This document shows positions 1-46,382 of a stretch of 46,382 nt of DNA, piece by piece. The first letter of the stretch is position 1, and each line of letters begins with the position of its first letter. Source of the stretch: Bacillota bacterium (GTDB lineage: Bacteria; Bacillota; Limnochordia; Darwinibacteriales; Darwinibacteriaceae); the NCBI GenBank assembly GCA_012837925.1, contig DUQE01000202.1, positions 1-46,382 of the forward strand. The letters run 5' to 3'. The notes under the pieces were generated by a model. That model was not told where the DNA came from. It saw nothing but the letters and a program-made list of their open reading frames with translations, and did not search any database. The position numbers and the translations under genes are program-made.

Positions 1-2
1 GG

Positions 3-497
3 GACTTAGGAAAAGTCATTGTGGGTGCCAAGAAGGTGCTACCTCATGGTGATTTCACGGTCGTGCCAGCAGATGCTGTAGAAAGTGCCTGCAGTCAAAT
101 GGCCAGTGGCGTTATTGACACGGCCCTTTTACCCTTTACTCCAGAGTCACTTCACATAATCAAAAAGCACACCTTGTTCATACAGGCGTGCTTAGAAGTC
201 CCAGAAGGGCGTCAAATCGTTGTCGGTTCTCAACTCATAGTTGAGGAAGAAGCTAGATACCTGAGTCTGTTGATCAAAGATGAAACTACCAATGCTCTTT
301 CTTTGGTCATCAACGTTCTCTCTGACTTAGGTCTTGCTGTCAATGCGTTTCAATCTCTTGGCGATGAAGGCTTTCACCTAGAGTTTGCGGCTTCTCCAGC
401 CGATCAACGACCGTTACGAGCTCTCTATCAAATCGAGAGAGAAGTGAGTGAAATGCGCCTCTTGGGCTGGTATACGATCACAGGGAACCAAGTATGA
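3..497 (+). CDS. Prephenate dehydratase-like protein with C-terminal ACT-like region (5' end outside window)
   Basis: The frame is open to the window edge, so the N-terminus is missing; a GTG at 21 is only the first possible start inside the window. The visible ~164 residues resemble the end of prephenate dehydratase: an AVE...DTALLPF stretch like the second half of the catalytic domain, then an ACT-like segment starting near LSLLIKDETTNALSLVINVL and ending MRLLGWYTI, close to the usual LGSYP ending. Prephenate dehydratase makes phenylpyruvate for phenylalanine synthesis, with the ACT domain sensing phenylalanine. Similarity is weak by eye and the usual ESRP effector motif is not evident, so this may be a diverged paralogue. 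It converges on purC and the two stop regions overlap by 20 bases. Confidence 0.5.
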   Translation, partial: DLGKVIVGAKKVLPHGDFTVVPADAVESACSQMASGVIDTALLPFTPESLHIIKKHTLFIQACLEVPEGRQIVVGSQLIVEEEARYLSLLIKDETTNALSLVINVLSDLGLAVNAFQSLGDEGFHLEFAASPADQRPLRALYQIEREVSEMRLLGWYTITGNQV

Positions 498-1167
498 GCT
501 CGGTTAACTCCAGGGGTGGTACTTGGGAGCCGGCCTTAAACGCGCGCATGTTACCTCCTGAAATTTCGTCTATAAGGGCAATGTGCTGGTCTTGGCCAAT
601 TCGTCCAAACTCAAACTTTATGTCATATAGGTCCACGTCGCGCTTCGCTAACTCACCCTTGACGATTCCCGCTATTTCTCTGGTGCGTTGGCACAGGATG
701 TGATACTCATCACGAGAGAGAATTCCGAGTGCGACAAGGGCATCTTCGGTGATGGGGGGATCTTCTCTTGCGTCATCTTTCAGGGTGATTTCCACAAACG
801 CGTCTAGGGGATCACCCTGTTTTACGTACTTACCGTAGCGACGGTAGAAACTTCCCACGGCGCGGTAACGGCAGATCACTTCGAGTCCCTCGCCAAAGGG
901 CGTGGCCGGTGCAACCGTCATCGTCTTGTTCTCCAGATCAGCAGCTCTGTAGTGCGTAGGAATTCCCTTTTCGTGCAGCAACTCAAAGAAAAACTTGCTT
1001 AGGCGCAGAGCAGCTTCACCAGCACCCTCCAAAGCTAATCCCACTTTGTTGGCTCCAGGGTCAAAAACTCCATCTTCGCCGGTCATATCGTCTTTAAACT
1101 TCAAAACGTAGTTTCCATCGTCCAAACGAAAAACGTCCTTGGTTTTACCTCTAAACACAAGTTGCAT
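478..1167 (-). CDS. purC: Phosphoribosylaminoimidazole-succinocarboxamide (SAICAR) synthase
   Basis: A 229-residue single-domain SAICAR synthetase, the ATP-dependent step joining aspartate to CAIR in purine synthesis. It begins MQLVFRGKTKDVF, the family's N-terminal strand and glycine-rich region. It also carries EVICRYRAVGSFYRRYG, YDIKFEFGR and IALIDEISGGNMR, which match the conserved CAIR and ATP-binding signatures (usual I-DEI-P-R ending). Length is typical for bacterial PurC. The ATG is preceded by AAAGGAGC. The gene stands alone here, convergent with the upstream aromatic gene and divergent from ilvE; no other pur gene is in the window. Confidence 0.95.
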   Translation of the reverse strand: MQLVFRGKTKDVFRLDDGNYVLKFKDDMTGEDGVFDPGANKVGLALEGAGEAALRLSKFFFELLHEKGIPTHYRAADLENKTMTVAPATPFGEGLEVICRYRAVGSFYRRYGKYVKQGDPLDAFVEITLKDDAREDPPITEDALVALGILSRDEYHILCQRTREIAGIVKGELAKRDVDLYDIKFEFGRIGQDQHIALIDEISGGNMRAFKAGSQVPPLELTELILGSL

Positions 1168-1188
1168 GGCTTAGCTCCTTTCGGTCTC

Positions 1189-1217
1189 ATTGTACAAAAG
1201 TCCACGTACACACGCAA
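1189..1217 (-). promoter_or_regulatory. Probable sigma-70-type promoter for purC
   Basis: On the minus strand TTGCGT (1212-1217) is followed after 17 bases by TACAAT (1189-1194). Initiation would fall near 1182, giving a very short 5' leader that still contains the AAAGGAGC ribosome site. The -35 is imperfect and this is a by-eye call. Confidence 0.4.
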
Positions 1218-1447
1218 CAGCTTTCTTGGCACGTTAACGTTTAGCAAAAAATTTCTTAACGACATTTTGGGAAAAACGGACTCAAGGGGGGGCGAAAGCC
1301 CGTACATTCGTGAGGTCAAATCGTAATCGCAACGCAAAGCAGCAGTCAGCGGAAACGCGGGGAATACGATGGCTAAAGGAACAAGGAGGATTCGGCGGGC
1401 AAAACATGAAGTACATTATAAAGAAGATCGAGAGGGAGTGTTAGATC

Positions 1448-2515
1448 GTGAAGATTTCTGTGGTGAAGACGACAACACCGAAAGCCAAACCAGATCAGAG
1501 CAATTTGGGTTTCGGACAGTTCTTTACAGACCATATGTTCATTATGGACTACACGGAGGGCAAAGGGTGGCATGACCCTCGTATCGTACCATATGGACCG
1601 CTCGAGATGGATCCTTCGTGCGCAGTACTGCATTATGGGCAAGCTGTCTTTGAAGGTATGAAGGCCTATAGAAGTCCTGAGGGCAAGGTTCTCTTGTTCC
1701 GGCCCGAGCAAAACATGGCGCGTCTTAATCGCAGCAACGCGCGTATGTCCATCCCTCAATTTGACGAAGAGTTTGCACTTAAGGCCATTAAAGAACTTGT
1801 CATGGTAGACCAAGATTGGATTCCCACGGCACCGGGTACAGCGCTTTACCTCAGACCCTTTGTCATTGGTTGCGACAATGTCCTAGGAGTGCGCGCTTCC
1901 TACAAATACAAGTTCATTGTCATTCTTTCGCCTGTGGGAGCTTATTACAAGGAAGGACTCAACCCAGTAAGCATCTGGGTCGAACCTCATTATGTGCGGG
2001 CCGTCCGTGGCGGAACCGGGTATGCCAAGGCCGCCGGAAACTATGCAGGCAGTCTCTTGGCCCAGAAGAACGCCCAAGCTCAAGGCTATTCTCAGGTACT
2101 GTGGTTAGACGGACTCGAGCGCAAATATGTCGAAGAAGTCGGAGCTATGAACGTGTTCTTCAACATTGATGGCGAACTGATTACACCAGATCTAGGCGAC
2201 AGTGTGTTGCCGGGTATTACGAGAAAATCCGTGCTGCAACTGTTGCAGTCCTGGAATATTCCCACGGTTGAGCGCCGCTTAAGTGTCGAGGAGATCTTCC
2301 AAGCTCATGCAGATGGACGCTTGAGAGAGGCATTCGGCTGCGGAACCGCCGCTGTCATTAGCCCCATTGGAAAGCTTGGATGGGCAGACAAGAGTATCGA
2401 AATCGGTGGAGGAAAGATCGGAGAAATCAGCCAACGACTTTACGACACCATTACAGGAATCCAAACGGGTAAACTTGACGATCCCTTTGGTTGGGTCGTA
2501 GAAGTCGAAGGATAG
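1448..2515 (+). CDS. ilvE: Branched-chain amino acid aminotransferase (class IV, long form)
   Basis: A 355-residue fold-type IV PLP aminotransferase that interconverts leucine, isoleucine and valine with their 2-keto acids. FGQFFTDHMF, HYGQAVFEGMKAYR, FRPEQNMARLNRS, YLRPFVIG and GGTGYAKAAGNYAGS are hallmark blocks of the longer BCAT subfamily; the PLP lysine is K194. The C-terminal EAFGCGTAAVISPI binds the cofactor phosphate. The start is GTG with GAGGGAG upstream. It is monocistronic: a divergent purC lies upstream and a terminator-like hairpin lies in the convergent araC gene. I found no clear promoter in the 280-base gap after purC, which holds only short hairpins. Biosynthetic and catabolic roles cannot be separated from sequence. 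Confidence 0.95.
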   Translation: MKISVVKTTTPKAKPDQSNLGFGQFFTDHMFIMDYTEGKGWHDPRIVPYGPLEMDPSCAVLHYGQAVFEGMKAYRSPEGKVLLFRPEQNMARLNRSNARMSIPQFDEEFALKAIKELVMVDQDWIPTAPGTALYLRPFVIGCDNVLGVRASYKYKFIVILSPVGAYYKEGLNPVSIWVEPHYVRAVRGGTGYAKAAGNYAGSLLAQKNAQAQGYSQVLWLDGLERKYVEEVGAMNVFFNIDGELITPDLGDSVLPGITRKSVLQLLQSWNIPTVERRLSVEEIFQAHADGRLREAFGCGTAAVISPIGKLGWADKSIEIGGGKIGEISQRLYDTITGIQTGKLDDPFGWVVEVEG

Positions 2516-2540
2516 GTTCGAAGTTTACTGGAGCTCATCT

Positions 2541-3248
2541 CTATTGTTCCAGTTGTTCATTGGTTATAAAACGTTTTCTGAACTCACTGGGAGTAATTCC
2601 AGTGAGTTTTTTAAATGTCCGCGTGTAGTAACTCTGGCTCGAAAACCCTACCAAGAGGGCTATATCCACAATCGGAATTGAGCTTTGACGAAGTAGTTCC
2701 TTACTTTTTTCGATTCGTACTTCCTGCACATAGTGGGTGAATGCTTGTCCCGTTTCTTCCTTAAAAACAGTGGAGAGATACGACCGGTTGAGACCCAGGT
2801 GTTTGGCGATACCCTCCAGGCTAATGTCTTGGTCATAATGCTTCTTCACAATCCTCTGGGCTCGAACAACAGGTAAACAAGGAGGTTTAAAGCCGGGAAG
2901 ACTGACGCGCGTTGTCTGTAAACGACGAAGCAGGGTAATGATGTGGTTCCATACTTCGGGAGGCCGATAACTGAGATGTGATGCATCATCGATCTGATTT
3001 GCATAGGGACCTATGATGAAGACCCCCGCTGGCTCGTTACAGGGATAGATGGGCACGACGTGAAACAGCCCTTGCTCTGTCTTAACCTCACCGCGGTGAG
3101 AGGGATAGGTAGAAGAAGTCTCCATGTCGAGGAGCAACGGGCAAGTCCGAACACCGTCCGGGGTTAAGGCGACGATGGGCAGTTGCGTGCTAGCAAAAAA
3201 CAGATGTAAAACCTTGTCTAGGTTAGCTTGGTGGCAACAACTTTGCAT
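2541..3248 (-). CDS. AraC-family transcriptional regulator divergent from the iron importer
   Basis: With the start at 3248 (ATG preceded by GGGAGGT) the protein is 235 residues; a longer frame to 3359 exists but has no ribosome site and runs into the divergent promoter. Residues ~1-120 form a sensor-like region beginning MQSCCHQANLDKVLHLFF, of no family I can name. Residues ~130-230 are a double helix-turn-helix: QDISLEGIAKHLGLNRSYLS, then VDIALLVGFSSQSYYTRTFK and the signature KLTGITPSEFRKRF. Its position next to a siderophore-type importer suggests it activates that operon in response to a siderophore or iron signal, as AraC-type siderophore regulators do; this is inference. It is convergent with ilvE, leaving a 25-base gap. 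Confidence 0.85.
   Translation of the reverse strand: MQSCCHQANLDKVLHLFFASTQLPIVALTPDGVRTCPLLLDMETSSTYPSHRGEVKTEQGLFHVVPIYPCNEPAGVFIIGPYANQIDDASHLSYRPPEVWNHIITLLRRLQTTRVSLPGFKPPCLPVVRAQRIVKKHYDQDISLEGIAKHLGLNRSYLSTVFKEETGQAFTHYVQEVRIEKSKELLRQSSIPIVDIALLVGFSSQSYYTRTFKKLTGITPSEFRKRFITNEQLEQ
2581..2612 (+). terminator. Intrinsic terminator for ilvE lying inside the 3' end of the AraC gene
   Basis: AACTCACTGG (2581-2590) and CCAGTGAGTT (2599-2608) form a perfect 10-bp stem with an 8-base loop, followed on the plus strand by six T (2607-2612). It lies 66 bases after the ilvE stop, antisense to the conserved KLTGITPSEF codons of the regulator gene. Confidence 0.65.
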
Positions 3249-3277
3249 GATTTGACCTCCCGTTTGTTTTGCCCAAC

Positions 3278-3296
3278 GAAAATGACAATGACCTGA
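3278..3296. promoter_or_regulatory. Possible second Fur-like box in the AraC 5' region
   Basis: Two consecutive hexamers, GAAAAT and GACAAT, followed by GACCTG, resemble the repeated GATAAT unit of Fur sites. Agreement with the 19-base consensus is partial, about 11 positions by eye. It lies just upstream of the AraC ribosome site, so Fur bound here could repress the regulator. Confidence 0.3.
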
Positions 3297-3325
3297 AAAT
3301 TCTGCGAGAAACCTCTTGAAAGCCA

Positions 3326-3334
3326 TGCTACAAT
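3326..3334 (+). promoter_or_regulatory. Extended -10 promoter element for the iron importer operon
   Basis: TGC followed by TACAAT is an extended -10 element; no good -35 is visible at the right distance. Initiation near 3341 would place the Fur-like box at 3344-3358 over the first transcribed bases, a suitable place for repression. Confidence 0.4.
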
Positions 3335-3343
3335 GGGTGAGAG

Positions 3344-3358
3344 TGAAAGTCATTCTCA
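3344..3358. promoter_or_regulatory. Fur-like iron box
   Basis: TGAAAGTCATTCTCA is a 7-1-7 inverted repeat (5 of 7 symmetric pairs) close to the TGATAATNATTATCA Fur pattern. It sits in the divergent region between the AraC gene and the iron importer, directly downstream of the likely importer promoter. Confidence 0.45.
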
Positions 3359-3392
3359 TTGGTTGGTTCTATTGTAACAAGGGGGACGGGTG

Positions 3393-4334
3393 GTGTCAAA
3401 CGGCGGGATTATGAAAAAACGCTACTTAGTATTCGCGTTAATCATCTTAGCATTCTTATCTCTTAGTCTAGGTCTACAGGGGCTTGATCAACATATCATG
3501 CAGATTATGATGATCAGCCGTATTCCACGGCTCCTGGCCATCATTTTAGTTGGAATGAGCATGTCCATCGCTGGTCTCATTCTGCAACAGATTTCCCGGA
3601 ACAGATTTGTTTCGCCCACGACGGCAGGAACCATCGATGCAGCCAAGGGTGGTGTACTCTGTACTTTACTCGTTTTTCCTGGGGCAGCGCCCCTTGTAAA
3701 GATGACGATTGTCTTTGCTTTTGCCTTAGCGGGCACGTTCTTGTTCATGTTTGTACTCCGAAAAATCAAGTTTAAGAATGTTGTGTTTGTACCCCTACTC
3801 GGTATCATGCTTGGCAACATTTTCGGGTCAATCACAACGTTCATAGCCTACCGTTTTGATCTCGTCCAAAACGTGTCAGCCTGGCTGATGGGCAACTTCG
3901 CCCTGGTGACGCAAGGACGTTACGAGCTGTTGTACTTCAGTATACCCCTCTTGGCACTCGCCTTTTCCTTTGCCCACATGTTCACTATCGCAGGAATGGG
4001 TGAGGAGTTTGCCATTAACCTGGGCCTCAATTATGGGTTTGTAGTCAATGTTGGGGTGGCCATTGTGGCACTGTTGTCCGCCCTAGTGGTTGTTACGGCG
4101 GGGCAGATTCCCTTCCTGGGGCTGATTGTTCCCAATATCATGACCATGTTCTATGGCGATAACATCAAGGGAAGTTTAGGAGCCACAGCCCTCTTTGGAG
4201 CGGTTCTATTGTTGACTGCCGACATTTTCGGACGGATCATCATTGCTCCGTATGAGATTCCTATCGGGCTGACAGTGGGAACGTTGGGAAGCATGTTCTT
4301 CCTCTACTTTGTGTTTAGGGGGGAACGCACATGA
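3393..4334 (+). CDS. Iron-siderophore ABC transporter permease, FecCD family (CeuB/YclN type)
   Basis: A hydrophobic protein of about 313 residues with 8-9 predicted membrane segments. It has FecCD-family features: RIPRLLAIILVGMSMSIAGLILQQISRN near the N-terminus, FVSPTTAGT, and AGQIPFLGLIVPNIMTMFYG, which contains the loop that couples to the ATPase. It forms half of the inner-membrane channel with the next gene. Several in-frame starts compete (GTG at 3390 and 3393, ATG at 3411). AAGGGGG at 3379-3385 best fits the GTG at 3393, although the ATG at 3411 gives a more usual MKKRY N-terminus. Its stop overlaps the next start by 4 bases (ATGA), implying translational coupling. Confidence 0.9.
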   Translation: MSNGGIMKKRYLVFALIILAFLSLSLGLQGLDQHIMQIMMISRIPRLLAIILVGMSMSIAGLILQQISRNRFVSPTTAGTIDAAKGGVLCTLLVFPGAAPLVKMTIVFAFALAGTFLFMFVLRKIKFKNVVFVPLLGIMLGNIFGSITTFIAYRFDLVQNVSAWLMGNFALVTQGRYELLYFSIPLLALAFSFAHMFTIAGMGEEFAINLGLNYGFVVNVGVAIVALLSALVVVTAGQIPFLGLIVPNIMTMFYGDNIKGSLGATALFGAVLLLTADIFGRIIIAPYEIPIGLTVGTLGSMFFLYFVFRGERT

Positions 4335-5281
4335 GTGATCGCAGAAAATTGGTGCTCCTGTTCTTCGCAGTCTTAGGATTCGTTGTGCTCTATTTAGGGG
4401 TTGGTTTGGACCACGCCATCGTAGCCTATGCACTCCCGAGAAGGCTCAGCAAGGTCTTGGCTATTGTATTAACGGGTGGAGCAATAGGCTTTTCTACTAC
4501 GGTTTTTCAGACCGTTACCGCCAATCGGATTCTAACCCCCAGTATTATGGGTCTAGACTCCCTGTACCTACTCAACCAAACTCTGGTGCTTTTCTTCTTG
4601 GGGTCGACGAGTATTCTTCTTGTGAACAGCCAACTAAACTTCTTCTTTACAGTGATGACTATGGTTTTGTTTTCTGGTCTGCTTTTTAGGTTGTTGTTTC
4701 GAGGAGAAAAGCGGGAAGTCTACTTCTTGCTCCTTGTGGGAGTGATTGCAGGCACCTTGTTTCAAAGTGTCTCATCGTTCCTACAGATGGTCCTTGATCC
4801 GAATGAGTTCTTGGTAGTACAAAACAGCATGTTTGCCAGTTTTAATAATGTCAAGACAAACCTCCTGCCATGGAGCAGTCTTCTGGTAGGAGGAGGGGTT
4901 CTCTACACGCTACGTTACGTACATGTCCTGGACGTCCTGGCCTTGGGGCGTGAGCAGTCACTTAATCTGGGTGTAGACTATGAACATGTCGTCCTTCGTT
5001 TGCTCTTGGTAGTGTCTGTTTTAGTGGCCAGTGTTACAGCATTGGTGGGCCCCATAACCTTTCTTGGTCTGCTTGTTGCCAATCTCGCGAGAGAGATGTT
5101 ACGGAGTTTCAAGCATTTGCACCTATTGCTGGTCTCGTCACTCCTAGGGGTTGTAACTCTTGTAGGAGGTCAGTTCCTGGTAGAACGTGTCCTTAATCTA
5201 GCCAGTCCTGTCAGTGTAATAATCAATTTGGTCGGTGGTCTGTACTTTGTATTCTTACTTCTGAGGGGGAGTTATAGATGA
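4331..5281 (+). CDS. Iron-siderophore ABC transporter permease, FecCD family (CeuC/YclO type)
   Basis: A 316-residue polytopic membrane protein, the second FecCD subunit. Family blocks include LPRRLSKVLAIVLTGGAIGF, TPSIMGLDSLYLLNQ and VGPITFLGLLVANLAREML. Together with the preceding gene it should form a heterodimeric permease, the arrangement of the CeuBCDE and YclNOPQ catecholate-siderophore systems rather than the fused or homodimeric vitamin B12 type. It is coupled to its neighbours by 4-base overlaps on both sides (4331-4334 and 5278-5281), so the two permeases and the ATPase are probably made in balanced amounts. Confidence 0.9.
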   Translation: MSDRRKLVLLFFAVLGFVVLYLGVGLDHAIVAYALPRRLSKVLAIVLTGGAIGFSTTVFQTVTANRILTPSIMGLDSLYLLNQTLVLFFLGSTSILLVNSQLNFFFTVMTMVLFSGLLFRLLFRGEKREVYFLLLVGVIAGTLFQSVSSFLQMVLDPNEFLVVQNSMFASFNNVKTNLLPWSSLLVGGGVLYTLRYVHVLDVLALGREQSLNLGVDYEHVVLRLLLVVSVLVASVTALVGPITFLGLLVANLAREMLRSFKHLHLLLVSSLLGVVTLVGGQFLVERVLNLASPVSVIINLVGGLYFVFLLLRGSYR

Positions 5282-6036
5282 TTGAAGTCATTGATGTGGT
5301 CAAGAGATATGGTGGAGTCAAGGTAGTTGATGAGGTGTCTTTGACGATACCCAAGGGGAAAATTACATCACTGATCGGACCGAATGGTGCAGGAAAGAGC
5401 ACTCTTTTATCTATGATCAGCCGTCTGGTTCCTCGCGATTCTGGGCAGATACACATCGACGGAACAGAACTTGGGGAATGGGATAAACGGGATCTGGCCA
5501 GAAGGATCTCGATCTTAAGGCAGAGTAATCACATTGATCTCAAATTGACCATTCGAGAACTTGTGAGCTTTGGTCGTTTTCCTCATACGCAGGGGAACCT
5601 TAGGGACGAAGACTGGGTCATCGTCGATCGTGCCTTGGAGTATCTGCATCTCACAGACATTCAGGACAAGTATCTTCATCAACTCAGCGGGGGTCAGAGG
5701 CAGAGGGCGTACTTGGCGATGGTTATCGCTCAGGATACCGATTATGTGTTTTTGGATGAACCTTTGAACAACCTAGATATGCAACATGCAGTAGAAATCA
5801 TGCAGATACTGCGTTCCCTGGTGCGGGATTTAAGCAAGACAGTTGTCTTGGTTATTCATGATATCAACATTGCTGCTTGTTACTCCGACTACATCGTGGC
5901 CATGCAAGATGGCCAGGTGGTCAAGGCCGGCGATAGCGAGGTGATCATGGATCGATCTGTTTTGAGGGATATCTATAAACTGGATTTTCATATAGGCCAT
6001 GTCAACAACCAGAGAATTTGCGTCTACTACAACTAA
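5278..6036 (+). CDS. Iron-siderophore ABC transporter ATP-binding protein (CeuD/YclP type)
   Basis: A 252-residue ABC ATPase powering the FecCD permeases. Walker A is GPNGAGKST (residues ~35-43), the Q-loop is near LRQSNHIDLKLT, the ABC signature is LSGGQRQRAYLAMV, Walker B is YVFLDEPLNNLD, and the switch histidine lies in VVLVIHDIN. The ending (DFHIGHVNNQRICVYY) is typical of the CeuD/YclP group. The ATG overlaps the preceding stop, and the binding-protein gene follows 12 bases after its stop. Confidence 0.93.
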   Translation: MIEVIDVVKRYGGVKVVDEVSLTIPKGKITSLIGPNGAGKSTLLSMISRLVPRDSGQIHIDGTELGEWDKRDLARRISILRQSNHIDLKLTIRELVSFGRFPHTQGNLRDEDWVIVDRALEYLHLTDIQDKYLHQLSGGQRQRAYLAMVIAQDTDYVFLDEPLNNLDMQHAVEIMQILRSLVRDLSKTVVLVIHDINIAACYSDYIVAMQDGQVVKAGDSEVIMDRSVLRDIYKLDFHIGHVNNQRICVYYN

Positions 6037-6048
6037 GAGGTGTTATCG

Positions 6049-6957
6049 ATGAAAAGAACGAATGTGACACTCGTTATTCTATTGGCAGTATTGCTTCTTA
6101 CTTCCGCTCCGGCAGGGGCAGCCCCCCTTGTCGTTGAGCATCCCTTAGGCACGGTTTCCCTTGACCGAACACCGGAACGTGTTGTCGTGTTTGATTACGG
6201 TGTTCTTGATGCTCTAGATGTTCTCGGTGTTGAGGTAGTGGGTGTTCCAGCCAGCAACCTGCCTCCTTTTTTGAGCAAGTTTAGCGGACCAGACTACGTT
6301 AATGTCGGGACTCTCTTTGAGCCTGATTTTGAGGCGATCTATGCCCTGAACCCCGATCTAATCATCATCAGTACACGTCAAGCTTCCCAATACGAAGAAC
6401 TCAGTCGCATTGGCCCTACGCTGTATGTAGAGATTGACAACGCCACCTGGTGGGGTTCCGTACAGAGCAATCTCCAACTGCTCGGTGAGCTCTTTGATTT
6501 GCGCACCGAGGTTGAAGGCATACTCGCTGGTCTTAACGAACGAGTCAGCCGTATTTGTGAGCAGGCAAGCGAAAGTGGTCTCAGAACCCTCATCGTCATG
6601 GCCAACGACGGTGCCCTAAGTGTCTATGGAGCAGAATCACGCTTTGGTATTGTTCATCAGGATTTTGGTTTTGCCGCAGCTGACGACGCCATTGATTCGG
6701 CAACCCATGGCCAGAATATTTCCTTTGAGTATCTCGTAAAGGTAAACCCGGACGTCATTTTCGTGGTTGACAGAGCGTCCGTTGCGGGCGGTAGCATCGG
6801 AGCCGAGCAAGTGATGAGCAATCCCCTCGTGAAAGTCACCAAGGCCAGCCAAACGAACAGAGTCATCTACTTACAGTCACAGGCTTGGTATGTTGTCTCG
6901 GGCGGCATCCGTTCGACCGAGATGATGATGGATGATGTGGAGCAACTCTTCCGGTAG
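6049..6957 (+). CDS. Periplasmic siderophore-binding protein (CeuE/YclQ type)
   Basis: A 302-residue class III binding protein delivering an iron chelate to the FecCD importer. The ATG at 6049 follows AGAGGTG by 7 bases and is preferred over an in-frame GTG at 6040. The N-terminus is a cleavable signal peptide (hydrophobic VILLAVLLLTSAPAGAAP) with no cysteine at the cleavage site, so it is not a typical Gram-positive lipoprotein. The mature part has TPERVVVFDYGVLDALDVLG, NPDLIIISTRQ, and the ending VVSGGIRSTEMMMDDV expected of CeuE/YclQ proteins. It is the last gene of the operon and is followed by a strong terminator. The ligand is probably a catecholate siderophore or ferric complex; sequence alone cannot say which. 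Confidence 0.88.
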   Translation: MKRTNVTLVILLAVLLLTSAPAGAAPLVVEHPLGTVSLDRTPERVVVFDYGVLDALDVLGVEVVGVPASNLPPFLSKFSGPDYVNVGTLFEPDFEAIYALNPDLIIISTRQASQYEELSRIGPTLYVEIDNATWWGSVQSNLQLLGELFDLRTEVEGILAGLNERVSRICEQASESGLRTLIVMANDGALSVYGAESRFGIVHQDFGFAAADDAIDSATHGQNISFEYLVKVNPDVIFVVDRASVAGGSIGAEQVMSNPLVKVTKASQTNRVIYLQSQAWYVVSGGIRSTEMMMDDVEQLFR

Positions 6958-6974
6958 GACCTCTTGAACAAACG

Positions 6975-7020
6975 AAGAGAGACCTTGTCAACGAAAACGT
7001 GGGCAGGGTCTCTCTTTTGT
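6975..7020 (+). terminator. Rho-independent terminator of the iron importer operon
   Basis: AAGAGAGACC (6975-6984) pairs perfectly with GGTCTCTCTT (7007-7016), a 10-bp stem followed by TTTTGT. It lies between convergent genes and may also slow transcription from the minus strand. Confidence 0.8.
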
Positions 7021-7042
7021 GGGGAATATGTCCGACAATGAC

Positions 7043-7477
7043 CTAAAACAACAGCATTAAGACTGCTAGAACGAGTAGGAGGGGAGCCACCCCAAAGACG
7101 ATGGGAAGGAGTAATTTAAGGAAGGCCCAGCCAAGCTTGAAGAAGAGTACAACTGGTATCAGAAGTAAGGAAAACAACAAGAATGGCCCGACCAGTCCAA
7201 GAACCACCAAGGTGACGATGGCGACGATGAAGACTACAGGAATGGCGACTAACGCTTTGAAGGGTCCTGAGTCACCGTTAATTTCGAAGATGACTTCACC
7301 ATCTTCATTGACTGTTTTTTTGGGTTTCGAGCCACTTTGGTATAAAGCAAGGACGCCGAGCACGATGAGCACCACGGGCCAAAATACGTTCAAGCGTGGA
7401 AGAATGCCGAGGTTATTGGCAAGAAAATAACCGCCGAAAAGAATCAAAGCCAGGGCGCCAAGATGTTTGGGTTCCAT
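7043..7477 (-). CDS. Small polytopic membrane protein with LiaF/LiaI-like N-terminal segment
   Basis: A 144-residue protein, ATG preceded by AAGGAGGT. The first ~50 residues (ALILFGGYFLANNLGILP, NVFWPVVLIVLGVLAL) resemble the paired membrane helices at the N-terminus of LiaI/LiaF-type envelope-stress proteins (DUF5668-like). A short charged stretch (KPKKTVNEDGEVIFEINGD) follows, then three or so long hydrophobic helices. The usual C-terminal beta-rich domain of LiaF is absent, so it is not a full LiaF. A membrane role, perhaps envelope stress, is plausible but unproven. It is monocistronic with its own good promoter. Confidence 0.75.
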   Translation of the reverse strand: MEPKHLGALALILFGGYFLANNLGILPRLNVFWPVVLIVLGVLALYQSGSKPKKTVNEDGEVIFEINGDSGPFKALVAIPVVFIVAIVTLVVLGLVGPFLLFSLLLIPVVLFFKLGWAFLKLLLPIVFGVAPLLLVLAVLMLLF

Positions 7478-7499
7478 GGACGTAACCTCCTTTTTCTAT

Positions 7500-7528
7500 A
7501 GTATAGCAATGGAGGAAGAGATAGGCAA
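7500..7528 (-). promoter_or_regulatory. Promoter of the small membrane-protein gene
   Basis: On the minus strand TTGCCT (7523-7528) is separated by 17 bases from TATACT (7500-7505), which is also preceded by TGC, an extended -10. It lies just upstream of the ribosome site of the gene starting at 7477. Confidence 0.65.
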
Positions 7529-7677
7529 TTCGCCTTAAGTCTGCTTTTGACTCGGTCTGAGGACGGATGTTCTGGCAAGCAGAAAATGTTCAAAAAATGA
7601 AAGAAAAGACTGGACGAAAGCGCGGAAATTGCCGATAATATAATCGTTGTGTCACAAGGAAGGATTGTTGTTTACGG

Positions 7678-8259
7678 ATGAGCAAAAAACTGTGGTCCGC
7701 TGGGGTTCACGGCAATCTCTTGGCGGGCCTTGACCAAGCTACTCTGCGTCATAGTCAACGTGTGCAGAGTCTTTCCCTCATCATTGGTGACAGTCTGGGG
7801 CTGGGTTCGGACGAACTCGATACGTTATCCATGGGTGCTCTACTGCATGATGTGGGCAAGAAAAACATTCCTACGGCTATACTTTTTAAGGAAGCGCCCC
7901 TGTCCGTCGAGGATTGGGTGGCGATTCAACAACATCCCATTCATGGTTGGGAGTTTGTCAAGACGAACCTCGAGGATAAGGAAGTTCAGGAGATGGTTCT
8001 CCATCACCATTTATGGTTTGATGGGCAGGGAGGCTATCCAGTGAGTCTTAAGGGTGTGAAGCCTGGTTTGCTGACGCAGATCGCAAGTGTGGCCGATGTC
8101 GTGGACGCCATGACCCAGGACCGACCCTATCGGCGGGCAATGAGTATCGATGCGGCGCTGCAGTTTCTTGCTGAACAAGCAGGTACCCAGTTTTGCCCAG
8201 ACGTTGTTGAGGCAGTACGTCTCAATCTGAACAGGATCATCAAGCTCATCGGTGCTTAA
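7678..8259 (+). CDS. HD-GYP-type phosphohydrolase domain protein
   Basis: A stand-alone 193-residue HD domain of the HD-GYP class, which commonly hydrolyses cyclic di-GMP. Metal-binding elements are visible in order: H25, the HD pair H57-D58 with K61 (LLHDVGKKNIP), H86, H109-H111 (HHHLWFDGQGGYP, a variant of HHE..DG.GYP) and D99-like acidic residues near VADVVDAMTQDRPYR. There is no receiver or sensor domain, so this is a minimal form. A TATAAT lies at 7639-7644 but has no good -35. The ribosome site (AAGGAAGG) is rather far from the ATG. The next gene follows after 17 bases, suggesting co-transcription. Confidence 0.85.
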   Translation: MSKKLWSAGVHGNLLAGLDQATLRHSQRVQSLSLIIGDSLGLGSDELDTLSMGALLHDVGKKNIPTAILFKEAPLSVEDWVAIQQHPIHGWEFVKTNLEDKEVQEMVLHHHLWFDGQGGYPVSLKGVKPGLLTQIASVADVVDAMTQDRPYRRAMSIDAALQFLAEQAGTQFCPDVVEAVRLNLNRIIKLIGA

Positions 8260-8276
8260 GAAATGAGGTGGCTATC

Positions 8277-9359
8277 TTGAAAGAGTTGAAGGGGATTCTG
8301 AGCGAGCACAGCAAGCGCTATCCCCAGGGCAATCTCCAAGACTTGGTCAAACTCATCTACCAAAACGAGTTCGGCAGTGGCCACTTTGTCCCCGATGAAG
8401 TGGCCGCTTTAACGCGTCTACAAGATGAAATCAAAGGAATCGCGCACGCATCGGGCGACCTTTTTGAACGGATCGGAAACGGACTCGTGCGTTTGAACCT
8501 CAAGACCCTCGGCGACGTCTTGCCGGCCCAGACAGTGAATCGGTTCTTTGTGCTGACGTCTAACAAGAAATGGGGGAGCCTGGAAGGATTTGAGGCGAAG
8601 CTACGCATCTTAGAGGAGTTTTCTTCTGGCTCGGATTTGCTGCCCTTTTTGGAGGAGTATAAAGCAGCGGGGTACCCTCCAATGAGTCATAGCCAGAGCT
8701 ACCGGGATAATTACGATCCTCATTACCGCGTGGTGAGCTGTGCTTTTGCAGATTACTTTCCCGTTTTTGAGCGCATCGAGCATCTTTTACGTCGCCAGGA
8801 GAACATCGTTGTTGCCATTGACGGCAGGAGCGGTTCAGGAAAGAGTAGCCTTGGAAGGCTCTTGAAGGATGTCTATGGATGCCCCGTAATTTCCATGGAT
8901 CATTTTTTCCTCAGACCCGAACAGCGCAGTGCAAGTCGCTTGTCTGAAGCGGGAGGCAATGTGGACTATGAGCGCTTTAATCTGGAGGTAGTTCCGAAAC
9001 TGAAAGGAGGGGCACCTTTCAACTATCAAGTCTTTAACTGCCAGTTGGGCACCTTCACAGCATCTGCCACCGTAGAACATCATCGCTTGACTGTTGTAGA
9101 AGGGTCATACAGTCTTCATCCTACTTTGATCGACGCCTATGACCTGAAGGTTTTCCTTACTATCTCGCCTGAAGTTCAAGAGGAACGTTTGCGGAAACGT
9201 AACGGCCCCGATATGGTGGAGCGATTTCTCAAGGAATGGATTCCCTTGGAAGAACGCTACTTTTCGCTGCTGGACATCGCGTCCAAGAGCGATCTGATTA
9301 TTGACACCACTGAATTAACACATCAAGAATTTTGTTCAAGACCCTCTAGCTCAAGCTAA
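8277..9359 (+). CDS. Uridine kinase-like P-loop kinase with an extra N-terminal domain
   Basis: About 360 residues. The start is probably TTG at 8277, 5 bases after GAGGTGG; an in-frame GTG at 8268 overlaps that ribosome site. Residues ~1-165 are a domain I cannot name (SKRYPQGNLQDLVKLIYQNEFG, RLNLKTLGDVLPAQ, YDPHYRVV). Residues ~178-350 are a uridine kinase/phosphoribulokinase-like NTPase: Walker A DGRSGSGKSSLG (~182-193), MDHFFL as substrate and metal loop, DYERFN, VVEGSYSLHP, and RLRKRNG as the lid region. This C-terminal part is typical of nucleoside or sugar kinases. The substrate of the two-domain protein is unknown. Its stop overlaps the stop of the convergent nitroreductase gene by 4 bases. 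Confidence 0.75.
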   Translation: MKELKGILSEHSKRYPQGNLQDLVKLIYQNEFGSGHFVPDEVAALTRLQDEIKGIAHASGDLFERIGNGLVRLNLKTLGDVLPAQTVNRFFVLTSNKKWGSLEGFEAKLRILEEFSSGSDLLPFLEEYKAAGYPPMSHSQSYRDNYDPHYRVVSCAFADYFPVFERIEHLLRRQENIVVAIDGRSGSGKSSLGRLLKDVYGCPVISMDHFFLRPEQRSASRLSEAGGNVDYERFNLEVVPKLKGGAPFNYQVFNCQLGTFTASATVEHHRLTVVEGSYSLHPTLIDAYDLKVFLTISPEVQEERLRKRNGPDMVERFLKEWIPLEERYFSLLDIASKSDLIIDTTELTHQEFCSRPSSSS

Positions 9360-9368
9360 AGGGTCTTG
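9337..9368. terminator. Hairpin spanning the overlapping stops of two convergent genes
   Basis: CAAGACCCT (9337-9345) pairs with AGGGTCTTG (9360-9368), with an inner TAGCT/AGCTA pairing. The hairpin covers the last codons and both stop codons. There is no T-run on either side, so it is more likely a bidirectional 3'-end or stability element than a classical terminator. Confidence 0.45.
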
Positions 9369-9931
9369 ATGATCAACGCATCACGTGATCTCTTTGGAAC
9401 GTAATGGATGTCCTCTTCGTCTCTCCAATAGCGAATGTCGCCGTAACTACCGACAGCGGTCAGGCGAACCTCTTCTCCGGGAGTGCCAAGGGCAATCACC
9501 AATTCTACTTCGAGATGATCTGGAACCTCCAAGATATCGCGGAGTTGAACCCGATCGATGGCTGCTAAAATACAGGCGCCAAACCCCTGTTCTTGTGCAC
9601 CCAAGACAATGCTTTGGGCGGCTAAACCCAAATCTATGCCCGGATTGCTACTGAGGTGGGGGTCGCTAAGCATGATGATATATGCGGTGGGCTGTTCACC
9701 CGGGCCAGGGCCTTGCCAGTCTGTCAGGTATCCTGCCCAGGTGAGGCAGGAAAAGACCTGTGGCAGCATCTCCTTATCCTGAACTAGCACATACTTTAGC
9801 GGTTGCCTGTTCGCCGTTGCAGGGGTAAGCCGTGCAATGTCAATCAGAGCCTTCAGATGCTCCATAGTAGGTGCCGGTTCTTGCTTGAATCTCCTGTAAC
9901 TGCGAGTACGCTTCATCAAATCAATGAACAT
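9356..9931 (-). CDS. Nitroreductase-family flavoprotein
   Basis: A 191-residue protein with the FMN-binding nitroreductase fold: RTRSYRRFKQEP (FMN phosphate contact), LTPATANRQPLKYVLV, DLGLAAQSIVLGAQEQGFGACIL, and VIALGTPGEE near the end. Such enzymes use NAD(P)H to reduce nitro groups, quinones or other electrophiles; the physiological substrate is not predictable. AGGAGGT lies 7 bases before the ATG. The gene starts 12 bases after the stop of the PfkB-type kinase, so the two probably form an operon. Confidence 0.9.
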   Translation of the reverse strand: MFIDLMKRTRSYRRFKQEPAPTMEHLKALIDIARLTPATANRQPLKYVLVQDKEMLPQVFSCLTWAGYLTDWQGPGPGEQPTAYIIMLSDPHLSSNPGIDLGLAAQSIVLGAQEQGFGACILAAIDRVQLRDILEVPDHLEVELVIALGTPGEEVRLTAVGSYGDIRYWRDEEDIHYVPKRSRDALIIKTL

Positions 9932-9943
9932 AACAAAAACCTC

Positions 9944-10879
9944 CTATTTTAGGACTTGATCGACCGTTACTTCTTGCTCAAGGGATTTTACTTGGACTGG
10001 ATCAAAGATTCCTGCTCCGAAGTGAGCTGCGTTGGAACACGCCACGGCCAAACCAAAGCGGAAGGCATTGTCAAACGGTGCATCGTCCTCTAGCTTGCTC
10101 AAGAGTCCGGCGACCAACGCATCGCCACTGCCAATAGGACTAATGACCTTGATTGGGGGCAGTTCTTGAACCAGGTAGCTGCCTTCTCTGTTGACTGCAA
10201 ACGCCCCTTTTGCTCCCATGGAGACCACCACGGTGCCTAGTCCCTGCTCAACCAATTCTCTTGCTTTGCCAAGACCTTGAACCGTGGAGTAGCACGGGCC
10301 GACCAGTTCTTGAAACTCCTCCCAATTCGGTTTGATGAGATCAGGTTTGGCTTTGATTCCTTCCTTTAACCATGGAGCTCTGGTGTCGAGGGCTACTTTT
10401 ATCCCTAGGGCTTGTACGCTTCGAATCAGCGGAACATAGATCGAAGCTTGGGTGTCAGGGGGAGGACTACCCGCAAAGACAACCCAGCTGCACTTGGGGG
10501 CGAGTTCGACAATCTTCTTCTCCAGCCTTTTCCAGGCATTTCTCGGAATGGACGGTCCGGGCTCTTTGATCTCGCAGTGCACGTCTTGGTTGTGATCAAC
10601 GATGAGGCAGTTGGATCGAGACTCGGCTCGGATGCGCACAAAGTTGTGCTCTACCTGTAGGTGGTCCAGACCGTCTTCAATCTGTCTTCCAGTGAACCCC
10701 CCGACGAACCCGGTCGCTATGGTTGCCACCCCGAGGTTGTGTAGCACCCTGGAGACATTGAGTCCCTTACCAGCTGGAACCGTCGACATACTATGCACCC
10801 TGTGGATGCCTTGAAGAGCAAAGCCGGGAACATCGTAGTTCTTGTCGAGTGCGGGATTCACAGTAACCGTTAGAATCAT
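9944..10879 (-). CDS. PfkB-family sugar-phosphate kinase (1-phosphofructokinase / tagatose-6-phosphate kinase type)
   Basis: A 311-residue ribokinase-fold kinase of the FruK/LacC group. It starts MILTVTVNPALDKNYDV at an ATG preceded by GGAGGG; a longer upstream frame lacks a ribosome site. Signatures are PAGKGLNVSRVLHNLG (substrate binding), FAGSPPPDT, KPNWEEFQELVG, SMGAKGAFAV and the catalytic anion-hole motif PIGSGDALVAGL with the base aspartate. Family members phosphorylate fructose-1-phosphate, tagatose-6-phosphate or related ketose phosphates. No phosphotransferase-system (PTS) gene is adjacent, so the substrate is open. It heads an operon with the nitroreductase gene. Confidence 0.9.
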   Translation of the reverse strand: MILTVTVNPALDKNYDVPGFALQGIHRVHSMSTVPAGKGLNVSRVLHNLGVATIATGFVGGFTGRQIEDGLDHLQVEHNFVRIRAESRSNCLIVDHNQDVHCEIKEPGPSIPRNAWKRLEKKIVELAPKCSWVVFAGSPPPDTQASIYVPLIRSVQALGIKVALDTRAPWLKEGIKAKPDLIKPNWEEFQELVGPCYSTVQGLGKARELVEQGLGTVVVSMGAKGAFAVNREGSYLVQELPPIKVISPIGSGDALVAGLLSKLEDDAPFDNAFRFGLAVACSNAAHFGAGIFDPVQVKSLEQEVTVDQVLK

Positions 10880-11010
10880 CTTGTCATCCCTCCGCAGTTC
10901 CGATCGTTTCTTGCCTATGTCTTCGTGACACCTCACATTTTCCCTTTAGTCAAAGAACATTCTGATCCAAACCTATTGAAGCACATAATTGAGAATTAAT
11001 GCATAAATGT

Positions 11011-11039
11011 TTGACAAAAGATATAAAATAGTATACAAT
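11011..11039 (+). promoter_or_regulatory. Strong sigma-70-type promoter upstream of the aldo/keto reductase gene
   Basis: TTGACA (11011-11016) is a perfect -35, followed after 17 bases by TACAAT (11034-11039). Initiation near 11046 gives a ~320-base transcript leader before the aldo/keto reductase start, unless the small ORF at 11048 is translated. Confidence 0.75.
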
Positions 11040-11047
11040 TCACTCAA

Positions 11048-11323
11048 ATGGACCTTCGACAAATCCAGGCAAAGGAGGGCAGCATAAACGGACCAGAAGA
11101 TTACCTGCGTTCAAGGAGGTCACAAGGTAGTGGGAAGCGCTTCTGGTTGGTGTTGAGAAAGATGAACATATGGGAACCAGCCACTTCAAATATTACGATG
11201 GATAGACCCTACAGGTGGCGAGAGGTTCTAGACACAGTGGAAAACGAGCAGAGGAGCTTGAGGGAACGGGCTCCTTTGTTGTCTTTGCGCGAGTCTCTGG
11301 ACTACGTGAGCGTAAACAGATAG
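11048..11323 (+). CDS. Possible small leaderless ORF in the 488-base gap upstream of the aldo/keto reductase
   Basis: The gap 10880-11367 holds a strong promoter and this 91-codon open frame. Its ATG lies only about 9 bases after the -10, so the transcript would be almost leaderless. An internal ATG at 11163 would give about 53 residues (starting MNIWEPATSN) behind a weak GAGAAAG. The peptide is charged and arginine-rich, has no membrane segment, and resembles no family I recognise. Alternatively the region is an untranslated leader: it has short hairpins (CTGGTT with AACCAG around 11142-11180, AGGAGC with GCTCCT around 11250-11276), but I see no riboswitch or T-box consensus. Confidence 0.3.
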   Translation: MDLRQIQAKEGSINGPEDYLRSRRSQGSGKRFWLVLRKMNIWEPATSNITMDRPYRWREVLDTVENEQRSLRERAPLLSLRESLDYVSVNR

Positions 11324-11367
11324 TATGATGAATGTAGACTACTTGTTTGGAGATGGGAGATGATCGT

Positions 11368-12282
11368 ATGCAGAGCATTTTGCTGGGAGGCCAGGTTTCC
11401 GCCACCCCCATTGCTCTAGGTTGTATGCGTATGGCTGGCCTCGAGTTCAAGAATGCCGAAGAGATTGTGCTCACAGCAATGGAAGCGGGGATCAACCTTT
11501 TTGATCATGCTGACATATATGGTAAGGGCCAATCGGAGACGGTTTTTGGTGAGGTGTTACGACGTAACCCCGGGATCCGAGACAGAATGCTGATTCAAGA
11601 CAAGTGTAGTATTCGCCAAGGCTATTATGATGCATCGCGTGAACACATCATTTCCTCCGTCGATCAAAGTCTGGGGCGGTTGGGTGTGGAGACCATTGAC
11701 ATCCTCTTGCTCCACAGGCCAGATACACTGATCGAACCTGAGGAGGTCGCTGATGCATTTAATACGTTGCACGCGGCAGGGAAAGTCCGTTATTTTGGAG
11801 TAAGTAACTATAATGCCTCCCAAATCGCGTTGCTGCAAAAATTCATAGAACAGAGGCTGCTTGTCAATCAGTTGCAGTTTTCCCTAGCACATACGGCCCT
11901 GATTGACAGCGGGATCAATGTAAATATTCACAGCAATCACGCTATAGACTATGTAGGTAACACTCTGGAGTACTGCCGCTACCATGACATTACGATCCAG
12001 GCTTGGTCTCCTTTCCAGCATGGAATGTTTAAGGGAGTATTCTTAGAGAGTGAAAAGTATGAGGTGTTGAACCAGAAGATAAGAACGTTGGCGGAAGAAA
12101 AAGGCGTTTCTGATTCGGCCATTGCTGTCGCCTGGATCATGCGCCATCCAGCCAAAATGCAGACGATTGTGGGTACCATGAACAGTCAACGCTTGCGTGA
12201 AATTTGCGCTGCGTCGACGATTACCCTAACAAGGGAAGAGTGGTATGGCCTCTACACAGCAGCGGGAAATCCCCTGCCATAG
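11368..12282 (+). CDS. Aldo/keto reductase (YdhF-like)
   Basis: A 304-residue NAD(P)H-dependent oxidoreductase of the aldo/keto reductase barrel family. The start at 11368 is chosen because GGGAGATG lies 8-9 bases upstream; earlier in-frame starts have none. The catalytic tetrad is visible: D and Y in NLFDHADIYGKG, K in LIQDKC, H in ILLLHRPD. GVSNYNASQI and IQAWSPFQHG are the usual substrate and cofactor blocks. It best matches the YdhF subgroup. Carbonyl substrates of this group are broad. The cysteine desulfidase gene follows after 31 bases and probably shares the transcript. Confidence 0.9.
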   Translation: MQSILLGGQVSATPIALGCMRMAGLEFKNAEEIVLTAMEAGINLFDHADIYGKGQSETVFGEVLRRNPGIRDRMLIQDKCSIRQGYYDASREHIISSVDQSLGRLGVETIDILLLHRPDTLIEPEEVADAFNTLHAAGKVRYFGVSNYNASQIALLQKFIEQRLLVNQLQFSLAHTALIDSGINVNIHSNHAIDYVGNTLEYCRYHDITIQAWSPFQHGMFKGVFLESEKYEVLNQKIRTLAEEKGVSDSAIAVAWIMRHPAKMQTIVGTMNSQRLREICAASTITLTREEWYGLYTAAGNPLP

Positions 12283-12313
12283 AGAGCAGATTTCGTCGTT
12301 CACGAGGTGACAT

Positions 12314-13591
12314 ATGTCCATTGATGCGGTGACCTACAAGAACTATATCGCGATCCTCCAGGAGGAGCTGATCCCTGCTGTAGGGTGTACGGAACCAGCC
12401 TGCCTTGCGCTTGCAGGCGCTAAGCTTCGAGAAGTCTTAGGTGAGCTGCCAGAGCGACTTGTGGTTAAGATGAGCGGCAACCTGATCAAGAATACCAAGG
12501 CGGTAACCATTCCGCATTCCAATGGACTAAAGGGAATTCCTGCCGCGGTGTGGCTTGGAGTTCTAGGTGGAGATGCGGGGCGTGGTCTAGCTGTCCTCAG
12601 CTCTGTTAATACGGCAGATATTGAGGAGACGAAGAAACGCCTGGGCGATTCCGATCGGTGTCTTGTCGAACTCATGGAAACCCCGGCAAAGCTGCATGTG
12701 ATCTTGGAGGGAAGGGCAGGATCGAGGCAGGCCTTGGTTGAGATTCTGCATACGCACACGAACTTCGTGCGCATGGAAAGAGACGGCCATGTGACTTTCC
12801 ATAAAGAAGTGAGCTTACATGACGATGAACTGTTTACGGACCGCTCGCTGCTTAATGTTGCCGACATCTTGCGTTTCGCTGATTCTGTACGACTAGACGA
12901 TGTGGCTCCTATCCTTGGACCCCAGATCGAGGCTAACACTGCAATTGCCGAGGTGGGGTTAAGAGAAGACTACGGCGCCAGTGTAGGTAAAGTGCTTGCA
13001 AAAAACTTCGGCGACTCCGTGGGCAATCTGGCCCGCGCTACTGCAGCGGCTGCATCGGACGCTCGGATGGACGGGTGCCAGTTGCCCGTTGTAATTAACT
13101 CCGGAAGCGGTAATCAAGGCATCGCCGCCTCAATTCCGGTCATTATCTACGCCCGTCATTATCAAATCTCCGAAGAAAAGCTTCTACGAGCGCTGTGTGT
13201 AAGTAATCTCATTGCCATTCATCAGAAGACAAGCATTGGACGTCTATCGGCTTATTGCGGAGCAGTGAGTGCAGCATGCGGGTCGGGGGCAGCTATCGCC
13301 TACATGCTTGGCGGAGATTATGAAACGATCAGTGGAACGATCACCAATACGCTGGCCAATGTCTCGGGCATTCTCTGCGATGGAGCCAAGCCATCCTGTG
13401 CTGCGAAGATCGCCTCATCTGTGGATGCAGCCATCATGGGCCTGACCATGTCCTTTGCAGACCTGAGATTTCCCGACGGTGATGGAATTGTTAAGTCAAA
13501 TGTGGAAGAAACCATCGGTGTTGTTGGGAATATAGCCTCAGAGGGTATGAGAGAGACGGATAAGGTTGTCATCCGACATATGATCCGTTAG
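12314..13591 (+). CDS. cyuA: L-cysteine desulfidase / UPF0597 serine-dehydratase-like protein
   Basis: A 425-residue member of the UPF0597 family, which includes the E. coli anaerobic cysteine-degrading CyuA (YhaM) and archaeal L-cysteine desulfidase. These enzymes convert cysteine to pyruvate, sulfide and ammonia using an oxygen-sensitive Fe-S cluster. Family blocks are PAVGCTEPACLALAGA (C25, C30), KMSGNLIKNTKAVTIPHSNG, NSGSGNQGIAASIPV, IHQKTSIGRLSAYCGAVSAACG and GILCDGAKPSCAAK, whose cysteines are the probable cluster ligands. Length is normal. It ends an operon with the aldo/keto reductase and is followed by a textbook terminator. No cysteine transporter gene is adjacent. Confidence 0.9.
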   Translation: MSIDAVTYKNYIAILQEELIPAVGCTEPACLALAGAKLREVLGELPERLVVKMSGNLIKNTKAVTIPHSNGLKGIPAAVWLGVLGGDAGRGLAVLSSVNTADIEETKKRLGDSDRCLVELMETPAKLHVILEGRAGSRQALVEILHTHTNFVRMERDGHVTFHKEVSLHDDELFTDRSLLNVADILRFADSVRLDDVAPILGPQIEANTAIAEVGLREDYGASVGKVLAKNFGDSVGNLARATAAAASDARMDGCQLPVVINSGSGNQGIAASIPVIIYARHYQISEEKLLRALCVSNLIAIHQKTSIGRLSAYCGAVSAACGSGAAIAYMLGGDYETISGTITNTLANVSGILCDGAKPSCAAKIASSVDAAIMGLTMSFADLRFPDGDGIVKSNVEETIGVVGNIASEGMRETDKVVIRHMIR

Positions 13592-13611
13592 TAAACCTCA
13601 AAAACTACAAG

Positions 13612-13640
13612 GCCACCCCGCTTCCGGGGTGGCTTTTTTT
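13612..13640 (+). terminator. Rho-independent terminator after the cysteine desulfidase gene
   Basis: GCCACCCCG (13612-13620) and CGGGGTGGC (13625-13633) form a perfect 9-bp GC-rich stem with a 4-base loop, followed by seven T. It insulates the following catabolic cluster from upstream transcription. Confidence 0.95.
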
Positions 13641-13758
13641 GCCTTTATTAGTAGAAAATGACAGCGTTTCAGCCCTTCAATTGTCGGTTTTTACAAAGGA
13701 ACTTGGTACGCTTTGTGGAAATGAGTTACGAATTAAAAACAGACGTAAAAAAGATTGC

Positions 13759-13788
13759 TTAGTTAGCAGAAAGATGGAAAAGTACAAT
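13759..13788 (+). promoter_or_regulatory. Candidate promoter of the Liv/racemase catabolic cluster
   Basis: TTAGTT (13759-13764), an 18-base spacer and TACAAT (13783-13788). The -35 is poor, as expected for an activated promoter. It is the best candidate in the 272 bases between the upstream terminator and the binding-protein gene. An AAAGGAGGT at 13797-13805 lies well upstream of the real ribosome site and is unexplained. Confidence 0.4.
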
Positions 13789-13795
13789 CGATTGT
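13784..13795. promoter_or_regulatory. 12-base palindrome overlapping the candidate -10 (possible operator)
   Basis: ACAATCGATTGT is a perfect 12-base palindrome that shares its first bases with the -10 hexamer. It is a possible binding site for a dimeric regulator, for example the PucR-type protein of the cluster. Its function is inferred from position only. Confidence 0.35.
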
Positions 13796-13863
13796 GAAAG
13801 GAGGTGCGCGCAACAAACTTATGTAGGTTTGCCTAGTGTTAAGAAAAAGAAAGGGGAAAAAGG

Positions 13864-14988
13864 ATGCGTAGATATTTAAGGGTTATTCCACTGATGGTAC
13901 TAATGGTAACTTTACTGGCAGGTAGTGTAGTAGGTGCTGAAACGATCAAGTTTGGCCTTGTTGCACCCTTTACCGGCTCGGGCTCAATTCTTGGCGACTA
14001 TATTCGCGAAGCTATGATGCTAGCCGTTGACGAAATCAATGCAGCAGGCGGCATCCAAGGCAGACAGATCGAAGTTGTTGTCTATGATGACGAAGCTTCC
14101 CCAGCGACAGCCATCAACGTAGTAAAAAGGGTTATCGAAAACGACAAAGTTGACGTAGTATTCGGACCAAATATGAGCAGTTCCGTATTGGCCGTACACC
14201 AAGTTGCAGAGCAAAATGAGACTCTGATGATGGTTGGCGCTACTTCTCCATCACTTGGATATGACAGAACCAACAATCCGTGGCTGTTCCGTCTGCGTGC
14301 GGACGACCAAGTCAGAGTAGAAAACCAGGCTGAGTATGCCGTTAACGTCTTGGGCTCCAAGAAGCCTGGCATTATCTACGGAACAACCGACTATTGCACC
14401 AGTGCTCGTGACGTCATTATTGAGAAGTTTGCTGAGTATGGCATTAAGCCAGTTGCCGTTGAGCAAATGCGTGAAGGCGACGTTGACGCTACCGGTCAAA
14501 TCCTCAACATGGTACGTGCGGGTGTTGACTCCATCATGGGTCTAACCCACGAATCTGAAGCAGCCGTTTTTGTACGTCAATTGCGCCAAATGGGCGTCGA
14601 TGTTCCTGTCGTCGGCTTTACCGCATGGGGTGTACCCGCATTTACTGACTTAGCCCCCGACGCAGCTGTTGGCGTTATTGCTGTACAAAGCTTTACGCCA
14701 GAAGACACAAACCCAATTGTTCAAGAATTCGTTGAAAAATACCAAGCACGTTATGGCCGCTTACCGAGCGATCCAGGTCAAGCCTACTATGATGGTGTTT
14801 ACGCAATTAAAGAAGTCATCGACCGCGTTGGCTTTGACAAACATGCAATGCGCCAAGAACTAGAGAACTTCTCTGGATACGTTGGCCTACAAGGTGAACT
14901 CGTAACCGACGAGAAACACAATCTCTCCAGATTCAGTCTAATTTCCGAATTCCAAGGCGACAGCTGGAAAATTATCGACAAGTTCTAA
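13864..14988 (+). CDS. Liv-type ABC transporter periplasmic substrate-binding protein
   Basis: A 374-residue type I binding protein of the LivJ/amide-binding family, first gene of the large cluster. A signal peptide (LRVIPLMVLMVTLLAGSVVGAE) is present with no lipobox cysteine. The mature N-terminus has IKFGLVAPFTGSGSILGDYIREAMMLAVDEINAAGG, the family hallmark, then IVVYDDEASPATAINVVKR-like spacing and a VVFGPNMSSSVLA loop contacting the ligand carboxylate. Relatives bind branched-chain amino acids, but also urea, amides, aromatic and hydroxy acids. Because the cluster encodes racemases and dehydratases, a hydroxy acid or its conjugate is more likely than leucine; that is inference. AAGGGG precedes the ATG, and a stable hairpin follows the stop. 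Confidence 0.88.
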   Translation: MRRYLRVIPLMVLMVTLLAGSVVGAETIKFGLVAPFTGSGSILGDYIREAMMLAVDEINAAGGIQGRQIEVVVYDDEASPATAINVVKRVIENDKVDVVFGPNMSSSVLAVHQVAEQNETLMMVGATSPSLGYDRTNNPWLFRLRADDQVRVENQAEYAVNVLGSKKPGIIYGTTDYCTSARDVIIEKFAEYGIKPVAVEQMREGDVDATGQILNMVRAGVDSIMGLTHESEAAVFVRQLRQMGVDVPVVGFTAWGVPAFTDLAPDAAVGVIAVQSFTPEDTNPIVQEFVEKYQARYGRLPSDPGQAYYDGVYAIKEVIDRVGFDKHAMRQELENFSGYVGLQGELVTDEKHNLSRFSLISEFQGDSWKIIDKF

Positions 14989-14997
14989 GCAAAACAG

Positions 14998-15025
14998 GGA
15001 GGAGTTCCCCGCGGGGATCTCCTCC
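14998..15025 (+). other. Intercistronic hairpin after the Liv binding-protein gene
   Basis: GGAGGAG (14998-15004) pairs with CTCCTCC (15019-15025), with inner TCCCC/GGGGA. No T-run follows, so it is likely a 3'-end stabiliser or partial attenuator that lets the binding protein be made in excess of the permeases. Confidence 0.6.
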
Positions 15026-15066
15026 TCATTACAGCCTGAAAAGTCATAGAACTACGAGGTGGTAAA

Positions 15067-15948
15067 ATGTTACAGATGGTGTTACAGAACTCTATCTCAG
15101 GCATGGCCATGGGACTGCTCTATGGAGTGATTGGCATTGGAGTATGTCTTTTTTGGCAGACAACGGGATTAATCAACTTCGCTCACATTTCTTCTGCAAT
15201 GTTAGGAGCCTACTTTTTCTACACCTTTTACGTCATGTGGAAGCTACCAATGGTGATCTCCTTTATTTTGGCCATTGGATTAGTCGCCCTATATGGTGTC
15301 TTCATTTTGCGAGGGGTCATTTACAAACAAATCATGGGAAGAAAAGGTGGTCGCCTAGAGTTTATTGTCGCCACCATGATGTTGAACATCTTCCTTCTGA
15401 ATCTTGTTGTTGTTCTGTGGGGTGGCGTTCCCTATCCCTTCCCCAACATTTTTGGTAGCCCCATGAACCCTCTGAGAATTGGCGGTATCGTTGTTCAATA
15501 CCACTCAGTCTGGGTCTTGGTTTTCACCGGTGCACTCGTCATCGGATTGAACTTCTTCTTCAAGAGGACTCTTACGGGTAAAGCGTTAAGGGCTACGGCT
15601 CAAAACAAAGATACGGCTTCTTTGATGGGAATTGGCGTTGAAAAGATGACGGCTCTTTCTTTTGCGCTAAGTACTGGTATAACGGCTATTGCGGGAATCT
15701 TGCTCGCACCAATCTATTTTGTCTCTGTAGAGTTGGGCGGAGGAATTATCGGAATCAAAGGTTTTGCCTCTGCAGTAATTGGCGGACTCACCAATCCATT
15801 TGGCGCTCTCGTCGGCGGTCTTTTGATCGGTTTGGCAGAAAACTTCTCCGTCTTTTACATTTCTTCTTCCTATCGAGATGTCATTACCTTTGTGTTGCTG
15901 GTGTTTTTCCTTATCGCTAGACCGCAAGGGCTTTTCAAGAAAATGTAG
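15067..15948 (+). CDS. Liv-type ABC transporter permease (LivH family)
   Basis: A 293-residue integral membrane protein with about 8 helices. It has LivH features: LQNSISGMAMGLLYGVIGIGVCLFW at the N-terminus, TTGLINFAHISSAMLGAYFFY, the RATAQNKDTASLMGIGVEKM cytoplasmic coupling region, and GIIGIKGFASAVIGGLTNPFGALVGGLLIG near the end. It pairs with the next gene to form the channel. ATG preceded by GAGGTGG. The 78 bases separating it from the binding-protein gene hold the hairpin above. Confidence 0.9.
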   Translation: MLQMVLQNSISGMAMGLLYGVIGIGVCLFWQTTGLINFAHISSAMLGAYFFYTFYVMWKLPMVISFILAIGLVALYGVFILRGVIYKQIMGRKGGRLEFIVATMMLNIFLLNLVVVLWGGVPYPFPNIFGSPMNPLRIGGIVVQYHSVWVLVFTGALVIGLNFFFKRTLTGKALRATAQNKDTASLMGIGVEKMTALSFALSTGITAIAGILLAPIYFVSVELGGGIIGIKGFASAVIGGLTNPFGALVGGLLIGLAENFSVFYISSSYRDVITFVLLVFFLIARPQGLFKKM

Positions 15949-15966
15949 GTTTGGGGGGATAGTGTT

Positions 15967-16938
15967 ATGCAAAGGAGAAAAATCGGTTTTTTGATCATAG
16001 CCTTACTGATCGTTCTCTATCCACTAGTTGTCAGCGACTCCTACAAGGTTTATATCATGAACCGCAGTTTGATCCATGCCATCATTGCCATGGGCTTGGT
16101 TACACAAGTGGGATTTGCTGGACAGATTTCTTTAGGACATGCGGCATTTTACGGAATTGGCGCTTATACCTCGTCTTTAACGGTGTTGAAACTGGGTTTT
16201 CCAATAGGGTTAGGCTTTCTGGCCGCCATCCTCTTGTGTGTCTTGTGCAGCGTGTTTCTAAGTGTTCCATCATTTAAGCTCAGTGGATTCTTTCTTTCCC
16301 TTACGACCATTGCCTTTGGGCACATCGTTTGGGTGATTATCGTGAACTGGCAGAGTTTGACGAACGGTGCACTAGGCGTTTTCGGCATTCCGAGCTTGAG
16401 CCTGTTTGGGACTCGATTTAACAATACGCATTACTTCTATTTGTTGGTGGTCACCATTGGACTCCTTTATTTCTTTATTAGGAGAATTACCAATAGCTTT
16501 ATTGGCCGAGCCTTTATGGCCATGCGCGATGACGAATTGGCCGCAGAATGTAGTGGAATCAATACCCGGTATTTCAAACTGCTGGCCTTTGGTATTTCCG
16601 CAGGATTTGCCGGATTAGCGGGTGCCTTTTATGCCCATCTTTCAGGTTTTATCAGTCCTGAGAGTTTTCGCTTCGCAGAATCTACGAAGTTCGTTGGTAT
16701 GGCAGTAACCGGTGGTTTACGGCACCTCTTAGGCGGCATTGTTGGTGCTCCAATTGTTACATTCTTACCAGAGATGTTCCGTTTTCCAGGCTGGGAGACC
16801 TACTATATGATGGCTGCAACGTTTGTCATTCTGATGATCGTCGTATTCATGCCTGATGGACTTGCACCCTTGTTGGAAAAAGGGTTCAACAAGATCTTTG
16901 GCGAGCGAAGCACTGGTAAAGGTGGTAGTAGCGAATGA
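15967..16938 (+). CDS. Liv-type ABC transporter permease (LivM family)
   Basis: A 323-residue membrane protein of the LivM group: HAIIAMGLVTQVGFAGQISLGHAAFYGIGAYTSSL near the N-terminus, GRAFMAMRDDELAAECSGIN as the ATPase-coupling region, and FAGLAGAFYAHLSGFISPESF. It is the partner of the LivH-type subunit. The ATG is preceded by GGGGGGAT. Its stop overlaps the following ATPase start by 4 bases. Confidence 0.9.
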   Translation: MQRRKIGFLIIALLIVLYPLVVSDSYKVYIMNRSLIHAIIAMGLVTQVGFAGQISLGHAAFYGIGAYTSSLTVLKLGFPIGLGFLAAILLCVLCSVFLSVPSFKLSGFFLSLTTIAFGHIVWVIIVNWQSLTNGALGVFGIPSLSLFGTRFNNTHYFYLLVVTIGLLYFFIRRITNSFIGRAFMAMRDDELAAECSGINTRYFKLLAFGISAGFAGLAGAFYAHLSGFISPESFRFAESTKFVGMAVTGGLRHLLGGIVGAPIVTFLPEMFRFPGWETYYMMAATFVILMIVVFMPDGLAPLLEKGFNKIFGERSTGKGGSSE

Positions 16939-17708
16939 ACATTTTGGAAACGAAGGGCTTAACAAAATCGTTTGGTGGAGTTACGGCCAACTCAAACCTG
17001 GACATCTGCATCAAGAAGGGGTCTGTTACGGGTTTGATCGGGCCCAACGGATCGGGAAAAACGACGTTCATTAACGTAGTCTCGGGTGTCTATCCTGCAA
17101 CGAGCGGTAAAGTCATTTTTGACGGTAAGGATATTACCAGTCTTGATAAGTACAAGATTGCCCGGGCGGGAATTGCTCGCACCTTTCAAACCATTCGTCT
17201 GTTTGAACGCTTAAGCGTGCTCGAAACCGTCCTTGTAGCCCGACATGCAAGTTATGGTGCTTCGATCTGGGATGCAGTGTTGTCTACATCGCGATTGCGC
17301 GCAGCTAATGCCAGGGAGGAAGCAAGGGCAAAAGAACTCTTGGAGATCGTTGGTCTGGGCAAGCAACATTACGATGTGCTGGGAAACAGCCTTCCTTATG
17401 GTTACCGTCGTAGTCTAGAGATTGCTCGGGCACTGGCTCTTGAACCCTCGCTACTACTTCTGGATGAACCAGCAGCAGGTATGAACCGTGAGGAGTTCAA
17501 CTTTTTGCAGGAAATCATTCAAAACGTAAAGCAACAGGGTATCACGATCCTTTTGGTGGAACACACCATGGAACTGGTCGAAGCGGTCGTGGATCATTGC
17601 GTCGTCCTAAACTACGGCCAGAAGCTGACTGAAGGACCGTTCTGCGATTGCGAATCGGATCCGCGAGTCATTGAAGCGTATTTAGGGAAGGAGGAGGCCG
17701 AGTGTTAA
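16935..17708 (+). CDS. Liv-type ABC transporter ATP-binding protein (LivG family)
   Basis: A 257-residue ABC ATPase. Walker A is GPNGSGKTT (~residues 36-44), the Q-loop region ARTFQTIRLFERLSVLE is typical of LivG, the signature helix is LPYGYRRSLEIARALA (a variant of LSYGQQR normal for LivG), Walker B is LLLLDEPAAGMN, and the switch histidine is in LLVEHTMELV. It starts within the LivM stop (ATGA) and overlaps the LivF-type gene by 7 bases, so the cassette is tightly coupled. Confidence 0.93.
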   Translation: MNILETKGLTKSFGGVTANSNLDICIKKGSVTGLIGPNGSGKTTFINVVSGVYPATSGKVIFDGKDITSLDKYKIARAGIARTFQTIRLFERLSVLETVLVARHASYGASIWDAVLSTSRLRAANAREEARAKELLEIVGLGKQHYDVLGNSLPYGYRRSLEIARALALEPSLLLLDEPAAGMNREEFNFLQEIIQNVKQQGITILLVEHTMELVEAVVDHCVVLNYGQKLTEGPFCDCESDPRVIEAYLGKEEAEC

Positions 17709-18424
17709 AGATCAAGAATCTGTCTGTTTCTTACGGTGATATTCCAGCGCTAAAGAAGGTCAGTTTAGAGGTTAAACAAGGAGATGTAGTCTCCGTTCTG
17801 GGCGCGAATGGCGCGGGCAAAACCACACTGTTGAAGACCATTTCGGGTCTACTTCGCGGTGACTCCGAAAGCCAAATTGAGTTCATGGGCGAGCCGATTC
17901 ACCAGCTTCCACCGAATGAAATCGTTAGGCGAGGCATCGTTCATGTGCCTGAAGGCCGGCAAGTCTTCGCCGAACTCAGTGTTCTCGAGAACATTGAAGC
18001 TGGAAGTTACTCCAGGGACGATCGCAGCAATCTCAAGCGCGAGATCGCTGAGTGTTTCGAGATGTTTCCCGAGTTGATCGGTAAGGAGAAGCAGTTAGCT
18101 GGCACATTAAGTGGAGGAGAACAACAAATGGTGGCTACAGCGAGAGCACTTATCGCCAAGCCGCTCCTGCTAATGGTGGACGAGCCTTCTATGGGTCTTG
18201 CTCCTGTTGTCGTGAAACGCATTTTTGGTCTGCTACGCGAGTTTGTTGCTAGGGGCATCACCATTTTGCTGGTTGAGCAAAACGCCTATATGTCCATGGC
18301 TGTCAGTAATTATGCTTATATCATTGCCCAGGGTGAAATGGTCCTGCACGGATCCGTGGAGGATTTGAAGAAGGACGAGGGCGTCAAAGATTCCTATTTA
18401 GGTGTGAAGAAGAAAGCGAACTAA
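17702..18424 (+). CDS. Liv-type ABC transporter ATP-binding protein (LivF family)
   Basis: A 240-residue ABC ATPase, partner of LivG. GTG start with GGAGGAG 6 bases upstream. Walker A is GANGAGKTT, the signature is LSGGEQQMVATARAL, Walker B is LLMVDEPSMGLAP and the switch region LLVEQNAYMSMAVSNYAYII is characteristic of LivF. It completes the five-gene importer. The dehydratase gene begins 18 bases later, linking import to metabolism on one transcript. Confidence 0.93.
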   Translation: MLKIKNLSVSYGDIPALKKVSLEVKQGDVVSVLGANGAGKTTLLKTISGLLRGDSESQIEFMGEPIHQLPPNEIVRRGIVHVPEGRQVFAELSVLENIEAGSYSRDDRSNLKREIAECFEMFPELIGKEKQLAGTLSGGEQQMVATARALIAKPLLLMVDEPSMGLAPVVVKRIFGLLREFVARGITILLVEQNAYMSMAVSNYAYIIAQGEMVLHGSVEDLKKDEGVKDSYLGVKKKAN

Positions 18425-18442
18425 CATCGTAGGAGGGTTATC

Positions 18443-20122
18443 ATGGAATATCGTAGCCGAAACATTGTTTCTGAAGCACCGCAACGTGCCCTTCTCAAGG
18501 GCGTTGGTCTTACAGATAAAGAGATGGAACAGCCCATTATTGGAATTGCGAACTCGTGGAGTGAGCTCTCCCCAGGGCACATCCATCTGCGCGAAATCAG
18601 CGAGTATGTAAAAAAAGGCATTCGCTATGCAGGTGGAACGCCTTTGGAATTCAACACAATTGCACTCTGTGACGGACTGTCTGGGGCGTTTGTAAAGAAC
18701 AAGGATGCCCAGCGTTACACTCTGCCCTCCAGAGATATCATTGCTGATTCGGTTGAAGTTTCTATCGAATCGAACCAGCTCGATGCCATGGTTCTTATTG
18801 GTACCTGTGACAAGATTGTTCCCGGCATGCTCCTGGCTATGGCCAGGCTTAATATCCCGGCCATCTTCATCCACGGCGGACCAATGTTGGCCGGAAATTA
18901 TAAAGGAGTCTCCATCTGTGGTGGGTCCACAGAACTCATTGAGGCCGCAGGAGCCTATCACGCGGGCAAGATGTCCAAAGAAGACCTAGACGGTTTTATC
19001 GAGAATGCGTGTCCCACACCTGGAGCCTGTGGTTCTATGGTGACGGGTAACAGTATGGGGATCATCATGGAGGCTTTGGGATTAACCTTACCCAAGGGAT
19101 CAACCATTCCTGCTCAGGATCTCAGGCAGCTCCGCCTAGCCGAAGAGGCGGGTCGCGCCATTGTCGACCTTTTGAAAAAGAACATCCGTCCCCATGACAT
19201 TATTAATGAAAAGTCCATTGACAATGCCATTCGGGTACTCGCAGCAACCGGCGGGTCCACCAACTGCGTACTGCATCTCGCAGCTTTAGCTCAAGAGATG
19301 GAGCTGGACATTGATATTCTAGGCAAGATCGACGCGTTGAGTAGTTCTACCCCGCATCTTGCTCCCATGACACCATCTGGAACGTTTACGGTTCCTGAGC
19401 TCAATGAGGCGGGCGGGCTTCCGGCTTTGATGCGTGAAATGCAATCACTGCTAAATCTCGATGTGATGACAGTGACGGGCCAGACCCTCGCTGAGAATAT
19501 TGCCAATGCAGAGATTCTCGATTCTCGGATTATTCGTTCCATGGACAATCCCTTCCATGCGCAAGGTGGCGTGGCAGTCTTGTATGGCAATCTAGCTCCC
19601 GATGGGGCCGTTGTGAAACAGTCGGCCGTCTCGGAAGGTATGATGGTGCATTCAGGCCCCGCCCGCATCTTTGAGTCCGAAGAGGAAGCAGTAGAAGGTA
19701 TCTATGCTGACCGTGTACAGGCCGGCGATGTCCTGGTTATCCGCAATGAAGGACCCAAGGGCGGACCTGGCATGCGAGAAATGACGACAGCTATTGGTGC
19801 CCTCTGGGGTAAGGATCTGGCGAGTTCTGTCGCACTAGTCAGTGACGGTAGGTTCTCCGGTGCCATTCGTGGTCCCGCTGTAGGTTATGTTTCGCCGGAG
19901 TCAGTGGAAGGGGGACCCCTCGCTTTGCTCCAGGAGGGAGACATTGTTTCCATTGACATTCCAAACCGCACCATCAATGTAGATCTTACGGATGAAGAGC
20001 TAGCGGCCCGGCGTGCCAAGTGGCAGCGACCGCCCTTTAAGATTAGGAAAGGTATTCTTCGCCTCTATGAACTCTTTGCGACCTCAGCAAACAAAGGGGC
20101 CGTTCTAAAAATCGATCGGTAG
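18443..20122 (+). CDS. IlvD/EDD-family Fe-S dehydratase, probably not canonical dihydroxy-acid dehydratase
   Basis: A 559-residue dehydratase that should convert a 2,3-dihydroxy acid to a 2-keto-3-deoxy acid. Fe-S ligands typical of the family are C122 (TCDKIVPGM) and C190/C196 (NACPTPGACGSM); SPGHIHLRE resembles the E. coli-type IlvD with an oxygen-sensitive cluster. ATG preceded by AGGAGGG. Two features differ from IlvD by eye. The metal-binding loop usually read as DDGIAMGH.GM is here CDGLSGAFVKNKDAQRYTL, longer and without the GH pair. The C-terminal GRFSGGT.G..IGH block reads GRFSGAIRGPAVGY. With no ilvC or ilvBN nearby and racemase genes next door, a sugar-acid or other hydroxy-acid substrate is more likely than valine/isoleucine precursors. 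Confidence 0.85.
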   Translation: MEYRSRNIVSEAPQRALLKGVGLTDKEMEQPIIGIANSWSELSPGHIHLREISEYVKKGIRYAGGTPLEFNTIALCDGLSGAFVKNKDAQRYTLPSRDIIADSVEVSIESNQLDAMVLIGTCDKIVPGMLLAMARLNIPAIFIHGGPMLAGNYKGVSICGGSTELIEAAGAYHAGKMSKEDLDGFIENACPTPGACGSMVTGNSMGIIMEALGLTLPKGSTIPAQDLRQLRLAEEAGRAIVDLLKKNIRPHDIINEKSIDNAIRVLAATGGSTNCVLHLAALAQEMELDIDILGKIDALSSSTPHLAPMTPSGTFTVPELNEAGGLPALMREMQSLLNLDVMTVTGQTLAENIANAEILDSRIIRSMDNPFHAQGGVAVLYGNLAPDGAVVKQSAVSEGMMVHSGPARIFESEEEAVEGIYADRVQAGDVLVIRNEGPKGGPGMREMTTAIGALWGKDLASSVALVSDGRFSGAIRGPAVGYVSPESVEGGPLALLQEGDIVSIDIPNRTINVDLTDEELAARRAKWQRPPFKIRKGILRLYELFATSANKGAVLKIDR

Positions 20123-20140
20123 TAAGGAGAGGTGAAAGTC

Positions 20141-21406
20141 GTGGTACAAACACTAGAACTACCCTACGGAAAGAATTCTTTACGTTTTCTTCTGGACGCC
20201 AAAGCGCAAGTTGCGCAGGCGACCCTCAATACTCTACCCGAGATTGATTTGGCTGGTGAACTGATCGCGGCCCTAGATGACCCCATTCATTCCCAACCTT
20301 TGGAGCAGTTGGCCAAAGGGCTGGAGTCGGTGCTCATTCTCTGCGATGACAATACGCGGCCAACGCCGGCTCATCTGATTCTGCCCTCCGTTCTTCAACG
20401 ACTGGACTTGGCGGGTGTAAAGCGCGAACACATTAAAATCCTGATTGCCGGTGGTTCGCACAGGCCCATGACCGAAGAAGAGATGATCGCGAAGGTAGGC
20501 GAAGAAGTCTACCGTTCCGTTCAGGTTCTCAACCATGAGTTTGATAACAAAGACCGGCTCGTGTACCTTGGCGAAACCAAGAACGGCACACCGATCTGGA
20601 TCAACAAGTTGGTTTTTGATGCTGATCTCGTGCTAGGAATTGGAGCCATCGTGCCCCATCGCTACTGTGGTTGGGCCGGTGGGGGAAAAATCGTTCAACC
20701 AGGAGTATGCGGTGAAGAGACGACCATTGCCACGCATTTGATGATCACAAAAGATGAGTCTATTACCTTAGGTAACCTCGACAATCCTGTGCGAAAAGAG
20801 ATCGATGACATTGCACTGCGTGCCGGTTTGAAGTTCATTGTCAACGCGATTCTAGATGCTAACCAAAGGGTTGTAGGACTTGTGGCTGGCGATCCTATTC
20901 AAGCACACCGCATGGGTGTAGAAATTGCCAAGAAGGTCTACGGTGTTCCCCTTCAACCCGCCGATTTGGTCCTGATCAGCTCGTTTCCTGCCGATCTAAA
21001 CTTCTGGCAGGCCGGTAAAGCGCTTTATTCTGCTGATCTTGCTGTTAAGCCAGGAGGTACCATTGTGTTGGTTACCCCAGCGATTGAAGGACCGGGAGAA
21101 CACCCGGAGTTCTTAACACTCATGGCCAAGAGCTATGACGAAATCATCGCTCTTCTCGATAACAACGAAGTCGAAGACCAGATCGGTGCAGCAGGAGCCC
21201 TGGCGGTTGCCATCGTGAAGCAACGGGCTAAGGTGATCATTGTCAGCGACGGGATCACCGATGAGCAGGTTGAATCGATGGGCTTTACGCGCTACAATCC
21301 CGAGGATATACAGACGGCGATTTCCCACGCTTTTAAGGGTTTGGGAGACAATCCTACTATCAATGTCATTCACGAAGGTGCCGAAATTCTACCACTTATT
21401 AACTAA
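20141..21406 (+). CDS. LarA-type nickel-pincer 2-hydroxyacid racemase/epimerase, copy 1
   Basis: About 421 residues. The GTG at 20141 is preferred; an in-frame GTG at 20132 is only 2 bases from AAGGAG. LarA (lactate racemase) uses a nickel-pincer nucleotide bound to a lysine. Here the key positions are conserved at almost the L. plantarum numbering: H107 (GGSHRP), H173 (IVPHRYCG), K183 (AGGGKIV, the pincer-linked lysine) and H199 (IATHLM, nickel ligand), plus DDNTRP in the first domain. So it should be active, given cofactor from LarB/C/E encoded elsewhere. LarA homologues act on many 2-hydroxy acids, including lactate, malate, hydroxyglutarate and gluconate, so the substrate is open. Copy 2 follows in tandem. 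Confidence 0.87.
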   Translation: MVQTLELPYGKNSLRFLLDAKAQVAQATLNTLPEIDLAGELIAALDDPIHSQPLEQLAKGLESVLILCDDNTRPTPAHLILPSVLQRLDLAGVKREHIKILIAGGSHRPMTEEEMIAKVGEEVYRSVQVLNHEFDNKDRLVYLGETKNGTPIWINKLVFDADLVLGIGAIVPHRYCGWAGGGKIVQPGVCGEETTIATHLMITKDESITLGNLDNPVRKEIDDIALRAGLKFIVNAILDANQRVVGLVAGDPIQAHRMGVEIAKKVYGVPLQPADLVLISSFPADLNFWQAGKALYSADLAVKPGGTIVLVTPAIEGPGEHPEFLTLMAKSYDEIIALLDNNEVEDQIGAAGALAVAIVKQRAKVIIVSDGITDEQVESMGFTRYNPEDIQTAISHAFKGLGDNPTINVIHEGAEILPLIN

Positions 21407-21430
21407 GGACGCTAGAAAGCTGGGATTAAA

Positions 21431-22711
21431 ATGGATGTCAATTTAAAGTACGGTCGGCAAACCATGCAAGGGATACTGCCCCTGGCCAACGTGGAAGAAC
21501 TCGTTCCCCAAGCGTATGAAAAGGAAGTAGGGGACATCTCTGCACTCTTAAAACACAAGCTCAGCCATCCGACCAACGGTATTGGGCTTGATCAGATTCT
21601 GCAGCCCGGGGAGAAGGTTGTCGTTGTGGTCAGTGATATCACCCGTACTTGGACGAGAACGAGGGACTACTTGCCTACCATAGTGGAGTACGTCGAAGCT
21701 TGTTCCATTGCCCCAAGTGACATCTCTATCTTAATCGCTCGTGGTTGCCATCGTAGTCAAACCGAGGATGAGTTCAAGCAAATTGTCGGCGAGGAGATCT
21801 TTGCCAAGTACGAAGTCGTGGAGCATGATGCGGATAACCCGGACGGACTGGTCTATGTGGGTACAACAACACGCAACAATCCAATCTATGTCAACAAACG
21901 TGTTGTGGAGGCCGACAGGGTAATTCTGACAGGTGGAATCATCCATCATGCCATGGCAGGCTTTGGGGGAGGACGAAAGAGTATTTTGCCCGGTGTATCG
22001 GGGCGGAAGACGGTGGAAAACAACCATCTCAATTGCCTCCATCCTACGGATATTGACATCAACCCAGCTATTGGCTCAAACAGGCTACAGGGCAATCCTC
22101 TTCACGAAGACATGACGGAAGCAGCAGCTTTTGTTAACCCGGACTTCTTAGTCAACGTAGTTTTGGATACGAAAAACGAGATTGTGGATTTTTTTACCGG
22201 CCATTGGTTCGAGGCTTGGGCTGAAGGTTGTGCGTTGGTCAACGAGATTTATGGAGTTCCCATTGACGAACAGGCCGATCTCACGGTGGCAAGCTGTGGT
22301 GGCTTTCCCTATGATATTTCGTTGTACCAGGCTAGTAAGACATTTTATAATGCAGCCCAGGCAACCAAAGTTGGGGGAACGATCATCCTTCTAGCCCAGG
22401 CCGAAGACGGTCCCGGATCACCCGATTTCTTTGGGTGGTATGACAATGAAACATCAGAAGAGTTCTTTACTAACTTGAAGGCGGAGTTCACAATTCCCGG
22501 ATACTTGGCGTATCTAATCTATGTCATTGCCCAAGAGCGGAAGGTATACGTAGTAACAGATTGTGCAGCTGAGCAGGTGGCAAAAATGGGTGTAATCCCC
22601 GTTGCGAACCTGCAAGAGGCCATTGATCAGGCGTGCGCTGATTTGGACGGTGACGCCAAGGTGTTTGTTATGCCCGAGGGAGGATATACATTCCCCATGA
22701 TCAAGGCATAG
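21431..22711 (+). CDS. LarA-type nickel-pincer 2-hydroxyacid racemase/epimerase, copy 2
   Basis: A 426-residue paralogue of the preceding gene, clearly diverged rather than a recent duplicate. The catalytic set is again present: H107 (ARGCHRS), H173 (IIHHAMAG), K183 (GGGRKSILPGVSGRK, very close to authentic LarA) and H199 (NNHLNCLHP). The region around the first-domain DHTRP motif is SDITRTW, suggesting a different substrate pocket from copy 1. It begins 24 bases after copy 1; the ribosome site is weak. Two active-looking racemases side by side suggest either two stereocentres or two related substrates in one pathway, or a hetero-oligomer. The DRE-TIM enzyme gene follows after 19 bases. Confidence 0.87.
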   Translation: MDVNLKYGRQTMQGILPLANVEELVPQAYEKEVGDISALLKHKLSHPTNGIGLDQILQPGEKVVVVVSDITRTWTRTRDYLPTIVEYVEACSIAPSDISILIARGCHRSQTEDEFKQIVGEEIFAKYEVVEHDADNPDGLVYVGTTTRNNPIYVNKRVVEADRVILTGGIIHHAMAGFGGGRKSILPGVSGRKTVENNHLNCLHPTDIDINPAIGSNRLQGNPLHEDMTEAAAFVNPDFLVNVVLDTKNEIVDFFTGHWFEAWAEGCALVNEIYGVPIDEQADLTVASCGGFPYDISLYQASKTFYNAAQATKVGGTIILLAQAEDGPGSPDFFGWYDNETSEEFFTNLKAEFTIPGYLAYLIYVIAQERKVYVVTDCAAEQVAKMGVIPVANLQEAIDQACADLDGDAKVFVMPEGGYTFPMIKA

Positions 22712-22730
22712 AAAATAGGAGGTATGAAAG

Positions 22731-23972
22731 ATGACGAAACTTAGAGAGCTCAAGGATATGCCCATGCAGGGTCAACCTTATTTTGGCGACAAGAAATGGG
22801 TTTCGCCCGTGAACTTTGAGGTTGCAGGTCCCGAGACGTCAAAGTCAATTTACATCCACGATGTTACCTTGCGCGACGGCGAGCAGACTTGTGGCTTAAA
22901 CTGGACAGAAGATGAAAGAGTAGAGATCGGTGTCGCCCTTAATGATCTGGGCGTGAAGAGAATTGAAGTGGGCATGCCCGTCGTTTCAGAGGATATTCGA
23001 AGAGCGATTAAGCGCCTTGTAGAAATGAACCTGCAAGCCGACATTGTTACCTTTGCCCGGGCAAAGAAAGAAGACATTGATTATTCGGTGGAGTGCGGAG
23101 TGAAATCCATTGTGGTTGAGCACGCAGTCAATCCATACACCTGCCAATATGCCTACGACGTTGATACAGAGCAGCTCATCAAACGGATCGTAGATCACAT
23201 CAAGTATGCTAAAGATTGCGGGTTGAATACCACATTCATGGGCTGGGACGTTACCAGAGCAAGCCTTGACTACGTAAAGAAGGTCTACTCTGCGGTGGTC
23301 GAGCAGGCCCAACCTGAAGCCATTGTCTATACAGACAGTTTTGGCGTGGCATCTCCTATGGCTGTCTATTTGGCCATTTCCGAACTTAAGAAACTCGGTG
23401 TACCGGTGGAGTTCCATGTTCACAACGAGTTTGGCATGGCTATGGGTTCGGTCTTGGCTGCTGTTTATGCTGGTGTTGACGGAATCCACTCCTCCATCAA
23501 TGGTTTGGGCGAGAGAACGGGTAATGTGGCAACGGAAGAGGTCGCTGCAGCTTTAGAGATTCTTTTGAATGTCAAGTCTGGTGTCGACTTGAAGAAGATA
23601 GACAGAGTGACCAAGATGGTGGAGCAAGTCACCGGAATTGTGATTCCACCCAACAAACCTGTAACAGGGAAGAGGCTTTTCTGGTTAGAGTCTGGTGTAG
23701 TCGTTCATGCCAAGGAAAAATTGGAAAAGAGCGGGATTCCCTCGGCCATGACACCATATCTGCCCGAGTTGACGGGGCGCGAAGATATCGAGATCGTCTT
23801 GGGCGGTTCGAGTGGCAAGGCCAGCGTTCAATACTACCTGGAGAAGCGCGGCGTTGAAGTCACCGATGAGCAGCTCGATACGCTGGTAGATAAGATTAAA
23901 GAAAAGGGTCGTGTCAAGCGCGATGTACTCAGCAAAGAAGACTTCGACGCGATTCTTGCTGAGGTCCTGTAA
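22731..23972 (+). CDS. DRE-TIM metallolyase-family enzyme (homocitrate/isopropylmalate synthase-like), altered C-terminus
   Basis: A 413-residue HMGL-like TIM barrel. The metal and substrate motif is DVTLRDGEQT (R48, D49), followed by IEVGMPVVSEDIRRA, metal histidines H229 and H231 (FHVHNEFGMA) and GLGERTGN near 258-265. These place it with homocitrate, citramalate and isopropylmalate synthases. After the barrel there is a short communication-type region but no full LeuA regulatory domain. The usual FTHESGIH segment, which supplies a catalytic histidine in synthases, reads FWLESGVVVH, so both histidines appear lost or shifted. It may therefore work as a lyase or aldolase, or on an unusual substrate. 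AGGAGG precedes the ATG, and the stop overlaps the butyrate kinase start by one base. Confidence 0.8.
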   Translation: MTKLRELKDMPMQGQPYFGDKKWVSPVNFEVAGPETSKSIYIHDVTLRDGEQTCGLNWTEDERVEIGVALNDLGVKRIEVGMPVVSEDIRRAIKRLVEMNLQADIVTFARAKKEDIDYSVECGVKSIVVEHAVNPYTCQYAYDVDTEQLIKRIVDHIKYAKDCGLNTTFMGWDVTRASLDYVKKVYSAVVEQAQPEAIVYTDSFGVASPMAVYLAISELKKLGVPVEFHVHNEFGMAMGSVLAAVYAGVDGIHSSINGLGERTGNVATEEVAAALEILLNVKSGVDLKKIDRVTKMVEQVTGIVIPPNKPVTGKRLFWLESGVVVHAKEKLEKSGIPSAMTPYLPELTGREDIEIVLGGSSGKASVQYYLEKRGVEVTDEQLDTLVDKIKEKGRVKRDVLSKEDFDAILAEVL

Positions 23973-25063
23973 TGTCGTCTCGCACCAGTTACCGCGTTTT
24001 AGCGATAAATCCAGGGTCAACGTCGACCAAAATTGGTCTGTACGAAGACGAAACGTGCGTTTATACAAAGGATATCAAACACGGTGTAGCAGAGCTGTCC
24101 GGGTTTGATCTGGTGATCGATCAGCTAGACTATCGAGAAAGTGTTGTTCGTCAGACACTAGCCGAAGCCGGCATCGAGATCGATTCACTCGATGCCATTG
24201 CTGCCCGAGGAGGACGGCTTCGGCCGATTCCGAGCGGTGTGTATGCGGTGAACAATGCGATGCTGCATGATGCCCAGGTTGGCTTTCAGGGTGATCACGC
24301 CTCAAATTTGGCCTGCATAATCGGGTGGCGCTTGGTCGCGGGAACAGACATACCTGTGTATGTTGTGGACCCGGTATCCGTGGACGAAATGTGGCCTATG
24401 GCCAAAGTATCGGGTATACCTGAGATCCAGCGGACAAGCCTTTCTCATGCCTTGAACATGAAAATGGTGGCTAAAATGGCGGCAGAAAAGCTTGGCAAGT
24501 CGTATGCAGACAGCCGCCTCATAGTCGCTCACTTAGGCGGAGGAGGGTCTGTGAGCGCTCACCTTGGTGGCAAGATGGTGGATCTCTACAACTCAGACAA
24601 GGAAGGTCCCATGGCCATTGAACGCTCAGGAGGCATCCCGTCGATTGAACTGATGGAGCTCTGCTTTTCGGGTTTATCCAAACAAGAAGTCCTCAAGAAG
24701 CTCGCTGGCCAAGGGGGCATCTACGCTCATTTGCGCACCAAGGACCTCAGGGAAGTGGAGGCCATGATTGACCGCGGCCATGTGGAGGCGACCTTAGTTC
24801 TAGACGCTTACTGCTACCAGGTGTCCAAGTACATTTGTGCCATGGCTGCTTGTTTTGAGGGTGTTGTTGACGCTATCTGCATTAGCGGTGGTATTGCCAA
24901 CTCCCAAGTCGTACTCGAAAAGATCATTTGCCGCGTCAAGTTTATAGCCGATGTGATGGTCTTCCCTGGTGGGGAAGAACTTGATGCGTTGGTCCTTGGT
25001 GTCTTGGCGGTCCTCAAAGGACATGAGGACGTCTCGATCTATCCGCACGGAGGAAAGAAGTAG
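23972..25063 (+). CDS. buk: Butyrate kinase-family acyl-phosphate kinase
   Basis: A 363-residue member of the acetate/butyrate kinase branch of the ASKHA fold; transfers phosphate from an acyl-phosphate to ADP, yielding acid and ATP. Butyrate-kinase features are LAINPGSTSTKIGLYED, ARGGRLRPIPSGVYAVN, HASNLACIIGWRLV, VDPVSVDEMW, IVAHLGGGGSVSAHLGGKMVD and ICISGGIANS. Length and motifs fit Buk rather than acetate kinase. The start overlaps the preceding stop by one base (TAATG), so it is made with the DRE-TIM enzyme. No phosphotransbutyrylase (Ptb) is nearby; PduL in the same cluster could supply the acyl-phosphate. The natural acid could be butyrate, isobutyrate, propionate or another short acid. 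Confidence 0.92.
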   Translation: MSSRTSYRVLAINPGSTSTKIGLYEDETCVYTKDIKHGVAELSGFDLVIDQLDYRESVVRQTLAEAGIEIDSLDAIAARGGRLRPIPSGVYAVNNAMLHDAQVGFQGDHASNLACIIGWRLVAGTDIPVYVVDPVSVDEMWPMAKVSGIPEIQRTSLSHALNMKMVAKMAAEKLGKSYADSRLIVAHLGGGGSVSAHLGGKMVDLYNSDKEGPMAIERSGGIPSIELMELCFSGLSKQEVLKKLAGQGGIYAHLRTKDLREVEAMIDRGHVEATLVLDAYCYQVSKYICAMAACFEGVVDAICISGGIANSQVVLEKIICRVKFIADVMVFPGGEELDALVLGVLAVLKGHEDVSIYPHGGKK

Positions 25064-25068
25064 CATGG

Positions 25069-25105
25069 AGCGTGTTGGAGTCTGAACTTTCTGCTTCAGC
25101 ACGCT
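25069..25105 (+). other. Imperfect hairpin between the kinase and amidohydrolase genes
   Basis: AGCGTGTTG (25069-25077) pairs with CAGCACGCT (25097-25105), a 9-bp stem with one G-U pair and a loop of about 19 bases. No T-run follows. This 78-base gap is the largest between catabolic genes in the cluster and may be a processing or partial termination point. Confidence 0.4.
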
Positions 25106-25141
25106 TCTCACTAATGAATGGATGCAGGGAGATGGTAAGGT

Positions 25142-26329
25142 ATGTTCTCTTCGATTCAGAACCATGTTCGGGAAATTACCCCCCGCATGATCGAGTGGCG
25201 TCGCTTCTTTCATGAGTACCCAGAGTTGGGTTTTGAAGAAGTTAAGGCTGCTGCAAAGATTAGCTCGTTATTGACAGAGTGGGGGTTTGAAGTAACCTCA
25301 AACGTAGGCAAGACAGGCGTGATCGGCCTATTAGATAATGGTAGTGATTTTACTTTGGGTCTGCGGTTTGATATGGATGCGTTGCCCATTACGGAGGAAA
25401 CCGATCTTCCGTTTCAATCCAAGCATTCTGGAGTAATGCATGCTTGTGGCCATGATGGTCATATGAGCGTGGGTTTGGGCGTCGCGTATGTCTTGGCTCA
25501 ACTCAAAGACAGGATTCCAGGAAACATCAAGATGATCTTTCAGCCGGCAGAGGAGGGTTTGGGGGGAGCCAAGGCCATGATTGCTGATGGGGTCCTGGAC
25601 AATCCTCGGGTGGATTCCATTTTGGGTCTGCACATTTGGCCTGAACTCGATTCTGGAGTGGTTGGCGTACGCAAAGGCACAATCATGGCGGCAGCGGATC
25701 GTTTTAACATCTCTTTGTATGGTTATGGTGGACATGGCGGACAACCTCACTTGGCTGTGGATCCCATTATGATCAGTGCAGAGGTTATTCAAGGTCTGCA
25801 AAAAATCGTCAGCCGTGAAGTGGCTCCCACAGAACCAGTGGTGATTTCGCTTGGTTCTGTACATGGAGGGACCGCATTTAACATCATTCCCAATCGAATG
25901 GAACTGACAGGAACCATTCGTACAGCCGATGAGACTATACGCGAACACGTTCTAAAGCGCATTGAAGAGAAGGTTCAAGCAATAGTGAAAGGCAATAATG
26001 CCAACTGTGATATTGCGTTTGAACGCTGTTTTTATCAGACGTATAATGATGGTTCCCTCGTTGACGCACTTCGCTCCACAGTCTTGGATTTGTGGGGTGC
26101 AGAAAAGCTGGTGGATCTCAAGGCACCCACAATGACGGGTGAGGATTTTTCTGAATACCAGCGCATCATTCCTGGACTCTATTTCTTTGTGGGCACCAGA
26201 AATGAGGGCAGGGGACTTACCTATCCGATCCATCACGAGAAGTACAGTATTGATGAAGATGTGTTGGGTTTTGGCGTAGAGGTAATGGTTAACGCAGCGT
26301 TGAATGTCTGTAAGGAGGGAAGACGCTAG
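25142..26329 (+). CDS. M20-family amidohydrolase (N-acyl-amino-acid hydrolase / hippurate hydrolase type)
   Basis: A 395-residue metallo-amidohydrolase of the M20D group. Zinc and catalytic motifs in order are FDMDALPITEE, MHACGHDGHMS (metal cysteine and histidine), QPAEEGLGGAKAMI (catalytic and metal glutamates), LGLHIWPELDSG, and the C-terminal PIHHEKYSID. A dimerisation insert starts near FNISLYGYGGHGGQPH. Relatives cleave N-acyl or aryl amides of amino acids, for example N-acetyl amino acids, hippurate and indoleacetyl conjugates. There is no signal peptide, so it acts in the cytoplasm. Its place in the cluster suggests that the imported compound may be an amide conjugate whose acid or amino part enters the pathway; this is inference. 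GGGAGATGG precedes the ATG. Confidence 0.9.
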   Translation: MFSSIQNHVREITPRMIEWRRFFHEYPELGFEEVKAAAKISSLLTEWGFEVTSNVGKTGVIGLLDNGSDFTLGLRFDMDALPITEETDLPFQSKHSGVMHACGHDGHMSVGLGVAYVLAQLKDRIPGNIKMIFQPAEEGLGGAKAMIADGVLDNPRVDSILGLHIWPELDSGVVGVRKGTIMAAADRFNISLYGYGGHGGQPHLAVDPIMISAEVIQGLQKIVSREVAPTEPVVISLGSVHGGTAFNIIPNRMELTGTIRTADETIREHVLKRIEEKVQAIVKGNNANCDIAFERCFYQTYNDGSLVDALRSTVLDLWGAEKLVDLKAPTMTGEDFSEYQRIIPGLYFFVGTRNEGRGLTYPIHHEKYSIDEDVLGFGVEVMVNAALNVCKEGRR

Positions 26330-26343
26330 AGAGGAGAGAGTGC

Positions 26344-28020
26344 ATGCCGATCACGATTAGCGAAGCGTTACAGCTACCACCGCTCGAGGGGGCTCAAGTG
26401 CTTACCGGAGAGGTCGGACTCGAGCGTACCATTCGTGCCGTTACCGTCATGGATGCGCCAGATATTGTGAACTGGCTGACTGGCAATGAGTTTGTGATCA
26501 CGAGCGGATACAGTGTGAAGGATAATCCCCTGTCACTTGAGACTCTGGTTACTGATCTGGCTAGGATTAATGCAGCAGGGCTGGGAATTAAGCTCCGCAG
26601 GTTCATTGATGAAATTCCACAGAGCATCGTAGATTTGAGTGTGTCACTCAGTCTGCCCATCATTGTCATTCCATTCGGGGCTCCATGGGTGGACATTATC
26701 AACAGTATTCATGAAGAGATCATGCACCGCCAGTCGCAACTCATTTTGCAGGGTGAGAAAATCTATCGGAAGTTTAGCCTGTCCTTGTTGGAGCGAGGTG
26801 GCTTTGCTGAAATCTGCCAGGTTCTTTACGACCTCATTGAAAGTCCTGTGATGATCGTCGATTACCAGCGCAATCTTTATTGCCACGGGTGGGGAGACGA
26901 GTTGACCCAGGTACAAAAAAGGGTCGAAATGCTCATGAACACGTGGGACTGGAGAATAGACGGACATTACTCTGCTGAAGTGGAAGACTCGAAAGTAACG
27001 TGGATCAAGCTTGAAGACACTCCTTATGAGGTTTGTGTCTGTCCTACCATTGTGGAGAACGAAATCAACGGTTATATCGTTGCCCTAGAACGTGAGTCGG
27101 CCCACAAGGATCTCTATTATGAGATCGCCATAGAGCAGGCGGCCATCATGTGCGCGCTACGTACGATGATTACGTTTAACACCAAAGAAGTGCACAGACG
27201 CTTCAAGAATCGGTTTGCACAGGATTTGCTTTCCTGGAATTTTCGAGACATCGCCTACGCAAGAAAGCAAGCTGCCTACGTTGATTGGGTCTTGCGGGAC
27301 AGCTACAGTGTTGTGGCTATCTCCATAGACGACCTCGGTTCACACTATGTTGAACGTGGCGCCGATGAGGGCTATGTCCAATCGAAGCTGGAACTTCTTT
27401 ATAAGACGATCACACAATTTGACAAGACGAGCAATCTTGGACTCATCATTCATGAAAATAGCGATAATTTGTTGGTTCTAAAACCACAGGATGTTTATGA
27501 CTCTGAAGAACGCGTCAAAGAGCAGTCCATGGACTTTGCCAAGGCTCTGCAAGAAAGGGTCAACGCGTCGTTGGGAGACTTGACGGTATCCATAGGTATA
27601 TCGCGCTTCAATCGTGATATTACGAAACTTGGTGAGGGACAAAAACAGGCGACCAGTGCGCTAAAGTTTGGTCGCATGCTATCGAAGGGCAACAGCATAT
27701 GGCACTATGATGATCTGGGAATCTATCGGATCTTGTGCGAATTTGAGAAAGAGGCAGAACTACAGGGGTACTACGATGATACCATTGCCAAACTGGAGGT
27801 TTACGACAAAGAACATAAGGCAGAACTCGTGAAGACGTTGAACGCTTACTTTGACAATGATTGCAGCTTACAAAAAGCAGCAGATGAGCTGTTCATTCAC
27901 TACAACACGATGCGTTATCGCATTGAGCGCATCAACGAGGTGACTGGTCTTGATGTTTTTAATAGTAACGACCGTTTGAACTTACAGGTGGGCTTGAAAA
28001 TAGGCCAGTTGCTGGAATAG
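26344..28020 (+). CDS. PucR/CdaR-family transcriptional regulator
   Basis: A 558-residue regulator. Residues ~8-125 are the PucR N-terminal domain (ALQLPPLEGAQVLTGEVGLE, WLTGNEFVITSGYSV). The middle carries a sensor-like region (SPVMIVDYQRNLYCHGWGDE, ~170-260) and a CdaR-type degenerate GGDEF-like segment (~300-440; LTVSIGISRFNRD). The C-terminal PucR helix-turn-helix is LNAYFDNDCSLQKAADELFI followed by HYNTMRYRIERI. PucR/CdaR proteins control purine, sugar-acid (CdaR: glucarate, glycerate) and amino-acid degradation, usually as substrate-responsive activators. Encoded in the middle of the cluster on the same strand, it is the likely local regulator. AGAGGAGAG precedes the ATG. Confidence 0.9.
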   Translation: MPITISEALQLPPLEGAQVLTGEVGLERTIRAVTVMDAPDIVNWLTGNEFVITSGYSVKDNPLSLETLVTDLARINAAGLGIKLRRFIDEIPQSIVDLSVSLSLPIIVIPFGAPWVDIINSIHEEIMHRQSQLILQGEKIYRKFSLSLLERGGFAEICQVLYDLIESPVMIVDYQRNLYCHGWGDELTQVQKRVEMLMNTWDWRIDGHYSAEVEDSKVTWIKLEDTPYEVCVCPTIVENEINGYIVALERESAHKDLYYEIAIEQAAIMCALRTMITFNTKEVHRRFKNRFAQDLLSWNFRDIAYARKQAAYVDWVLRDSYSVVAISIDDLGSHYVERGADEGYVQSKLELLYKTITQFDKTSNLGLIIHENSDNLLVLKPQDVYDSEERVKEQSMDFAKALQERVNASLGDLTVSIGISRFNRDITKLGEGQKQATSALKFGRMLSKGNSIWHYDDLGIYRILCEFEKEAELQGYYDDTIAKLEVYDKEHKAELVKTLNAYFDNDCSLQKAADELFIHYNTMRYRIERINEVTGLDVFNSNDRLNLQVGLKIGQLLE

Positions 28021-28046
28021 CGCTCGAGATCGGAGGCGGAACATGT

Positions 28047-28358
28047 ATGAGTGAAGTCCTTATCTTGGATCAAACGAAAGATAATGTTGCGGTCGCACTG
28101 CAGACAATAGCGAACGGAGAACGCGTTACAGTCCTTAGAAATGGTGATGAGCTCTCCTTTCATGCCCTAGAGGAGATTCCTGCGGGTCACAAACTTGCAC
28201 TCGTTGCTATCGAGAAGGATCAGACTATTATGAAATATGGATACTCCATTGGTCGCGCCACCCAGAGCATTCAAGCTGGTCAGTTAGTCCATGCCCATAA
28301 TGTGCGAAGTATACGTGGGAAAGAACTCCTAGAGGAGGGATCTGCACATGATGCGTAA
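28047..28358 (+). CDS. UxaA-family dehydratase/lyase small subunit (SAF domain)
   Basis: A 103-residue stand-alone SAF domain, equivalent to the N-terminal part of altronate dehydratase (UxaA). Motifs are DNVAVALQTIANGERV, EEIPAGHKLALVAIEKDQTIMKYG and IGRATQSIQAGQLVHAHNVRS, in which the histidine near the end is typical of the family. It acts with the next gene's product, which carries the main catalytic part. Split small and large subunits also occur in (R)-sulfolactate sulfo-lyase (SuyA/SuyB), so that alternative must be kept. GGAGGCGG lies upstream. The last 11 bases overlap the large-subunit gene. Confidence 0.87.
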   Translation: MSEVLILDQTKDNVAVALQTIANGERVTVLRNGDELSFHALEEIPAGHKLALVAIEKDQTIMKYGYSIGRATQSIQAGQLVHAHNVRSIRGKELLEEGSAHDA

Positions 28359-29520
28359 CACGTTTATGGGGTACCGTAATGCCGATGGTTCTGCAGGGAT
28401 CCGTAATCATGTGGTTGTGTTGCCCATGGTCATCTGTGCAAACTCGGTGGTACAGCAGATTGAGAAACGGGTTCCCGAAGTGATAGCCATTCCACATACC
28501 CATGGCTGTACCTTGGATCCCAGGAGCAATCAAGAAATGACCGATGTTTTAGGCGGTATAGGCAGTAATCCTAACGTATCGGCCATAATCCTGGTCGCCT
28601 TAGGTTGTGAGTCGGTCATTATGGATGATGTGGCGAAGATCATAGCAAGAACGAAGAAGCCCGTGGAAACACTCGTGATCCAGCAACTAGGAGGAACGAA
28701 GAAGACCATTGCTAAGGGCGTGCAAATCGCTCGGGCCCTGTTAAGAGACGCGAACAAGCGTGAGCGCCAGCCTATACCCTACTCCGAACTCATCGTGGGC
28801 ACAGAGTGTGGGGGATCCGATGCCTACTCAGGTTTATCGGCCAACCCAGCCGTGGGAGTGGCCAGTGATATCCATGTCGATCATGGTGGGACAGTAATCT
28901 TATCTGAAATTACGGAGTTTCTTGGGGCAGAGATGATTTTGGCGGATCGATGCGCGAGTCCAGAGGTTCGCGACAAGTTACTTGATTTGGTGGCCTGGAC
29001 TGAACAAAGCCTAGCGAGCCTTGGATCCTCTAGTGTGGCCGATATTACTCCAGGTAATCTAAAGGGAGGCCTTACTACCATCGAAGAAAAGTCCTTAGGC
29101 TGCATCAAAAAGGGCGGCAGTCGGGCGGTGCAAGAGGTGGTGGGTTATGGGGAAAGACCAACGAAGCGTGGTTTAGTTGTGATGGATACGCCCGGCCACG
29201 ATATTGAGTCGATGACCGGAATGGCTGCGGGTGGAGCCCATCTTATTGTGTTTACAACCGGACGCGGAACCCCAACCGGAACGCCGATTTGCCCCGTAAT
29301 CAAGGTTTCGAGCAATACAACATGTTACCTGAACATGCAGGATAATATCGATCTTGATGCCGGTTTAGTCCTAACCAAAAAAGAGACGTTGGACACTATG
29401 GGTCAGATCATCCATGACGAGATGATCCAAGTTGCTTCGGGGAAACGGACCAAAGCCGAGCTCTCAGAAAACCGCGAGTTTGCCCTGCGTCGCTATGGCA
29501 GTGATTGTATTATCTATTGA
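28348..29520 (+). CDS. UxaA-family dehydratase/lyase large subunit (altronate dehydratase-like)
   Basis: A 390-residue protein matching the C-terminal catalytic part of UxaA/GarD enzymes, which remove water from sugar acids with an Fe2+ or Fe-S centre. Family blocks are GYRNADGSAGIRNHVVVLP, IPHTHGCTLD, LVALGCESV, VGTECGGSDAYSGLSANPAVG, VILSEITEFLGAE, MDTPGHDIESMTGMAAGGAHLIVFTTGRGTP and PVIKVSSN. GAGGAGG lies 8-9 bases before the ATG, inside the small-subunit gene. Substrate candidates are an altronate- or galactarate-like sugar acid, or sulfolactate if it is a SuyB. With the IlvD-type enzyme this gives the cluster two different dehydratases. PduL follows immediately. Confidence 0.88.
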   Translation: MMRNTFMGYRNADGSAGIRNHVVVLPMVICANSVVQQIEKRVPEVIAIPHTHGCTLDPRSNQEMTDVLGGIGSNPNVSAIILVALGCESVIMDDVAKIIARTKKPVETLVIQQLGGTKKTIAKGVQIARALLRDANKRERQPIPYSELIVGTECGGSDAYSGLSANPAVGVASDIHVDHGGTVILSEITEFLGAEMILADRCASPEVRDKLLDLVAWTEQSLASLGSSSVADITPGNLKGGLTTIEEKSLGCIKKGGSRAVQEVVGYGERPTKRGLVVMDTPGHDIESMTGMAAGGAHLIVFTTGRGTPTGTPICPVIKVSSNTTCYLNMQDNIDLDAGLVLTKKETLDTMGQIIHDEMIQVASGKRTKAELSENREFALRRYGSDCIIY

Positions 29521-29551
29521 TGCTAAAGGAGGAGTCTCTATGCTAAAGGAG
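29520..29551 (+). repeat. Direct repeat ATGCTAAAGGAG around the PduL start
   Basis: ATGCTAAAGGAG occurs at 29520-29531 and again at 29540-29551. The second copy is the true PduL start, and the AAAGGAGG of the first serves as its ribosome site. The first ATG overlaps the preceding TGA stop and opens only an 8-codon frame ending at 29546. Confidence 0.8.
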
Positions 29552-30121
29552 TATTTGGGAGAGGTACCCATAGGAGTATCCAATCGCCATGTGCACATTT
29601 GCCAAAAGGATCTAGAAGCGTTGTTCGGTCGCTCTGAGCTCACCGTGATGAAGCCACTCTTTCAGCCTGGTCAGTTTGCCGCTGAAGAGAAAGTAACATT
29701 GGTGGGCCCGAAACGCTCCATTGAGGGAGTTCGCATCTTAGGACAAATGCGGGACTATACGCAGGTGGAGATTTCGAGGACAGATTCTTATATACTGGGA
29801 GTCGAACCAGCCCTGCGTGATTCCGGGGATCTAGAGGGAACACCTGGAATTATCCTGAGAGGACCCAAGGGCGAGATCACACTTGATCGAGGTGTGATTA
29901 TTGCGCGGCGCCATATCCATATGACCGAGGCCGAAGCAGAGCAGTTCGGAGTCAAGGATAAAGACCTCGTGAACGTTGTGGCAGGTGGCGACAGACCCAT
30001 TGTCTTTTGTGATGTCCTGGTCCGCGTGAACAACGAATATGCCTTAGAGATGCATGTTGATACGGACGAGGCCAATGCTGGATTCGTGGTGAACGGACAA
30101 CAACTAAAAGTGTATCGTTGA
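29540..30121 (+). CDS. pduL: PduL-type phosphotransacylase
   Basis: A 193-residue phosphate acyltransferase, converting acyl-CoA and phosphate to acyl-phosphate and CoA; unrelated to Pta/Ptb. It has the two PduL beta-barrel repeats with zinc histidines in PIGVSNRHVHIC and VIIARRHIHMTEAEAEQFG, and the conserved ending LEMHVDTDEANA. The start at 29540 follows AAAGGAGG by 6 bases; a longer frame into the upstream gene is rejected. There is no N-terminal encapsulation peptide, and no microcompartment shell gene occurs in the window, so it should be a free cytosolic form. Together with butyrate kinase it forms a complete acyl-CoA to acid plus ATP module. Confidence 0.93.
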   Translation: MLKEYLGEVPIGVSNRHVHICQKDLEALFGRSELTVMKPLFQPGQFAAEEKVTLVGPKRSIEGVRILGQMRDYTQVEISRTDSYILGVEPALRDSGDLEGTPGIILRGPKGEITLDRGVIIARRHIHMTEAEAEQFGVKDKDLVNVVAGGDRPIVFCDVLVRVNNEYALEMHVDTDEANAGFVVNGQQLKVYR

Positions 30122-30140
30122 TTGTGAGGGAGCGAAGACA

Positions 30141-30668
30141 ATGAACCATTCAGCAACAAAGCGCCTAGTGTTGACGGGATTCTTCCTAGCCCTGGGGCTC
30201 TTGATGCCATTTTTGACACTTCAAATACCGTCTGTGGGCAGTCGCCTGTTACCGATGCATATACCCGTACTGCTTGGTGGCTTCGTGTTAGGAGGCCCCT
30301 TGGGATTGGTTATAGGCTTTGTAACACCCCTGTTACGAAGCATCATATTTGGATTGCCACCTCAATTTCCGACGGCATTTATCATGTCCTTTGAACTAGC
30401 GACCTATGGTCTCTTGGCCGGTGTGGTGTATCGGTTGCTTTCTAAGGACGTTCTGTCTGTTTATGCCTCGCTCATTATCGCCATGATTGGCGGGCGCGTC
30501 GTGTGGGGCGCTGTAAGTTTTTTTGTACACGGTCTTTCCGGGACAGTGTTTAGTTGGAAAATGTTCACGGCTGGTGCTGTGGTCAACGCCCTACCAGGGA
30601 TCATTCTCCAGATCGTCATTATCCCCGTCATTGTCTTAGCCCTTCGCAGGGCAAGGCACATCGACTGA
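30141..30668 (+). CDS. ECF transporter substrate-binding (S) component
   Basis: A 175-residue membrane protein with about 5-6 helices, characteristic of ECF S-components: LVLTGFFLALGLLMPFL, PMHIPVLLGGFVLGGPLGLVIGF and FPTAFIMSFELATYGLLAG. S-components capture vitamins or other small molecules and need the shared EcfA-A'-T module, which is not encoded here. It is the last gene of the same-strand cluster and lies 19 bases after PduL, just ahead of a hairpin. The ligand is unknown. A vitamin serving the pathway is possible, as is the pathway substrate itself. Confidence 0.8.
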   Translation: MNHSATKRLVLTGFFLALGLLMPFLTLQIPSVGSRLLPMHIPVLLGGFVLGGPLGLVIGFVTPLLRSIIFGLPPQFPTAFIMSFELATYGLLAGVVYRLLSKDVLSVYASLIIAMIGGRVVWGAVSFFVHGLSGTVFSWKMFTAGAVVNALPGIILQIVIIPVIVLALRRARHID

Positions 30669-30679
30669 TGAAGCAAAGT

Positions 30680-30712
30680 AACACCCAGGGGCCTTTCTGG
30701 CGCCTGGGTGTT
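30680..30712. terminator. Terminator-like hairpin between the catabolic cluster and the convergent peptide-importer operon
   Basis: AACACCCAGG (30680-30689) pairs with CCTGGGTGTT (30703-30712), a perfect 10-bp stem. T-rich sequence follows weakly on both strands. Its position between convergent operons suggests a bidirectional terminator. Confidence 0.6.
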
Positions 30713-30722
30713 GTTGCGTGCG

Positions 30723-31004
30723 TTACTTTTCCTTCTTCCGTATCAGAGACAGGCTTCCGAAGCCTGCGATAACAGCAGAGTAGAAGCCTAGATCATACCA
30801 CCAGCCACTGTTAGCAACCTCGTAGATGCGGATGTTGTCTCGAAAGAGACCCACGATCAAAGACACAGGTGCTATCCAACCATGCCAGACTCCCCACAAG
30901 AAGCCTGCAGGTCTTTCAGCACTGTTTCTTCCATCTCCAGGAAGGCAACTTGTCATCAAAAGGGCTACGATCACTAGACACAACAACACAAGAACTCGCT
31001 TCAA
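30723..31004 (-). CDS. Small lipoprotein with one C-terminal hydrophobic segment
   Basis: A 93-residue protein starting at TTG with GAGGAG 9 bases upstream. The N-terminus is a lipoprotein signal ending in the lipobox LMTSC (Cys20). The rest reads FLWGVWHGWIAPVSLIVGLF, then IYEVANSGWWYDLGFYSA and a hydrophobic IAGFGSLSLI before a KKEK tail, so it is probably anchored by lipid and by one or two membrane segments. I recognise the pattern as a small protein found in various bacteria but know no function for it. It starts 24 bases after the permease gene and so is probably the last gene of the peptide-importer operon. It is the only lipobox protein in the window. Confidence 0.75.
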   Translation of the reverse strand: MKRVLVLLCLVIVALLMTSCLPGDGRNSAERPAGFLWGVWHGWIAPVSLIVGLFRDNIRIYEVANSGWWYDLGFYSAVIAGFGSLSLIRKKEK

Positions 31005-31028
31005 AGCAGCGCACTCCTCTCATAGACA

Positions 31029-31886
31029 CTAGTCCATGACTTGTCGCGGATCAAAGGCGTCACGAAGTCCGTCGCCGACAAAGTTAATACTCAAGACAAT
31101 GACAAAAATGGCAATGCCAGGGGGTAGCCACATCCAGGGCATCGTTGCTAGAATGTGCAGCGGACGAGCCCGATTGAGCATGTTACCCCAGGAAGGGGCC
31201 GGAGGCGGTACGCCAAGACCGAGAAAGCTCAATCCTGCTTCTGACAAGATGGCTGAGGCAACGCCCAAAGTTGCGGAGACAAGGAGTGGGGAGATCGCGT
31301 TGGGTAGTATGTGTCGAAACATAACGCGAGCGGGACCCGCCCCAATGGTCGTTGCGGCTAGGGAGAAGTCGGTATTCTTCAGCTTTAAGAACTCCGCGCG
31401 CAGCAAACGGGCTGAGCTTGGCCAAGAGAGGACCCCCAAGATCACCATGGTGTTATAAATCGATGGACCAAAGATCGAGGAGATGGTAATAGCGAGGATC
31501 ATAAATGGGAAACTGTAGAACACGTCGGCGATCCTCATGATTACTGTATCTACCATGCCTCCAAAGAAACCGGCGATGGCACCCAAGACAACGCCAATGC
31601 TCAGCGAAATACCGACGGACACCAACCCTACAGAAAGAGAAATCCTTCCACCATAGAGGGTGCGGGCAAAGATATCACGCCCCATATCATCCGTTCCAAA
31701 TAGGTGCGCTTCTGACGGTGGTTGGTTGCGCTTGCGCAGATCCGAACGATTGGGATCGTAGTCAGTCAAAAAAGGTGCACAGACGGACACCACAACAAAA
31801 AAGATCAGGACAACGAGACCGAGAACGGCCAGTTTATTGCGGCAAAAACGCTTCCATATCTTCTTCGATTGAGAAATCTGTTTCAT
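31029..31886 (-). CDS. Peptide/nickel-type ABC transporter permease (DppC/OppC family)
   Basis: About 285 residues. The start is taken at the ATG at 31886, 6 bases after GAGGGGG; an ATG at 31889 and a GTG at 31901 overlapping the upstream stop are alternatives. DppC features are an N-terminal cytoplasmic segment with FCRNKLAVLGLVVL, HLFGTDDMGRDIFARTLYGGRISLSVG, and LSEAGLSFLGLGVPPPAPSWGNML after the EAA-type coupling loop. It ends with the family's VGDGLRDAFDPR. It pairs with the DppB-type subunit encoded immediately upstream. No ATPase gene accompanies it. Confidence 0.92.
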   Translation of the reverse strand: MKQISQSKKIWKRFCRNKLAVLGLVVLIFFVVVSVCAPFLTDYDPNRSDLRKRNQPPSEAHLFGTDDMGRDIFARTLYGGRISLSVGLVSVGISLSIGVVLGAIAGFFGGMVDTVIMRIADVFYSFPFMILAITISSIFGPSIYNTMVILGVLSWPSSARLLRAEFLKLKNTDFSLAATTIGAGPARVMFRHILPNAISPLLVSATLGVASAILSEAGLSFLGLGVPPPAPSWGNMLNRARPLHILATMPWMWLPPGIAIFVIVLSINFVGDGLRDAFDPRQVMD

Positions 31887-31897
31887 CATGCACCCCC

Positions 31898-32857
31898 TCA
31901 CTCGTACCGAATCCGCGGATCCGCAAATGCATAAGACACGTCAGCAATGATGCTACCTAAGAATATCAGAACAGCAAACATAAGATTGATCCCCATGATC
32001 ACAGGGTAGTTGCGTTCGTTTAAAGCCTGAATGGCAAGGGAGCCAAGTCCCGGCCAGGTGAAGATGTTCTCTACAATGACCGCACCCGAGAAGATCGTAG
32101 GGAGCATGAAGCCCATCAACGTTAAAATAGGCAAGAGGGCGTTGCGTAGAGCATGTTTGTAGATTACGATGTTTTCTCTTAATCCTTTCGAGCGTGCGGT
32201 GCGCAGATAATCTTCGTTGAGTACCTCCAAAAGGCTCGAACGCATGTACCGGGCTACGCTGGCAATACTGCTCAGACCGAGAGTCATAGCCGGAAGGAGC
32301 AAGTAGCGCACGTAACCCAGGAAAGTATGTGGCTCCCCAGCCATGAAGAAACCGCCAGCGGGGAGAACATTTAAGGTAAGGGCAAAGACATAAAGCAGTA
32401 CAAGCCCGAAAAAGAAGCTGGGAATAGAAATCCCTACGAATGCAAAGAACGTGATTACATAGTCAAAAATGGAGTATTGATAACGGGCCGACAGTATTCC
32501 AACTGGAATACCAATACCCCAGCCCAGTACGATCGATGACAGAGAAAGAATGATTGTGGCAGGCATCCTCTCCTTAATCAGCGTAGCGACTGGTCTGCGC
32601 GCTGAATCGAAGGACAACCCCAAATCTCCTCGCACAATGTCCCCTAACCAACGGACGTACTGAACCAGAAATGGTTGATCGACTCCAAGCTGGGCCTCTC
32701 GCTGTGCAATAACGGCCGTATCAAGGTCGGGAACGCCGCGTAGATGGGTTACAGGGCTTCCGGGCGCAATCGTGATAATTAGATAAAGCAAAAATGTAAA
32801 CCCCAAAAGGACCGGGATCCCTTGGAGAACAATTCTTCGAATAATGTAACGCCACAT
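31898..32857 (-). CDS. Peptide/nickel-type ABC transporter permease (DppB/OppB family)
   Basis: A 319-residue membrane protein: MWRYIIRRIVLQGIPVLLG at the N-terminus, then LGVDQPFLVQYVRWLGDIVRGDLG and RYMRSSLLEVLNEDYLRTARSKGL (ATPase-coupling EAA loop). It ends with VENIFTWPGLGSLAIQALNERNYPVIMG, all standard for DppB. AAAGGTG precedes the ATG. It lies 67 bases after the binding-protein gene, with a strong hairpin between. Confidence 0.93.
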   Translation of the reverse strand: MWRYIIRRIVLQGIPVLLGFTFLLYLIITIAPGSPVTHLRGVPDLDTAVIAQREAQLGVDQPFLVQYVRWLGDIVRGDLGLSFDSARRPVATLIKERMPATIILSLSSIVLGWGIGIPVGILSARYQYSIFDYVITFFAFVGISIPSFFFGLVLLYVFALTLNVLPAGGFFMAGEPHTFLGYVRYLLLPAMTLGLSSIASVARYMRSSLLEVLNEDYLRTARSKGLRENIVIYKHALRNALLPILTLMGFMLPTIFSGAVIVENIFTWPGLGSLAIQALNERNYPVIMGINLMFAVLIFLGSIIADVSYAFADPRIRYE

Positions 32858-32879
32858 ACAATCACCTTTCAGTAATGAG

Positions 32880-32906
32880 GTGGAACAGCAGAGTCTGCTG
32901 TTCCAC
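32880..32906 (-). other. Strong intercistronic hairpin between the peptide-binding protein and permease genes
   Basis: GTGGAACAGCAGA (32880-32892) is perfectly complementary to TCTGCTGTTCCAC (32894-32906): a 13-bp stem whose real loop must include some of the central bases. No T-run follows on the minus strand. It probably protects the upstream message or partially terminates it, favouring binding-protein synthesis. Confidence 0.65.
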
Positions 32907-32924
32907 TCTCGGGTAGTCTTGCGA

Positions 32925-34535
32925 TTAGTCTTTTAGCCAGACTTTTTCTAGAAGTTGTCGACCAACAAGAGGACCATATGGACCCGGCTCGGTGTCGATT
33001 CCTTGAACTCGTTTGTTGATTGCTCCAATGGTTACACCGTAGTTGAGGAACATAGAAGGCAAATCGTAGTTGATGACGCGTTGCCATTCTGCGTAGATTT
33101 CCTTCCTTTTCTCCATATCGGTCTCTTGACGTCCCAGTTCAATCAGCCTGTCGGATTCTGGATTGTTGTAACCGGGGTCATTCCACAGGGATGTGGAGTG
33201 CCATATTCCATAGGGATCTGGATCAACCGCTAAGCTCCAGCTCATGGTAAAGATGTCAAACTCCCGCGCGTCAACTCTGTCAACTGCTGCACTGAATTCC
33301 ATGAACATGAGGTTCACTTTGATGCCAATGTCTTCCATGTTTTGCTGGAAGAGCAGGGCCATCTGTTCAGTCAAGCGACTGCCGTCAGGAACGAGGAACT
33401 CGAACTCCAGCCTCTCTCCATTCTTTTGGAGGATACCGTCGCTTCCAGGTGTCCAGCCTGCTTCGGCTAGCATCTTAGAGGCCCGTTCAGGATCGTAGTC
33501 GTAGGTATCGATTCCTTCATCTGTAAACGCCCATGATGCTGTGGGCATGGGTGCATTGGCCACAATCCCAAAACCTTCGCGAATTACGTCAACATAAAGC
33601 TGCCGATCGAAACCATAGGTGATGGCCTGACGCACAGCCACATCGTTAAACCTCTCCTGACGTAAGTTAAACGCGATGTAACTATAACTCAAAGCCTCAT
33701 AGACATAGATGTCGATGTGATTCATATCGCTCACCTGGAGGTACTGTTCCGGTGAAATCTCAATGAAGTCTATGCGGTTTTGTTGCAGGAAAATGGGAAT
33801 CGTATCTTGCGAGACTTTTTGATATACAAGAGTATCAATATTGGGTCGGCCAAAGAAATACTCTTCATTCGCCTCAAAGGTCACATGTTGGTCTGTTAAG
33901 AACTCGACGAACTTGAAGGGGCCGCTGCCGATGGGATGGAGATTGAAATCGGCCGTTTCTAACTCGCCTACTGGAATGTGTTCGAGCAAGTGGGAGGGCA
34001 GGATCCCGTAGCCAAACGACGACAGTAGCGGGGCATGCGGTCTTGTTGTGGAGAACTTAATCGTGTAATCATCAATGACTTCGATGCCGGGTACATCTGT
34101 TGCTTTACCTTCCTTATACTCCTGAGCACCTACAAGCATATTAAATGTTCCGTACCTGACCCCTGTGTATTCAGGGTGAAGTATGGTCCTATAGGTATAG
34201 GCTACATCTTTGGCGGTAAGTTCCACGCCGTCGTGAAACTTGATCCCTTCGTGTAGGTAGAAGGTGATCTCCAATCCATCCTCGGAGATTTCCCATGCTT
34301 TTGCTACCTTCGGTTGGGGTTGGAGATTGGCGTCGATTTGGATTAGTCCGTCATAGACGACGTCAATGACATAGGCGTCATATTGCTCCGTATAGAGAAT
34401 TGGATTGAACATTCCCCGGGGGTTGATGGTTGTTCCATAACGGAAGGTTCCACCTTGGGTGGGTACTTCTTGGGCCGCGACAAGAACGGACAGACTAAGT
34501 ACGATCAACAGCACCAAAACCAATTGCTTCCTCAA
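32925..34535 (-). CDS. Peptide ABC transporter periplasmic binding protein (DppA/OppA, SBP family 5)
   Basis: A 536-residue class II binding protein, first gene of the operon. TTG start with AAGGAGG 8-9 bases upstream. The signal peptide LVLVLLIVLSLSVLVAAQE lacks a lipobox cysteine. Family 5 landmarks are GGTFRYGTTINP, ILYTEQYDAYVIDVVYDGLIQ, AKAWEISEDGLEITFYLHEGIKFHDG, PIGSGPFKFVEF, NRIDFIEISPEQY and YDPERASKMLAEAGWTPG. Ligands of this family include oligopeptides, nickel and some sugars. A chemoreceptor gene diverges from it, which may point to coupled peptide sensing. Confidence 0.92.
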   Translation of the reverse strand: MRKQLVLVLLIVLSLSVLVAAQEVPTQGGTFRYGTTINPRGMFNPILYTEQYDAYVIDVVYDGLIQIDANLQPQPKVAKAWEISEDGLEITFYLHEGIKFHDGVELTAKDVAYTYRTILHPEYTGVRYGTFNMLVGAQEYKEGKATDVPGIEVIDDYTIKFSTTRPHAPLLSSFGYGILPSHLLEHIPVGELETADFNLHPIGSGPFKFVEFLTDQHVTFEANEEYFFGRPNIDTLVYQKVSQDTIPIFLQQNRIDFIEISPEQYLQVSDMNHIDIYVYEALSYSYIAFNLRQERFNDVAVRQAITYGFDRQLYVDVIREGFGIVANAPMPTASWAFTDEGIDTYDYDPERASKMLAEAGWTPGSDGILQKNGERLEFEFLVPDGSRLTEQMALLFQQNMEDIGIKVNLMFMEFSAAVDRVDAREFDIFTMSWSLAVDPDPYGIWHSTSLWNDPGYNNPESDRLIELGRQETDMEKRKEIYAEWQRVINYDLPSMFLNYGVTIGAINKRVQGIDTEPGPYGPLVGRQLLEKVWLKD

Positions 34536-34560
34536 AATCGCATCCTCCTTATAAAGGTAT

Positions 34561-34590
34561 TTGACAGATTATTCTGTGGAGACTTATAAT
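34561..34590 (+). promoter_or_regulatory. Consensus sigma-70-type promoter reading toward the chemoreceptor gene
   Basis: TTGACA (34561-34566), an 18-base spacer and TATAAT (34585-34590): both hexamers are perfect. Initiation near 34597 leaves about 300 bases of leader before the chemoreceptor. On the other strand TTGGGA, 16 bases, TATAAG overlaps it and may drive the peptide-importer operon. Confidence 0.75.
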
Positions 34591-34596
34591 TTCCTG

Positions 34597-34862
34597 CCTT
34601 TTTATCCCAAATGCTGGGAGTTGTCTCCAAGCAGACTGAAACATTCTCTGGAGATTCCACATAAAAATACACATTCCTTGCGTAATAATTCATTTTACAT
34701 TAGGTTTACGGAAAGGGCGAATCTGAAACACAATGATAGGAAACCCTGCGCATTTGTTCGAAAACAGGCATGAGATACGCAGTACCTTTTGTTGAAAACC
34801 CGCCTGAATAAGGTTGCTTTGGGCCGAAAATAGAGGATGATAGCTTCAAGAGGAGAAGTACT
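34597..34862 (+). other. Long 5' leader of the chemoreceptor gene, function unknown
   Basis: This ~270-base stretch between the consensus promoter and the tiny upstream ORF has no open frame with a ribosome site. Its first part holds short inverted repeats (GGAG/CTCC near 34617-34630, TCTCCA/TGGAGA near 34625-34655), and the middle is AT-rich. I looked for a cyclic di-GMP riboswitch or other known leader and saw no match. Confidence 0.4.
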
Positions 34863-34907
34863 ATGCAAATACTTCCATTGTATTGGAGTGGTCTAAGTGA
34901 AGCTTAG
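34863..34907 (+). CDS. Putative 14-residue upstream ORF overlapping the chemoreceptor start
   Basis: ATG at 34863 is preceded by AGGAG with a 7-base gap, a far better ribosome site than that of the chemoreceptor. It encodes [14 protein letters not shown] and stops at TAG 34905-34907, after the GTG start of the chemoreceptor at 34897, which is in another frame. This layout fits translational coupling or a leader peptide controlling chemoreceptor synthesis. No homology can be judged at this length. Confidence 0.4.
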
Positions 34908-36732
34908 CATACGATCCAAACTTGTTCTTGTCATTGGGTTGTTATTCATCGTGGGTTCGGTCGTGAACACCATTATTCCTATTGTCTTTTACAACAGGGC
35001 TTTGTATAGCCAACTCAACAGCCAGGCAGAGGAGTTGGCACAACTTGTGCGAAGTTCTCATATCAGCAGTGGCCAGGCCACAGATGTGGCTGAAGAGATG
35101 CTGGAGGAGCAACTCCTGGGAACGTCCTATATCCTAGCCTTACTCATGGCTTCTGGAGAACTCGATCAGAGTACAGTAGAGGACATCGCCCGTTCAACCG
35201 AGATTGACGAGATCTACATAACTGATGAAAAGGGAGTCACCATCCTTTCGAATAACCCAGGTGCCATCGGCTGGCAGTTCCCTGATGATCCTAGCGCACA
35301 GGCCTATCCGTTCCGCGCCCTTCTTAATTCGCGAGACGGCAAGGTTACACAAGGCGTTACGATCCGAGATATCGATGGACAAGCATTCAAGTTCGTTGGC
35401 GTTTCACGAATTGACCAAGCGGGGATCGTCCAAGTGGGTGTGAGCGCCCAATCCCTCAGTGAGATCATGGATCGCATTGGCATGCAAGCTACGATCGAAC
35501 AGATTGTAACGAATGAAGATATTGTCTATGCCTTTGTCGTAGACTCCCAAGGCGTTTACCAGTATCATCCGCAAAGGGAGAACATAGGCAAGAAGCACGA
35601 AACTGTGGCCATGGCCGATGTGTATGACTATGAGTTGATTTTGGATGACGAGGGCAATAAACTGTCTGTCGGGTTATCTATGACTGGATTTTTGGCCGCA
35701 CAGGGCCAGGCTCGAACGTCTACCATTTCAGCAGCCTTGGCTTTGGTCGTCTTAGTCGTAATCGTTGTTTGGGTCTGGTCGGGTACCTTCGTTCGTTCCA
35801 TTCAAACCCTGATTGATCGCATCGGAACTCTGGCCAGCGGAGACTTTACGGTGGAGATTGAGACAACAAGTCAGGATGAAATCGGCCGCGCTTTTCATGC
35901 TCTAGAACGGCTGAAGGTCGATGTGGGTAGAATGTTGACCAATGCGCTGACTACATCGCAGAATCTTGCGTCGGCCAGTGGAGAGTTGGCCGCTTCTACC
36001 GAACAGACCAGTGCTTCTATTGAAGAAGTTGCCAGTACCTCGAATGAGTTTGCTGTGACTGTAGAGCGAATCAGTGATAATGCCAATGCTATGGCAGGAG
36101 CAGTGCAAGGTATTGCCGATCGAGCCGTTGACGGAGAAAAGGCCATTGAGCAATCCGTAGTGAAAACCACTGAACTTAGGCACAGGATCAGCGAGTTAGC
36201 GGAGTCTGTGAATGGTCTTGGCCAGCGATCCCGTGAAGTAGGACAGATCGTCGAACTCATTTCTCAGATTGCCGACCAAACGAATCTTTTGGCGCTAAAT
36301 GCTGCTATCGAGGCAGCCCGGGCAGGTGAGCACGGGCGAGGTTTCGCGGTGGTCGCCGAAGAGGTCAGGGCCCTGGCAGAACAATCAGCCGAGGCGGCCG
36401 GGAATATCTCCCAGCTGATTACGGCGATTCAAAGAGAGGCCGACAACGCCGTTAAGGGCATTTCGGACAGTGCAACACAGGCTGAGACCAACGCCAAAGT
36501 CGTAAGCGACAGTGGACGCGTCCTGCAAGAGATCTTGGAGGCTGTGGATGAAGTGATTGATGAGGTAACAAGAGTCTCCAACGGTACCCAGGATTTACGA
36601 TCCGGCAGTCAACAACTTGCTGCAGCCACGGAAGAGCAATCCGCTACCATGGAAGAGGTTGCCGTTTTGGCTAACAGTCTAAGCGAGATGTCCACAGAAT
36701 TGCAGGAGTTAGTCGAGCACTTCAAAATCTAA
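34897..36732 (+). CDS. Methyl-accepting chemotaxis protein with periplasmic Cache-like sensor
   Basis: A 611-residue chemoreceptor. Membrane helices lie at ~8-30 and ~275-296. The ~245 residues between them form a Cache-like sensor domain ([14 protein letters not shown], then [24 protein letters not shown], a typical Cache motif). A HAMP region follows at ~297-350 and a long coiled-coil signalling domain whose tip is [35 protein letters not shown]. The C-terminus has no NWETF-like CheR tether. GTG start, weak GGAG upstream; see the overlapping tiny ORF. It is divergent from the peptide-importer operon, so a peptide or amino-acid stimulus is a reasonable guess. No other chemotaxis gene is in the window. 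Confidence 0.93.
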
Positions 36733-36758
36733 CAGACGAAAGAGTCATCAAGAAAAAG

Positions 36759-36795
36759 ATGCTCCCCTAGCTTTTGATGCGGGGGAGCATTTCTG
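36759..36795 (+). terminator. Terminator-like hairpin after the chemoreceptor gene
   Basis: ATGCTCCCC (36759-36767) pairs with GGGGAGCAT (36782-36790), a 9-bp stem followed by TTTCTG. On the other strand the stem is followed by CTTTTTCTT. Confidence 0.6.
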
Positions 36796-36816
36796 AATGA
36801 AAGGGTAGGTGGTATC

Positions 36817-37422
36817 ATGAAAGTACTTCTGACGGGCTTTGATCCCTTCGGTGGCGAGTCCTTGAACCCATCCTGGGAAGTGGTCCGACAACTGGCTCAA
36901 GATGATATGGAAGGCATCACACTGATCACTGTGCAATTGCCTACTGTTTACGGAGCATCTCTCAAAAAAGTCACTACGTCCATTAACCTCTACAAGCCTG
37001 ATGTTGTGATCGCGCTGGGTCAAGCAGGCGGGAGACCCGACATATCGATTGAAAGAGTTGCATTGAACATCAATGATGCTCCAATTCCAGACAATGAGGG
37101 TAACCAACCTATAGACACATCCATTGTGGACGGTGGACCCGCAGCGTACTTTTCGACCCTTCCCATCAAGCGTATGGTGGCGGAGCTACGCAGCGAAGGC
37201 ATCCCTGCTAGCATTTCGAACTCCGCTGGAACCTTTGTGTGCAATCATGTGATGTATGGTATTCTTCATTATATTGCAGAGCAACGGCTTCCCACTAGAG
37301 CAGGCTTCATTCATATACCCTACCTTCCGGTACAGGCAGTACTCCACAAGAACGCTCCGTCCATGGACCGAGAAACATTGATCCGTGGCCTGAAAGTGGC
37401 TATAAGAGCGGCTCTCGCCTAA
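36817..37422 (+). CDS. pcp: Pyroglutamyl-peptidase I
   Basis: A 201-residue cysteine peptidase of family C15 that removes N-terminal pyroglutamate from peptides in the cytoplasm. It begins MKVLLTGFDPFGGESLNPSW, the family signature. The catalytic triad is visible as E79 (DISIERVALN), C142 (SAGTFVCNHVMY) and H166 (GFIHIPYLP). Length is slightly below the usual ~215. It starts just after the chemoreceptor terminator. It is followed about 100 bases later by the glutamate 2,3-aminomutase gene, which has its own promoter; both deal with glutamate-type compounds, which may be coincidence. Confidence 0.95.
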   Translation: MKVLLTGFDPFGGESLNPSWEVVRQLAQDDMEGITLITVQLPTVYGASLKKVTTSINLYKPDVVIALGQAGGRPDISIERVALNINDAPIPDNEGNQPIDTSIVDGGPAAYFSTLPIKRMVAELRSEGIPASISNSAGTFVCNHVMYGILHYIAEQRLPTRAGFIHIPYLPVQAVLHKNAPSMDRETLIRGLKVAIRAALA

Positions 37423-37450
37423 GCTGAGTTCCACATCTCCTTTCCCAACT

Positions 37451-37480
37451 TTGACGAATACCCCTCGAACGTAGTATAAT
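37451..37480 (+). promoter_or_regulatory. Promoter of the glutamate 2,3-aminomutase gene
   Basis: TTGACG (37451-37456), an 18-base spacer and a perfect TATAAT (37475-37480), 45 bases before the ATG. Confidence 0.75.
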
Positions 37481-37525
37481 AAACCCCACAAATTTAACGA
37501 ACATTGGCTTGGGAAAGGAGATGCT

Positions 37526-38776
37526 ATGAACAAAAAGCAAATAGCTCTAAAAAGGGCGGCCGATTTAAGAAACAGAGTGCAAGATTATCTTGATGTGAAG
37601 GATACGATCCCCAGGGGTATGGCACCTGACCAACAAGCCAAATCAAAGGATAAGAAGCAGAGAATCCTAGACCATTTTAAGGCATCCGAGGAGAACTGGA
37701 ACGACTACAAGTGGCAACTTAAGAATCGGATCTCTGATGTGGACACACTGACCAAACTCACTTCCTTAGACGAAGATGAAGTATTGGCTGTGGAGCAGGT
37801 GGGGAAAAAGTTTCGTTGGAGTATTTCGCCTTACTATCTATCGCTTATCGATGATGACGATCGATACGACCCGATTAAACTCCAATCCATACCAACGGTG
37901 GCCGAGCTCACAGAGGAAGGGTTGGCTGATCCCATGGCGGAAGAGTTTACAAATCCCGCCGGTGCGATTACCAGACGCTATCCAGACAGGGTGATCATCA
38001 ACGTCACAAACCAGTGCGCAATGTATTGCAGACATTGCCAGAGACGACGCAACATAGGCTCAGACGATCATCATACGTCTCGAAAAAAGCTCGAGGAGTC
38101 TATTGCATATATTAGAGACAATCCAGAGATCAGGGATGTTCTCATTACGGGGGGAGATGCTCTGTTACTGGCCGATGCCTCATTGGATTGGCTCCTCGGA
38201 GAGCTTCACTCCATAAAGTCTGTTGAGTTAATCAGGCTGGGCTCACGAGTGTTGGCGACCATGCCCCAGAGAATAACGGACCGTTTAGTCAACATCTTAA
38301 AGAAGTATCCACCTCTTTATATCAACACGCAGTTTAACCATCCTAAGGAGTTGACAGAAGACGTCAAAGAGGCCTGTGATAAGTTAGCAACCGCGGGCAT
38401 TCCCCTGGGGAATCAGGCGGTGTTGCTCAATGGGATCAACAATGACAAGTATGTCATGCGCCTGTTGAACCAGGAACTCTTGAAGTTCAGAATCCGCCCA
38501 TACTACATTTTTCACGCCAAACGCGTCGTGGGTACCACACACTTCAGAACCTCCGTAGATGATGGAATCGAAATCATGGAGTATCTGCGCGGTTATACGT
38601 CTGGTATGGCTATACCAACCTATATTATCAATGCTCCTCAAGGACATGGAAAGACTCCCATCGCACCCCAATACCTTGTATCCAGGGGTAAGGATCATCT
38701 TATGATCCGCACTTGGGAAGGAAAGGTGTTCGAATATCCGAATCGCCCTACGCCTGACCTCAAAGAGCTTGTCTGA
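37526..38776 (+). CDS. eam: Glutamate 2,3-aminomutase (KamA family, radical SAM)
   Basis: A 416-residue radical-SAM, PLP-dependent aminomutase that would convert L-glutamate to beta-glutamate. The cluster motif is C164-AMY-C168-RH-C171, with GGDALLL for SAM binding and the PLP lysine at K376 (QGHGKTP). The key evidence is at the substrate carboxylate/amine sites. Lysine 2,3-aminomutase has two aspartates there (D293 and D330 in the clostridial enzyme); this protein has K332 (FHAKRVVG) and N369 (IINAPQG), the same residues and numbers reported for Clostridium difficile glutamate 2,3-aminomutase. AAAGGAG precedes the ATG; the gene is monocistronic with its own promoter and terminator. Beta-glutamate is a known compatible solute. 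Confidence 0.88.
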   Translation: MNKKQIALKRAADLRNRVQDYLDVKDTIPRGMAPDQQAKSKDKKQRILDHFKASEENWNDYKWQLKNRISDVDTLTKLTSLDEDEVLAVEQVGKKFRWSISPYYLSLIDDDDRYDPIKLQSIPTVAELTEEGLADPMAEEFTNPAGAITRRYPDRVIINVTNQCAMYCRHCQRRRNIGSDDHHTSRKKLEESIAYIRDNPEIRDVLITGGDALLLADASLDWLLGELHSIKSVELIRLGSRVLATMPQRITDRLVNILKKYPPLYINTQFNHPKELTEDVKEACDKLATAGIPLGNQAVLLNGINNDKYVMRLLNQELLKFRIRPYYIFHAKRVVGTTHFRTSVDDGIEIMEYLRGYTSGMAIPTYIINAPQGHGKTPIAPQYLVSRGKDHLMIRTWEGKVFEYPNRPTPDLKELV

Positions 38777-38785
38777 GGGCTGCTG

Positions 38786-38819
38786 GACCACTGTTGTTTT
38801 TTGAAACAGTGGTCTTTGT
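38786..38819 (+). terminator. Terminator after the glutamate 2,3-aminomutase gene
   Basis: GACCACTGTT (38786-38795) pairs with AACAGTGGTC (38805-38814), a 10-bp stem with a 9-base loop, followed by TTTGT. Confidence 0.7.
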
Positions 38820-38916
38820 ACATTCAACTGTATGGAAGGATTTCTACTGCCGTAAGAGAAGTATTTGAAGTGAAAGTACAAGGTCAAGCATATAGACATA
38901 AAGGAGGAAAAGTAGA

Positions 38917-39852
38917 ATGAAGAAGTTTATGTTGGTAGTCTTGTCACTGGCTTTAGTAGTGGGCTATGCAGCACCTTCAGTCTTTGCAGCGGAACAGTAC
39001 AAGATTGGCGTTCTAGCCCCTGCGGTAACCCATGGTTGGGTAGCAGCTGTAGCCTATGAGGCTGAGTCTCGCCTCAAAGAGTTAGGGGATGCGGTGAGTT
39101 ACAGGATCCAAACCAGCACCAACGCAGAAGAGATGACTGCGCAACTCGACGATTTGATGACTTGGGGCGCACAGGCTATCGTTGCGTTTCCACAGTGGGA
39201 AGGTATGGAAGTTCCCATGGAGAGAGCTTTGGACGCTGGGATTGTCATCGTGAACTTCGACATTGTCATTGACTTGGAGGGCATCTATCGAGTATCTGGT
39301 GACAACGAAGACATGGGTGTTCAAGGTGCTCATTACATCGTTGACAAGGTTGGAACCGATGCAACCGTCGTTATCCTCGAAGTACCCACGTCTGGGTCTG
39401 TGTCTGCCCTCCGGAAGAAGGGCTTCTTGGATACAGTGGCGGAGATCGCACCGAACTTGAACCTGCTGACCTATGCAACCCAGTTCACAAGGGAAGACGG
39501 TCTCAAGGATTTCTCTGACATCCTCATCCGTAACCCCAGGATCGATGCCGTTTATTCCATGGATGACGAGACATCTCTTGGTGTACTGCAAGCCATCCGT
39601 GAGGCTGGCCGTACAGACATCAAGGTAATAACCGGTGGTGGCGGTATGCAAGAATATTTCGAGCTCATGCCCGAAAACGATGACATCTGGATCCAGTCCG
39701 CACTCTACAGTCCGCGGATGGTTCGGGATGCGGTAGATGTAGCGCTTCAGGTTCTAAGAGGTGAGACCGTAGAAGAGGTCAAGATTATTCCAACGACGAT
39801 CGTTGACAGAACAAACTACCTCCAGTTCCTTGATGCCAATTCTCCATACTAG
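38917..39852 (+). CDS. Sugar ABC transporter periplasmic binding protein (RbsB-like, Peripla_BP_4)
   Basis: A 311-residue type I sugar-binding protein. AAGGAGG precedes the ATG. The signal peptide MLVVLSLALVVGYAAPSVFA has no lipobox. Typical blocks are YKIGVLAPAVTHGWVAAVAYEAESRL, QLDDLMTWGAQAIVAFPQW, IVIVNFDIV, GFLDTVAEIAPNLN and AVYSMDDETSLGVLQAIREAG. Ligands in this family include pentoses, hexoses, inositol and autoinducer-2. The operon continues with an RbsA-like ATPase, an RbsC-like permease and a Gfo/Idh/MocA dehydrogenase, pointing to a polyol or cyclitol-like sugar, though that is inference. Confidence 0.9.
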   Translation: MKKFMLVVLSLALVVGYAAPSVFAAEQYKIGVLAPAVTHGWVAAVAYEAESRLKELGDAVSYRIQTSTNAEEMTAQLDDLMTWGAQAIVAFPQWEGMEVPMERALDAGIVIVNFDIVIDLEGIYRVSGDNEDMGVQGAHYIVDKVGTDATVVILEVPTSGSVSALRKKGFLDTVAEIAPNLNLLTYATQFTREDGLKDFSDILIRNPRIDAVYSMDDETSLGVLQAIREAGRTDIKVITGGGGMQEYFELMPENDDIWIQSALYSPRMVRDAVDVALQVLRGETVEEVKIIPTTIVDRTNYLQFLDANSPY

Positions 39853-39866
39853 AGACTAACAATGCG

Positions 39867-39890
39867 GGAGGTGGCCTCACAGCCACCTCC
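39867..39890 (+). other. Intercistronic hairpin after the sugar-binding protein gene
   Basis: GGAGGTGGC (39867-39875) pairs perfectly with GCCACCTCC (39882-39890) around a 6-base loop. No T-run follows. Same arrangement as after the other two leading binding-protein genes. Confidence 0.65.
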
Positions 39891-39910
39891 TTGTGCTTGG
39901 ATGTGATGCT

Positions 39911-41401
39911 ATGATCGAGATGAAGAATATCAGAAAATCCTTTGGCACCAACACTGTATTGAAGGATGTATCTATCACAATTCATGGGGGAGAGATCTGC
40001 GCGCTTATTGGTGAAAATGGTGCAGGAAAATCCACCCTCATGAACATTCTTGGCGGTGTACATCAGATGGATTCTGGCGACATCCTCATTGATGGACAAA
40101 GGGTCAGGTTCACTACACCCGCCCAGTCCCTAAATGCGGGCATTGCCTTCATTCACCAGGAGCTGAATTTGATCAATGATCTTCCCATCTTTGAGAATAT
40201 GTTTATCGGCCGTGAACTCAAAGACCGCTGGGGACGACTTGACTTAGCGCGCATGTATGAAGCAACGGAAGATATCTTCGAACGCATGAACATCGAGATT
40301 GATCCCAATACGATGGTACGTGAGTTAGATGCCTCCTACAAGCAAATCGTGGAGATCTGCCGGGCAATCATGATGGATGCTTCGGTCATTATCATGGATG
40401 AGCCTACTACTTCCCTCACGGAGCCTGAGATTAAACGAGTCTTTCAGATGATGAGGACCTTGCGCGATCAAGGTGTCGGTATCATTTTTATTTCTCATAA
40501 GCTTGGCGAGGTTATCGAAATATGCCAGCGCTATCTTGTTCTCCGCGATGGCATCTTAGTGGCTGAGGGAAAGGTCGCTGACGTTACCACAGATGATCTT
40601 GCCCGCTTCATGGTCGGTCATGAGATGAAAATCGATCGGCTGACTCGAGAAAAGCGCATAGGGAAGGAAGTTCTTCGGCTCGAGAACTTCACCCATGCTC
40701 ATGCCTTTCGAGACATCAACCTGTCGATTCGAGCGGGTGAAATTCTTGGGGTTACAGGACTTCTAGGAGATGGCCGAAGCGAACTGTTCCAAACCGTTTT
40801 TGGAGCGGATAGCGCTCTAGCGGGGACCATGTTTCTCGAGGGCGAGCCCGTGAAGGTGACCAGCACAGAACAGGCTCTACAACTAGGAATCGGCTATCTG
40901 CCGCGTAATCGCAAGGAGAACGGTATCTTGAAGGATTTGGACGTTTTAGAAAATGCATCCATTGTCACTTGGCCTCTCTTTGCGAAACGAGGAGTTATCG
41001 ATGCCGAAAGACATCAAGAGGTGTTTCAATCTCACAGGAGAGAGCTTGACATAACACTGCAGAGTGTAAACGATGCCATTCACACTCTCTCGGGCGGCAA
41101 TCAGCAAAAAGTTGTGCTGGCCAAGTGGCTGGCGGCCAATCCAAAGCTCCTTATCTTGGATAATCCAACCCAGGGCGTTGACGTGGGTGCCAAGGAAGAG
41201 ATTTATGCGATCATTCTGAAGCTAGCGGAAGAAGGCATGGCTATTGTGGTTCTGTCCAGTGAGGCCCAGGAGGTCATGCGGCTCTGTGACCGGGCACTCG
41301 TCATGTACCATGGACAGATTCAGGGAGAGGTTCAAGACGCATCCATGACAGAGCATGAAATCATGCGGTTGGCCACAGGCGGAGTTGTGGAGGCAGTATA
41401 G
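39911..41401 (+). CDS. Sugar ABC transporter ATP-binding protein, two-domain (RbsA-like)
   Basis: About 496 residues from the ATG at 39911; an earlier in-frame GTG at 39893 is less likely. There are two fused ABC domains. The first has Walker A GENGAGKST and Walker B IIMDEPTTSLTEPE. The second has the degenerate Walker A GLLGDGRSE normal for RbsA, a full signature LSGGNQQKVVLAKWLA, and Walker B LLILDNPTQGVDVGAK, in which the usual catalytic glutamate is asparagine. So only the first site looks fully catalytic. It energises the RbsC-like permease encoded next, which starts 14 bases after its stop. Confidence 0.93.
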   Translation: MIEMKNIRKSFGTNTVLKDVSITIHGGEICALIGENGAGKSTLMNILGGVHQMDSGDILIDGQRVRFTTPAQSLNAGIAFIHQELNLINDLPIFENMFIGRELKDRWGRLDLARMYEATEDIFERMNIEIDPNTMVRELDASYKQIVEICRAIMMDASVIIMDEPTTSLTEPEIKRVFQMMRTLRDQGVGIIFISHKLGEVIEICQRYLVLRDGILVAEGKVADVTTDDLARFMVGHEMKIDRLTREKRIGKEVLRLENFTHAHAFRDINLSIRAGEILGVTGLLGDGRSELFQTVFGADSALAGTMFLEGEPVKVTSTEQALQLGIGYLPRNRKENGILKDLDVLENASIVTWPLFAKRGVIDAERHQEVFQSHRRELDITLQSVNDAIHTLSGGNQQKVVLAKWLAANPKLLILDNPTQGVDVGAKEEIYAIILKLAEEGMAIVVLSSEAQEVMRLCDRALVMYHGQIQGEVQDASMTEHEIMRLATGGVVEAV

Positions 41402-41414
41402 GGGGTGGAAGAAG

Positions 41415-42455
41415 ATGCAGGCAGCAAGAGGAAAAGAGAGGAACTTTATTAGACGATTGATGGCCGCAAGGGCCGCCGACTCCCATGTTGGTATTGCACT
41501 GGTTTTGCTCCTTCTTGTCATCGTGCAGACCCTGGTCTTGGGTTTTGATTACGGGTCCTTTGGTCAGTGGTTCAGCGCTTGGTTTCGCAACTGGATCAAT
41601 ATCCTCCGGAACAACGCTGGCGTGGGTATTGTAGCGTTAGGAATGACATTTGTGATCATTACCGGTGGAATTGACCTGGCCGTGGGATCTATGCTCGTTG
41701 CCACAGGTGCCGTCATTATGACTCTAATTGATACAGGTGCATCTGGGATTTTGGGTGTCCTGGGTATCACGGGAGTTTGGGCTTATGTCATAGCGATTAT
41801 CGTGGCCCTTATTATGGGTTACATACTAGGTACCGGTAGCGGACTCTTGATTACGAGAGGGCGCATTGCTCCCTTTATTGCCACGCTCGGTGCCATGAAG
41901 ATTCTGCGCAGTGTCACACAGCACTTTATGCAGGGTTACAACCCCAGGGTGCCAAGGGATTTCCTAAAGATCAGTAATATGCAGGTCGGTGGTCTGATGT
42001 TCATGCCCATCGTGTACTGGGCGGTTATCGCTATCATCTTGCATTACATCTCAAAACGCACGACCTTTGGGCGTCAGGTAATTGCTGTAGGGTCGAATGA
42101 GCGAGCGGCACAGTTGTCAGGCGTTAATGTCAACAGAGTGAAGACTCGGGTGTATTCGCTCATGGGGATCTTAGTATCGATCGCTGCGATTGTTCAAGTT
42201 TCGCGTATTGGATCCATGGACTACGCTAACGCCGGCAGTGGCATGGAGATGGATGCCATAGCGGCGGCGGTTGTTGGTGGTACGAGTATGGCTGGGGGAA
42301 GGGGAACGATTCTCGGTACGTTCCTTGGCATGTTAATCATTGCTGTGATGAACAACCTGCTCAATCTTTTCGGTGTACCACCCTTCCTACGCGAGGCCTT
42401 CAAAGGGTTGATCGTTGTTCTCGCTGTATTGTTACAGAGGAAGCAGAAGACCTAA
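41415..42455 (+). CDS. Sugar ABC transporter permease (RbsC-like)
   Basis: A 346-residue membrane protein with about 9-10 helices; the ATG at 41415 follows GGGGGTGG by 6 bases. Family blocks are NNAGVGIVALGMTFVIITGG, IDLAVGSMLVATGAVI, GLLITRGRIAPFIATLGAM, IAVGSNERAAQLSGVNVNRV and GSGMEMDAIAAAVVGGTSMAGGRG. It forms the channel of the ribose-type importer. The dehydrogenase gene follows after 16 bases. Confidence 0.93.
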   Translation: MQAARGKERNFIRRLMAARAADSHVGIALVLLLLVIVQTLVLGFDYGSFGQWFSAWFRNWINILRNNAGVGIVALGMTFVIITGGIDLAVGSMLVATGAVIMTLIDTGASGILGVLGITGVWAYVIAIIVALIMGYILGTGSGLLITRGRIAPFIATLGAMKILRSVTQHFMQGYNPRVPRDFLKISNMQVGGLMFMPIVYWAVIAIILHYISKRTTFGRQVIAVGSNERAAQLSGVNVNRVKTRVYSLMGILVSIAAIVQVSRIGSMDYANAGSGMEMDAIAAAVVGGTSMAGGRGTILGTFLGMLIIAVMNNLLNLFGVPPFLREAFKGLIVVLAVLLQRKQKT

Positions 42456-42471
42456 AGAATGGAGGGCGTAT

Positions 42472-43509
42472 ATGCTTACGATTGGAATTATCGGCTGTGG
42501 AAAAATTGCACAAGTCAGGCACATACCAGAATACTTGGCGCACGACGAAGCTCAGGTTGTGGCCTTCTATGATAAGACCCCCGAGCGGGCGCAAGCCATG
42601 GCTGCTAAGTATGGTGGGCAGGCGTACGACTCCTTACAGGCACTTCTCGAGAACGACGCCATAGATGCAGTCAGCGTTTGTGTTGCTAACCACATGCATG
42701 CCGAAGTGACGATGGCGGCCCTTAGGGCCGGTAAACATGTCTTGTGTGAGAAGCCCATGGCCACCACGTTTGCAGATTGTCAGGCAATGGTAAACCTCGC
42801 TGAGAGCACTGGAAAGAAGTTGGTGATCGGTCATAATCAGCTCTTGACGCCAGCCCATCGACGCGCCAAGGAGCTCATTGAGCAAGGGTTGATTGGTGAG
42901 ATTTTGACATTTCGCTCAACTTTTGGGCATGGGGGTCCTGAGACGTGGAGCATCGATCCAGGGCCTGGTACATGGTTTTTTAACAAGGAAGCCGCGGTGC
43001 TCGGAGCCATGGCCGACTTGGGGGTTCACAAGACGTACTTGCTTCGTTATCTCATAGGTCAAAAATTCGTAGAAGCGACTGCCAAGTTCGCTACACTGCA
43101 CAAACGAGATACCTCCAATGAACTGATTAAAGTGGAGGACAACGCCCTTTGTATCTACCGAATGGAGAATGGAGTCATGGGTACCATGACGGCCAGCTGG
43201 ACGTACTATGGGGCGGAAGACAATAGTACAGTTCTCTATGGAACAAAGGGTATCATGAGAATTTACGATGATCCAAGATACTCCATGGTTATCACGCTCA
43301 ACAGCGGTGAGAGCATCTATTTTAACCTGGAGAGCATACAAACCAACGAAAGCCAGACCAAGTCAGGCGTGATTGATGCTTTCATAGAGACGATTTTGGA
43401 GGACAAGGAAACAGAGCTCTCAGGAAGAAACGCCTTAGACTCCATGGAAGCAGTCTTTGCCGCCTTCGAGTCAGCAGAGCAAAACCGGAGTGTCCGCATA
43501 GGAAAGTAG
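42472..43509 (+). CDS. Gfo/Idh/MocA-family NAD(P)-dependent oxidoreductase
   Basis: A 345-residue dehydrogenase; the ATG at 42472 follows GGAGGG. Residues ~1-120 form the Rossmann fold with GIIGCGKIAQVRHIP for dinucleotide binding and the family motif CEKPMATT containing the catalytic lysine. The C-terminal domain includes MADLGVHKTYLLRYL, with the conserved aspartate and histidine of the active site, and VEDNALCIYRMENGVMGTM. Such enzymes oxidise sugars, inositols or sugar acids. Encoded last in the importer operon, it probably acts on the imported compound. A strong terminator follows. Confidence 0.9.
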   Translation: MLTIGIIGCGKIAQVRHIPEYLAHDEAQVVAFYDKTPERAQAMAAKYGGQAYDSLQALLENDAIDAVSVCVANHMHAEVTMAALRAGKHVLCEKPMATTFADCQAMVNLAESTGKKLVIGHNQLLTPAHRRAKELIEQGLIGEILTFRSTFGHGGPETWSIDPGPGTWFFNKEAAVLGAMADLGVHKTYLLRYLIGQKFVEATAKFATLHKRDTSNELIKVEDNALCIYRMENGVMGTMTASWTYYGAEDNSTVLYGTKGIMRIYDDPRYSMVITLNSGESIYFNLESIQTNESQTKSGVIDAFIETILEDKETELSGRNALDSMEAVFAAFESAEQNRSVRIGK

Positions 43510-43524
43510 CTCCCTAATGGAAAC

Positions 43525-43576
43525 AAAAAGCTGGAGGATTCGTCATAAAGACGGATACGCTCCAGCTTTTGTTTTC
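43525..43576. terminator. Bidirectional terminator between the sugar operon and DUF1015
   Basis: AAAAGCTGGAG (43526-43536) pairs with CTCCAGCTTTT (43560-43570), an 11-bp stem flanked by A-rich and T-rich runs (TTTTGTTTT after it), suited to termination on both strands between convergent genes. Confidence 0.85.
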
Positions 43577-43587
43577 TGTTCAGGTAC

Positions 43588-44823
43588 TTAGCTCAAGCGG
43601 TGGATAAAGAGTCCGCTGAGCAGTTTGGGCTCAAACCAGGTCGATTTGGGCGGCATCACTTGATTGCTGTCCGCTACACTCAAGATTTCGTCAATGGAAG
43701 TGGGATACATGGAGAAGGCCACTTTCATATCTCTCTTGACTCGGCGTTCTAGTTCCTGAACACCGCGTATTCCGCCTACAAACTCAATTCTCTCATCACG
43801 TCTTGGATCCTGGATGTTGAGAATAGGTTGTAAGAGGTGGTCTTGGAGAACGGCTACATCCAAATCTTTGATGATATCATCGGTGTCAACAACTCCTGGT
43901 TTAGGAGATATTTTGTACCATGTGTCTCCAATATACACTCCGAACACATGTCTTTGCTCAGGTTCGAAGGGTGATACTGGGGCTTTCTCGACGGTGAAGC
44001 TCTGCTCAACTTTGGCGAAGAACTCCGCTTCCGAATGACCGTTCAAATCTACTACCAAACGGTTATAGGGCCAAATCTTCAGATCGGAAGCGGGGAAGAT
44101 CACCGATAAGAAGTAATTAAACTCGGCCTTGGGATCGGGATTCTGTTCGCGCATTTCCATACCCACGCGGTGGGCGGCCGCCGAACGATGATGTCCGTCA
44201 GCAATATAAAGGTAATCGATTTCCCCAAAGAGGTCTACTAGACTTTGAATGGTCTCGGGGCAATCCACTACCCAGCAAATGTGATCAACATTATGGGCTG
44301 AGAACTCATAAACTGGTTTGTGATCGTCAATCCATTCGTTGATGATGCGTACAATCTTTGCATTGTCACGATAGGTTTGGAAGATAGGTCCGGTCTGAGC
44401 CTGTAAGGCCTTGATGTGATCGATGCGATCTTGCTCTTTGTCAGGTCGAGTAAACTCATGTTTCTTGATGATGTTATTGTTGTAGTCATCAATGGAGGTG
44501 CAAGCCACCAAACCCGTCTGAGCCCTGCCATCCATAATTTGACGATAAATGTACAAACAGTCCTTCTGGTCTTGAATAAAGTGTCCCTTACTTACCATAT
44601 CATCAAAGATCTCGCGGGCCTTCGCGTATACTTTGGGTTGATGTGGATCAGGAAGGTCGGGGAAGTTGATTTCCCCTCTATCGATGCGCAAAAACGAGTA
44701 GTCGTTTCCTCTTACCATTTCTTGCGCTTCCTTGGAGTTCATAACATCATAAGGTAAGGCTGCAACTTTGTCAGCCAGATTGGGATTGGGTCTTACAGCC
44801 TTGAACGGTTTGATAATAGCCAT
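43588..44823 (-). CDS. DUF1015-family protein
   Basis: A 411-residue soluble protein. It begins AIIKPFKAVRPNPNLADKVAALPYDVMNSKEA and contains IADGHHRSAAAHRV, both typical of DUF1015. The HDH-like GHHR motif suggests a metal- or phosphate-related active site, but the family's function is not established to my knowledge. The gene commonly lies with serA and serC, as here: it starts 23 bases after serA with GGAGGAGG ahead of the ATG, so the two form an operon. A role linked to serine or phosphoserine metabolism is a reasonable guess only. Confidence 0.9.
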   Translation of the reverse strand: MAIIKPFKAVRPNPNLADKVAALPYDVMNSKEAQEMVRGNDYSFLRIDRGEINFPDLPDPHQPKVYAKAREIFDDMVSKGHFIQDQKDCLYIYRQIMDGRAQTGLVACTSIDDYNNNIIKKHEFTRPDKEQDRIDHIKALQAQTGPIFQTYRDNAKIVRIINEWIDDHKPVYEFSAHNVDHICWVVDCPETIQSLVDLFGEIDYLYIADGHHRSAAAHRVGMEMREQNPDPKAEFNYFLSVIFPASDLKIWPYNRLVVDLNGHSEAEFFAKVEQSFTVEKAPVSPFEPEQRHVFGVYIGDTWYKISPKPGVVDTDDIIKDLDVAVLQDHLLQPILNIQDPRRDERIEFVGGIRGVQELERRVKRDMKVAFSMYPTSIDEILSVADSNQVMPPKSTWFEPKLLSGLFIHRLS

Positions 44824-44846
44824 ACTGTGATCCTCCTCCTGGAACT

Positions 44847-45782
44847 TTACTTGAAGTTGACGCTGTTTTCCACCGGTTGGCCGTTGGCGAACCGAAGGAC
44901 TTCTTCTGCCACCACATAGGCAACCTTAAGCTGCGCTTCTTTCGTGGATGCAGCAATGTGTGGAGTTCCTACAACTTGGTCCATCTTGACCAGATCGTAG
45001 TCTTCCAACGGTTCCTGGGAGTAGACATCCATGGCCGCGCCAGCTACATGGCCGGTTTCCAGGAAATGCTTGAGAGCAACTTCATCAATAAGGGAGCCTC
45101 GGGCTGCATTGATGATCATCACTCCGGGCTTGGTCATCGCCAATGTCTCGGCATTTAAGAGGTGTTTCGTCTCGGGTGTTGCCGGTGCATGTAATGTAAT
45201 GATGTCCGCTGTACGGAAAATCTCGGAGCGTTCACAGCAGATCACTCCATGGCGCTGGGCCTCTTCCTCTGTAAGGAGTGGATCGTTGGTGAGTACCTTC
45301 ATTTCGAAGGCTCGGGCGCGCTTGGCCACTTCTTTGCCGATGCGACCGAAACCAATGATTCCTAACGTCTTTCCGTATAGCTCGGTACCTTGGAAGGCAG
45401 AACGGTTCCATTCTCCATTGCGGATCGATTCGTTAGCTCGGCAGACCTTGCGTGTCAAAGCGAGCATGAGCGCGAAGGTAAGCTCAGCGGTGGCGATGGT
45501 GTTTCCCGCGGGGGCGTTTACCACGTTGATTTCCCTCTTTGTAGCAGCAGAAACATCAATATTGTCGACACCAACTCCAGCTCGACCAATGATCTTGAGA
45601 TTGGGCATTTTGCTCATGACTTCGTCGGTCACTTTTGTCGCACTGCGCACTAGCAAGGCATCATACGTTTCAAGGTCATCGACTTCACTGATGTTCTTCT
45701 CGACAATCTCAATCTGATCACTGTTGAGAAGTGGCGATAACCCCTCCTTGGCAATTTTGTCCGAGACTAATACGCGAAACAT
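44847..45782 (-). CDS. serA: D-3-phosphoglycerate dehydrogenase, short form
   Basis: A 311-residue NAD-dependent dehydrogenase, first enzyme of serine synthesis. The start is the ATG at 45782, 7 bases after AAGGAG; a longer frame has no ribosome site. Features are IGRAGVGVDNIDVSAATKR, the NAD-binding GKTLGIIGFGRIGKEVAKRA, INAARGSLIDEVAL (catalytic arginine), and the EP...PHIAASTKEAQ region with the active-site glutamate and histidine. It ends soon after the catalytic domain, lacking the ACT regulatory domain and the intervening domain of longer SerA proteins, so serine feedback inhibition through ACT is not expected. It is divergent from serC. Confidence 0.92.
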   Translation of the reverse strand: MFRVLVSDKIAKEGLSPLLNSDQIEIVEKNISEVDDLETYDALLVRSATKVTDEVMSKMPNLKIIGRAGVGVDNIDVSAATKREINVVNAPAGNTIATAELTFALMLALTRKVCRANESIRNGEWNRSAFQGTELYGKTLGIIGFGRIGKEVAKRARAFEMKVLTNDPLLTEEEAQRHGVICCERSEIFRTADIITLHAPATPETKHLLNAETLAMTKPGVMIINAARGSLIDEVALKHFLETGHVAGAAMDVYSQEPLEDYDLVKMDQVVGTPHIAASTKEAQLKVAYVVAEEVLRFANGQPVENSVNFK

Positions 45783-45827
45783 TAGCATTCTCCTTTTCTT
45801 CATACGGTATTTTCTAATTCTTTAACC

Positions 45828-45856
45828 ATTATATCACAAAAGAAAGATGTACAAAG
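45828..45856 (-). promoter_or_regulatory. Probable promoter of the serA-DUF1015 operon
   Basis: On the minus strand CTTTGT (45851-45856), a 17-base spacer and a perfect TATAAT (45828-45833). The divergent serC promoter probably lies in 45880-45945, but I could not fix it. Confidence 0.5.
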
Positions 45857-45976
45857 TGTTAATCAGATAGGCAAATGTTAAGTTCGTGTAAAGCCAAGGC
45901 GAGAGTTGTTTCTTATTTTCATACAATGTGGTAGTATGAAGGCAAATGTCAATTGTCACAAGGAGGCAGTCGAAGA

Positions 45977-46382
45977 ATGAAGAGAGCTTTCAATTTCAAC
46001 GCGGGTCCAGCTGCATTGCCGTTGGATGTCTTAAAGGAGGCCCAGGCTGAGCTTTTGGACTTTAAAGGTACAGGCATGTCTGTTATGGAGCTGAGCCACA
46101 GGAGTAAAGACTATGAGGCTGTCCACAATAACGCGCAAGAGCAGCTACGCAAACTCCTCAGTATCCCCGAGAACTACGAGGTGCTGTTCGTCCAGGGTGG
46201 TGCAAGCCAGCAATTCAGTATGGTTCCCATGAACCTGTTACCCGCGGGCCAGACAGCGAACTACATTCTGACCGGCGTTTGGTCAGAAAAAGCTTTGGAA
46301 GAGGCTGAGAAGGAAGGCCAGACCAGGGTCGGGGCCTCTAGCGCGGATAAGAAGCATAGCTATGTTCCGGCTTTATCCGACC
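45977..46382 (+). CDS. serC: Phosphoserine aminotransferase (3' end outside window)
   Basis: The first 135 residues are present and the gene runs off the window. ATG follows AAGGAGG by about 10 bases. MKRAFNFNAGPAALPLDVL, GMSVMELSHRSKDY, VLFVQGGASQQFSMVPMNLL and NYILTGVWSEKALEEA are strongly characteristic of SerC, which transaminates 3-phosphohydroxypyruvate to phosphoserine with PLP; the PLP lysine lies further on. It is divergent from serA, the enzyme that makes its substrate. Confidence 0.95.
   Translation, partial: MKRAFNFNAGPAALPLDVLKEAQAELLDFKGTGMSVMELSHRSKDYEAVHNNAQEQLRKLLSIPENYEVLFVQGGASQQFSMVPMNLLPAGQTANYILTGVWSEKALEEAEKEGQTRVGASSADKKHSYVPALSD

Follow-up and report, generated by a model that had tools for sequence, protein, structure and literature searches.

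What does a protein do that has the barrel motifs of homocitrate and isopropylmalate synthases, carries no histidine at the usual catalytic position, and is encoded between two racemase genes and a butyrate kinase gene? The question is raised by an open reading frame in the window, i.e. the whole stretch of 46,382 nucleotides analysed here (contig DUQE01000202.1 of assembly GCA_012837925.1, from a Bacillota bacterium of the Darwinibacteriaceae). The frame has an ATG start and its product is 413 amino acids long (Table 1). All four motifs named in the initial annotation were found in this product, namely RDGEQ at residues 48-52, HVHN at 229-232, GLGERTGN at 258-265 and FWLESGVVVH at 317-326. 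Pfam assigned an HMGL-like domain (PF00682, 201.9 bits) and the post-HMGL domain HCS_D2 (PF22617, 30.2 bits against a cut-off of 27). The HMGL-like barrel, the Arg48-Asp49 pair and the metal ligands His229 and His231 place the protein in the DRE-TIM metallolyase superfamily.

Profile comparison with the synthases and HMG-CoA lyase, which the initial annotation had proposed, left the protein below all curated cut-offs. No curated NCBIfam model reached its cut-off; synthase models scored highest, the top one giving 332.4 bits against a cut-off of 517 and an archaeal-group model 303.6 bits against 484.75. The models of 4-hydroxy-2-oxovalerate aldolase (MhpE/DmpG) gave 69.7 against 286 bits and 78.6 against 229, and that of HMG-CoA lyase 46.4 against 246. 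Ten relatives of the window protein likewise fell below every synthase cut-off in NCBIfam. The closest solved relatives by phmmer were homocitrate synthase 6ktq and methylthioalkylmalate synthase (MAMS) 6e1j. A search of a plasmid collection gave only remoter matches (27-35% identity), 4 of the 35 being reused as synthase references. A frameshift, sequencing or assembly error was ruled out, because orthologues of equal length from other genomes carry the same residue losses.

An AF2 model of the 413-residue protein was built from an input of 16 related sequences (mean pLDDT 86.5, pTM 0.84), with residues 1-3, 13-19 and 22-35 placed at low confidence. When Foldseek's top 1000 chains were ranked by VIA-align, the best match was 6ktq (Z 42.2, 2.1 A rmsd over 374 residues, 33% identity), and further matches were 6e1j (Z 40.5), isopropylmalate synthase 4ov9/4ov4 (36.8) and Leptospira citramalate synthase (36.3). 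For the aldolase 4lrs (Z 32.4) and HMG-CoA lyase 2cw6 (Z 31.2) the match was limited to the barrel. In the predicted model the overall architecture is thus of the synthase type (homocitrate, isopropylmalate, methylthioalkylmalate), since synthases outrank these barrel-only matches. The alignment covers residues 24-413; the C-terminal part, for which the initial annotation had proposed a structure prediction, aligns to the synthases, and the domain that holds the CoA site in those enzymes is retained.

To read the active site, we used MAMS as the reference, in which Asp90, His288 and His290 are described as binding the metal, Arg89 and Thr257 as binding the 2-oxo acid, and Gln93 as lying near the CoA thiol (PMC11532901). 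The likely base is His388, stacked on Tyr399, which in turn bonds Glu227; activity was mostly lost in mutants of R89, E227, H388 and Y399, with some activity left in E227Q, H388N and Y399F (PMC11532901). Residues were counted over 44 aligned sequences, 34 without this Glu-His-Tyr triad and 10 of synthase type. Among the triad-less rows Arg48 and Gln52 were found in 34/34 and Asp49 in 33/34, and the metal ligands His229 and His231 were present in all 34 as well as in all 10 synthases. Ser203 aligns with the 2-oxo-acid-binding Thr of MAMS.

The remaining synthase residues are gone from the whole clade. The beta-5 Glu, replaced by Trp172 here, occurs in 9/10 synthases (the exception being one NifV row with Ala) and in 0/34 triad-less rows. 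Both histidines of the F-x-H-E-S-G-I-H segment, the first at Leu319 and the catalytic one at Val324 (MAMS His388), were counted in 10/10 against 0/34, and the Tyr that is Met340 here in 10/10 against 1/34. The initial annotation had noticed the missing catalytic histidine, and this reading holds for every triad-less row; the partner Glu and Tyr are further losses that it had not listed. It had also named another histidine at the catalytic position as the finding that would speak against it, and the phmmer alignment to 6ktq does bring His326 under the catalytic His by opening a gap in the segment. Position 326 is His in only 4 of the 14 closest-branch rows, Asp in 7 and Gln in 3, and a shifted catalytic His326 was ruled out on this count (Asp or Gln in 10/14). 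Since the position varies in this way, His326 is no conserved replacement, and the gap placement lacks family support.

Other residues are conserved in the triad-less proteins. Glu130, at the end of strand beta-4, was present in 34/34 triad-less rows and 0/10 synthases, and is followed by His131 in 14/14 rows of the closest branch and in 0/20 of the other triad-less rows. His43 (32/34 against 0/10), His253 (31/34 against 2/10) and Asn28 (34/34 triad-less rows) are further marks. A pattern ahead of the barrel, W/F/Y-V/I/T-S/T/A-x-x-N, was found in 37/37 triad-less rows that have an N-terminus and in 0/8 synthase rows. In MAMS, Val182 is reported to be one of the residues that surround the 2-oxo-acid side chain (PMC8468904). 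It aligns with Val128 of the window protein, and as Glu130 lies two residues further on the same strand, this Glu probably faces the pocket.

These changes belong to a whole uncurated clade rather than to one odd protein, as far as the aligned sequences indicate. In a maximum-likelihood tree of 44 rows, a branch supported at 99/97 separated the 34 triad-less sequences from the rest, and the closest branch (14 rows) had support 100/99; five partial sequences (L014, L025, L008, L031 and the second fragment in L030) and MhpE, too distant, were excluded. The window protein lies inside this clade and does not cluster with the synthases tested; clustering with proven homocitrate or citramalate synthases is what the initial annotation had named as a refutation. 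Among 299 Bacillota genomes sampled, 32 gave a hit to a wider-clade query with an E-value no higher than 1e-75, and in 25 of these a triad-less protein was confirmed by sequence. The remaining matches include G004 and G070, which have the full triad and belong to the type-2 Re-citrate synthase lineage, assigned by eye from the primer in PMC12016533 and, for G004 (locus L064), also from an isocitrate-dehydrogenase-like neighbour. Among the open-licence papers that a search for DRE-TIM metallolyases listed, none dealt with this clade, judged by title and start of abstract.

Table 1. Features of the gene cluster and of the triad-less protein in the window, in order of position.
Feature	Positions	Strand	Basis
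LivKHMGF-type ABC importer, five genes, head of the cluster	13864..18424	+	LivK by Peripla_BP_6; other four by sequence and synteny
IlvD-type dihydroxy-acid dehydratase	18443..20122	+	TIGR00110, 667.8 bits (cut-off 618)
LarA-like nickel-pincer 2-hydroxyacid racemase/epimerase 1	20132..21406	+	PF09861, PF21113; below all NCBIfam LarA cut-offs
LarA-like racemase 2, nearest to LarAH10 type	21431..22711	+	NF052525, 515.7 bits (cut-off 540)
Gene of the triad-less DRE-TIM protein	22731..23972	+	PF00682, PF22617; AF2 model; 6ktq match
N-terminal clade motif W-V-S-P-V-N, residues 23-28	22797..22814	+	Motif comparison; low-confidence AF2 region
RDGEQ: Arg48, metal ligand Asp49, Gln52	22872..22886	+	Equivalent to MAMS Arg89, Asp90, Gln93
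Glu130, clade-conserved acid at end of strand beta-4	23118..23120	+	Residue counts
Trp172, at the synthase catalytic-cluster Glu (MAMS Glu227)	23244..23246	+	Residue counts
His229-Val-His231, metal ligands retained	23415..23423	+	Residue counts
L319-E-S-G-V-V324-V-H326, both synthase His gone	23685..23708	+	Alignment
Met340, at the synthase Tyr (MAMS Tyr399)	23748..23750	+	Residue counts
Butyrate kinase	23972..25063	+	TIGR02707, 427 bits (cut-off 289)
M20 amidohydrolase	25142..26329	+	TIGR01891, 388 bits (cut-off 153.75)
PucR-type regulator	26344..28020	+	PF07905, PF13556
SAF-domain small subunit of split altronate-dehydratase-like enzyme	28047..28358	+	PF08666
Large subunit of the same enzyme (galactarate/altronate dehydratase family)	28348..29520	+	PF04295, PF20629
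PduL-type phosphotransacylase, start codon uncertain	29531..30121	+	PF06130, 254 bits

In the window the gene order is LivKHMGF, IlvD, LarA1, LarA2, DRE, butyrate kinase, M20, PucR, SAF, UxaA large subunit, PduL and ECF-S, and the start codon of the kinase overlaps the stop codon of the DRE gene by one base. The ECF-type S component that closes the cluster (30141-30668) might import a cofactor or vitamin. The large dehydratase subunit has galactarate dehydratase 6u7l as its only PDB relative, and PduL occupies the slot held by Ptb in related loci. Members of the LarAH10 group reportedly accept hydrophobic 2-hydroxy acids as well as gluconate/mannonate (PMC11770544), and the genome context of LarA homologues has been studied earlier (PMC7583248). 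Butyrate kinase is mentioned in the main text of neither paper; nor is isopropylmalate in the main text of the former or isopropylmalate synthase in that of the latter. Elsewhere in the window, a serine-dehydratase-alpha-like protein (12314-13591) is encoded upstream of the Liv importer, a FecCD-type permease gene lies within 3390-6957 in what by eye resembles an iron-chelate importer cluster, and a radical SAM protein of the lysine-2,3-aminomutase family (37526-38776) adjoins a sugar-type ABC binding protein (38917-39852).

The same partners recur around the relatives. The closest branch comprises 17 distinct loci (18 with L014, in which the gene is cut short by the contig end); among them, L022 and L023 come from two Cryosericum species and have the same DRE score. 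A SAF/UxaA dehydratase pair was present at all 17, butyrate kinase at 15 (it was missed in L018 and L034, near contig ends) and a phosphotransacylase at 16, of which 14 have Ptb and the other two, the window and L013, have PduL. LarA racemases were found at 11/17, an M20 enzyme of the same type at 12/17, PucR at 9/17, IlvD at 4/17 and a xylose-isomerase-like epimerase, nearest to IolO (197 bits against 300), at 9/17. With the same queries, none of these neighbours was found at L064 and L065 of the synthase lineage, a small control with shorter flanks. This dehydratase, phosphotransacylase and kinase neighbourhood supports the catabolic setting that the initial annotation had read from the position between racemases and butyrate kinase. 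Searches of open-licence papers gave none that combines homocitrate synthase with butyrate kinase and altronate dehydratase, none that combines altronate dehydratase with phosphate butyryltransferase, and only an unrelated one for HMGL-like proteins with aldolase and racemase.

Across the 20 other loci of the wider clade, enzymes of UxaA, IlvD or TtdAB type, which dehydrate 2,3-dihydroxy acids or are related hydro-lyases, were found at 5, a 2-hydroxyacid dehydrogenase at 7 and a zinc alcohol dehydrogenase at 6, and 3 had no marker. By profile, a SucCD-like ligase lies beside the DRE gene in L030 and L072, a CoA-transferase III in L031, an acylating SauS-like aldehyde dehydrogenase in L048/L075, an acetate/propionate kinase in L071 and, in L067, an ATP-grasp_5 protein, a type that occurs in acyl-CoA synthetases. 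The DRE gene of L071 belongs to a different branch, and its locus repeats the Liv importer, kinase, SAF/UxaA, LarA and DRE set. In the loci read, inspection by eye revealed no leuB/C/D-like partners. As separate observations, PanB (ketopantoate hydroxymethyltransferase) and an iron alcohol dehydrogenase adjoin the triad-less DRE in L033 and L079, in clusters that look catabolic; a phosphosulfolactate-synthase-like (ComA) gene lies near that of L067 (152 bits against a cut-off of 280); and IlvD also adjoins a triad-less DRE of a different branch in L074.

The host genome (94.46% complete, 202 contigs) contains the window protein as its sole HMGL-domain match, and in the L013 genome, too, the DRE protein is the only such match (the same search found the family in 14/14 control genomes); ilvC gave no match in the host genome (control 14/14 genomes). 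As far as this draft genome shows, a part in making leucine or lysine, or a NifV role, is improbable and was rejected, since the only HMGL-domain protein is the triad-less one and ilvC was undetected. The single IlvD is located in the DRE operon; this canonical enzyme, without a detectable ilvC or leuA-like gene, has apparently been retained only for catabolism. Subunits of a 2-oxoacid oxidoreductase and, on contig 47, a second butyrate-kinase-like gene are also encoded. LarC (PF01969) had no match in the draft host genome despite the two nickel-pincer racemase genes, and matched in only 4 of the 14 genomes tested, most of which have a LarA-like gene at the locus read. The nickel-pincer cofactor may be scavenged or made differently, within the limits of draft genomes.

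Judged from these residues, the window protein is unlikely to be an acetyl-CoA-condensing synthase, and the doubt raised in the initial annotation about the usual condensation is strengthened by the loss of both His, the Glu and the Tyr. Our preferred reading, tentative and at somewhat less than an even chance, follows the lyase or aldolase suggested in the initial annotation: the protein would be a C-C lyase that depends on a metal, most likely an aldolase, and its substrate would be the 2-oxo acid that the dehydratases supply. In the scheme that follows, the direction, the substrate class and the aldol chemistry are inferred, as are the part played by Glu130 and the origin of the acyl-CoA. 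The Liv importer would bring in a 2,3-dihydroxy (sugar-type) acid, or the M20 enzyme would free the acid from an amide; the LarA pair would epimerise it at C2; and the split altronate-dehydratase-like enzyme or IlvD would dehydrate it to a 2-oxo-3-deoxy acid. With a divalent metal, and with Glu130 as the candidate base, the DRE protein would then cleave this acid by a retro-aldol reaction to a smaller 2-oxo acid and an aldehyde. One fragment would be converted to an acyl-CoA, from which phosphotransacylase and butyrate kinase would yield the free acid and ATP. Sulfolactate was considered as a substrate by analogy, from the likeness of the split SAF/UxaA subunits to SuyAB, although galactarate dehydratase is the only PDB relative found. 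Further candidates considered were pantothenate/pantoate, in view of the M20 enzyme here and PanB at L033 and L079; branched acids such as apionate and 2,3-dihydroxyisovalerate, in view of IlvD; and inositol-derived keto-acids, in view of the IolO-nearest xylose-isomerase-like neighbour.

In favour of an aldolase, R48, D49, Q52, H229 and H231 are retained while the triad and the second His are lost. The aldolase reading also accounts for LarA, UxaA, IlvD and the epimerase together, because the dehydratases, by family, make 2-oxo-3-deoxy acids, and such acids are natural substrates of metal-dependent aldolases. Against it stand the retained C-terminal CoA-site domain and Gln52, whose MAMS equivalent is near the CoA thiol, and the ranking of synthases as top sequence and fold matches, with known aldolases lower (Z 32.4 against 42.2). 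The link from an aldolase to the kinase is indirect, because no aldehyde dehydrogenase that would make the acyl-CoA was seen in the closest branch. The CoA-linked enzymes that flank wider-clade members are explained more directly by a CoA-dependent lyase, the main rival, which we consider less likely yet worth serious weight. Such an enzyme would cleave a CoA thioester (or a 2-oxo or dioxo acid plus free CoA), yielding an acyl-CoA beside a 2-oxo acid and leaving the thioester bond intact, and the acyl-CoA would go directly to phosphotransacylase and butyrate kinase for ATP. It would suit the closest-branch core (DRE, dehydratase pair, phosphotransacylase and butyrate kinase), which has no other acyl-CoA-making enzyme, and the CoA- or acyl-phosphate-linked neighbours of L030, L072, L031, L048/L075, L071 and L067. 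However, the His that handles the alpha-carbon of acetyl-CoA is gone and unreplaced there, so that another proton donor would be needed, and the UxaA/IlvD-type dehydratases would be left without an obvious role if the 2-oxo acid were the product.

A distinct DRE-TIM class is also conceivable, albeit improbable, in which the pocket where synthases join acetyl-CoA to a 2-oxo acid would have been rebuilt around Glu130 for C-C cleavage with free CoA as acceptor. A sugar-type acid, once dehydrated (to a 2,4-dioxo or 2-oxo-3-deoxy acid, say), would then directly give a 2-oxo acid and an acyl-CoA. We regard as similarly doubtful a synthase condensing acetyl- or acyl-CoA to an alkylmalate-like product with a relocated base, e.g. 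Glu130/His131. Its nearest fold and sequence relatives are synthases, it retains the C-terminal domain with the CoA site of those enzymes, and MAMS H388N and E227Q keep some activity as described in PMC11532901; but four synthase residues are lost clade-wide, the window protein and 10 relatives stay below every synthase model cut-off, and the clusters look catabolic and ATP-yielding, with no leuB/C/D-like partners recognised by eye. Least probable by far is that the protein is a Re-citrate synthase of type 2 or some other known synthase-group member under a wrong name, an idea that draws on the report that the name homocitrate synthase is often wrongly given to Re-citrate synthases (PMC12016533). 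The type-2 lineage of L064 and L065 has the whole triad and lies outside the triad-less clade in the tree, and the type-2 identity was rejected on these two points. The Re-citrate synthase of the Clostridium kluyveri type presumably differs from the window protein too.

Since the clade proteins score best on isopropylmalate and homocitrate synthase models, automatic annotation probably names them synthases. If a lyase reading is true, such names are wrong, and genomes like that of the host are credited with biosynthetic steps that they do not have. The operon also suggests a hitherto undescribed way in which anaerobes derive ATP from hydroxy- or sugar-acids, and a shift from synthase to lyase, if true, would be a clear case of an active-site base moving within one fold. 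Should cleavage with free CoA be true, anaerobes would gain ATP by way of phosphotransacylase and butyrate kinase where known sugar-acid routes waste the bond in hydrolysis or simple aldol cleavage.

Compared with known systems, the window protein is most similar to homocitrate synthase 6ktq (Sulfolobus acidocaldarius, catalytic domain), with which it has in common the fold including the C-terminal helical part, the Arg, the metal Asp/His/His and the Gln; it differs by the absence of the catalytic Glu, His, Tyr and second His and by the additional N-terminal motif and Glu130. MAMS 6e1j and isopropylmalate synthase 4ov4 are alike in fold (Z 40.5 and 36.8) and in the equivalents of Arg89, Asp90, Gln93, His288 and His290, whereas MAMS Glu227, His388 and Tyr399 are Trp172, Val324 and Met340 here. 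The type-2 Re-citrate synthase (HM1_2993 lineage) belongs to the same DRE-TIM synthase fold family but carries all three triad residues and branches apart from the triad-less proteins. With HMG-CoA lyase 2cw6, itself a degradative lyase, the barrel (Z 31.2) and the metal site are held in common, but the Cys-containing loop of that family reads GLGERTGN in the window protein. The aldolases MhpE/DmpG (4lrs and 1nvm; Z 32.4 and 31.8 over about 250 residues) are alike in barrel, metal site and the proposed type of chemistry, but their C-terminal part differs, and RDGMHA of E. coli MhpE, in which the His of the RDG-x-H segment is catalytic, is replaced by RDGEQT without that His.
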